From positions 1-34,689 of the IMG/VR virus record IMGVR_UViG_3300020214_002260: a stretch of DNA of 34,689 bases, one strand, 5' to 3'. Both the position numbers and the translations under genes were made by a program. The notes beneath the pieces are model-generated. The model was not told where the DNA came from and made no database searches. It was given only the letters and a program-made list of their open reading frames with translations. Within the stretch, counting starts at the first letter, position 1. Each line of letters starts with the position of its first letter. Source of the DNA: a virus. Of the stretch, positions 1 through 34,689 are shown piece by piece.

Positions 1-343
1 CATCTGCCAACCGTTTAAATAAGGTTTTGGGGGCGTCCACGTTTGCACGAATGATTCCATCACGATCTTTATCCATCGTGTCATTGTTGGCTGCTTGGTG
101 GAAGCATATGTCTATACAACCTAATTCGTCCCAATTGATCTCGTTTAGATTAAGTTGTAAAAATTTATGATACTTCGTATTTTGTTCCGTCTGGGTTCCA
201 GTTATAATAACTTCGTATCCAGCCTCGTATAAAGCTGAGGCTAGATGAGAGCCAATAAAACCAGTTCCACCAGTGACCAGAACTCGTCTGGGGGCATCAA
301 GTAGAGGCAGTGGTTTTGGCGGTTGTAAATATGCAGCAATCAT
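1..343 (-). CDS. NAD-dependent epimerase/dehydratase (SDR), N-terminal part
   Basis: The gene runs off the left edge, so only the first ~114 residues are visible. Near residue 20 there is a clear Rossmann dinucleotide-binding motif, TGGTGFIGSHL, and near residue 75 the segment CFHQAANNDT, which sits where extended SDRs such as heptose or hexose epimerases carry FHxAA. The family interconverts NDP-sugars using bound NAD(P). It looks closer to the HldD/GalE group than to classical short SDRs, but the YxxxK catalytic motif lies outside the window, so the substrate is open. It points away from the following plus-strand genes and may belong to the same sugar theme as the epimerase at 8580. Confidence 0.8.
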   Translation of the reverse strand, partial: MIAAYLQPPKPLPLLDAPRRVLVTGGTGFIGSHLASALYEAGYEVIITGTQTEQNTKYHKFLQLNLNEINWDELGCIDICFHQAANNDTMDKDRDGIIRANVDAPKTLFKRLAD

Positions 344-367
344 TTATTTGCTTTCAAGGAGTTGACT

Positions 368-508
368 ATGATCCTCTGGGAACAAGAAAAAATAATTCTA
401 AAGGTAATAGAGTGGGCACACCGAAAAAATATCCCTGTTGAAGAACTTACCAAAGACGAAATCCTTTTAGCACTACGGGCTTACCTCCGTGATCCTTCCC
501 ACTCTTGA
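368..508 (+). CDS. small hypothetical protein, 46 aa
   Basis: A 46-residue reading frame starting at ATG 368 with a strong AAGGAG about seven bases upstream, ending nine bases before the next gene. The product is charged and predicted helical (begins MILWEQEKII, contains VEELTKDEILLALRAYL), resembling a small helical adaptor or DNA-binding fragment. No family is recognised. The good ribosome site and the spacing to the Prim-Pol gene argue that it is translated as the first gene of that unit. Confidence 0.6.
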   Translation: MILWEQEKIILKVIEWAHRKNIPVEELTKDEILLALRAYLRDPSHS

Positions 509-517
509 GGGGCGAAA

Positions 518-1240
518 ATGCTGAAATATTTCGATGGGTATGTCAATTTTGGCTTGAAGCCAATTGCCCTGTATTTGCATTCCAAGAAACCTGTCTCCGA
601 CAAATGGAACGAAGATTGGACTCTAGAAAGATGGCGTAGTTACTTTGAATCTGACGAGCAAAAGTACAACATGGGAATTCTTCTCGGTAACGTTATAGAC
701 GTGGAAGCCGACGATGAAGAATCCAATCGTTTATTGGAGAGTTTGCTGGGCGATACGCCACATCCGGTTTATTCGAGCGCCCGATCTGTCCACCATTTAT
801 TTTTGACGCCCGATCCGACTCTCACATTCCAGAAGATACAGGGAATTGAATTTCGTGGCAATAGAGTTTGTTCGGTCCTACCGCCATCTATTCATGAAAC
901 CGGCGTCAAATATAGGTTTCTTAAAACCAGCGAATTTGTTTTGAATCCTTTGCCGGATGATTTGCTGGATTTCTATTGGGAAAATAAAAAGAAAGAAGAA
1001 CCAGCAAAATTCGTCGCTAAAAAGCCCGAATTAAAATCGGGGCACAAAAGGACAACCTGCAAAATATGTGGACAGAAGAAATTTATCCACAAAAAAAGGC
1101 TCATACTTGAAGTAAAAGCCTTTGCGAAATACAAACTTTGTTGGATGTGCCACAATTGTCGAGAACTTCGTGGCATGAACGTTCGTGACTATTGCCGAGA
1201 AGTTAGGAAGGATTTGAAAAAGGCAAAATATTGCTATTGA
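518..1240 (+). CDS. Prim-Pol (bifunctional primase/polymerase N-terminal) domain protein
   Basis: 240 residues. Residues ~1-155 match the archaeo-eukaryotic-type Prim-Pol fold (PF09250-like): an acidic metal-binding patch (VIDVEADDEES, ~60-70), the SxxH-type motif SSARSVHHLF (~86-95) and a third motif with GIEFRG and VLPPSIHETGVKY (~109-131). The tail is basic and carries CxxC-type knuckles (CKICGQ, CWMCHNC) that could bind zinc and DNA. The family makes primers or short DNA strands in plasmid and phage replication. No helicase domain is fused, so a separate phage helicase is expected elsewhere. The start has AGGGG five bases upstream. The 3' end overlaps the convergent hydrolase gene by 38 bases. 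Confidence 0.8.
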   Translation: MLKYFDGYVNFGLKPIALYLHSKKPVSDKWNEDWTLERWRSYFESDEQKYNMGILLGNVIDVEADDEESNRLLESLLGDTPHPVYSSARSVHHLFLTPDPTLTFQKIQGIEFRGNRVCSVLPPSIHETGVKYRFLKTSEFVLNPLPDDLLDFYWENKKKEEPAKFVAKKPELKSGHKRTTCKICGQKKFIHKKRLILEVKAFAKYKLCWMCHNCRELRGMNVRDYCREVRKDLKKAKYCY

Positions 1241-1832
1241 TAAATTTTGTGGCGACTTCTAAATCTTTTTTGGAAATTGAGTGTTTGCCCTCATATTCTG
1301 TTTCGATTACGAATTTATAGCCCTTGTTTTTTAAGCATTCGCACATGGGAAGAAATCTTTCTTCCCACTCAAAACAATCGTCGTCTCGATTGTGAATTAA
1401 AAGAATGGGCGTATCATTTTTGCTTGTCGGGAATTTGTCCGTGCGAAGGATCGCACCGGCATGTACAACAATAGAACGAAAAGACTTTTTATTGTGAGCG
1501 TTTAATTCTAGTGCCATTACCCCACCCGCAGAAAATCCTGCAAGCGATGTGTTTCTTTTTTCTACTCTGACCTTGGACATAACCCTTTTTACTATTTTGT
1601 GCAAATAAGGCAAACTGTCCTTTATTCCCGAAACAGCCGACACTTGATCGTTGGCCCCATTAGGCAAAGGATACCACTGGCCTTGTTCTGGTTGGATTGC
1701 AACCAAATTGCAATCTAATTCTGCGTGGGCATAGACACCCAGAAGCTCATGGGCGTATTGGCTTCTGCCTGTGAGTAGACAAACGAGTTTGTCTGAATTA
1801 TCTCTCAAGATTGCTTCAATCACAAATCTCAT
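1203..1832 (-). CDS. alpha/beta-hydrolase, carboxylesterase/phospholipase-like
   Basis: 209 residues from ATG 1832, chosen because it overlaps the amidoligase stop as ATGA, indicating translational coupling; an in-frame ATG exists three codons earlier. The nucleophile elbow is GFSAGG. A likely acid lies in HNRDDDCF, and a catalytic His in GKHSIS near the C-terminus. Length and motif order fit the YpfH/carboxylesterase-phospholipase branch of serine hydrolases. The substrate is unknown. Its tight coupling to an amidoligase suggests the two act on the same small molecule or peptide bond, for example one forming and the other cleaving or trimming it; that link is inference. Confidence 0.75.
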   Translation of the reverse strand: MRFVIEAILRDNSDKLVCLLTGRSQYAHELLGVYAHAELDCNLVAIQPEQGQWYPLPNGANDQVSAVSGIKDSLPYLHKIVKRVMSKVRVEKRNTSLAGFSAGGVMALELNAHNKKSFRSIVVHAGAILRTDKFPTSKNDTPILLIHNRDDDCFEWEERFLPMCECLKNKGYKFVIETEYEGKHSISKKDLEVATKFINSNILPFSNPS

Positions 1833-2740
1833 AAATCCCAATCCCTATAAAGATCAAAGCTTCTATTCTGGAAGTCTTCTATTCTTTCAATAATATGTCT
1901 TGGCATGTGGTTTTCTACAATCAGCATAAACATGCCAGCGAGCTTCTCGTCGCATGTATTGATGCATTTTTGAAGCATATCTTTGTTATAACCAAAACAC
2001 CGATGAGCCAATGTAGGATCATCTTCATCGAGTAGATTTTCGTCAACGCACCAATATTTTTCATGCAGACGATTTTCAACGAATTTCAGAGTGAATCCGC
2101 AAATATCATAGACCAACTCAACCAAAGCGGGACTCGCCAGCCAGTAATTGCTCAGCGGACGATATTCCAGCCCGTGATCGGGAACTCTATGTGTTCCAGC
2201 ATGGCCATAAATTTCTCTTCTGGCTCTAGCCGTTTTGTCTCTATCCATAAGGACAGAGGGAATACCCAGAAATAGATCAAGCATTCTGACCACATTCAAG
2301 ATTTGTAGTCCGTTTTCAAGCACGGGGTTCTGTCCCAAATGAATGTGACCACCAGCAGTGCGAAATCCCGTCGTGGTGATAACTTCTTTGGGTGGAAGGA
2401 TTTGCTCAAGTGTATACACGGACCATTCCGGCATACAACCAGCAGTTCTGGCATCCTTATCTTTAAGTTCGCTATCTGGAAAATCGTGAGCAGATTGCAA
2501 CACAAGTTTGTATGGTTCAACTGTTTCAGAAAGTAATCTGATGCAGTTGCCAATATTTTCTACCGCTTCTGCTTTCGATGAAGCAGGTTTAACTTGCGCT
2601 TCTGCAAGTACATTGTCGTAATAGAAAGTACATCCATCTTTACGGATGGGGCTTTCTTTTTTTGGTAGAACCGGAATCGCACTTTTGAATTTTCCTTTTT
2701 GGAAAAGGAAAAATTCTGGGTCAGAACCGAAAGTAAACAT
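1829..2740 (-). CDS. phiEco32-like COOH-NH2 ligase (amidoligase type 2)
   Basis: 303 residues, full length for the family. The start TFGSDPEFFL matches the family's N-terminal strand and acidic metal site. GGHIHLG lies near residue 133, and RREIYGHAGTHR plus GLEYRPLSNYWL follow near residues 172-200. These are the glutamine-synthetase-fold (GCS-like) amidoligase hallmarks described for phage phiEco32: two metal-binding acidic/His clusters and an Arg for phosphoryl transfer. Such enzymes join a carboxylate to an amine using ATP. The phage substrate is not known; peptide tagging of a protein or synthesis of a small conjugate have been proposed for the family. It is the middle gene of a three-gene minus operon. 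Confidence 0.88.
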   Translation of the reverse strand: MFTFGSDPEFFLFQKGKFKSAIPVLPKKESPIRKDGCTFYYDNVLAEAQVKPASSKAEAVENIGNCIRLLSETVEPYKLVLQSAHDFPDSELKDKDARTAGCMPEWSVYTLEQILPPKEVITTTGFRTAGGHIHLGQNPVLENGLQILNVVRMLDLFLGIPSVLMDRDKTARARREIYGHAGTHRVPDHGLEYRPLSNYWLASPALVELVYDICGFTLKFVENRLHEKYWCVDENLLDEDDPTLAHRCFGYNKDMLQKCINTCDEKLAGMFMLIVENHMPRHIIERIEDFQNRSFDLYRDWDL

Positions 2741-2750
2741 GGTTATCCCC

Positions 2751-3530
2751 TTATTTTAAATAATGCCAATAAGGAACAGCCACCGACCTTCCTTTTGCCT
2801 TATCTTGCATATCGGCTGAAAAGCCGGTGATTCCCAATTGATTGTGGATTACATCAATGTGTAAGTAGTTCGGATAGTTTTCTTTTATGCTGCGAAAGAA
2901 TATTCTTCTATCACCTATCCGAAGGATTTTTTCGATTCCGGGTTTGGCATGTTTTAGCCAAAGTGCATCTTTCTTCTGATACGATTTTATGTCGCCGTTA
3001 ATTACGTCGTCTATCGTTTTCTCGAAGCTGACGCCGACCGTATGCACACAACCGACTCTAATTAAAAGGCTGTAGAAGGAAAGCATTGGCGGGGAGTTTA
3101 GCCAACGCTTGCTACCTTCAAATAACCATACGCCGCTTTTTCTGAAATTTTCTGGTGGAAGCCAACATTCTCTGAGGATGCTCTTTTTGATCCCCAACCG
3201 TTCTTCTACTTGATTGACCAAATCCAAAGAATTTGGAATTTTTTTTCTGAATTTTGAATCGTTGGCATTAGCAACCAACAACCGAATCTTGTCCATGCAT
3301 GGTTGCGGGTCTGTGTATGGACTATATTTAAATTGGTAAATGTCGATCCATTTTTCGTGTAAACACGCATAAATCATATCTTGCAAGAAGTCTTTGCACC
3401 AAATAAATTGGTTGCATTGCTCATTATCCGCCGATAAAAAGGCAAATTCCATTCCTTTACTGTAGATTTGATAAATCTCAGCACGGGTATTTTTTTTCCA
3501 ATTGATGTACCTTTTATACCCTTCGCTCAT
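2751..3530 (-). CDS. conserved phage-type protein of unknown function, 259 aa
   Basis: I do not recognise a family. The start at ATG 3530 is chosen because GGGAGA lies about seven bases upstream; the frame is open a little further 5' without a comparable ribosome site. The protein is soluble, Trp/Tyr-rich, with SEGYKRYINWKKNTR at the N-terminus and no signal peptide or membrane segment. It is the first gene of a minus-strand operon with the amidoligase ten bases downstream, so it may supply a substrate or partner to it. It diverges from the HTH gene at 3611. Confidence 0.65.
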   Translation of the reverse strand: MSEGYKRYINWKKNTRAEIYQIYSKGMEFAFLSADNEQCNQFIWCKDFLQDMIYACLHEKWIDIYQFKYSPYTDPQPCMDKIRLLVANANDSKFRKKIPNSLDLVNQVEERLGIKKSILRECWLPPENFRKSGVWLFEGSKRWLNSPPMLSFYSLLIRVGCVHTVGVSFEKTIDDVINGDIKSYQKKDALWLKHAKPGIEKILRIGDRRIFFRSIKENYPNYLHIDVIHNQLGITGFSADMQDKAKGRSVAVPYWHYLK

Positions 3531-3610
3531 GGCTTTCTCCCGCTTTTTGTATTCTAGGCAAAAATTGCCATCGAACAAGACTTTTTCGTGTCAAAAAGAT
3601 AAATATTCAC

Positions 3611-3895
3611 ATGGACGGCTTCAAGAGATATATTGATTCTAATCCGGTTGACACCCAGATTATTCATCTTTATTTAAATCGGAACGATATTTCCGTGGGC
3701 AAAATTGCCCGACTTTTCGAGCGATCTGAAGCCGATATTTATCGGGTTCTCCACGCTCACGATATTGCCCCCAATCGCTTGAAGGTAAATCATCAGAAAG
3801 TGAAAAGCCTTTCTCAATTAGGATGGGATATTCAGGAAATTGCTCGATTCACTGGATACACTCCTCGGAATATTCGATATATTTTAGCAAAGTAG
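3611..3895 (+). CDS. small tandem helix-turn-helix DNA-binding protein
   Basis: 94 residues with two similar HTH-like units: KIARLFERSEADIYRVLHAH (~31-50) and EIARFTGYTPRNIRYIL (~77-93). Both have the spacing of resolvase/sigma-region-4-type helix-turn-helix repeats. It is probably a regulator acting on phage DNA. The sequence GATAAATA lies at 3598-3605, just upstream of the ATG at 3611, and resembles the T4 late-promoter core. It leads the unit that continues into the structural protein gene seven bases downstream. Confidence 0.6.
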   Translation: MDGFKRYIDSNPVDTQIIHLYLNRNDISVGKIARLFERSEADIYRVLHAHDIAPNRLKVNHQKVKSLSQLGWDIQEIARFTGYTPRNIRYILAK

Positions 3896-3902
3896 GCAAA
3901 TT

Positions 3903-4760
3903 ATGGCACTTACTGCAAATGATGTACGATTTTTCTTTTCTGGTGGTTTAACGAATAACGACCCGGATGCTTCTCTGGGTGGGGATATTTCCGCCTTTGG
4001 GCTTACCAATAACAACAATAAGAGGCTTTTTTCAAACTTATCTACTGATGAAGCGGAAATTGGCAAGACAGATTATCGTTGCATATATGTTAACAATTTA
4101 AGCGAAGAGGAAACAGCGATATTGTTTGAGGCCGGATTTTTCTTGGAGAATCAAGTTGAAGGTGGCGGAACAGTAACTGTTGGCACAATCATTAACAACG
4201 AGCGTCAGGACGTAGTTGTGACTAAAGGCACGCTTGTATCTGGGGGAAATTTTGTACTTAGATATTACAACCTTCTTACCGAAGAATGGACGAACTTCCA
4301 AGTTGATTGGGACGCTAATTTGAATGATTGGGGAAATAATTTTGAGATTGCAATTAGGGGTTTGAGTGGGCTTGAGAATGTTACGGTAACTCCAAGTTCT
4401 AGTGGATCAAATGTTACATTCAAGATAGACTTTTTGGGCAATGCTGAATTTCGTTATCACGAATCAATTGAATTGGTATCTTTCACAACAGATTTTGACG
4501 ATGTTGACGCTGTAGTTACACCTGTTAAGGTTAACTCAGGCGGGCCTATCATGCTTATAGCGGATGAAATTAGTTCAGATGTAGTGCCACCTGCCAATAT
4601 TTATTTTACAAATCCTACTATTACTAATCCGATAGATGTTTCGGATTTGAAACCCGGAGAATTTTTCCCAATTTGGATCAAACGTGTTGTCCCTTCTTTA
4701 TCTGGTTCAATAGAGAACGACGGTTTCCGACTAAGACTTCGGGGCGAAATAGCTTCTTAA
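3903..4760 (+). CDS. phage virion structural protein
   Basis: 285 residues, beta-rich and acidic, beginning with a pattern I associate with tailed-phage structural proteins (FFFSGGLTNNDPDASLGG, then a conserved DYRCIYVNNLS near residue 60). No enzymatic motif, signal peptide or coiled coil. The many short Gly/Asn/Thr segments suggest a tail, baseplate or adhesin-associated protein with jelly-roll-like domains. The exact position in the virion cannot be told from sequence. It is co-directional and nearly contiguous with the genes on both sides. Confidence 0.6.
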   Translation: MALTANDVRFFFSGGLTNNDPDASLGGDISAFGLTNNNNKRLFSNLSTDEAEIGKTDYRCIYVNNLSEEETAILFEAGFFLENQVEGGGTVTVGTIINNERQDVVVTKGTLVSGGNFVLRYYNLLTEEWTNFQVDWDANLNDWGNNFEIAIRGLSGLENVTVTPSSSGSNVTFKIDFLGNAEFRYHESIELVSFTTDFDDVDAVVTPVKVNSGGPIMLIADEISSDVVPPANIYFTNPTITNPIDVSDLKPGEFFPIWIKRVVPSLSGSIENDGFRLRLRGEIAS

Positions 4761-4772
4761 ATGGAGAAAAAA

Positions 4773-5381
4773 ATGAAAACTTTAGCTTTAGGAATCATTC
4801 TCGCAGTATGTGGATTTTTTGCATTTTACGGAATGCAAGGCGTGCAAGGCGTGCAAGGCGTTTATTCGCAACCTGTCGAAGAACCATCTCCTACACTTGA
4901 AGACTATGAAAAATTCCTGACCAAGACGGAGAATATGGCCAAGAATTTCATGGTTTTTGATTCTTGGAAAGAAATGTCTTTCAAACACAAAATAACTGGC
5001 AAAGTTACCGAATGGAAAGACTTATCCGATTATGAGAAAACGATGTTTTGTTTGACAATAGCGGAACGCACCACAGCTTATTTTACAAAACTGGATACAT
5101 TCTGGCAGAATGAACTTAAAGAATTTGACGACCCAAACCACAAGTTGGTTCCCGTTCCAAGCCCTGCGAACGAAAAGCAGAAACCAGCCACCAAAGAAGA
5201 CGTTAAAAAATATATCGAGAAATTGACTTCTATCAGGAAGAATTTTGCATTAAAATATGAAAAATTTGCAGAAAAGTCCCTAAAAACATACGAGAAAGAA
5301 ATCCCCCAGCCAGAGTGGGAAAAAATGTTGAAGACTATGCGTGACTATCACGATAAACACAAACTTATAGAAAGACAATAA
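4773..5381 (+). CDS. exported or membrane-anchored protein, 202 aa
   Basis: ATG 4773 is preferred over the upstream ATG at 4761 because GGAG (within that upstream codon region) sits seven bases before it. The N-terminus MKTLALGIILAVCGFFAFYG is a signal peptide or single membrane anchor, followed by a short GVQ repeat (three ~9-bp tandem units at 4838-4861). The rest is a charged helical domain with many Lys/Glu and no recognised family. The stop overlaps the next start as TAATG. It is likely placed in the periplasm or on the outside of the membrane. Confidence 0.6.
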   Translation: MKTLALGIILAVCGFFAFYGMQGVQGVQGVYSQPVEEPSPTLEDYEKFLTKTENMAKNFMVFDSWKEMSFKHKITGKVTEWKDLSDYEKTMFCLTIAERTTAYFTKLDTFWQNELKEFDDPNHKLVPVPSPANEKQKPATKEDVKKYIEKLTSIRKNFALKYEKFAEKSLKTYEKEIPQPEWEKMLKTMRDYHDKHKLIERQ

Positions 5382-5893
5382 TGGATTACTGCCCCTTTAC
5401 AGGCACTCCCTGTTCTTTGCCCAAAGTATATCACGTCACTGATATTTTGGGCAAAGAAATTAAACAAATGCACTTATGCCAAAATTGTTTTCTGAACCAA
5501 TATAAAAGCAAAATATATGATGAAGTTATTTCTTTCATCAACTGTCTCATTACGGAAAAAGAGAGACTTCTTTCCAAGAAGTGTAAGTGTGGATGGGGTC
5601 TTGAAGATATTGCAAAATCTGGGCGTCTTGGATGCCCTGAGTGCTATGACACCTTCAAAGAAGAGTTGAGGCCGATGATTCACAGATGCCAAAATGGTGC
5701 AACACATCATGTTGGCAAGAGGCCATCAAATTATGAACAGCTTATTGAAGCAAAACAACAAAAATTAAACGTAGAAGAACAAATCCAGACTTTACGTCTC
5801 AAAATGGCCAAGGCAGTAGAAGTCGAAAATTACGAAGTGGCTGGCGTTCTTAAAAAGAAGATAGAAGAATTACAAGTCAAAATTAACCATTAA
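5381..5893 (+). CDS. McsA-like zinc-binding protein with UVR motif
   Basis: 170 residues. The layout matches the protein-arginine-kinase activator McsA: an N-terminal Cys pair (CPFTGTPC), a second zinc module CKCGWGLEDIAKSGRLGCPEC (~67-87), the segment HHVGKRP (~109-115), and a C-terminal UVR-type coiled coil (KAVEVENYEVAGVLKKKIEE, ~145-165). In Firmicutes McsA activates McsB, which phosphorylates arginines and marks proteins for ClpCP. Related UVR domains also contact ClpC and UvrA/UvrB. No McsB gene is in the window, so the phage protein may work on a host kinase or Clp machine. It overlaps the convergent subtilase gene by 11 bases. Confidence 0.72.
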   Translation: MDYCPFTGTPCSLPKVYHVTDILGKEIKQMHLCQNCFLNQYKSKIYDEVISFINCLITEKERLLSKKCKCGWGLEDIAKSGRLGCPECYDTFKEELRPMIHRCQNGATHHVGKRPSNYEQLIEAKQQKLNVEEQIQTLRLKMAKAVEVENYEVAGVLKKKIEELQVKINH

Positions 5894-8078
5894 GTCTGAC
5901 CCATTCTTCCATTTTTCTTGGGTCAATAATTCCAAATCCCTCGAAGAATTTTTTCCCGGCAAATTCTGGGTTGCTTGTACTAATTGTATTAGACCTGAAT
6001 ATTCTTCGGTAGTCTTCAGCAGTTTCTAGCTTGATGTTGAGTTTATTATTTCTTTTGTAAGATAGTACCAATACGGCTACGCCCGTCACAAATGGATTGG
6101 CCATGCTAGTTCCTGACAGGACTGCATACCAATTATCAGGAACTGTACTAAATATTTTTACGCCGGGAGCCAAGAAGTCTAAATCATCTCCCGTACAACT
6201 AAATTTTGCCCTATCAAAATTTTCATCAATGGCACCAATGCCGATAGTTTCTGGGTAATTGGCTGGATAAAAAATACTATGAGTTTTTCCAGCATTCCCG
6301 GCAGCACAAAATACAATCACACCATTTTTATTGGCATATTGAATTGCTTTTCTTACTTGTTGAATCGGCTTAGGTGACCCCAATGACATATTGATGAAAT
6401 CTACGCCTTGATCTGCTGCCCAACGAATGCCATCGGCAACCTGCAACAAGTTGCCAGCACCTTTATGATCCAATACTTTAATTGGAATTACTTTGCATTT
6501 TGGCGCAACACCAACCATGCCAATATCGTTGTTCTCGGCGCAAATGATCCCTGTGACGTGCGTGTTTGATACAAAATGGCCTTCAGCAATATAATTGTGG
6601 TATTTTTTAACTGTGAAATCATAAAAATATCCATCATAATATTCTACTCGTATAGATTTTATACGTCTTCCAGATCTTTTGTGTTTTGGAACTATATTAG
6701 ATCGAGCTTTTTTATTTGGGTGCGCCAAATGTTTTACTATCTCATCAGTTAGGGCAGCATGAGTGATTTTGTAGCATGGTGCTGTGCTTGTTATTTTTCT
6801 ATGTGTTCTACGATCAAAGCTAGGTTTTCCTAACGATGTAGAAATCCCCAATGAATTGAGTAGACAACACATTTCTTTCCCAAAAATGTAGGATGCTGTA
6901 GTTATTCTGTTTTTGGTGTTTGATTTAGAAATACATCCATCTCCATCTATTACTCCTGCAATAAAAGCAGATTGGACTTCTAGCTCCGCCATGCCTACCC
7001 ATTGAGGTAAATTTTGACTTAAGGATTTTTTCCCTTTCTGAATGCCCAAAGCAACGAGATATTCTTTGCCAATTCCATAAACTAAAATTCTTTGTCTTTC
7101 AATTTTGTAAGCCCAATTATACGCTTTAGCTATATCCCCCACTTTCACCAAAATTTCTGGCGTGATTGAAGTTATCTCGAATCTATCATTTGACACATGA
7201 CCATCAGTGACTGCAATTCCTGCCAAATAAGCCAGATTTGTGTCAACAGTTACTTCTGCTGATGTTAAATTCCAATTAGAATGTTTACATTTTTTGCATT
7301 TACTGGGAATATTGTTTATGACATATTTTGGTTGATGGCCGCAGTTAAAACATTTCCATTTTGGTTGCAAGTTAACTTTTTGAGTTGTTCCTAAATTGCC
7401 ACAAGATTCCCCACGACCAAAAATAAATAAGTCTCCTACGCCTACTTGGTCTGCTCTTTTCCTTACAATTTCATAAACATCATGATGTTTATTTTTTGTC
7501 AAGTAAACGGGATGCCACGGAGTAAGTAGGTATGTTGCTCCTCCTTCTAGCTCAATCCTTACTACCTTACCGCTTATTGGCAATTTTTGAACAGATTCAA
7601 TTTCGGCTATAGAAGTTTTTTGACTTTCTGTATCAAGGGCATATGTAAAAATGTTTTTAAGACGTTTTATAGAATATTTGCCTTCTGGTTTTATTTCTGT
7701 TAGTTCTTCCGAATCTATTGTCTCATAAAATTGTTGAATTTCTTGAATTCCAGCATAATTTGTATGAATCATACAATTGGGAGAAACACACCCATGCCCA
7801 TTATCGTCATCCGGGGGTTTTCTCGGATTAACGAAGTTTTTACCGGGCAAAAGATTGTTAACCAAGTCCGGGTGGTCTAAATCGCAACCTGAATCCAATA
7901 CGGCGATTTTGACCCCTTCCCCTTTGGAAAGTTTCCAAGCATTAGGAAGATTAAATGCAGTGATTCCCCATCCCGCTTTTTGTTCGGCATCTTGAATAGA
8001 AATAATCTCTTCTCTTACAAAGGGAAGCAACCCGCACTTATATTTTAAATTTTCTTTTTTATTTGCTTTCTTCGGCAT
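5883..8078 (-). CDS. subtilisin-like serine protease interrupted by an intein
   Basis: 731-residue precursor from ATG 8078, chosen because it is the first ATG that begins a plausible N-terminus; it overlaps the preceding gene. The catalytic Asp is in AVLDSGCDLDHPDL (D62) and the catalytic His in DDDNGHG (H95). The oxyanion Asn region is FCAAGNAG and the catalytic Ser is in LSGTSMANPF. A 409-residue intein sits between G96 and THVTG, splitting the HGTHV motif; splicing would leave a 322-residue peptidase, the normal size of a bare S8 catalytic domain. There is no signal peptide, so it probably acts in the infected cell or as a virion protein. An unspliced precursor should be inactive because the His motif is disrupted. 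Confidence 0.9.
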   Translation of the reverse strand: MPKKANKKENLKYKCGLLPFVREEIISIQDAEQKAGWGITAFNLPNAWKLSKGEGVKIAVLDSGCDLDHPDLVNNLLPGKNFVNPRKPPDDDNGHGCVSPNCMIHTNYAGIQEIQQFYETIDSEELTEIKPEGKYSIKRLKNIFTYALDTESQKTSIAEIESVQKLPISGKVVRIELEGGATYLLTPWHPVYLTKNKHHDVYEIVRKRADQVGVGDLFIFGRGESCGNLGTTQKVNLQPKWKCFNCGHQPKYVINNIPSKCKKCKHSNWNLTSAEVTVDTNLAYLAGIAVTDGHVSNDRFEITSITPEILVKVGDIAKAYNWAYKIERQRILVYGIGKEYLVALGIQKGKKSLSQNLPQWVGMAELEVQSAFIAGVIDGDGCISKSNTKNRITTASYIFGKEMCCLLNSLGISTSLGKPSFDRRTHRKITSTAPCYKITHAALTDEIVKHLAHPNKKARSNIVPKHKRSGRRIKSIRVEYYDGYFYDFTVKKYHNYIAEGHFVSNTHVTGIICAENNDIGMVGVAPKCKVIPIKVLDHKGAGNLLQVADGIRWAADQGVDFINMSLGSPKPIQQVRKAIQYANKNGVIVFCAAGNAGKTHSIFYPANYPETIGIGAIDENFDRAKFSCTGDDLDFLAPGVKIFSTVPDNWYAVLSGTSMANPFVTGVAVLVLSYKRNNKLNIKLETAEDYRRIFRSNTISTSNPEFAGKKFFEGFGIIDPRKMEEWVRLNG
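6564..7790 (-). mobile_element. intein with LAGLIDADG homing endonuclease (in subtilase)
   Basis: 409 residues, from Cys (CVSPNC) to Asn (HFVSN), followed by Thr as the +1 residue. Splicing block B is LLTPWHPVYL (TxxH at 90-93); block F is YDFTVKKYHNYIAEG. Two dodecapeptides, LAYLAGIAVTDG (~187-198) and SAFIAGVIDGDG (~274-285), identify a LAGLIDADG homing endonuclease. A CxxC-CxxC zinc ribbon (C147, C150, C165, C168) lies before it. The penultimate residue is Ser instead of the usual His, which may slow or alter Asn cyclisation. The element spreads by cutting intein-free subtilase alleles. Confidence 0.9.
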
Positions 8079-8487
8079 TTTCCATTTGCTCCATGTTCCA
8101 TATACCGGCATTGTATTTGGCAACAATAAAGTCGATAGCAATACCGATGACTATGAGGAACATCTCCTTGATAACTGGCGCAAAAGGTTTTAACCAGATT
8201 GGGAAAGCCTCGTAGATGACATGGTCGAATAGTTTTTCCAGAACCGACATTACGGCTGCTTTTTTGTCTTTTCCATCTGGGATCAAGTCTTCAACAAACT
8301 GAATAAGTTCATCAAGGGAGTTGATGATAAATGCAGCGCCTTTTACGAGACGTGTGCGAGCTATAAAGAGCCACCCCGTAGAGGTTTCTCCCTCGCTATC
8401 CCAGCGTGTTTTTAGATCATTTAGATAGTTTTCAAGATTTTTTAGAACATCCTGAATCTCGTCTGTAGATAATTGTCTTTTTTCCAT
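8059..8487 (-). CDS. small hypothetical protein, 142 aa, possibly membrane-associated
   Basis: ATG 8487 follows AAGGAG with about five bases spacing; the GTG two codons upstream overlaps that site and is less likely. The first half is charged and helical. Near the C-terminus FAPVIKEMFLIVIGIAIDFIVAKYNAG is a hydrophobic stretch long enough for one membrane-spanning helix. No family is recognised. The end overlaps the subtilase start by 20 bases, so the two are probably co-translated. Confidence 0.55.
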   Translation of the reverse strand: MEKRQLSTDEIQDVLKNLENYLNDLKTRWDSEGETSTGWLFIARTRLVKGAAFIINSLDELIQFVEDLIPDGKDKKAAVMSVLEKLFDHVIYEAFPIWLKPFAPVIKEMFLIVIGIAIDFIVAKYNAGIWNMEQMENAEESK

Positions 8488-8579
8488 AACCACTCCTTTA
8501 GATTACCTTATATAGCCTTCGACAAATCAAAACAAGCTAACTAATTTAGAGTGTCTTTTATGGCAAAGGGATTCAATAT

Positions 8580-9440
8580 ATGTTTACAATCGTTACGGGT
8601 GGCGGAGGTTTTGTCGGAAGTAATTTGGTGGATAAGTTAGTCGATCAGGGACACGATGTTTTTGTAATTGACAATTTTGCAACGGGTTATCCACATAACG
8701 TCAATAAAAAAGCCAAGTTGGTACAAGAAGATATTCGCAACAATTTGCTTGCGGCTGATAAACTGAGAGGTCTAAAGCCAGAAGTTGTTTTCCATTGTGC
8801 TGCTTTGGCTCGAATTCAGCCCAGCTTTAAAAAGCCTGCTGAAACCATCGAAGTTAATTCTCAAGGCACCGTTCAAGTGCTTGAATATGTCAAGCATGTA
8901 GGGGCGAAGATGGTTTATGCAGGGTCGAGTTCCTTCTATTTTGATCCTCATGCCAATCCTTATGCTTATAGCAAATGGATAGGCGAAGAACATTGCAAAA
9001 TGTACAACAAAGTTTATGGTGTTCCTGTTGCTATCGCCCGTTTTTTCAACGTATACGGCCCCCGTCACGTTCAAGACGGCGAAAATGCGGCAGTATTGGG
9101 CATCTTTGAAAGACAACGCAAAAACAACGAGCCTTTAACAGTAACAGGGAATGGCGAGCAAAGACGTGATTTTTGTCATGTATTCGATATTTGTTCTGGT
9201 TTAATTGCCATGTCAAAAGATAGCTGGAATGGCGAAGTTTTCAATTTAGGCCGTGGCAACAACTACTCAATTAACGAAATCGCAGCGATGTTTAAGCCAC
9301 AGGAAATTAAGCATGTGCCCGCTCGTTCGGGGGAAGCGTGGACAACCTTGGCCGATTTGAGCTTTACTCAGAAAAAACTTGGTTGGACTCCTTCGCATAA
9401 TCTATCTGATTACGTCGATGAATTCCTAGAAACACTATAA
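8580..9440 (+). CDS. UDP-glucose 4-epimerase-like NDP-sugar epimerase
   Basis: 286 residues, the usual extended-SDR length or slightly short. The NAD site is VTGGGGFVGSN at residues 5-15. The catalytic pair is in YAYSK (YxxxK), with Ser upstream in AGSSSFY. ARFFNVYGPR and the C-terminal substrate-domain motif TGNGEQRRDFCHVFD are typical of GalE/WbpP/RmlB-like enzymes. It would interconvert NDP-hexoses or hexuronates. It is ten bases from the UDP-sugar dehydrogenase gene, so a two-step route (oxidation at C6 plus C4 epimerisation, giving a galacturonate-like donor) is plausible. AAGGGA lies before the ATG. Confidence 0.88.
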   Translation: MFTIVTGGGGFVGSNLVDKLVDQGHDVFVIDNFATGYPHNVNKKAKLVQEDIRNNLLAADKLRGLKPEVVFHCAALARIQPSFKKPAETIEVNSQGTVQVLEYVKHVGAKMVYAGSSSFYFDPHANPYAYSKWIGEEHCKMYNKVYGVPVAIARFFNVYGPRHVQDGENAAVLGIFERQRKNNEPLTVTGNGEQRRDFCHVFDICSGLIAMSKDSWNGEVFNLGRGNNYSINEIAAMFKPQEIKHVPARSGEAWTTLADLSFTQKKLGWTPSHNLSDYVDEFLETL

Positions 9441-9449
9441 GGTGTAAAA

Positions 9450-10463
9450 ATGAAAAGTGTCGGCATTGTAGGTTATGGCTACGTTGGCAAGGCCATGTTT
9501 AAATTCTTTGAAAAACATCACAGAACTCTGGGCTATGATCCTTGGTATACAGAACGTGAAGCCGAATACCTTGTGCAAGATAAAGATGAATTTAATCGTT
9601 GTCGTTGCGATGTAGGTGTTGTATGTGTTCCTACGCCCATGTCGGAATCTGGACGCTGTACTACATCTATAGTCGAAGAAGTGGTCGATTGGCTGGATAC
9701 TCCTTTGATAATTATAAAGTCAACTGTGGAGCCGGGCACGACTGATCGTTTGAAACAAAAGACGGGCAAACGCATTGTTTTTGCCCCTGAATATTGTGGT
9801 GAATCTAGTTATTGGTCGCCATATCTTTGGGATCGTGAAGTAAAAGAAACTCCCTTCTTTATTTTTGGCGGCGATCCCAAAGATACGTCTGAGGCTGTAG
9901 ATTTGTATTTCCCTATCACCGGGCCAGTTAAAACATATCGACAAACATCGGCAAAGGCTGCTGAGATGGCTAAGTACATGGAAAATTCTTTCTATGCTAC
10001 AAAGATTACTTTTTGTTATGAGATGGCCTGTATCTGTAAAAAGGCCGGGATTGATTACAACGAGGCCAGAGAACTTTGGCTACTCGATCCACGAATCAAT
10101 CCAATGCACACAGCGGTTTTCGCCCAAAACGACAATCCTTTCGGCGGCAAGTGTGTATTGCCTGAAGCTGTTGTTAAATTGCAAAATGGCGACAACGTAA
10201 CTATAGCTGACTTATATGATCGTTGGCAAATGGGCGAAAAATTAGCAATTGAATCTTGTGATTTCAATATTGAGAAAAATGATTTTAAGTCTGTTTGTTT
10301 GGTTACTAAAAACAAAGTTGACGAAGAACTCGTGGTATTTGATACTGAAAATGGGGAATTTTCTTGTACAAGTGAACATTTAATGCCGGTAATGCGTGAT
10401 GGTAAAAAAATTATAATTATGGCAAAAGATGTTCTAAAAACTGATCTTTTATTTTCTAAATAA
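9450..10463 (+). CDS. UDP-glucose/GDP-mannose dehydrogenase N-extein fused to N-half of a split intein
   Basis: Residues 1-234 are the dehydrogenase: GIVGYGYVGKA NAD-binding loop, CVPTPMSESG, KSTVEPGTT, FAPEYCGES, and the central-domain helix EMAKYMENSFYATKI. The extein ends at NPFGGK, exactly before the catalytic Cys of the family's GGxC(F/L)PKD motif. Residues 235-337 (10152-10460) are an N-intein: Cys1, block B FSCTSEHLMPV, ending in LLFSK and a stop. The active enzyme can arise only by trans-splicing with the product of 11276-11542. Splicing would give 277 residues, lacking the C-terminal UDP-binding domain of classical ~400-residue enzymes; short forms like this may be a phage variant. 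Confidence 0.88.
   Translation: MKSVGIVGYGYVGKAMFKFFEKHHRTLGYDPWYTEREAEYLVQDKDEFNRCRCDVGVVCVPTPMSESGRCTTSIVEEVVDWLDTPLIIIKSTVEPGTTDRLKQKTGKRIVFAPEYCGESSYWSPYLWDREVKETPFFIFGGDPKDTSEAVDLYFPITGPVKTYRQTSAKAAEMAKYMENSFYATKITFCYEMACICKKAGIDYNEARELWLLDPRINPMHTAVFAQNDNPFGGKCVLPEAVVKLQNGDNVTIADLYDRWQMGEKLAIESCDFNIEKNDFKSVCLVTKNKVDEELVVFDTENGEFSCTSEHLMPVMRDGKKIIIMAKDVLKTDLLFSK
10152..10460 (+). mobile_element. N-terminal half of split intein
   Basis: 103 codons starting with Cys (CVLPEAVVKL) and containing the splicing block B Thr-x-x-His (CTSEHL). The length, the early stop and the missing endonuclease domain match natural split inteins of the 'fractured gene' type seen in phage-like metagenomic sequence. 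Its partner is 11276-11410. The two halves are separated by an independent endonuclease gene. Confidence 0.88.
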
Positions 10464-10466
10464 AAT

Positions 10467-10490
10467 AGGCAAGCACTTTCCGCCAAAGGG
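10467..10490 (-). repeat. inverted copy of the uninterrupted intein insertion site
   Basis: Read on the minus strand, these 24 bases encode PFGGKCLP, the exact amino-acid sequence formed when the two dehydrogenase exteins (10137-10151 and 11411-11419) are joined. 20 of 24 bases agree and all four differences are synonymous. The copy lies between the N-intein stop and the endonuclease ATG, and its end (CCAAAGGG on the plus strand) doubles as that gene's ribosome site. It is the size and position expected of a homing-endonuclease recognition site. Confidence 0.8.
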
Positions 10491-10493
10491 TTT

Positions 10494-11279
10494 ATGATTA
10501 AAAAGTTTATAAAAAATGATATTGTTATTGATTTTAATGAAGCAACTCAACACACAACAATTCTTGAGTGTATTTGCGATAAGTGTGGCAAAGAATACGA
10601 AAGATTAAATTATAATCACAACAAAATGAAAAAAAACGTATTGTGTGATAGAGATTATTGTTGTAAATGTTGGACAGGCATTTTGAATTCGAGAAAAGAA
10701 TATAGGGAAAAAATGTCTTGTTCAATTAAAAAAATGAGAGAAAATAATCCTGATTTGTCAGTCAAAATTTCTGAAACTTCTAAATCAAGACGCATAAATT
10801 CTGGTGACAAAAATGGGATGAAGCGTGCAGAGTCCAAAGTAAAAGTTTCATCTACACGGATCAAATTGTTTCAAGAAAATCCAGAGCTTAGAATGCAACT
10901 TTCTAAACAAACACGACAGGCTTGGGTTGATGGTAAATTTGACGGCGTTCGAGTCGGACAATGTAAATGGTTTGATTATTATGCCAAGAACGGCACTGTA
11001 TACAAAGTGCAGGGAACATGGGAATTAGCTTTCATTAAATGGCTTGATGAAAATAATTTTTCTTTCTTGTGCCATCGTGGAAGACTTGCGTACAAGTTGC
11101 ATGGACAAAATAAGAACTATTATCCAGATTTTTGGGTAACAGAATGGGGTTGTTATGTAGATGTCAAATGCAAGCATTTTTACAATGAAGAAAAATTTAT
11201 TGCAATTGAAAATTGCAATAAATGTAAAATAAAGGTTCTCTTTAAAGAAGACCTTTTAAAATTAGGAGTGTTGTTGTGA
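10494..11279 (+). CDS. homing endonuclease, NUMOD3 plus Vsr/PD-(D/E)XK-like
   Basis: 261 residues. An N-terminal zinc-finger-like region (CICDKCGKEYE, CCKCWTG) is followed by a basic helical NUMOD3-like DNA-binding segment (ISETSKSRRINSGDKNGMKR, ~97-116). The C-terminal nuclease has WELAFIKWLDEN (~177-188), then YYPDFWV (~214-220) and YVDVKCKHF (~226-234); the D...D/ExK pattern is the PD-(D/E)XK fold found in Vsr-like homing enzymes. Its place between two split-intein genes is the 'fractured gene' arrangement. It should cut intein-less dehydrogenase alleles near GGK|C. The stop overlaps the next GTG start. Confidence 0.82.
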   Translation: MIKKFIKNDIVIDFNEATQHTTILECICDKCGKEYERLNYNHNKMKKNVLCDRDYCCKCWTGILNSRKEYREKMSCSIKKMRENNPDLSVKISETSKSRRINSGDKNGMKRAESKVKVSSTRIKLFQENPELRMQLSKQTRQAWVDGKFDGVRVGQCKWFDYYAKNGTVYKVQGTWELAFIKWLDENNFSFLCHRGRLAYKLHGQNKNYYPDFWVTEWGCYVDVKCKHFYNEEKFIAIENCNKCKIKVLFKEDLLKLGVLL

Positions 11280-11410
11280 GAACTATAAAAATTATCAATA
11301 TAGAAAAAACAAATCATAATGATTATGTTTATAATTTGGAATTAGAAAGTGGGTCTAATTCTGATGATTTGTTTTGGATTGAACAAAGAACAGGTATTGT
11401 AACACATAAT
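11276..11410 (+). mobile_element. C-terminal half of split intein
   Basis: 45 codons ending in Thr-His-Asn before Cys+1. This is the length typical of natural split C-inteins (~35-45 residues). It complements the N-half at 10152-10460. Confidence 0.88.
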
Positions 11411-11542
11411 TGCCTGCCTAAAGATATAACCGCCTTAGCAACTTGGGCAAAAGAAGAACTTGGATATGAACCGGAGCTATTATGGGAAGTGTTAGAAAGC
11501 AACAAACGAATCGGCCAGCACCGAAGGACACAAAGGGGTTAA
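11276..11542 (+). CDS. C-half of split intein fused to UDP-sugar dehydrogenase C-extein
   Basis: 88 residues from GTG 11276 (AGGAG seven bases upstream; GTGA overlap with the endonuclease stop). Residues 1-45 are a C-intein: block F YVYNLELES, block G ending GIVTHN with the usual His-Asn. Residue 46 is Cys, both the +1 splicing nucleophile and the catalytic Cys of the dehydrogenase (CLPKDITAL). The extein continues for 43 residues (TWAKEELGYEPELLWEVLESN) and stops at 11542. It has no enzymatic role by itself and must be ligated to the 9450-10463 product. Confidence 0.88.
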   Translation: MRTIKIINIEKTNHNDYVYNLELESGSNSDDLFWIEQRTGIVTHNCLPKDITALATWAKEELGYEPELLWEVLESNKRIGQHRRTQRG

Positions 11543-11561
11543 AGGTACCCATACAATCTTC

Positions 11562-11855
11562 ATGAAGAAAAATGGGAAGATTATGAGGTTGTCAGTGTCG
11601 TCAATGGCTTCCAAAAGAAAGAGTTGCCACATAATCGGCTGCAAATCTTTCTTGATCCCCACAGCGGTACACATCAGTATAGATCGCATTGAATACAAAG
11701 GTAAATGCTGGGAGGATTTTGCAAGAGATATGCTAAAACGGGCGAGGGAGGAAGACTCCATCTTTCGCCTTTTCGGTAATTCTTGGGAAATAGAAAAAGA
11801 AAAAGAAAAAGACTGGCAGGCTTTGGAAGACTTATTCAAAGAGATGAAAACATGA
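11562..11855 (+). CDS. hypothetical protein, probable frameshifted gene
   Basis: A 97-codon frame. Its second half (EYKGKCWEDFARDMLKRARE and EKDWQALEDLFKEMKT) looks coding and its stop overlaps the next start as ATGA, so this frame is real at the 3' end. The first half reads unnaturally. Over 11543-11690 the frame of the preceding extein gene (EDYEVVSVVNGFQKKE, RLQIFLDPHSG) looks more protein-like. One base lost or gained near 11680-11690 would join the two halves. The ATG at 11562 has only a weak ribosome site. No family is recognised. Confidence 0.5.
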   Translation: MKKNGKIMRLSVSSMASKRKSCHIIGCKSFLIPTAVHISIDRIEYKGKCWEDFARDMLKRAREEDSIFRLFGNSWEIEKEKEKDWQALEDLFKEMKT

Positions 11856-12385
11856 GTTACTATCGAGAACAACTTGAATCTTATCTCAAGCTCTTGGACG
11901 TAAATGCCGATTTAGTTATCGACGTGGGTGGGGCACAAAAGCCAGCCAAAGGTCGCACCAAAAGCTGGAACATAAAAGATTACGCTGTCTTAGACTTACC
12001 TGAATATGACTTAGATAAACCTCTAGCCTATAATGCTCAGGCAGACGTGGTTTTTTGCCTAGAAGTATTTGAATACTTAATCATCCCAACAATGGCTATG
12101 ACAAACATAGCCAACCTACTAAAGCCGGGCGGCAAAGCCTATGTGACATTTCCTTTTGTTTATCCATTGCATAACGAAGTAGAATTCGACAGCTTGAGAT
12201 ACACGAAAAGTGGCATAGTGAGACTCGCAGCACATGCAGGACTAAACATTGAAAAAATAGTCGAAAGAAAAACCAACACAGGTTCTTTAGTTAAATATTA
12301 TTCAGAAGATGGCATGAGGGCAGCAAAAGGTCACAATCATTCTGTAACTGGATTCATTGTGACCTTTAAAAAATCAGAACAATGA
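11852..12385 (+). CDS. SAM-dependent methyltransferase (class I)
   Basis: 177 residues from ATG 11852, coupled by ATGA to the preceding gene. Motif I is VIDVGGAQKP (~24-33), the acidic end of motif II lies around YAVLDLPEYD, and ADVVFCLEVFEYL plus LLKPGGKAYVTFPFVYPLH give motifs IV-VI. It resembles small type-11/12 methyltransferases found in glycan or capsule clusters. Placed between the dehydrogenase and glycosyltransferases, it may methylate a sugar or a lipid/protein acceptor; the substrate is unproven. Confidence 0.8.
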   Translation: MSYYREQLESYLKLLDVNADLVIDVGGAQKPAKGRTKSWNIKDYAVLDLPEYDLDKPLAYNAQADVVFCLEVFEYLIIPTMAMTNIANLLKPGGKAYVTFPFVYPLHNEVEFDSLRYTKSGIVRLAAHAGLNIEKIVERKTNTGSLVKYYSEDGMRAAKGHNHSVTGFIVTFKKSEQ

Positions 12386-12441
12386 CTTGATATATTTTAA
12401 CATATCCATTTTAGTGTCGCTGTTGAAAAGGTTTTGTAACT

Positions 12442-13392
12442 TTACTTCCCATATAACCTCTCGATCAGTTCTTTGTATTTCAGCCCTACATTCTCTAAAG
12501 AAGTATAAATTCGGAGCTTTTCTCCAAAGGCTTTGGTTTCTTTCCAGTATTCATATGAGAACCATCGGCCCGTATTGTTTGGTGCTACTATATCAAAACC
12601 CCTTTGTCTAAAGTATTCGGCTGAATAACTTTCTTTGTTTACAGCGAAGGGAATCCCAGAGGCTATGTATTTTTGGGCCTTTGTGGGAGGCTTATAGTTT
12701 TGGTTGAATTGATCGGTCATTTTAATGTCAATTGCGGCCTTAGCCTCTACCATCATCTCGTGTTGTAATCTTTCTGACCAAGGATAAGCGTCAATTCCTT
12801 CGATAGATTTTGTTCCTTCTGGGATGGTCAATTTCATGCCTATGTTAGATGCAAAAACATTTGCCGCCAGTCTTGCACGTTCATTGTCTATATCTGACAA
12901 TATTTTTATCTCATTTTTGATCGGGTGCTTTCTAATCCATTCGAGCAAGTAAGGAATGTACTGACAACCACCAATCCAAATAATGTAACCTCTTTCTTTA
13001 TATTCTGACATTTCTAGTAGAGCATATTTGTTGTTATGTTCTACGAAATGTATTTCTTTTTTGTAGCTTTTGAATATTGGCAACAATCTCTCGGAGTGCA
13101 AGAGGATCATATCGCACAGCCCAAGAAACGGAGCATCAGCCCGGATATGCTTTACTTCCTGATAAAAGTCAATCGGGCAATAAATGACCTTGATCTTTTT
13201 ATCTTTCAGTTTTGCGATTTTTTGTGCCGGACAATTTTGCTTGATAATTACGACAGCATCAGCTTCTGGAATGTTATCAAAGCTATTGAAAAAGACTATG
13301 TTGAAGTATTTGGCCAGTTCCCTTGCTGTATCAAATCCAACCCATCCCCAAGATGGAACGTCTCTTTCAGGTCCGAATGCAAGTGTTTTCAT
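12442..13392 (-). CDS. glycosyltransferase, GT-B-like
   Basis: 316 residues. The N-terminal half has a Rossmann-like organisation (GPERDVPSWGWVGFDTARELAKYF). The C-terminal half contains PPTKAQKYIASGIPFAVN, which fits the donor-binding motif of GT-B enzymes where a Lys/Glu pair and a 'xxSGxPxxxN' segment contact the nucleotide sugar. The first-half acceptor region is divergent. It is translationally coupled (ATGA) to the glycosyltransferase upstream, so both are likely made together and act on the same glycan. I cannot tell the sugar. Confidence 0.7.
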   Translation of the reverse strand: MKTLAFGPERDVPSWGWVGFDTARELAKYFNIVFFNSFDNIPEADAVVIIKQNCPAQKIAKLKDKKIKVIYCPIDFYQEVKHIRADAPFLGLCDMILLHSERLLPIFKSYKKEIHFVEHNNKYALLEMSEYKERGYIIWIGGCQYIPYLLEWIRKHPIKNEIKILSDIDNERARLAANVFASNIGMKLTIPEGTKSIEGIDAYPWSERLQHEMMVEAKAAIDIKMTDQFNQNYKPPTKAQKYIASGIPFAVNKESYSAEYFRQRGFDIVAPNNTGRWFSYEYWKETKAFGEKLRIYTSLENVGLKYKELIERLYGK

Positions 13393-15215
13393 TTTCTGGA
13401 CTTTTTATGAAAGTCTCTGTGAAATAAATAGTTTTCTGCTGGCAAGTGGCCGGGGAAATATCTGAATTTAATTCCCATCTTTCTAGTCAAATAAGCGAAA
13501 CTTATTTGATCCCTCTTTGATCCATTTTGAATTTCCTTCCACCATGCTTCATTGAACTCTTTAATTTGATCTGTGTGTCTACGCAACAAAATGGTGCATT
13601 CCCCCAGACCAGCATTAGATGGGTGCTCATCTTTTGTATACCTTTGTATTTGTTCCCTAATTACATTAGGATCATCCAGTCTTCGTTGCATACACACATT
13701 GGCTTCTTGATATATGCAATGCCTCTCAGAGTGCTTAAACAAAGCCATGTCCGAATCTGCAAGGTAAAGCTCAATGAGTCTTTCTACGGAAAAAGGAAAT
13801 TCAATCGTAATTGATCCATCAATCCACAAACTGTAGAGTTTATCTGGGAAATATTTGTGTGGAAGTATCTTGTGGATTTTAGCATTTCTGTTCGGATCGG
13901 GAAAACCTTTATTTATTTGGCGGCAATTCCATGTTTTTGATTCCATTGGTGCTTCAAGAAACGCAACGAAATCTACTCCCCTTGCTGTAGGAGGTTGTTC
14001 TTTTAGATTGTCATAATCGTTGGTTCTGTTCGTTATTGCTGTGTACACGACCACCGATTTTGGGTCTACTGTAAAATCTGGTTTTTTTGATCTATTCTCT
14101 TTCAAATATTCATGAAGAATTTTTGTTGCCACCCATTTTCTGTGGAATAAATTGCGGTTCTCGCCCATAAAGGCATGAGCAGCACTATGCGAGTGTCCAC
14201 CTGAGTGAAAGATTTTGGAATCCGGGGTAAAAAGAACTTTTTTGCCTTGAGTATGAATTCTCATGCAAAGATCAGCATCTTCCCAATAACCTATTCTGTA
14301 TTCTGTATCAAACCCTTTTATTTTTTGAAATAGAATACTAGGTATCATAAAGCAAGCCCCCGTGACCATTTCTACTTCATGCGTGGTTAAGAGTTCGGCG
14401 GGGGCGTTACTTAACCGAAATGCACGAGAAAGGTGCTTCTTTTGCCATATGTGTTTGCCTGCGTGCAAGAAAGCTCCCTGCCCCCAATCCCATTCTGAAC
14501 CGCACGAATCAATCATATCTTCGTGACGGTGACGCAAATGGAGATTGCCCACAATGCCGACTTCTTCGTTTTGAAGACAGTCATACATTGGTTTTATCCA
14601 ATTGGGAGTTACTGTGGTATCTGCGTTTAGAAATACCGCATATTTGCCTCTGGCCACTTTAAATCCGCTGTTGCAAGCATTAGCGAACCCAGAGTTTCTG
14701 CCCGTGAAAACAATTTTCCCAACGGGGCCAGTTAGCTCAGTTTTTCTTTCTTCCCAAGCCGCTAGTATTCCTTGATATGTTTTTTGAGGACAACAATCAT
14801 CGACATATATTATTTCTTTAGTCAATCCATCGTCGGACAAATCCCAAGACTTAATTTGTTCAGCAATTTCTGACCGGCTTTTATAACAAGGAACAATTAT
14901 AGACACATCAACATTTTCATCTTTTGTAAACCAATCAGGAGTTATGTGAATTCTGTAATCTGGTGGGACAAAAGGCTTTTTTGTTGTTTGAATGCCTACT
15001 TTATTCGGCCTGTTGATGTTGTTGGTGAATCTGCTTTGTTTTCTCCCACGGACGGTTCTTTGAGTTACTACTTTGTTTGAAGTAGTCTGTGTCCCGCCCA
15101 CTTGTGACAAAAGCTGACTTACAGGAATACCGCCACCGGAAGAAGGCTTTTTAGCAAGAGCTTTCTTCATCATTTGCGATCTGGAAATCCCTTGATTTTG
15201 TCTTCTTTCTTTCAC
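13389..15215 (-). CDS. two-domain glycosyltransferase: GT2 plus DUF616-like domain
   Basis: 608 residues from GTG 15215 (AAGGA seven bases upstream). Residues ~1-85 are basic and low-complexity. Residues ~100-340 are a GT-A family 2 domain: VSIIVPCYKSRSEI, IIYVDDCCP, NADTTVTPNW (DxD-like) and GYWEDADLCMRI (ED base motif). From about residue 395 a second domain fits DUF616/TOD1-like glycosyltransferases: VVVYTAITN, LYSLWIDGSI, LFKHSERHCIYQEA and an RRHTDQIKEFNEAWW segment. Two transferase domains in one chain suggest stepwise addition of two sugars. It is the largest gene of the glycan island. Confidence 0.85.
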   Translation of the reverse strand: MKERRQNQGISRSQMMKKALAKKPSSGGGIPVSQLLSQVGGTQTTSNKVVTQRTVRGRKQSRFTNNINRPNKVGIQTTKKPFVPPDYRIHITPDWFTKDENVDVSIIVPCYKSRSEIAEQIKSWDLSDDGLTKEIIYVDDCCPQKTYQGILAAWEERKTELTGPVGKIVFTGRNSGFANACNSGFKVARGKYAVFLNADTTVTPNWIKPMYDCLQNEEVGIVGNLHLRHRHEDMIDSCGSEWDWGQGAFLHAGKHIWQKKHLSRAFRLSNAPAELLTTHEVEMVTGACFMIPSILFQKIKGFDTEYRIGYWEDADLCMRIHTQGKKVLFTPDSKIFHSGGHSHSAAHAFMGENRNLFHRKWVATKILHEYLKENRSKKPDFTVDPKSVVVYTAITNRTNDYDNLKEQPPTARGVDFVAFLEAPMESKTWNCRQINKGFPDPNRNAKIHKILPHKYFPDKLYSLWIDGSITIEFPFSVERLIELYLADSDMALFKHSERHCIYQEANVCMQRRLDDPNVIREQIQRYTKDEHPSNAGLGECTILLRRHTDQIKEFNEAWWKEIQNGSKRDQISFAYLTRKMGIKFRYFPGHLPAENYLFHRDFHKKSRK

Positions 15216-15218
15216 TGC

Positions 15219-15296
15219 TTATTCCTTACTGTTGTGGTGCCCACTACCACCCATACCACCGGGCGGAGTGGGAGAAGAAGCGTCTTCTATAAGCAT
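15219..15296 (-). CDS. possible 25-aa peptide
   Basis: A short frame (MLIEDASSPTPPGGMGG...) between the head-cargo gene and the glycosyltransferase, ending four bases before that gene's GTG. Its last codons contain the AAGGA that serves the GTG start, so translation of this frame could couple to the next gene. No convincing ribosome site of its own is present. It is listed at low confidence. Confidence 0.25.
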   Translation of the reverse strand: MLIEDASSPTPPGGMGGSGHHNSKE

Positions 15297-15315
15297 TTTT
15301 AAAGAATTTTAAAAA

Positions 15316-15768
15316 TCATGCCCCCGGCGCTGGTGGCATGTGTGGGCTTGGTGGCATGTGTGGGCTTGGTGGCATGTGTGGGCTTGGTTGCTGTGGTTGC
15401 TGTGGTTGCTGTGGTTGCATTGCGCCTTTTACAATTTTCATCAATGCCGTCTGAGTAATCTGCGGCAATGCTGAGTGAACCTTATCAATTATCATGGAAA
15501 CCACTTCTATGCCAGCTTGCTTATTTTTCAACTTCGCCACTTTCGGCATCAAGCGATCCAACAAAGTCATTAGAGATTGACTAATGTGTTTTGTTTCTTC
15601 TTCCTCTTGCTGATTTTGTTGTTCATTTTCAGTAGTAGCGTTGCCTAAAGCTGGCGGTACATGTGAATTTCCGGCCATTTGGGTTGTTCCACCGGGTTGC
15701 ATTTGGTTAGCGTTTGACGGAACTCCTTCCATTTCCATGATCCATTCGTTAAATTTCTTGATTGCCAT
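15316..15768 (-). CDS. head-cargo candidate with prohead-address-like N-terminus and Pro/Gln repeats
   Basis: 150 residues from ATG 15768 (TAATG overlap with the preceding gene). The N-terminus MAIKKFNEWIMEMEG resembles the T4 capsid-targeting sequence, with a possible (I/L)xE cleavage point. The middle is helical (LMTLLDRLMPKVAKLKNK). The C-terminus is repetitive: QPQQPQ from a 9-bp tandem repeat, then SPHMPP three times from a perfect 18-bp repeat. No enzyme motif. A packaged internal or scaffold-like protein is inferred. Confidence 0.6.
   Translation of the reverse strand: MAIKKFNEWIMEMEGVPSNANQMQPGGTTQMAGNSHVPPALGNATTENEQQNQQEEEETKHISQSLMTLLDRLMPKVAKLKNKQAGIEVVSMIIDKVHSALPQITQTALMKIVKGAMQPQQPQQPQQPSPHMPPSPHMPPSPHMPPAPGA
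15332..15421. repeat. tandem repeats, 18 bp x3 then 9 bp x~4
   Basis: Three perfect 18-bp units at 15332-15385 are followed by 9-bp GGTTGCTGT-type units to about 15421. They are in frame with the gene and encode the SPHMPP and QQP repeats. Perfect identity between units suggests recent copy-number change. Confidence 0.9.
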
Positions 15769-16154
15769 TATTGTCCTTCCCACCCTTTAGGTGCGGTAAT
15801 TATGTCTTGGGGTAATTGTTCGCCATCTAAACCTTTGAAATCACTTGATTTCATGGTTGATTTGCCGCCAACGCCTGCGGAATCCAATGCTCCATAAAAA
15901 GCAGAGAGCGTAGCAATAATGATTGCTTGTGCTAATTTATCTCTTTCCTCTGGCGGCACGTCTCTGAAACTTTGTATATTAGGATCACCAGCTTTCAGAG
16001 TGTTTGTGTATTGATCTTGTATTCTTTCAATTCTGGGTCGGACCATATTGATGATCTTGGGATCGACTGGCTTAGTTCCAGTGCCCCATATTTTCTTGGT
16101 CTGTTCCCAATCTGGGTCATTGCGAGACATTCGCCATTCATTTATTGATTTCAT
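15768..16154 (-). CDS. small protein with prohead-address-like N-terminus, 128 aa
   Basis: The start ATG 16154 overlaps the previous stop as ATGA. The N-terminus MKSINEWRMSRNDPDWEQ has the aromatic/Glu/Trp pattern shared by several proteins in the window. The rest is helical with a Gly-rich bend (SAGVGGKSTMKSSDFKG), no Cys cluster and no enzyme motif. It lies in a five-gene minus-strand run of similar small proteins, which suggests joint late expression and packaging. Function unknown. Confidence 0.6.
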   Translation of the reverse strand: MKSINEWRMSRNDPDWEQTKKIWGTGTKPVDPKIINMVRPRIERIQDQYTNTLKAGDPNIQSFRDVPPEERDKLAQAIIIATLSAFYGALDSAGVGGKSTMKSSDFKGLDGEQLPQDIITAPKGWEGQ

Positions 16155-16492
16155 GGGTTTCCTTTCTCTAAATTAGTAACGTCTTCTTCTTTATCTTTCG
16201 GTAGCCCTGTGTGAATTATCTTGCGATTCGATGAGCTATCCGGGGTTTGATCTGCCTCTTTTACTTTATCTAATTCTTCTTTGACTTTTTGGTGCCATGA
16301 GGCAATTTTAGTCACTGGTATATCAAGTAACTCAGAGAGGCCGCTTGAGTTATTGATTACCGCAAGAAAATCATCCCAGAAATCTTCACGAACACCAATT
16401 CCCGTCCGTATAGCAGAACTAGCCTTGCTTTCGCTGGCAGAATTGCTTTTGGAGGCTTCCATATTTTCCCAAAGTTTCTGGAATGAAATCAT
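16151..16492 (-). CDS. small protein with prohead-address-like N-terminus, 113 aa
   Basis: Three in-frame starts exist (16525, 16510, 16492). The last is preferred: AAAGAG lies about seven bases upstream, it falls just after the previous stop, and it gives MISFQKLWENME, which matches the shared address pattern with LWE as possible cleavage point. Ser/Ala-rich linker (~17-30), then a helical body (REDFWDDFLAVINN, WHQKVKEELDKVKEAD). No family is recognised. Confidence 0.55.
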   Translation of the reverse strand: MISFQKLWENMEASKSNSASESKASSAIRTGIGVREDFWDDFLAVINNSSGLSELLDIPVTKIASWHQKVKEELDKVKEADQTPDSSSNRKIIHTGLPKDKEEDVTNLEKGNP

Positions 16493-16496
16493 GCGA

Positions 16497-16721
16497 TTAC
16501 TCTTTTTCATTTTTACAAGTTCCACTCTTCTTTTTTCTTCCTAGAAATAGCTTTTCAGGATCAAATTCCACTTGATCCGCTTTTTTATCAGACAACACAT
16601 ATTTGCTCCTAGCACCTGTGCGTCCGAAATCCAAGTCGGCATTGGAACGGTTATCCCAAATCTCGCCTGCACCTTCTGGTGAAGTTTTACTCAGCCATTC
16701 TTTAAATGAAAAATGGAACAT
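16497..16721 (-). CDS. small protein with prohead-address-like N-terminus, 74 aa
   Basis: 74 residues starting MFHFSFKEWLSKTSPEG, then acidic and basic segments (SNADLDFGRTGARSKY, ending in GRKKKSGTCKNEKE). The FxFKEWL opening matches the shared motif. The basic tail could bind packaged DNA. It is close-packed between neighbours in the same strand. Confidence 0.6.
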   Translation of the reverse strand: MFHFSFKEWLSKTSPEGAGEIWDNRSNADLDFGRTGARSKYVLSDKKADQVEFDPEKLFLGRKKKSGTCKNEKE

Positions 16722-16736
16722 AGTTTATTTAGTCTT

Positions 16737-16964
16737 TTAGACACTTCTTTCCCTAATTTTTAGCCACTCTTCAAATGACTGTTTTTTCTTCTTTTTTTTC
16801 TCTGGAAGACCGTCATGTTTCGTGGCCGCAAAATCTTCGGCGTCTTTCTTGCTGATGCTTTTTGCAATCTTTTTAACTTCGGGGCTGGCATTCTTCAATT
16901 TACCCTTCTGGGCAGCATGAACCATACCAAATAACCTCTGTTGTGACTTGCTTTTAGCTGGCAT
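16737..16964 (-). CDS. DUF3008 family protein
   Basis: 75 residues that match the phage-associated DUF3008 pattern well: PAKSKSQQRLFGMVHAAQKG, KNASPEVKKIAKSISKKDAE and DFAATKHDGLPEKKKKK. Very basic, with no known activity. A good GGAGG precedes the ATG at 16964. The tail adds SFEEWLKIRE, the same aromatic-Glu-Trp-Leu motif that other proteins here carry at the N-terminus, so the motif may have been appended to the C-terminus. Confidence 0.85.
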   Translation of the reverse strand: MPAKSKSQQRLFGMVHAAQKGKLKNASPEVKKIAKSISKKDAEDFAATKHDGLPEKKKKKKQSFEEWLKIRERSV

Positions 16965-17000
16965 AATAACCTCCGATGTAGTTATTTAGATAATGCCAAC

Positions 17001-17037
17001 AAAAAAGGCCATAGGAATATTCCCGTGGCCTTCTTTT
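17001..17037. terminator. bidirectional intrinsic terminator
   Basis: Stem AAGGCCA (17005-17011) pairs with TGGCCTT (17026-17032), with an inner self-complementary GGAATATTCC. Flanking A-rich and T-rich runs allow it to work on either strand, most usefully on the minus strand ahead of 16964. Confidence 0.75.
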
Positions 17038-17072
17038 ACCCCGATTGAACTTTTAGTCGGCTAAGGTTGAGA

Positions 17073-17109
17073 CACGAAGCCGCTCCCCTTTAGGGGGGCG
17101 GTAGTTCAC
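17073..17109. repeat. palindromic element resembling an IS200/IS605 right end
   Basis: CACGAAG precedes a 9-bp stem (CCGCTCCCC/GGGGGGCGG, TTTA loop, 17080-17101), followed by TAGTTCAC. The 'AAGCC-stem with TTTA loop-GGTAGTTCAC' layout is like right ends of OrfB/TnpB-type elements. No transposase is nearby. The 11-mer CACGAAGCCGC recurs at 18849. A hairpin at 17041-17060 (CCGATT/AGTCGG) lies just before it. Confidence 0.5.
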
Positions 17110-17342
17110 CACATTTTGTTAAGAGCAGCAGGGCCGAAATTTGAAGCGGCAAATCCCATTGCGGAGTTATCGGGGGCATCCGCATCATATTGTGGGGCTT
17201 TCCATTGACTCCATCGCACCACTCCTGCGATTTTTGCAGCTTTCGTCGTTGCAAAGTCATTTCGTAATTTTGAAAGTTTTTGTTGATTTGCGAAGTTTTT
17301 GCACGTCCACCATTGGGTTTGCCATCTGGGCGTCCTCTGCAA
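17106..17342 (-). CDS. hypothetical protein, start uncertain
   Basis: The C-terminal part (KAAKIAGVVRWSQWKAPQYD, then NSAMGFAASNFGPAALNKMW) has natural composition and codon use, unlike the other frames here. The 5' end overlaps the upstream gene by 86 bases and would need a TTG start at 17342 without a clear ribosome site. Either the start is internal and non-canonical, or a frameshift separates it from the upstream gene. The stop lies just before the palindromic element. No family is recognised. Confidence 0.4.
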   Translation of the reverse strand: MQRTPRWQTQWWTCKNFANQQKLSKLRNDFATTKAAKIAGVVRWSQWKAPQYDADAPDNSAMGFAASNFGPAALNKMW

Positions 17343-17490
17343 AAGAATCGTAAACTTTGTCTAAATTCTCTTCGGAATGATTACCGCAGTGCCAAATACT
17401 TTTGTCCTCTAGGTAAACTCCGCAGTTGAGTACGTTTTTCTTCGAGAACTTAGTTGCTCTGTTTTTGCAATCCGGTACTTGACATATCAT
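17257..17490 (-). CDS. small zinc-binding-type protein, 77 aa
   Basis: ATG 17490 has AAGGAG eight bases upstream, 17 bases after the Dam methylase stop. The protein carries CQVPDCKN, NCGVYLE and WHCGNHSEEN, giving a CxxxxC...C...CxxH set that could bind one zinc. The C-terminal half is polar. It is likely co-transcribed with the methylase. Function unknown. Confidence 0.6.
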   Translation of the reverse strand: MICQVPDCKNRATKFSKKNVLNCGVYLEDKSIWHCGNHSEENLDKVYDSFAEDAQMANPMVDVQKLRKSTKTFKITK

Positions 17491-17506
17491 TGTTGAGGCT
17501 CCTTCA

Positions 17507-18310
17507 TTATTTATCGAAATTTTTCCAAATAATTTCTGTCTTCGCTGTTTTAATTTTTTGTTGCGAGGCATGATTGACCACCTTACGTTTGCAAACCTTC
17601 CATTCTTTATATAGATGGTTATACAACGGAGAACTGTAGCCACTTATCATAACTTTGCCGGGAAATCGCTTCAAAACATTCGCCAAATCAATATGGTCGT
17701 CTTCGGTCATCTCGAAAGAATACACATTTTTGCTAATTCTGGTATCCTGTAAATATGGCGGGTCCAGATACAACAAAGTGTTCTTGGAATTAAACGATTT
17801 GATGACCTCTAGTGCGGGTTTGTTGAAAATGAAAACCTCTTTGAGTTTTTCGCTCAAAGACGGCAATCCTTTTAATGATGTTTCCCAAGCGTTTATGTCG
17901 CCGGGTTTTCCGCCTCTTTGCCGTTTTGACCAAGCAAAAGCCTTGCGAAGTCCCCCACGACTCATTCTGCGAAGAACAAACTCATTGACAGCATGTTCGA
18001 GATAATCTTCAATTTGGTTCTTTTTTAAGGCTCTTTGGAAGGTTTCTTCGCAATATTTACAAATCTTTAGACGACGCATAAATTCCGAAGGTTCGTCCCG
18101 CAATGCACGGTAAATTTGAATAATTTCAGTGTCTACGTCGTTAATGACTTCGATTTTCGATTTTGGTTTGTTAAAGAATACGTTAGCACCGCCACAATAT
18201 GGCTCAACGTATGTCATGTTCTCAAATCCTTCTGGGAAATTCTCTATAATCCATTTCGCTAAATAATACTTTCCACCGTGACATTTAATTGCTGGCCTGA
18301 TCGTCTTCAT
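17507..18310 (-). CDS. dam: DNA adenine-N6 methyltransferase, Dam type (class D12)
   Basis: 267 residues from ATG 18310 (AAGGA upstream). The SAM-binding motif is PAIKCHGGKYYLAKWI at the N-terminus, then YVEPYCGGANVFFNKPKS, and catalytic motif IV is DPPY in LLYLDPPYLQDT. The layout is that of D12-class methylases (Dam/DpnM). It probably protects phage DNA against restriction or marks it; the target is likely GATC-like but cannot be proven here. It overlaps the 3' end of the upstream zinc-ribbon gene by 26 bases. Confidence 0.88.
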   Translation of the reverse strand: MKTIRPAIKCHGGKYYLAKWIIENFPEGFENMTYVEPYCGGANVFFNKPKSKIEVINDVDTEIIQIYRALRDEPSEFMRRLKICKYCEETFQRALKKNQIEDYLEHAVNEFVLRRMSRGGLRKAFAWSKRQRGGKPGDINAWETSLKGLPSLSEKLKEVFIFNKPALEVIKSFNSKNTLLYLDPPYLQDTRISKNVYSFEMTEDDHIDLANVLKRFPGKVMISGYSSPLYNHLYKEWKVCKRKVVNHASQQKIKTAKTEIIWKNFDK

Positions 18311-18524
18311 TTGTACTTTCCTTTGCATTGCTTGGTGCTGCATGTATGATTTTGCCACAAACTTCGCAAATAAAGTCAAAAGGGCCATAACCCTTTTTAG
18401 ACCCCTCCCAGAACCACCCTAGTTGGGGGTATTTTCTATCGTGACATTCAACACACAACACATTCATTTTTTGTTCTTCTTCTGGGATAGATTGATCTAT
18501 CCAGAAATAACAGTCTTGTACCAT
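18285..18524 (-). CDS. zinc-ribbon protein, 79 aa
   Basis: Two CxxC pairs (LCVECH and FICEVCGKII, ~32 residues apart) form a zinc ribbon; GWFWEGSKKGYGPFDF lies between. Start MVQDCYFW at 18524 has GGAG nine bases upstream; ATG 18554 is an alternative without a ribosome site. It diverges from the gene at 18576. The short overlap with the methylase implies co-expression. Function unknown. Confidence 0.6.
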   Translation of the reverse strand: MVQDCYFWIDQSIPEEEQKMNVLCVECHDRKYPQLGWFWEGSKKGYGPFDFICEVCGKIIHAAPSNAKESTNEDDQASN

Positions 18525-18575
18525 ATTTAGTGGCTCCATCGAGTATATATCCATTATAATTAGGAGAGTTAAAAA

Positions 18576-18815
18576 TTGGCCAGAATTATTCTGAGAACAG
18601 CTTGTGTTAATTTGCAACGTATTGGTAAAAATACAGTTACGGCGATGTTGACTCCTCAATCGCCGGAATATAATTTCCTGTCGAATCTTGAGGATTCTCA
18701 ATGGGATGTGGTCAGTTTTGACCATTTTAAGCGGGAAGTTTGTATTGTTTTGAATAATCCGGCTGGAAATAAACTAATTAGTCTAAGACTACCTTATATT
18801 ACACCGGGGTTATGA
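18576..18815 (+). CDS. small hypothetical protein, 79 aa, TTG start
   Basis: TTG 18576 has AGGAGAG about seven bases upstream and no nearby ATG competes. The product is soluble (ARIILRTACVNLQRIG, VVSFDHFKREVCIVLNN) and of unknown family. It shares a short divergent promoter region with 18524. Confidence 0.55.
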   Translation: MARIILRTACVNLQRIGKNTVTAMLTPQSPEYNFLSNLEDSQWDVVSFDHFKREVCIVLNNPAGNKLISLRLPYITPGL

Positions 18816-18845
18816 CGGCGACCCCTTTCCGTATTACTTTGTGAA

Positions 18846-18880
18846 ACGCACGAAGCCGCAGGGCTTGCCCTGCGGTGCGT
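18846..18880. repeat. long palindrome
   Basis: Outer arms ACGCA/TGCGT and inner 9-bp arms CCGCAGGGC/GCCCTGCGG with a TT loop; CGAAG bulges on one side. It shares CACGAAGCCGC with 17073. It lies in the 133-base gap after 18815 and before the phosphoesterase-like gene. There is no T-tract, so a simple terminator is less likely. Confidence 0.6.
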
Positions 18881-18948
18881 CACAAGAAGTGAATTTACCT
18901 CTAAATAGTTTTATAAAAAATTTTGTGATTAACTTTAGAAGATTTTTA

Positions 18949-19371
18949 ATGATGACCGAAGGCACACACAAAAGCCAAGCCGTTGTCAAATACGGTCCAG
19001 CCATGCAAGCAGTGGCTATAATCGACCAAGGTATTAGTGACTTCTACCGTTCTTTAATTCCTAAAGCATACGGTGTGCAGTCACAAGCTTGGCCTGCGCA
19101 CATCACTATCGTCAGAAAAGGCAAAGAAACCCCCACAAATATGGATGCATGGGGAAAATACGAAGGTCGTACTATTGAATTTACTTACGACACGACTATC
19201 CAATCCGATGAAACCTATTTTTGGCTTAATGCGTGGAGTGAGGAAGTTGGAGATATTAGACAAGAACTAGGGCTTCCCCGATACAGAGATGATTCCGCAT
19301 TTGGTGGCGTAAGCAGGCAGGAATATCACATTACTTTGGGAAATGTAAAAAATTCTCAAAAAAAGCTATAA
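18949..19371 (+). CDS. 2H phosphoesterase-like protein
   Basis: 140 residues with two HxT motifs, HIT at 51-53 (WPAHITIVR) and HIT at 127-129 (EYHITLGN). That is the paired catalytic layout of LigT/CPDase-type 2H phosphoesterases, which open 2',3'-cyclic phosphates or small cyclic nucleotides. Phage T4 Acb1, an anti-CBASS enzyme of similar length, belongs to this superfamily, so nucleotide-signal degradation is a candidate role. The rest is not specific enough to choose. No strong ribosome site is seen before ATG 18949. The same frame continues past its TAA (see 19372-19479). Confidence 0.65.
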   Translation: MMTEGTHKSQAVVKYGPAMQAVAIIDQGISDFYRSLIPKAYGVQSQAWPAHITIVRKGKETPTNMDAWGKYEGRTIEFTYDTTIQSDETYFWLNAWSEEVGDIRQELGLPRYRDDSAFGGVSRQEYHITLGNVKNSQKKL

Positions 19372-19479
19372 AATTATTTGACAAAAGATCATGGACCTTA
19401 TCATCACCCAACAGAAGTTGGAATGCGTCATTTCCATGAATATATTCTGAAATGCATGGATGAGCCGATTGAAGAATAA
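19372..19479 (+). other. in-frame coding-like extension after the stop
   Basis: Immediately after TAA 19369-19371 the same frame stays open for 35 codons (including GPYHHPTEVGMRHFHEYIL) to TAA 19477. It reads like a C-terminal tail. It may be the rest of a longer gene cut by a nonsense change, or a readthrough extension. A separate TTG-started peptide is less likely because no ribosome site is visible. Confidence 0.4.
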
Positions 19480-19491
19480 TCGAAAAATAAG

Positions 19492-19577
19492 CCATTCACG
19501 AATCTATTCACGTTTGGCGGAAAAGCCTATAAAACAAGGCTTTTCCACCGCTAGAATCTATTCACGAATCTATTCAT
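19492..19577. repeat. direct repeats flanking a hairpin
   Basis: GAATCTATTCAC occurs at 19500-19511 and 19554-19565, a third copy ending in T at 19566-19577, and a partial ATTCAC at 19494-19499. They bracket the 9-bp hairpin at 19519-19546. It could be a protein-binding cluster or a small repeat element between convergent genes. Confidence 0.65.
19519..19546. terminator. hairpin, probable terminator between convergent genes
   Basis: GGAAAAGCC pairs with GGCTTTTCC across a 10-base loop, in the gap between convergent genes ending at 19479 and 19587. There is only a short T run inside the stem. Confidence 0.5.
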
Positions 19578-19586
19578 CTTTACGAT

Positions 19587-19841
19587 TTAGGCCATTTTGC
19601 TGTGACCGCTATATGTCATTTTGCCATGATCTACCTTGCTGTCATCTTTTTTGGCACCCATCTTCTGTAGGGCATCGGCGGCTGTCGGCATGAAATATCC
19701 AGCCGGATAATGGCTACGGATATATCCATCAGGATAAGCCCAATGAGCTATACCAGCACGACGGAGTGCCGCTTCTGTAATTTCTTCATATACAGGCAAT
19801 TCTTTTTTTGTTTCGCCACAAAATTCAATAAATGTTTTCAT
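19587..19841 (-). CDS. small protein with T4-like prohead-address N-terminus, 84 aa
   Basis: Starts MKTFIEFCGETKKELP, close to the T4 internal-protein address MKTYQEFIAE, with a possible cut after Glu10. The body contains ALRRAGIAHWAYPDGYIR, HYPAGYFMPTAADALQKMG and a basic end. It lies 43 bases downstream of glutamate dehydrogenase on the same strand. Function unknown; packaged cargo is inferred from the N-terminus. Confidence 0.6.
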   Translation of the reverse strand: MKTFIEFCGETKKELPVYEEITEAALRRAGIAHWAYPDGYIRSHYPAGYFMPTAADALQKMGAKKDDSKVDHGKMTYSGHSKMA

Positions 19842-19884
19842 ATTATAATTCCTTGTATTGTATGTATGAACAAATTGCTAAAAA

Positions 19885-21150
19885 TCATCTTTTAAAGTAT
19901 CCTTTGCTTCCCAAGCAGACATTTGCCTCGTTTATTCTCTTGAGAGCCAAAACATACGCTGCTGTTCTCGGAGAAATGGCATGTCTTAAATGTAAACTCA
20001 TAACTCGATTCGTGGCGTAATTCATCATTTCTTTCAAATCTGCATCTACTTGTTGAATATTTCTGCTCATTGCAGTTCTGTTTTGCAACCATTCAAAATA
20101 AGATACAACTACACCACCCGCATTTGCCAAAATATCTGGAATCACTATGACGCCATTTTCATTCAAAATGACATCGCCTTCATTGGTTGTTGGACCATTG
20201 GCTAATTCCAAAACAATCTTGGCTTGCACGGCCCCAGCAGTATCTTTGGTTAAAACATTCTCGACCGCTGCTGGAACTAATATATCTACGTCTAAAGCCA
20301 ATAATTCTTCATTTGAAATAGCTTTTCCTTCGCCCCATTCTTTGTGTCCGTGTTCATCCAGAAATTTGCGACAAGCTGTTACATTTAAGCCATTCTCGTG
20401 GTAAGTAGCGCCAAATTCGTTAGATAGTGCCACAACCTTTAATCCACTACGAAAACACTTTTCTGCAAACCAATATCCCACTTTGCCAAAACCTTGAATT
20501 GCTACCCGAATATCCTCTTTGTTAGATGGAATATTTAACTTGGTCATATTGTTTTGCAAGATGTTTTCGAGACAGTAGTAGCCACCATAGCCGGTTGCAG
20601 AACTTCTTCCTTCAATGCCACCCAAAGCCACTGGTTTGCCAGTTATTACATCTTTAGGATGGCCGCTTTTAATTCTTTTGTATTCGCTGTACATCCAACC
20701 CATGATACGTTCGTCTGTGTAAAGGTCGGGGGCCGGAATGTCTATATCAGGGCCGATAAAGTCAATCATGGCGGCGATGTAGGTTTTGCTTAATCTTTCT
20801 AATTCACGATGGGACAGCTTTGTGGCATCAACGCAAATTCCACCTTTTGCTCCCCCGAACGGAATTTTAAGGCACGCACATTTAAATGTCATCCATAAAG
20901 CGAGAGCCTCACAGTGTTCACGATCTACATGGGGGTGGTAACGAATTCCGCCTTTGAATGGACCTAATGTATTGTCGTACTGGCATCTATATGCCTTATA
21001 CATTTTGAGGGTTCCATCATCATGTCGCATAGGAATTGTAACAGATAATGTTTTCTGAGGATGCTGCAGACGTTCCCAACTTTCCGGGTCTATATCTGCA
21101 TATTGGTAAGCTACTTCTAGTTGTTTTTTTGCTTCATCGAGTATTGACAT
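19885..21150 (-). CDS. gdhA: glutamate dehydrogenase
   Basis: 421 residues, full length for the hexameric small-subunit enzyme. The substrate-site segment is GPFKGGIRYHP (~64-74), the catalytic Lys is in IPFGGAKGGICVD (~96-108), and the Asp motif in DIPAPDLYTDERIMGW. The cofactor-domain glycine motif is IQGFGKVGYWFAE, followed by ALSNEFGATY. Later motifs LVPAAVENVLT and ANAGGVVVSYFEWLQN are also present, so the gene looks intact. The enzyme interconverts glutamate with 2-oxoglutarate plus ammonium. The AAGGG ribosome site before ATG 21150 lies inside a long hairpin. Such a gene in a phage is uncommon. Confidence 0.95.
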   Translation of the reverse strand: MSILDEAKKQLEVAYQYADIDPESWERLQHPQKTLSVTIPMRHDDGTLKMYKAYRCQYDNTLGPFKGGIRYHPHVDREHCEALALWMTFKCACLKIPFGGAKGGICVDATKLSHRELERLSKTYIAAMIDFIGPDIDIPAPDLYTDERIMGWMYSEYKRIKSGHPKDVITGKPVALGGIEGRSSATGYGGYYCLENILQNNMTKLNIPSNKEDIRVAIQGFGKVGYWFAEKCFRSGLKVVALSNEFGATYHENGLNVTACRKFLDEHGHKEWGEGKAISNEELLALDVDILVPAAVENVLTKDTAGAVQAKIVLELANGPTTNEGDVILNENGVIVIPDILANAGGVVVSYFEWLQNRTAMSRNIQQVDADLKEMMNYATNRVMSLHLRHAISPRTAAYVLALKRINEANVCLGSKGYFKR

Positions 21151-21153
21151 GAA

Positions 21154-21211
21154 AAAACCCTTATCACTAGAATGGAATGACTACCATATTTATTCTAGTA
21201 AGAAGGGTTTT
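21154..21211 (-). promoter_or_regulatory. leader hairpin pairing the gdhA Shine-Dalgarno
   Basis: On the minus strand AAAACCCTT (complement of 21203-21211) pairs with AAGGGTTTT (complement of 21154-21162), and CTAGAAT with ATTCTAG, with a 4x4 internal loop and an 18-base apical loop. The AAGGG arm is the ribosome site for ATG 21150, and a TTTTTT run follows it. So the same structure can mask translation and act as an intrinsic terminator for the upstream gene. Confidence 0.6.
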
Positions 21212-21218
21212 AAGTAGA

Positions 21219-21235
21219 TTCCATAAACTATGGAA
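21219..21235 (-). promoter_or_regulatory. second small hairpin in gdhA leader
   Basis: TTCCATA/TATGGAA with an AAC loop, just upstream (in transcription) of the main leader hairpin. Confidence 0.45.
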
Positions 21236-21251
21236 TTATTTGACAGCATCT

Positions 21252-21578
21252 TCAGCCGGGATCAATATTCCTCCTAAACGGTCGCTGTGGGTCTTGTGGT
21301 TGTGGTTGTGGTTGTGGTTGCGGTTCAGTTTTTGGTTGAGTTCTCGGTGGAACAGAATCAATCTTTGGTAGCACGGAGTCCACTTTTGGCGGTTGATTTT
21401 CTTCGGAAAAATCTTGATTGTTTCTCCAACCGGGGTCTTCATTTATCCAACTGTCAGATTTTTTTTCGCTATGCGGCAGAAATATTGAGAAAAAACTTGA
21501 GTTCGTCTTTTGTATATATATTATACCGTTGGCGAGTGCCAATAAAGCAACCATGCTGTAAATGAAATTCTTATTCAT
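21252..21578 (-). CDS. membrane-anchored Pro/Gln-rich small protein, 108 aa
   Basis: N-terminal hydrophobic helix NFIYSMVALLALANGIIYI, then a polar tail with repeated PQ (from a GTGGTT-type tandem at 21295-21325) and PRTQP segments. It looks like an anchor followed by a flexible spacer crossing a cell-wall or periplasmic gap. No family is recognised. It diverges from the trypsin-like gene at 21604, which also carries a signal peptide. Confidence 0.55.
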   Translation of the reverse strand: MNKNFIYSMVALLALANGIIYIQKTNSSFFSIFLPHSEKKSDSWINEDPGWRNNQDFSEENQPPKVDSVLPKIDSVPPRTQPKTEPQPQPQPQPQDPQRPFRRNIDPG

Positions 21579-21603
21579 TTGTCATCATAATATAAGGGAA
21601 TTT

Positions 21604-22464
21604 ATGAAATACTTCTTATTTACTTTTTTGCTTGTGCTAGTAATCCCCGTAAGTTTATTTAGTGTGGAACCTGATAAAAAACTTCATGAAATGGGTTTAT
21701 ATCCCACTGTTAAATTGTTGATTCCCATGGACGGCGAATTATTTCAAACTTCTAATTATCCTGTGTATCGAGCAAATTTAGAAGAAAAAAAAGCTGTTGG
21801 CAGTGGCGTAATTATTCGTTCAGAAAAATATATTGGAAAAATTTTTAAAGACAAGTATGTAAATGTTGTGTTGACTGCTGCTCATAACATAGAACACGCA
21901 AAATTGCCTATCAAGGTTATGGTTGGCAAATACAAAGATTTGTCGGAAATTGATGGATTTGATGAGTTCACATCTATTGTGTACGAAAAAGATCAAGATT
22001 TAGACTTTGCAGTTATGCTATTTATCAGCGACAAGAAGATGCCTGTTGCAAATTTGGGTGTAGATAAAAAAATTTATCTAGGCGACAAAGTCATTCGGGT
22101 TGGTTTTGGACTCGGAGATGACATTCGTTTCGATGAAGGCAAAATTACATCTGTAAAAACGATCATTCCTACGGTTATGGCTGGCAAAGGCCGAATGAAT
22201 GCTCACGCTATTTTTGGAGATTCTGGCGGACCAGTTTATGACGATGAATATAACGTCATTGGCATAACACACGCTATTCGTGGGCATGATATGGGGTTAC
22301 TTACAGTACAAAGTTATTTCTCCCGTATTAGCAATATTAAAACGTGGAATGAATCCATAAATAATAATGTAGGATTTGTATATAAATCATCAGATAGACT
22401 GCCAAGTATCGCTCTATTTAATTTGTGGCTATCGGATCATCAAATAATTGGAGAGAAAAAATGA
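21604..22464 (+). CDS. secreted trypsin-like serine protease
   Basis: 286 residues from ATG 21604 (AAGGGA upstream). A signal peptide, MKYFLFTFLLVLVIPVSLFS, is followed by a chymotrypsin-fold domain: GSGVIIRS, catalytic His in LTAAHNI, Asp in DQDLDFAVML, Ser in FGDSGGPVYD. No PDZ domain follows. It is probably exported to the periplasm or cell surface. Its stop overlaps the next ATG (ATGA), linking it to the repeat-rich cargo candidate. Roles in particle maturation, adsorption or envelope attack are open. Confidence 0.82.
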   Translation: MKYFLFTFLLVLVIPVSLFSVEPDKKLHEMGLYPTVKLLIPMDGELFQTSNYPVYRANLEEKKAVGSGVIIRSEKYIGKIFKDKYVNVVLTAAHNIEHAKLPIKVMVGKYKDLSEIDGFDEFTSIVYEKDQDLDFAVMLFISDKKMPVANLGVDKKIYLGDKVIRVGFGLGDDIRFDEGKITSVKTIIPTVMAGKGRMNAHAIFGDSGGPVYDDEYNVIGITHAIRGHDMGLLTVQSYFSRISNIKTWNESINNNVGFVYKSSDRLPSIALFNLWLSDHQIIGEKK

Positions 22465-24086
22465 GAACTTTTTTTGAAGTCATAGAACAAAGAAAAACAG
22501 ATAAAATTGCTCACGAATGCTTTGGCTTGATGGTTGAGCGAGGTATTAATCCTGTAAAATACGTTCTTTGGCTTCAAGAGACTGATGGTCTAAACAATCT
22601 CAATATTGCCAATGAAAGCCAAGAATGGCTTGCTTTAGAGCTAGAAGAAATCAATGAAGGTCAACTTGCTCATGATGTTGGTCAGTGGGTTGGCAGTAAG
22701 CCACTTCAGGCTCTTAAGTGGGGCTGGGACCAAGCGGGGTCTTTTCTTCAAGGCACCGGACAAGGCTTAGGACAGGGCGTTGATAATATAATGGGACGAA
22801 AGGGTATTCAAACAAGCCCAACGTCTCCTACAAACTATTATGATACAGCAACTGGCCATTATGTTCAATGGACCGGCGAAGGCGAACCAGACCAAAACCA
22901 AACAGATAAATGGCAGACAGTAGACCATACTGGAAAGCCAATTCCGCCTAATTCTCCACCCCCGCAGCAAGGGCAGGGCGGACAAGGCGGACAAGGCGGA
23001 CAAGGCGGACAAGGCGGCGGACAGGGCCAACAAAGTCAAAATGGTCCTCCACCAGAACCACAAACTGGTGGCAATCCCCAACAAATGGTACAATCTGCCA
23101 TTCGGTTGCTACAAGATTTGTCTAAGAGAGCAAATCGTCGTGGGTCTGAGTTAAGACAAGCCAACATTCAACAAACGCTGTTTAACTTGATTCAAACGCT
23201 TCAGCAACAAGCTCAACCACAAGCTCAACCACAAGCTCAACCACAAGCTCAACCACAAGCTCAACCACCAGCACCAGCACCAGCACCAGCACCAGCACCA
23301 GCACCAGCACCAGCACCAGCACCAGCACCAGCACCAGCACCAGCACCACCACAGACTTCTTGGACGAATTATGGAAAACAGAAGCTCTACGAAGTAAGAA
23401 TTAAGAGTCTTGCTGAAAATCTTATAAAGGCAAAAATTGATCCAAACTTATTCGCTGAGTGGTATGTCAACGAAGGAATGTATAGCTCTAGGTTTGATGA
23501 AGATTTCAAACAATGGGCACATGGTCTTTGGGGCGGCGTTAAAGGCTTGGTTAGTGGCAAAGGATTTTTTAAAGGCTGGGGCGAAGTAGACGATGATTAC
23601 GACCGTGAAGCAGCCGAAAATACATTGAAGGCAATTCTTCCATTGAGTGAATTGTTCCCTCAATTAGAAAAGCAACTTAAAGATATGGAAAAAGCTCTGC
23701 GTGACTTTTTGTGGAATCAACAAGCTGCCGGTGGTGCTAATTCAGCCACACCAGCAACTCCGGCAACTGGTGGTGCGGCTGCTGCTAACCCACAAGACAA
23801 ATACATTAATGATTTAGAGAAATTAGCAAATTCCAATTTATCGTCAGAGGAAAAGAAGAAGGAATTGGAAGGCATATTTGCGAATGCCGAAAAGCAACTT
23901 GGCAACAAGAACATACGAGATGAGCTTCAAAATGCCCTTCAATTAAAAGGCATTGATGTAACAAAATTAGGTCTAGAAACACAAGCCTATCATATTTCTT
24001 GGACAGTCCACGACGGTAACAAAATTGATGAAGCGTTTTGGGCGTCTCTTTTCCCAAAGACAGCAAAGAAAACTTGGTTTAGCTAA
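22461..24086 (+). CDS. 541-aa repeat-rich protein with prohead-address-like N-terminus
   Basis: ATG 22461 has GGAGAG upstream and gives MRTFFEVIEQRKTDK, matching the shared address pattern. Two similar helical modules (GLMVERGINPVKYVLWLQE ~22-40 and NLIKAKIDPNLFAEWYVNE in the second half) are each followed by a Gly/Trp-rich segment (VGQWVGSKPLQALKWGW; GLWGGVKGLVSGKGFFKGW). Between them lie long linkers: GQG repeats, five QAQP units and a run of Pro-Ala. The C-terminus is a charged helical domain. No enzyme motif. It may be a large internal head protein or an injected one. Confidence 0.62.
   Translation: MRTFFEVIEQRKTDKIAHECFGLMVERGINPVKYVLWLQETDGLNNLNIANESQEWLALELEEINEGQLAHDVGQWVGSKPLQALKWGWDQAGSFLQGTGQGLGQGVDNIMGRKGIQTSPTSPTNYYDTATGHYVQWTGEGEPDQNQTDKWQTVDHTGKPIPPNSPPPQQGQGGQGGQGGQGGQGGGQGQQSQNGPPPEPQTGGNPQQMVQSAIRLLQDLSKRANRRGSELRQANIQQTLFNLIQTLQQQAQPQAQPQAQPQAQPQAQPPAPAPAPAPAPAPAPAPAPAPAPAPAPPQTSWTNYGKQKLYEVRIKSLAENLIKAKIDPNLFAEWYVNEGMYSSRFDEDFKQWAHGLWGGVKGLVSGKGFFKGWGEVDDDYDREAAENTLKAILPLSELFPQLEKQLKDMEKALRDFLWNQQAAGGANSATPATPATGGAAAANPQDKYINDLEKLANSNLSSEEKKKELEGIFANAEKQLGNKNIRDELQNALQLKGIDVTKLGLETQAYHISWTVHDGNKIDEAFWASLFPKTAKKTWFS
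22971..23015. repeat. 9-bp tandem repeat (GGACAAGGC-type)
   Basis: Four perfect 9-bp units at 22980-23015 after a variant copy, encoding GQG repeats in the cargo-candidate gene. Confidence 0.85.
23208..23345. repeat. 12-bp x5 and 6-bp x13 tandem repeats
   Basis: Five perfect CAAGCTCAACCA units (23208-23267) are followed by thirteen CCAGCA units (23268-23345). They encode QAQP and PA repeats in a linker. Such arrays readily gain or lose copies. Confidence 0.9.
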
Positions 24087-25320
24087 TTGTTTCTTTTAGA
24101 GCTTCATAAACCAAATCAGCTTCTTCTTTGTTCATTATCAAAGAAGGACGCAAACGAATTGACCGTTCTCCACATGCGAGGGCGGTCATTTTCTTTTTAG
24201 TTTTCTCTAAAAACTTGTTTCTTGATTCACGATCTTGAAGATCGAAGGCAATCAATAAACCTCTACCCCTAACATTTTCGAGCGGCAATTCTTGTAGTCT
24301 TTCGAGAAGGTGCTTGCCGACTTTTCTGGCGTTGTCTACCAATTTCTCTTCTTTGATGATTTCATTGATGATGGTGAATCGAACCATATCAACGATGTTG
24401 CCGCCCCAAGTAGAGTTAATGCGACTTTGTGTGTTGAATACATTCTTGTCTGCTGTGTCGATTCGATCAGTGGAACAGAAACCGCAAACTTGAGTCTTCT
24501 TGCCAAAGCAGATCATGTCTGGGACAATGCCAAAGTGCTGATAGGCCCACATTTTGCCAGTCATGCCGATTCCTGTCTGTACTTCATCCAGTATCAACAT
24601 GGCTTTGTATTTATCTGCTAGTTTTCTCAAGTGATTGAAATATTCTGGACTAAAATGGTTATCACCCCCTTCACCCTGTACGGGTTCCAGAACAATTGCT
24701 GCAACCAAGTTTGTCTTGAGAGCTTTTTCGGCCTGCTCTAAACTTTCAGACTCAAGTTTGCAAGTCTCCTGCGTCTCCTTGACGCCAGCCGGAAATTTCA
24801 AGGCTGGATTTGTAATTCTAGTCCAATTGAACTTAGGAAACAAATCTGTCTTGTCCGGCACTGTATTCGTCAATGATAGTGTGTATCCACTTCTACCATG
24901 AAACGCTTGCTTTAAGTGAATAACATCTAATTTGTTTGTATATGGTTCTCCGATTCCTAGTATGTTTGCTTTCCAATCAAATGCAGCCTTCAAAGCATTC
25001 TCCACGCCAAGTGTGCCGCCCTCGATAAAAAAGAAATGCGAAAAGTCTTTGGCAATAGATGCAAACGATGTGACAAATTCCAAATACTCTGGCGTGTACA
25101 TATCAGAGTTTACGATTTTATGAATCGCAGCCTGCACAAGCCGATCTTTTTGAGCAATTAACTTGGGATGATTCCAACCTAGAGCTTGACTTGCATATTG
25201 GGAATCGCAATCCAAGTATTCTTTCCCTTTTCGGTCCACGGCCCAGACGCCCTTGCTCTTTGAAACGTCAATTTCAAATGCGTCGTGAGTGAGAATGTAT
25301 TTGCTTAATTTCTTCTTCAT
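24079..25320 (-). CDS. lat: L-lysine 6-aminotransferase (PLP, class III)
   Basis: 413 residues, full length. It follows the lysine epsilon-aminotransferase pattern rather than general ornithine or GABA enzymes: FIEGGTLGVENALKAAFDWK, AFHGRSGYTLSLTNT, EPVQGEGGDNHF, ILDEVQTGIGMTG, the PLP lysine in CFGKKTQVCGF, then STWGGNIVDMVR and RGRGLLIAFDL. The reaction moves the epsilon-amino group of lysine to 2-oxoglutarate, giving glutamate and the aldehyde that cyclises to piperideine-6-carboxylate. The ATG directly follows the upstream stop. With glutamate dehydrogenase 3 kb away it could form a lysine/2-oxoglutarate/glutamate cycle. Confidence 0.9.
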   Translation of the reverse strand: MKKKLSKYILTHDAFEIDVSKSKGVWAVDRKGKEYLDCDSQYASQALGWNHPKLIAQKDRLVQAAIHKIVNSDMYTPEYLEFVTSFASIAKDFSHFFFIEGGTLGVENALKAAFDWKANILGIGEPYTNKLDVIHLKQAFHGRSGYTLSLTNTVPDKTDLFPKFNWTRITNPALKFPAGVKETQETCKLESESLEQAEKALKTNLVAAIVLEPVQGEGGDNHFSPEYFNHLRKLADKYKAMLILDEVQTGIGMTGKMWAYQHFGIVPDMICFGKKTQVCGFCSTDRIDTADKNVFNTQSRINSTWGGNIVDMVRFTIINEIIKEEKLVDNARKVGKHLLERLQELPLENVRGRGLLIAFDLQDRESRNKFLEKTKKKMTALACGERSIRLRPSLIMNKEEADLVYEALKETIS

Positions 25321-25650
25321 TTAAATCCATCCCACTTTACGGGCTTGGTTAAGTTCTTCTATTGTTACTTTTCGCCCTAGAAAATCCGACACAGATGCAG
25401 TGAAGTGTTTTACAATATCGGCTTTTATTGCATTAAGGTATTGTGGACCCATTTTCATTGCATCTAAAAAGTCGTGCATGTCAATAGACCAATCCAACAT
25501 CTCTCCGTCAATAAAAATAGCATGACGAATTTCACCACCTTTACCCTTGATCATACGAACTTCAAAACTTTTTTTACCAATTGGCACGGGAATTATTTGA
25601 TATTGCGGGGGAATTCCTTCATCTGAGGGAAATTGGATAATATTGCTCAT
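25321..25650 (-). CDS. hypothetical protein, 109 aa
   Basis: Start ATG 25650 with AAGGT upstream. The stop directly abuts the aminotransferase ATG, so they are probably co-translated. The protein is soluble with a beta-rich first half (FEVRMIKGKGGEIRHAIFID) and a helical end (VSDFLGRKVTIEELNQARK). No family is recognised. A partner of the aminotransferase is possible only by position. Confidence 0.6.
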   Translation of the reverse strand: MSNIIQFPSDEGIPPQYQIIPVPIGKKSFEVRMIKGKGGEIRHAIFIDGEMLDWSIDMHDFLDAMKMGPQYLNAIKADIVKHFTASVSDFLGRKVTIEELNQARKVGWI

Positions 25651-25682
25651 GTTTACCTTTTTAATTTGTCTCGACCATAAAT

Positions 25683-26213
25683 ATGGGTATGAATCGCAAT
25701 CTAAAAGAATCTTCTCTCCTTGATCTTTATCAGAGTACAATAGCAGCTTTTCCGAACACTAGACGGCGACAGCACTCTATAGATACGATTCAAGTACGAG
25801 AAGTTAATTTCACTCCTTTTCTGGGAATGAAAACACTTTTCGTTCGAGGTAATGTTTTAAACGAAGAAAATGGTAATGCCTATACCCCCATAATTCTTTT
25901 TAAGGATGTAATTTACCACCCTCAAAGAGAACAAGATGAATGGATCGAATTTGTCGCAAGCGACGGGCGTAATTACGTTTTGGAAAGACTGGAAAGAGAT
26001 GCCAACGACATTCTGGTGCGATGCAATTGCCCTGATTTTCATTGGCGATTCAACTATTTCGATCATGAGGATCGTTCTCTCTATGGCCGAAAAAGAAGAA
26101 GATATGAAGCGGTGACGGCTCCCGGTTCGGCCAATCCAAATCAAATGCCCGGTATGTGTAAACATTTGATTAAACTTTCTACAGCAATTAGAGATGCAAG
26201 AATCTTGGGATAA
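25683..26213 (+). CDS. SWIM-like zinc-finger protein
   Basis: 176 residues. The C-terminal third has CNCPDFHWRFNYF and, after a ~45-residue loop, PGMCKHLIKL. This CxC...CxH pattern is the SWIM zinc-finger layout, used for DNA or protein contacts in recombination and transcription factors. The first half is a beta-rich domain (EVNFTPFLGMKTLFVRG). No obvious ribosome site; CATAAATA lies directly before the ATG. It is separated by a short divergent region from the 25650 gene and followed within two bases by the next gene. Confidence 0.65.
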   Translation: MGMNRNLKESSLLDLYQSTIAAFPNTRRRQHSIDTIQVREVNFTPFLGMKTLFVRGNVLNEENGNAYTPIILFKDVIYHPQREQDEWIEFVASDGRNYVLERLERDANDILVRCNCPDFHWRFNYFDHEDRSLYGRKRRRYEAVTAPGSANPNQMPGMCKHLIKLSTAIRDARILG

Positions 26214-26214
26214 T

Positions 26215-26772
26215 ATGGAGCAAGAATTTAATCTATTGATCGAAAATTTCGATAAACTTGAAGGAATTAAGGTTTTGGGAAGTGAATTCGAGCCAAACAC
26301 TTGGATTCATTTTGAATGTAATACTCCTCAAATATTGGTCGCTCTGACAAGCCAAGTAGACGACGTAAACGACTTCGATTCTTGCAAAATACTGGTACTG
26401 TCTCACCCAGATAATCCAAAAAAAAATGCCTACCAGTTGATTTTCAACAATGATAAAGAAAAATACATTGGCATGTTGTTAAGAAAAGTCAAAAGTCTAG
26501 CAGAAAATGGTTTAAAAAAATCCAAACTCCAAGAGCTTGGGTTGCCCGATTTGTCATTCGTTACAATGAGGCAGATAGCCACAGAATTGAAAGGCCGTCA
26601 AAATCTGTGTTTTGCTATGGTGTGGATGGAAGATAACGAGAAAGAAAATATCTCCATCGAAGGAAGCGGCAATCCTACTCAACTCGTCGGCCTGCTGTCC
26701 AGAGGTTTGTATATGACCATTGAATGGTCCAATAAAAACATCAAATTCAAGCAACCACCAGAAGACAACTAA
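26215..26772 (+). CDS. hypothetical protein, 185 aa
   Basis: Start ATG 26215 is chosen for the TTGGGA six bases upstream and its place just after the previous stop; ATG 26194 is possible. The protein is soluble with mixed alpha/beta composition (FNLLIENFDKLEGIKVLG, SHPDNPKKNAYQLIF, a helical centre). No family is recognised. It is the last gene before the bidirectional terminator at 26868. Confidence 0.55.
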   Translation: MEQEFNLLIENFDKLEGIKVLGSEFEPNTWIHFECNTPQILVALTSQVDDVNDFDSCKILVLSHPDNPKKNAYQLIFNNDKEKYIGMLLRKVKSLAENGLKKSKLQELGLPDLSFVTMRQIATELKGRQNLCFAMVWMEDNEKENISIEGSGNPTQLVGLLSRGLYMTIEWSNKNIKFKQPPEDN

Positions 26773-26867
26773 GAATTTTTCTAATTAACTATAATGTTTG
26801 TTCAATTACTCCCTACGGTCGTTCGTCTGCCAATTCTCTGGTAGTGGCTTCCTGCCTGCTGAAAACA

Positions 26868-26902
26868 AAAAAACTTGGCACCAACGCAGTACCAAGTTTT
26901 TT
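26868..26902. terminator. bidirectional intrinsic terminator
   Basis: An 11-bp perfect stem AAAAAACTTGG/CCAAGTTTTTT with a 13-base loop and A/T runs on both sides, between convergent genes ending at 26772 and 26956. Confidence 0.85.
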
Positions 26903-26955
26903 CGCTTAATTAGAAAGGCTAATTTAGGATGAGTTCTAAGGGCACTCTAAAAGAG

Positions 26956-27294
26956 TTACACTCCCTTCTTTACAATCATCCAGTTGACAACTTCGCCGCT
27001 GCCACCAGTGATTGTGAAGTTCCATGTGTCGGTGTCTGCCACTGCTGCCAAACCAGTCGATAGATAGGCTTCAGTTCCGCTTACACCTGTCAACATTACG
27101 ACATAGTCGCCTACAACACCAGCCAATGCAGGAATTTCAACAGTGCCAGTTGTGCCAGAAAGTGTTTCTGCTCCTGCTGCCATAACTCTTGGACCGATGA
27201 GCTTGTGAACTCCAAGGCTCATATGTCCAGAACCCTTTTGGTTCCCAGCTACACTGCCAGAACCACTAACACCTGTTACGCTAGATGCTCCCAT
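26956..27294 (-). CDS. small Gly/Ser/Thr/Val-rich virion-type protein
   Basis: 112 residues, strong AAGGAG before ATG 27294. The N-terminus is Gly/Ser-rich (MGASSVTGVSGSGSVAG). The rest is beta-rich and ends with WNFTITGGSGEVVNWMIVKKG. It looks like a head-decoration, tail or fibre-tip protein. It stands alone between two control regions, with a terminator downstream, as expected for a highly expressed structural gene. Confidence 0.55.
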   Translation of the reverse strand: MGASSVTGVSGSGSVAGNQKGSGHMSLGVHKLIGPRVMAAGAETLSGTTGTVEIPALAGVVGDYVVMLTGVSGTEAYLSTGLAAVADTDTWNFTITGGSGEVVNWMIVKKGV

Positions 27295-27410
27295 ATTTTT
27301 ATCTCCTTATTTGAGTAACTTTGAAAGTTCACATATAGCTATCCTTGAAGAAAATATTTTGCGTTCCTACCTATATATGTTTGGATATATTTTTGCGAAA
27401 GGGTTAATAT

Positions 27411-28004
27411 ATGACATATGAGTACAGTCCACAGTTAAAGCACAATCAGGCACAGGTTTTGTACGGCACAATTTTGGGTGGTTCCTCGATTGTGAACCCC
27501 TCACAAGGCAAGAATTGTTATCTAGCCATGCGAGACAATGACCGTTTTTGGCTAGAATATAAGATTAACGAACTCAAAGATTATTTCAAAATGGACAACA
27601 ATACTATAAAAAAAGACAAGAATACCTATCGTTGTTATTCCATCGCCTATCCTGTGTTCAATTCGTATTACAACGAATTCTACCGAGATGGGAAGAAATT
27701 CATCAACAAAGAGTTGTTGGAGAAATTAAATGACGTGGCTTGGATGATTTGGTTCGTAGATTCTGGCAAGAAGAGTAAACGCAAAGCCTATCTTCGCACG
27801 CACAAATTCGGAGAGGAAGGAACCAAATTGATAGCCGAATATTTCAATTCTTTAGATTGCGAGTGTGATTTCAAATTGACGAGAGGACGACATGAAATTG
27901 TATTCACCCATAAAGGGTCAATCGAATTCATGTCTACTTTCGCTCACCGACTTCCAGAGTTTATGCTGGAAAAGTTTGACGTGTCAACTACCCCGACCCT
28001 TTAG
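27411..28004 (+). CDS. free-standing LAGLIDADG homing endonuclease
   Basis: 197 residues. LYGTILGGSSI near residue 17 and DVAWMIWFVDSGK near residue 108 are the two dodecapeptides of a monomeric LAGLIDADG enzyme, each followed by the usual beta/alpha half-domain. It is not inside an intein or a recognisable intron. AAAGGG lies before the ATG. Its TAG stop falls inside a strong palindrome (27991-28012), so gene end and hairpin are shared. Confidence 0.75.
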   Translation: MTYEYSPQLKHNQAQVLYGTILGGSSIVNPSQGKNCYLAMRDNDRFWLEYKINELKDYFKMDNNTIKKDKNTYRCYSIAYPVFNSYYNEFYRDGKKFINKELLEKLNDVAWMIWFVDSGKKSKRKAYLRTHKFGEEGTKLIAEYFNSLDCECDFKLTRGRHEIVFTHKGSIEFMSTFAHRLPEFMLEKFDVSTTPTL

Positions 28005-28012
28005 GGTCGGGG
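27991..28012. repeat. palindrome with TTTA loop
   Basis: CCCCGACCC pairs with GGGTCGGGG. On the minus strand it is preceded by AAG and followed by TAGTTGACAC, echoing the element at 17073 (AAGCC-stem-GGTAGTTCAC). It contains the stop codon of the endonuclease gene. Confidence 0.55.
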
Positions 28013-28103
28013 CTTGTCATTCCAATTCTAAGCAACTTTTGAACACGATCTTGATTAATTAAAAGTTTTTCCTAGAATGCTGAAATCTAATGGAGATAAA
28101 TCT

Positions 28104-28280
28104 ATGTTAGGATGTGTTTGTGGCGGAATATTAGAGCTTCTGGCTTGCCTTCTTGCTAGTGGAATTGGAGCAGGTGGGTTTTGGGGCACAAAATTTTATA
28201 ATCGAATAAATTATAAAAGGTACATGGCTTACAAAGAAAAACATAAATCATGTGATTGCGAATGCCATAGAAATGATTAA
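28104..28280 (+). CDS. small membrane protein, 58 aa
   Basis: ATG 28104 has GGAGA about eight bases upstream. A hydrophobic helix (GGILELLACLLASGIGAGGF) is followed by a basic stretch and a Cys-rich end (CDCECH). Probably a single-pass inner-membrane protein of unknown role. The 135-base gap downstream holds a GGCGAT/ATCGCC hairpin (~28351-28371) and nothing else I can support. Confidence 0.5.
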   Translation: MLGCVCGGILELLACLLASGIGAGGFWGTKFYNRINYKRYMAYKEKHKSCDCECHRND

Positions 28281-28415
28281 TGTTTGACAGCATGTTCCGT
28301 GGTTCGACGGCTAGGATAGTGCTACATATACTTTGGACAAGTTTGTACCAAGGCGATTCCGAATCCATCGCCATTTATTCATTGCTTTGAATATTTTCAA
28401 GTTTTATAATGATGC

Positions 28416-28793
28416 ATGAAAAAATATCAAGAAAATTACTACATGATTCAATTGTTTGATAAGCTAGGTAATCAAATAGTTCCATTCGGCAGAATTAACT
28501 ATCTCGTCTTGCCCAGCCCGGTAAAACCCCAACGTCTGCGAACTTCGTATGAAGACTTTGAAAGAAATGAGGGTGCGAAAAGTTTCTTGGCATATTTTTC
28601 TTATGAACCAAACCTGAAGCAAAGATTCTGCGGAAGTATCTTTGCTTCTAATCCAATGAAGATGATGGCTTATTTTGACGATGCTTTTGTCAAGTCTATG
28701 GAAGTTCGCCCGGAACAATTCGGTGCTTTTTCCCAATTAGATTTTTGTCTTGTCGTAAACGATTTTGAATATTGTGATGGACTCATTAAATGA
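28416..28793 (+). CDS. hypothetical protein, 125 aa
   Basis: Soluble, aromatic-rich protein (YYMIQLFDKLGNQIVPFGRI, RTSYEDFERNEG). No family is recognised. The stop overlaps the next ATG as ATGA, so it is coupled to the DUF2061 protein. Confidence 0.55.
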   Translation: MKKYQENYYMIQLFDKLGNQIVPFGRINYLVLPSPVKPQRLRTSYEDFERNEGAKSFLAYFSYEPNLKQRFCGSIFASNPMKMMAYFDDAFVKSMEVRPEQFGAFSQLDFCLVVNDFEYCDGLIK

Positions 28794-28948
28794 CACAAGT
28801 TAGCCATGTTCAACACTTGACAAAGGCTGTAACATGGAGAATTCTCGCTTCGACCGAAACATTCGTATTGGGCTGGATCATTACAGGTAGCCCCACGATT
28901 GGAGCGTCTATTAGCCTTGTTGAGCTTCAAATTTCGGAGTTCATCTAG
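28790..28948 (+). CDS. DUF2061-like small membrane protein
   Basis: 52 residues. LTKAVTWRILASTETFVLGWIITGS fits the K-x-x-[ST]WR...T...TG signature of DUF2061, including its first membrane helix. The second half (SISLVELQISEFI) ends earlier than usual; the typical HE/W tail is absent, so the gene may be truncated. The ATGA overlap with the preceding gene supports translation. Confidence 0.6.
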   Translation: MTQVSHVQHLTKAVTWRILASTETFVLGWIITGSPTIGASISLVELQISEFI

Positions 28949-29141
28949 GTGCTGCTGGCGGTGGCGTTGCTCCACCTGCCGAGGCCGCTCCTCCACCGGG
29001 TCCGCCTGCTACGCCGGATACCGTAACACTAGACGGTCCTCGAACTTGAGGCTTCTTGGGCTTACTTTTCCCTTCTTCTGCTTTGTCGTCTACGACAAAA
29101 CCGCCCTCTCGTATCAATACATAGTCTTTGAATTTCAGCAT
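28941..29141 (-). CDS. small protein with prohead-address-like N-terminus, 66 aa
   Basis: MLKFKDYVLIREGG matches the shared address with IRE|G as a possible cleavage site. A Lys-rich middle and a Gly/Ala/Pro-rich tail follow (VSGVAGGPGGGAASAGGATP). TATAAATC lies directly upstream of the ATG. It could be a short packaged peptide. It overlaps the DUF2061 gene by eight bases. Confidence 0.5.
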   Translation of the reverse strand: MLKFKDYVLIREGGFVVDDKAEEGKSKPKKPQVRGPSSVTVSGVAGGPGGGAASAGGATPPPAAPR

Positions 29142-29155
29142 GATTTATATTCCCG

Positions 29156-29200
29156 CCGCCAGAAAACCCAGTCCCCTTTAGGGGCTGGGATGAATGGCGG
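29156..29200 (-). terminator. two-tier hairpin, likely terminator after mscL-like gene
   Basis: Inner stem CCCAG/CTGGG and CCCC/GGGG with a TTTA loop (29167-29189) and outer stem CCGCCA/TGGCGG across 5x5 internal loops. On the minus strand a TTTTC run follows the inner stem. It is downstream of the mscL-like stop on that strand. Confidence 0.6.
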
Positions 29201-29232
29201 TCATACTATATAGTGTATCACATAGCGATCCG

Positions 29233-29628
29233 TTACTTGGTAGTATTGGTTGGCGAGAATACAACTAAATCTTTATTTTGAATTTCTACGTCGGGATGAA
29301 ATTTTTTCACAATTTTGGAATAGATTACATAAAGCACAATTGTTGTGATAGTAAATTCTAATCCAGCCGCACAGAGTTTGCCTATTTCTAAATTCATGCC
29401 ATCAATAGGGCAGAAAATCATATTTCGCCAGTTCCCGGTGTTGGTCGCATTTACGAAATAGTTGATTATCGGCATCAAAAGTGATTCAGAAAGGGCCGTC
29501 ACAAACTTTTGGACGACAGCGGCTAAAATCAAAGCCAAAGCAAGTGCCATCAAGTTTTTGTTAAAGGCAAATTTTTTGTATTCGTTAATCTCTTTTTTTA
29601 TTTCAGGCACTAAGTTTTTCTCTTGCAT
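29233..29628 (-). CDS. mscL: MscL-like mechanosensitive channel
   Basis: 131 residues. N-terminal amphipathic stretch EIKKEINEYKKFAF, first membrane helix NLMALALALILAAVVQKFVTAL, then LLMPIINYF, a periplasmic loop and the second helix with AAGLEFTITTIVLYVIYSKI. This order and length match the large-conductance mechanosensitive channel, a pentameric inner-membrane pore that opens under high tension. Identity to well-known forms looks modest, but the two-helix layout and the loop are right. In a phage it could protect the infected cell from osmotic shock or alter release timing. Confidence 0.72.
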   Translation of the reverse strand: MQEKNLVPEIKKEINEYKKFAFNKNLMALALALILAAVVQKFVTALSESLLMPIINYFVNATNTGNWRNMIFCPIDGMNLEIGKLCAAGLEFTITTIVLYVIYSKIVKKFHPDVEIQNKDLVVFSPTNTTK

Positions 29629-29794
29629 TGTTGATAATTCTCAATAAAATTTTTTCTGAAAGGTAAAGTGAAATGGGAATACCGAGGGCTTCTAAGACAT
29701 ATTGCCCCTTATCCAACCTGACGATTTTTGCCCGAAAAATAGTGCCATCACCGTGCAACAGATTGACCGTCCCACCTATTTCCATAACTTTCAT
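29603..29794 (-). CDS. small hypothetical protein, 63 aa
   Basis: A compact, beta-rich protein (MEIGGTVNLLHGDG, FRAKIVRLDKGQYVLEALG) that may form an SH3-like barrel, but no family is recognised. It overlaps the mscL-like start by 26 bases, so translation is coupled. Confidence 0.5.
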   Translation of the reverse strand: MKVMEIGGTVNLLHGDGTIFRAKIVRLDKGQYVLEALGIPISLYLSEKILLRIINNAREKLSA

Positions 29795-29876
29795 TATCCA
29801 ATTTTTGTTTTTTTAATCAATGCTTTTCGGTAAAAATTTTTGTTTTTGTCGGAGTATATAGGGTAGGGGAGGGAAA

Positions 29877-29990
29877 ATGAAAGATAAAACATGGCTAGTT
29901 ACATGTCTTACTCTTTTGGGGCTTTGCGGTTTTTATCTCTACATGAAACACAATTTGACCTCACCGCTGGTTCCCCATGATGGAATATAA
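29877..29990 (+). CDS. small membrane protein, 37 aa, perhaps 5' part of a broken gene
   Basis: ATG 29877 follows a strong GGGAGGG. The peptide is one hydrophobic helix (WLVTCLTLLGLCGFYLYM) and a short polar end. The next 70 bases in the other frames remain Pro-rich and protein-like and lead into the frame at 30059, suggesting that a frameshift has split a membrane-anchored protein. As it stands it could be a lone micro-membrane protein. Confidence 0.5.
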   Translation: MKDKTWLVTCLTLLGLCGFYLYMKHNLTSPLVPHDGI

Positions 29991-30058
29991 ACCATCTCAG
30001 CCAGCTACCCCAGCCATCTACACCTAGTACGCCTCCTGTTCGTCTATCCAACATTTTT

Positions 30059-30184
30059 ATGCGAGGATATTGGAACGGCTATAATGGGACATGGGTCGCA
30101 AGCGACGAATATCGTCAAGGATGGAGTTTGGGAAATTCTGATCGTAGAAAAGGAATTAAACGGTATCCACCCGAAATGAGGTAA
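30059..30184 (+). pseudogene. possible C-terminal fragment of broken gene
   Basis: Frame MRGYWNGYNGTWVASDEYRQ to KRYPPEMR, ending one base before the next ATG. The frame is open upstream to 29981 with Pro-rich sequence (QLPQPSTPSTPPVRLSN). The 'YRQGWSLGNSDRR' pattern resembles the GYxxG motif of the following gene, so the fragment may be a diverged relative. No good ribosome site for ATG 30059. Confidence 0.4.
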
Positions 30185-30185
30185 C

Positions 30186-30587
30186 ATGAACAAATATTTG
30201 CTTTTATGCCTAACCGCTATGGTAGGATTTGCTATCGGCTGGTTCAGCAGCAGGCACGATACAGACGTTAAGGGAATCAGCTATAATCTTAATCACAATA
30301 TGTATTCCAGTTGCCCACGTTACCCAGCGGCTGATAAGCCACTGAAACTAAATAGCAGCATTGTAGAAGACCCCGAAACGATTAAGGAATCTTTGGATTC
30401 TAAGCCTTGTTTAATGACAATGCGAGTAAGCGAAGACTTCTTAAATGGCTACAGAGATAACCTTAATGGTTGCAGATCAAGAGCCTTCAATAGAACCCAA
30501 GAATATGCCGATGGCTACAACTTGGCAGCTAAGGACATGCAAGAAGGTGTTTCTCGGCGTCTCGAAGCTATTGTTGTACGAAAATAA
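30186..30587 (+). CDS. membrane-anchored protein, 133 aa
   Basis: N-terminal hydrophobic helix (YLLLCLTAMVGFAIGWF) then a polar exported or cytoplasmic domain with several Cys and a GY-containing repeat (FLNGYRDNLNG, EYADGYNLAAKD). GAGG lies only four bases before ATG. No family is recognised. Confidence 0.5.
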   Translation: MNKYLLLCLTAMVGFAIGWFSSRHDTDVKGISYNLNHNMYSSCPRYPAADKPLKLNSSIVEDPETIKESLDSKPCLMTMRVSEDFLNGYRDNLNGCRSRAFNRTQEYADGYNLAAKDMQEGVSRRLEAIVVRK

Positions 30588-31232
30588 CTATTTGATGGAA
30601 TCTTTTGATTTTGAAAATCTTTTTCCTTTGAAATCAATTGTTTCATTTGTAGAATGATTTTTTGCCACCAAATTGCAAAGATACACAAAATATTCACTTG
30701 TGTATCTTTGTTTCATTAGGTTTATGTCTTTATGCACCCATTGTACGTTACCTTTTATGTAATCAAGGGCACTATCAATTCTGTCGAGACTGGCTGTGAA
30801 TTCTTGCCAATCTTTGGTCCTGCTGCTTATTGGGAAAGATAGTTTCTGCTTGGTGTAAAAACACTTTCTGTCTTGCGATACAAACAAATTCCAAGCCTCC
30901 TCAATTGTTAGGTCAAATTTGTGTTTTCTTAATTTTGCACTTTGTTTTAATACGGCCCAATATTTACCAGAAATCTCTTCATATCCGTTAAATTTGACGT
31001 TGTTTTTACCTTTTGTTTTTTCATATTGATCCCTTCTGCAACCACAAGATGTAGTGCTTCCTCTTACTACCGAAGAACATTCTTTTTCTGTTTCTTTCCC
31101 GCAATCACAAACACAAGAAAAAGAATAAATTTTTGATCCATTTTTTCTCAAGCCGCTCAAATTTACTTTTGTCACTTTTAATGTTCCAAATTTTTGACCG
31201 ATATATTTGGTGTATTTCGTTTGCAAAGACAT
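30588..31232 (-). CDS. free-standing HNH homing endonuclease
   Basis: 214 residues. An N-terminal zinc-binding module (IGQKFGTLKVTKV, CVCDCGKE, TTSCGCRR) is common in phage HNH enzymes. The nuclease motif is KCFYTKQKL followed by SLDRIDSALDYIKGNVQWV and a final N-x-M-K. AAAAGG precedes the ATG and a perfect TATTTATA (TATAAATA on the coding strand) lies at 31259-31266, 26 bases upstream. It sits directly after GMP reductase, an intact gene. Confidence 0.82.
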   Translation of the reverse strand: MSLQTKYTKYIGQKFGTLKVTKVNLSGLRKNGSKIYSFSCVCDCGKETEKECSSVVRGSTTSCGCRRDQYEKTKGKNNVKFNGYEEISGKYWAVLKQSAKLRKHKFDLTIEEAWNLFVSQDRKCFYTKQKLSFPISSRTKDWQEFTASLDRIDSALDYIKGNVQWVHKDINLMKQRYTSEYFVYLCNLVAKNHSTNETIDFKGKRFSKSKDSIK

Positions 31233-31253
31233 AGTTTTTCCTTTTCAATATTC

Positions 31254-32255
31254 TTACTTATTTATAGTAAACTGACAGTTTTTTTTCAAATTTTCTAAAT
31301 TTTTTGTATTTGTATATGTACAACAACTTGCCACGCCGCCCCGTATATCGAGCGCAACATTTTCTGCTTTGCCTTTGTAATCTACCCATGCCTCTTTGCC
31401 CTCGGATGCTCTGTATGTTTTAAGTCCTCCACAATATTTTTCATTTGCAATTCGAGAGGACATTCCATACATCAACATTTTCTTTTGTCCATTTTCTTCT
31501 TTCCATTCTGAATCGCATTCATCGCATCCGGCAAACATACCACCTGTCATTACAAAGTGACTGCCTGCACCCAGAGCTTTGCAAACATCTGCGGGTGATT
31601 TGCAACCCCCATCTGAACAACATAATGCATTCAATTCATTTGCTGCTTGCCCACACTCTATGGCAACTGAAAATTGTTTGTATCCAACTCCTGCTTTATT
31701 TTTTGTCTCACAAAAATTTCCATTACCTATTCCACACTTGACTATATCGGCTCCTGCTTTAATTATGTTTTCAACGCCCTCTGGTGTTGCTACGTTTCCA
31801 GCCATAATTATTTTGTTGGGGAATTTTTGTCTTACTTTTTTAATGTAATCCAAAAATTCGTACATATATCCATTTGCTATATCTAAACAAATTTTATCAA
31901 GGTGTTGAGATGCATTTGAGACACGGACTAATTTTTCTAAATCATCGTTTAAACCAATTGTGTAAAATGAATTTTTGCTTTCCTCTGAATTAAAAAAAAC
32001 AACCAACTCATTCTCTGGAATAAATTTGTGTAATGCAACAAAAATCCCATGTGGGAATAAACAACGAGCCATAGAAATTGTTCCAACACAACTCATGTTG
32101 GCCACTATCACTGGAAAACCTGTAATAACCCTATTGCTGTGTTTACACAAATAAGAGACATTAAGATTGACCTCCGATCTACTTTTGAGTTCAGAAGGTC
32201 TTGGGCGAATGAGAACGTCATCAAAACCTAGCTTGATTTCGTAGTCGATTTGCAT
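31254..32255 (-). CDS. guaC: GMP reductase
   Basis: 333 residues, near full length. GFDDVLIRP, the middle TIM-barrel segments GNVATPEGVENIIKAGADIVK and CSDGGCKSPADVCKALGAG, MTGGMFAGCDE, LMYGMSS and YRASEGKE follow the GuaC order and lack the CBS domains of IMP dehydrogenase. The enzyme reduces GMP to IMP with release of ammonia using NADPH. The catalytic loop reads GIGNGNFCETK where E. coli has GIGPGSVCTTR: the Cys is kept, but the following Thr is Glu and the Pro is Asn. Activity is likely but altered specificity is possible. Confidence 0.9.
   Translation of the reverse strand: MQIDYEIKLGFDDVLIRPRPSELKSRSEVNLNVSYLCKHSNRVITGFPVIVANMSCVGTISMARCLFPHGIFVALHKFIPENELVVFFNSEESKNSFYTIGLNDDLEKLVRVSNASQHLDKICLDIANGYMYEFLDYIKKVRQKFPNKIIMAGNVATPEGVENIIKAGADIVKCGIGNGNFCETKNKAGVGYKQFSVAIECGQAANELNALCCSDGGCKSPADVCKALGAGSHFVMTGGMFAGCDECDSEWKEENGQKKMLMYGMSSRIANEKYCGGLKTYRASEGKEAWVDYKGKAENVALDIRGGVASCCTYTNTKNLENLKKNCQFTINK
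31259..31266 (-). promoter_or_regulatory. T4-like late promoter core TATAAATA
   Basis: A perfect T4 late-promoter octamer on the minus strand, within the end of guaC and 26 bases upstream of the HNH ATG. Chance occurrence cannot be excluded in AT-rich DNA. Confidence 0.35.
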
Positions 32256-32304
32256 TGTTTTCTCCGTTAGGACCAGTCAAATTGTAAACAAATTTTCGTA
32301 TCGG

Positions 32305-33249
32305 TCAAGCAAAATTATTGTTACCGACCTTATCGGCTCTCACGACAGAATTGATATTTCCTTTTAAGAATAGCAAAAATTCTCGTAACTTCCCCTTGGA
32401 CCTAGATGCATCTATCATCAAGATTAAATCTTGAGCATCTTCAGAATAAGAAGTTTTATTTTTCATAAGATGCTTTATGGCTTCCCCAATGTTATCCTCA
32501 TTGGTAATTTCTCCTGTTAATTTAAAATAATCTCTTTTAAGAGCAGCCAATCTCACGCCTATTTCTGGTTCATCAAAATAGTAATTCCAACTGGCACTTC
32601 CGCTACCCATCGAATTGGTAGTCATCGTATTGTCTTGAGTGGTATGAGATAATTCGTGTCTTAACACGGAAGCCAAATCTTCTTTGTTTGAACTATTTAA
32701 TATCACACAATAAATTGTTTCTTTGCCATTTACATATTCAATTCCCTTAAATCCTTTAGCCGTCTCTGCACCGGCAAGATTGGTTTTTGTGCTTTTTACC
32801 AATTGACTCATTGTTCCTTTGTCAACGAAGATTACTGGAATTGGCGTGTCTAGTTTTTTAACATCCATAGTAGCCCCGGTACGCATCGGTGGTATTTGAT
32901 ATTCTTCTCCATCAATATTTAATTGCTGAGGAGATTGAGCTTTTTTGGCTATCTGAACAGCTTGATCGTACTTGTCACCATACATTGAACTTATAACTTC
33001 AGAAGGTTTAATCATTTTGATTTGATTTTGTAATATATTTGTTCCATACTTTGAATTTAAGACACTTACTAAACTCTGTTGGGATTGTTGCTGGATTTGT
33101 TGTGCCCTTTGAGGAGCTTGCGTGTCTTGATGACCACTGATTCCTGCCAACCCTAAAGCAGCGGTAGTTGCTAAGTTTCTCATCCAGCCTTCATCTAAAG
33201 CCTCGTCTATTTCTCTCTCGATAAGCCAATTTGAATATGAAAGTTTCAT
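32305..33249 (-). CDS. HExxH metalloprotease candidate with prohead-address-like N-terminus
   Basis: 314 residues from ATG 33249 (AAGGA upstream). The N-terminus MKLSYSNWLIEREIDEAL matches the shared prohead address with LIE as possible cleavage site. A Gln-rich linker follows (~45-60). The catalytic part has VLRHELSHTTQD (HELSH, a zincin HExxH) near residue 200, and a downstream Glu in DEPEIGVRLAALKRDYF that could be the third ligand. So a zinc protease may be packaged in the head and enter the host with DNA. Substrate unknown. Confidence 0.7.
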   Translation of the reverse strand: MKLSYSNWLIEREIDEALDEGWMRNLATTAALGLAGISGHQDTQAPQRAQQIQQQSQQSLVSVLNSKYGTNILQNQIKMIKPSEVISSMYGDKYDQAVQIAKKAQSPQQLNIDGEEYQIPPMRTGATMDVKKLDTPIPVIFVDKGTMSQLVKSTKTNLAGAETAKGFKGIEYVNGKETIYCVILNSSNKEDLASVLRHELSHTTQDNTMTTNSMGSGSASWNYYFDEPEIGVRLAALKRDYFKLTGEITNEDNIGEAIKHLMKNKTSYSEDAQDLILMIDASRSKGKLREFLLFLKGNINSVVRADKVGNNNFA

Positions 33250-33311
33250 TTTTTTTCCTTGATTTATTTATTGGTTTAGCTAAAGTTATTTGCTCTTTTT
33301 GCCGATATACT

Positions 33312-33317
33312 TATAAT
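33312..33317 (+). promoter_or_regulatory. -10 element TATAAT
   Basis: A perfect TATAAT with a weak TTTGCT 17 bases upstream (33289-33294), 25 bases before ATG 33343. It fits a host sigma70-type promoter for the 33343 gene. Confidence 0.4.
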
Positions 33318-33342
33318 GACTTTATAACTGAAAGGACGTAAA

Positions 33343-33801
33343 ATGCTCGACCGTAAGAAACACCCCACCGATCCCCAAGCCGTAAAATCTGATGATTTAA
33401 TTGCGGTTATTCACTACGCCAAGGTCAAAACCGCCAAACCAGACACAGAAGAGTGGTTTGTAGAAGACGTAGATTCTCCCGGCAAAGTAATCCGCATCCA
33501 AGGCAAAGAGTTGCTTGCGAGAGCTTTATCCGCCGATCAAGTGGCCGAAGAAGTCAAAGTAACCAAGATGCAAGCTGCTGAGGTTTTAATCGAATCTCAT
33601 AATAAGCCATTTACGGTCAATTTCGTCAAAACAGACGGCAACGAACGCACGCTGAGAGGCCGTTTAATACGCCCAGAACCGCTTCTGGGACGTTCTATGG
33701 TCGAAGACCTAGATGAAGCCACAGCGAATAAATTACGCCAAGTAGACCACCGTACAATCAATTGGCTGATTGTCGAAGGTGTTAAATATGTGGTGAAATA
33801 A
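33343..33801 (+). CDS. conserved phage-type protein, 152 aa
   Basis: AAAGGA before the ATG. The C-terminal segment (RGRLIRPEPLLGRSMVEDLD, then RQVDHRTINWLIVEGVKYVV) has the look of a conserved phage beta-barrel domain, but I cannot attach a name. The N-terminal half is mixed alpha/beta. Its role is unknown; the stop overlaps a small frame at 33801. Confidence 0.6.
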   Translation: MLDRKKHPTDPQAVKSDDLIAVIHYAKVKTAKPDTEEWFVEDVDSPGKVIRIQGKELLARALSADQVAEEVKVTKMQAAEVLIESHNKPFTVNFVKTDGNERTLRGRLIRPEPLLGRSMVEDLDEATANKLRQVDHRTINWLIVEGVKYVVK

Positions 33802-33896
33802 TGGAAAATATCAAAAATCTGATGGAGTTTCGATCAATTGGTGATGCTTTTGAAGATCACAAAGGCAATCTTGAATTTTTCTCAAAATTTCAATAA
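33801..33896 (+). CDS. possible 31-aa peptide
   Basis: TAATG coupling with the preceding gene and no other support. The peptide (MENIKNLMEFRSIGDAFEDH...) is charged. Listed at low confidence. Confidence 0.3.
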   Translation: MENIKNLMEFRSIGDAFEDHKGNLEFFSKFQ

Positions 33897-33919
33897 TAGA
33901 GTTTATTTAATCTATTTTT

Positions 33920-34282
33920 TCAACTCACATATGCAGTTACTTCGTATGAGCCAGAAGGCATCTTGCACCACATTAGAACAAGACTGTTTCTCATTTGCAT
34001 ACCGTCTTCTTTTCTGACAATATCAATTGTGGCTTGTTGTTGAGAGGCTTCTGCGCTGCCACATTCAGCACCACCCATTAAAAATCCAGACCACGGCGTT
34101 CCATCCTCTTGAACTAATTGATAACCGTATTTGTCAATCACTTCTTGAATTTGCCGAAAAGGAATCTGCTTATGATAATCTCTAGTAATAGCGTTAATTT
34201 CTTCTCCAATCCTACGAAGAATTCCCTGTTTAATAGAAACTGCCTGCGCCATCTCCGCTAAAAATTCTTTGAATGTTTTCAT
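33920..34282 (-). CDS. small protein with clear T4-like prohead-address N-terminus, 120 aa
   Basis: ATG 34282 has a very strong AGGAGGAG. The start MKTFKEFLAE is close to the T4 internal-protein sequence MKTYQEFIAE, with LAE then Met as the cut site. The mature part (HKQIPFRQIQEVIDKYGYQL) resembles a small helical domain. It is the best match to the shared address among proteins here. Confidence 0.65.
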   Translation of the reverse strand: MKTFKEFLAEMAQAVSIKQGILRRIGEEINAITRDYHKQIPFRQIQEVIDKYGYQLVQEDGTPWSGFLMGGAECGSAEASQQQATIDIVRKEDGMQMRNSLVLMWCKMPSGSYEVTAYVS

Positions 34283-34420
34283 GTTTCTCCTCCTGATAGT
34301 TAGACTCTTTGCCTTAAACAATTTTGAAATTCAAAGACGCAGACAAGAATTTTAAGAAAAATTCTGGCAAACACATTTGTCGGCTGTGCTGGCTTAAATC
34401 TGACTATAAGTATAAAAAAG

Positions 34421-34452
34421 AAAAGCCCGGTCATTACTGACCGGGCTTTTTT
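34421..34452. terminator. strong intrinsic terminator
   Basis: Perfect 13-bp stem AAAAGCCCGGTCA/TGACCGGGCTTTT with a 4-base loop and T/A runs on both sides. It mainly terminates the minus-strand gene ending at 34527. Confidence 0.9.
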
Positions 34453-34526
34453 ACTTATTTCAAAATAGATAGTTTCCCGTTACACAGTAAACTAGGTCAC
34501 ATTGGTCTCGCATAGAACTTGGCTTT

Positions 34527-34689
34527 TTACTGCTTTTTCAAAACGATCCATTTTTTAAACTCCACAACGTCGTAAGTGTCTGACTTCGCTAAATTTTCAG
34601 GACCAGCCATTGGCCGAAGATTATTCAAAGCATTGATTATCTTTAAGTCAAATATATCGTGATCCAAGAACGCCTTCAAGGGCAAAATA
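34527..34689 (-). CDS. C-terminal end of a protein entering from the right edge
   Basis: 53 residues remain (NALNNLRPMAGPENLAKSD, YDVVEFKKWIVLKKQ). The start lies outside the window and no family is recognised. The terminator at 34421 follows it. The 244 bases between this gene's neighbours (34283-34526) hold that terminator and one Cys-containing open frame that lacks a ribosome site. Confidence 0.5.
   Translation of the reverse strand, partial: ILPLKAFLDHDIFDLKIINALNNLRPMAGPENLAKSDTYDVVEFKKWIVLKKQ

What the first reader, a model, noticed from the sequence alone, without database searches (positions are those of the whole stretch)
10467..10490. Inverted 24-bp copy of the intein-free target site beside the endonuclease gene
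The minus strand encodes PFGGKCLP, the exact extein junction. 20/24 bases match and all four changes are synonymous, so it comes from a protein-coding allele rather than chance. It spans the insertion point K|C, abuts the endonuclease ATG and supplies its ribosome site. It may be a relic of the enzyme's capture from the antisense strand of another dehydrogenase gene, a decoy or self-target, or a recombination seed. I know of no description of this arrangement.
Basis: seen in the sequence. Interest (0 to 1): 0.88.

Follow-up and report, generated by a model that had tools for sequence, protein, structure and literature searches.

The report
Homing-endonuclease gene carrying its target copy
A selfish DNA-cutting gene inside a split phage gene carries, just before its start codon, a copy of the DNA sequence it is expected to cut; related viruses keep the same arrangement and the copy follows the target as it changes, so it is most likely a built-in off-switch (operator) by which the enzyme limits its own production.

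Summary
In detail: window 10467-10490 (minus strand) reads CCCTTTGGCGGAAAGTGCTTGCCT = PFGGKCLP, 20/24 identical to the joined extein junction and beyond chance (5e-5 expected in the whole window). It is not a private relic. In public viral contigs a target-site copy lies just upstream of the endonuclease ATG in nearly all of 22 fractured dehydrogenase loci and in 9 of 13 free-standing loci of the same endonuclease family, which has a T7-endonuclease-I-like catalytic domain. In UDP-glucose dehydrogenase loci the copy is always inverted (consensus GGTNANTGTTTNCC). In a nested clade that targets another dehydrogenase, it is a direct copy of that gene's junction. Each copy matches its own target better than those of relatives (permutation p=5e-5; 4e-4 non-redundant). 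Beside free-standing endonucleases the resident gene is usually altered at the site while the copy stays canonical. Most likely the copy is an operator bound by the endonuclease to repress its own gene, as shown for T4 I-TevI (PMC2988022). Binding and repression are inferred; promoter evidence is moderate. The antisense-gene relic idea is not supported. The class is known; new are its presence in split inteins and free-standing genes, this nuclease family, and its tracking of the target.

The parts
9450..10151 (+). N-extein: N-terminal part of a UDP-glucose/GDP-mannose-type dehydrogenase, ending ...NDNPFGGK
   Evidence: Pfam UDPG_MGDP_dh 2e-14 and UDPG_MGDP_dh_N 1.7e-8
10152..10463 (+). IntN (N-terminal split-intein half, CVLPEAVV...LLFSK) and stop codon
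   Evidence: Weak Pfam Intein_splicing match (E=0.003, below cut-off); homologous IntN in the related loci
10461..10466 (+). TAAAAT, -10-like box abutting the copy; possible promoter element, unproven
   Evidence: Read from sequence. AT-rich -10-like boxes abut the copy in related loci; TATAAT-like enrichment over shuffles p=0.03 for inverted-copy loci. The generic scan found no sigma-70 promoter here above chance
10467..10490 (-). Inverted copy of the uninterrupted target site (PFGGKCLP); candidate endonuclease operator
   Evidence: 20/24 to the joined junction; conserved in relatives
10468..10481 (-). 14-bp core GGAAAGTGCTTGCC, corresponding to the 22-locus consensus GGTNANTGTTTNCC
   Evidence: Position counts; cross-clade PWM test
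10494..11279 (+). Endonuclease gene: N-terminal zinc-binding part (C28, C31), NGMK motif, C-terminal T7-endonuclease-I-like nuclease domain (E177, D212, D223, K225)
   Evidence: Profile of 26 homologues matches PDB 1m0d, E=1.1e-7; Pfam Phage_endo_I in 16 of 26 members; these residues invariant
11276..11410 (+). IntC (C-terminal split-intein half, ending THN)
   Evidence: Homologous IntC in related loci
11411..11542 (+). C-extein CLPKDITAL..., end of the dehydrogenase
   Evidence: Pfam UDPG_MGDP_dh match positions 62-93

Best explanation
The 24-bp element is a binding site (operator) for the endonuclease encoded just downstream. It mimics the uninterrupted extein junction, the presumed homing site. 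The enzyme binds it next to or over the start of its own transcript and represses its own gene, limiting DNA cutting and interference with expression of the split dehydrogenase gene around it. Because the same DNA-recognition surface reads both sites, the operator must change when the target changes. Shown here: the copy exists, is position-conserved, is not chance, and co-varies with the target. Inferred: that the endonuclease binds it, that binding represses transcription, and that it is not efficiently cut.
For: (1) Window copy beyond chance. (2) Same element in the same place in related loci: a PWM trained on one half of the endonuclease tree finds it in the other half at rank 1-13 of about 5,000-22,000 positions, mostly rank 1-5, on the minus strand and just upstream of the ATG; one failure, L066. 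(3) Own-target tracking: mean best match 14.1/21 to own junction, 12.4 to other UGD junctions, 10.1 to the other dehydrogenase's junctions; permutation p=5e-5, non-redundant 4e-4, second family alone 0.035. The residue before Cys tracks (K->K; H->H/Q; T->S/A; mostly A/G->A/G/T in the second family). (4) Target switch: the clade inserted in another dehydrogenase (support 100/99, nested beside UGD-targeting enzymes) carries a copy of that gene's junction, direct instead of inverted. (5) The copy is kept with free-standing endonucleases beside intact UGD, where the resident gene is usually changed at the site: CFP kept in 2/12 with endonuclease versus 41/52 without, Fisher p=1e-4. (6) Promoter-like sequence near the copy: TATAAATA (at most 1 mismatch) in 6/7 direct-copy loci, p=0.003; -10-like in 18/24 inverted-type loci, p=0.03. 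(7) Precedent: I-TevI operator upstream of its ORF, 15/20 identical to the homing site, overlapping the late promoter, bound equally, cut about 100-fold less; [quoted passage not shown]
Against: No binding, cleavage or expression data exist for this family. No clear promoter is predicted in the window. In the UGD loci the copy lies at the start of the transcript/RBS, in the other clade upstream of the TATAAATA box, so the repression geometry differs. Four free-standing relatives lack a recognisable copy (L019, L022, L028, L058). L013 and L053 are degenerate and L066/L069 weak by own-target score. The own-target test may be partly confounded by base composition; the residue-level tracking and the resident-allele contrast are not corrected for relatedness. 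In L034 and L057 the copy is not closer to foreign alleles than to the resident one.
Confidence: 0.62

Rival explanations
1. The copy is bound by the endonuclease but not to repress transcription: a decoy that titrates the enzyme, a cleavable self-target that limits or mobilises the gene, or a tether that joins donor and recipient DNA.
For: All comparative evidence for an endonuclease-bound site fits these too; promoter evidence is only moderate.
Against: One decoy site is a poor sink; cutting its own genome between IntN and the endonuclease gene would be costly; the fixed place just upstream of the ATG and the promoter-like neighbours point to regulation; repression has a direct precedent in I-TevI.
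Confidence: 0.2
2. RNA-level control: the inverted copy in the endonuclease leader pairs with the dehydrogenase mRNA or with the IntN junction of the same transcript and masks the start region.
For: In UGD loci the leader is antisense to the target mRNA and covers the RBS region.
Against: The other clade has the copy in direct orientation; copy-target differences do not favour G-U-compatible changes (0.14 per G/T site versus 0.21 incompatible per A/C site); the copy resembles the joined site more than the IntN junction (84 versus 64 of 117).
Confidence: 0.05
3. Relic of a past event (capture from the antisense strand of another dehydrogenase gene, or a repair scar), without present function.
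For: In the window all four differences are synonymous.
Against: Conserved motif in an otherwise unalignable spacer between endonucleases about 50% identical; non-synonymous copies; own-target tracking; independent direct copy after a target switch.
Confidence: 0.06
4. The site is recognised by a protein other than the endonuclease, such as a phage or host regulator.
For: Binding by the endonuclease was not tested.
Against: An unrelated regulator would not be expected to follow the extein junction sequence or to switch with the target gene.
Confidence: 0.04

Closest known systems
I-TevI operator/autorepression (phage T4 td intron; also putative I-TevII and I-TevIII operators), PMC2988022
   Same: Short sequence similar to the enzyme's homing site directly upstream of its ORF, near promoter sequence (there 15/20 identity, here 20/24); encoded inside a self-splicing element of a phage gene
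   Different: There intron-encoded nucleases of T4, three cases, binding and repression shown for I-TevI; here split inteins and free-standing genes, T7-endonuclease-I-like nuclease, about 30 loci, inverted or direct copy, tracking of the target, no wet-lab proof
Fractured genes with split inteins and an intervening endonuclease ORF (Dassa et al. 2009; from own knowledge and reference lists, paper not held)
   Same: N-extein-IntN ORF, endonuclease ORF, IntC-C-extein ORF in that order
   Different: Dassa's new family is EDxHD/Vsr-like (own knowledge; EDxHD described in PMC3943268); here T7-endonuclease-I-like, with a target copy at the endonuclease start. gp41-1 loci tested as a control have a GIY-YIG-like ORF and no copy
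T7 endonuclease I (phage Holliday-junction resolvase; PDB 1m0d, 1fzr)
   Same: Catalytic domain by profile match E=1.1e-7; E/D/DxK residues conserved
   Different: Extra N-terminal zinc-binding and helical parts with an NGMK motif; gene sits at and appears to target a specific gene site rather than acting as a general resolvase
Free-standing homing endonucleases that target an intron or intein insertion site (collaborative homing, F-CphI)
   Same: Relatives here sit next to an intact target gene whose site is altered
   Different: F-CphI uses an Endo VII-type motif (PMC6083498 abstract); no operator copy is described for it in what was read

Membership tests
I-TevI-type autorepressor operator | Sequence similar to the enzyme's homing site immediately upstream of its ORF | tested here: met
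   20/24 in the window; same in nearly all 22 fractured loci. That the junction is the homing site is inferred from intein position
I-TevI-type autorepressor operator | Site overlaps or adjoins the promoter of the endonuclease gene | tested here: inconclusive
   Late-promoter-like TATAAATA in 6/7 direct-copy loci (p=0.003) and -10-like boxes in 18/24 inverted-type loci (p=0.03); no confident promoter in the window
I-TevI-type autorepressor operator | Endonuclease binds the site and represses transcription | not testable with these tools
   Needs EMSA and reporter assay
I-TevI-type autorepressor operator | Site is cut much less than the homing site | not testable with these tools
   Needs cleavage assay
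Fractured gene with split intein | N-extein-IntN, endonuclease and IntC-C-extein on three separate ORFs | tested here: met
   Window 9450-10463, 10494-11279, 11276-11542; homologous order in 21 other loci
Fractured gene with split intein | Canonical junctions (Cys1, terminal His-Asn, Cys+1) | tested here: met
   IntN starts C; IntC ends THN; C-extein starts C
Fractured gene with split intein | Trans-splicing yields the joined dehydrogenase | not testable with these tools
   Biochemistry needed
EDxHD (Vsr-like) homing endonuclease of fractured genes | EDxHD/Vsr-type nuclease domain | tested here: inconclusive
   No Vsr model was matched; the profile matches T7 endonuclease I instead, with E, D, DxK residues invariant. 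No direct comparison with I-Bth0305I was made
T7 endonuclease I-like PD-(D/E)XK nuclease | Profile similarity with conserved catalytic residues | tested here: met
   1m0d E=1.1e-7; E177, D212, D223, K225 invariant in 26; PF05367 in 16/26 members though not in the window protein alone
T7 endonuclease I-like PD-(D/E)XK nuclease | Same fold in a structural comparison | tested here: inconclusive
   AF2 monomer pLDDT 89, pTM 0.47; Foldseek found no significant PDB match
   Direct copies in a nested clade; conserved motif; tracks own target

The most novel reading that the evidence does not exclude
Carrying an operator that mimics the enzyme's own homing site is a recurrent, independently evolved feature of mobile endonuclease genes (split inteins and free-standing genes as well as T4 introns). 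When an endonuclease lineage switches target it acquires a new copy of the new site, so the specificity of an uncharacterised homing endonuclease can be read from the DNA just upstream of its gene.
Probability: 0.5. Interest if true: 0.75.

Novelty: new variant of a known kind. Interest (0 to 1): 0.62.

Why it matters
Homing-endonuclease autorepression by a homing-site-like operator rests on one proven case (I-TevI) and two putative ones in T4. This family gives about 30 comparative cases in another nuclease superfamily, in split inteins and in free-standing genes, with co-variation between operator and target and a replacement of the operator after a target switch. It would let one predict cleavage sites of unknown endonucleases from sequence, including orphans such as L059 whose target gene is gone, and it gives a ready set of site pairs to test how binding is separated from cleavage.

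Tried and rejected
RNA pairing: no excess of wobble-compatible changes, and the copy resembles the joined site rather than the IntN junction. Relic of antisense capture: see above. Genome-contig scan with the endonuclease alignment: no relatives confirmed. Foldseek on the predicted monomer: nothing significant. gp41-1 fractured loci, used to ask whether all fractured genes carry such a copy: none found, best matches at background level. Blind search for site copies upstream of more distant relatives (L071-L113): method too weak, it did not recover the positive controls; the starred hits were mostly tRNA or low-complexity sequence. Pfam, PHROG and PDB searches with the single window protein gave only weak hits. 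Dassa 2009 and Taylor 2011 are not held, so whether those papers mention spacer motifs is unchecked.

Full report
Observation. The window holds a fractured UDP-glucose/GDP-mannose-type dehydrogenase gene: N-extein plus IntN (9450-10463), a separate endonuclease ORF (10494-11279) and IntC plus C-extein (11276-11542). Between IntN and the endonuclease ATG, minus strand 10490-10467 reads PFGGKCLP and matches the joined extein junction at 20 of 24 bases. Chance expectation is 5e-5 for the whole window; no shuffle and no other stretch of the window reaches it.

Relatives. Three viral-contig scans with the endonuclease and its alignments gave 22 non-identical fractured loci with alignable junctions, counting the window: 15 in UDP-glucose dehydrogenase (UGD; junction G[FYW]GGxC[FL]P, PFGGKC in the window's own group) and 7 in another NAD-dependent dehydrogenase (junction GDGGxCHP). 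They also gave free-standing relatives next to an intact UGD and one orphan (L059) beside a UGD scrap. No relative was confirmed in the genome collection.

The copy is general. In the UGD loci an inverted copy sits between the IntN stop codon and the endonuclease ATG, in register with Cys+1, reaching into the first codon in L014, L038, L039 and L041; in L011 it lies inside the readthrough 3' end of the IntN ORF. In the other dehydrogenase a direct copy sits at or just after the IntN stop (GDNGTCYV, GDSGACYV, RDNGACYV and so on). L013 is degenerate, L053 weak, L066 and L069 weak by own-target score. Free-standing relatives L005, L020, L021, L023, L026, L030, L034 and L057 and orphan L059 carry the inverted copy; L019, L022, L028 and L058 do not. 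The 22 inverted copies give GGTNANTGTTTNCC with strong conservation at GG, A, TG, TT and less at CC. As a cross-check, a PWM from the free-standing clade plus L032/L066 found the copy in the other clade at rank 1-13 among thousands of positions, and the reverse training worked for all but L066.

The copy tracks the target. Scored against all 22 junctions, a UGD spacer matches its own junction best on average (14.1/21), other UGD junctions less (12.4) and the other gene's junctions least (10.1). Permutation gives p=5e-5, 4e-4 on a non-redundant subset, and 0.035 within the second family. If the copy had arisen once and drifted freely, own and foreign targets should match equally well. Base composition may contribute. 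The window and its close relative L010 show two parallel changes in target and copy (AAG to AAA, TGC to TGT).

Target switch. In a maximum-likelihood tree of 33 endonucleases the second-dehydrogenase group is one clade (100/99) nested among UGD-targeting enzymes, and its copies are of the new gene's junction, in direct orientation. Fractured L032/L066 lie inside the free-standing clade, so the gene moved between contexts with the copy kept.

Self versus non-self. Where the endonuclease stands beside an intact UGD, the resident site usually lacks the CFP codon context: P kept in 2/12 with the endonuclease, 41/52 without, Fisher p=1e-4, not corrected for relatedness. In 5 of 8 such loci most foreign CFP alleles are closer to the copy than the resident allele is; L026 is about even, L034 and L057 are not. 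This fits a resident gene that evades the enzyme and a copy that keeps the recognised sequence.

The enzyme. The profile of 26 homologues matches T7 endonuclease I (PDB 1m0d, E=1.1e-7); E177, D212, D223 and K225 are invariant. The AlphaFold model is confident locally (pLDDT 89, pTM 0.47), but Foldseek gives no significant match. T7 endonuclease I is a homodimer (own knowledge), which would suit the partly palindromic core.

Mechanism. The best reading is an operator through which the endonuclease limits its own expression. [quoted passage not shown] also PMC3943268). Promoter support here is moderate: TATAAATA-like boxes in 6/7 direct-copy loci (p=0.003) and -10-like boxes in 18/24 inverted-type loci (p=0.03), but no confident promoter in the window. 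Antisense RNA control is disfavoured. The antisense-capture relic is not supported.

Negative control. The same analysis on gp41-1 fractured loci, which carry an unrelated GIY-YIG-like ORF, found no target copy, so the arrangement is not a property of every fractured gene and the method does not find copies everywhere.

Verdict. A real, conserved, target-tracking element; a new variant of the known homing-endonuclease operator. Binding and repression remain to be shown.

Noticed in passing
L194-L241 (gp41-1 split-intein loci), spacer between IntN and the GIY-YIG-like ORF: An inverted repeat of about 11 bp (GTAAGTTATAC ... GTATAACTTAC) flanks a TATAAATA box just before the endonuclease ATG in most loci, with some arm changes (e.g. 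L194, L233); looks like a hairpin or dyad operator control of a different kind.
   Followed up: no
L072, L075, L077, L079, L080, L081, L083, L085, L094, L102, L112: More distant relatives of the nuclease sit inside viral tRNA gene clusters; in L072, L080, L081, L094 and L102 the next tRNA gene is tRNA-Phe(gaa), which could be a target gene.
   Followed up: partly
L149 ~3440-3510 and L059 3100-3260: Decay states: L149 appears to keep the copy with only a C-terminal scrap of the endonuclease; L059 keeps endonuclease and copy (GFQVKCFP) with only a scrap of the dehydrogenase.
   Followed up: no
window 5883-8141 (-): Subtilisin-like protease ORF that appears to contain an in-frame intein with LAGLIDADG-like motifs; a second intein in the same contig.
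   Followed up: no
window ~11520-11860: Remnant of a glycosyltransferase gene that is full length in the relative L002 (ORF 2423-3430); internal deletion and frameshift in the window.
   Followed up: no
L013 3440-3486: Fractured locus with an unusual junction (GFGGLCFS) and a degenerate copy (GAAACCTGTTTATC); possibly an enzyme whose specificity has drifted.
   Followed up: partly
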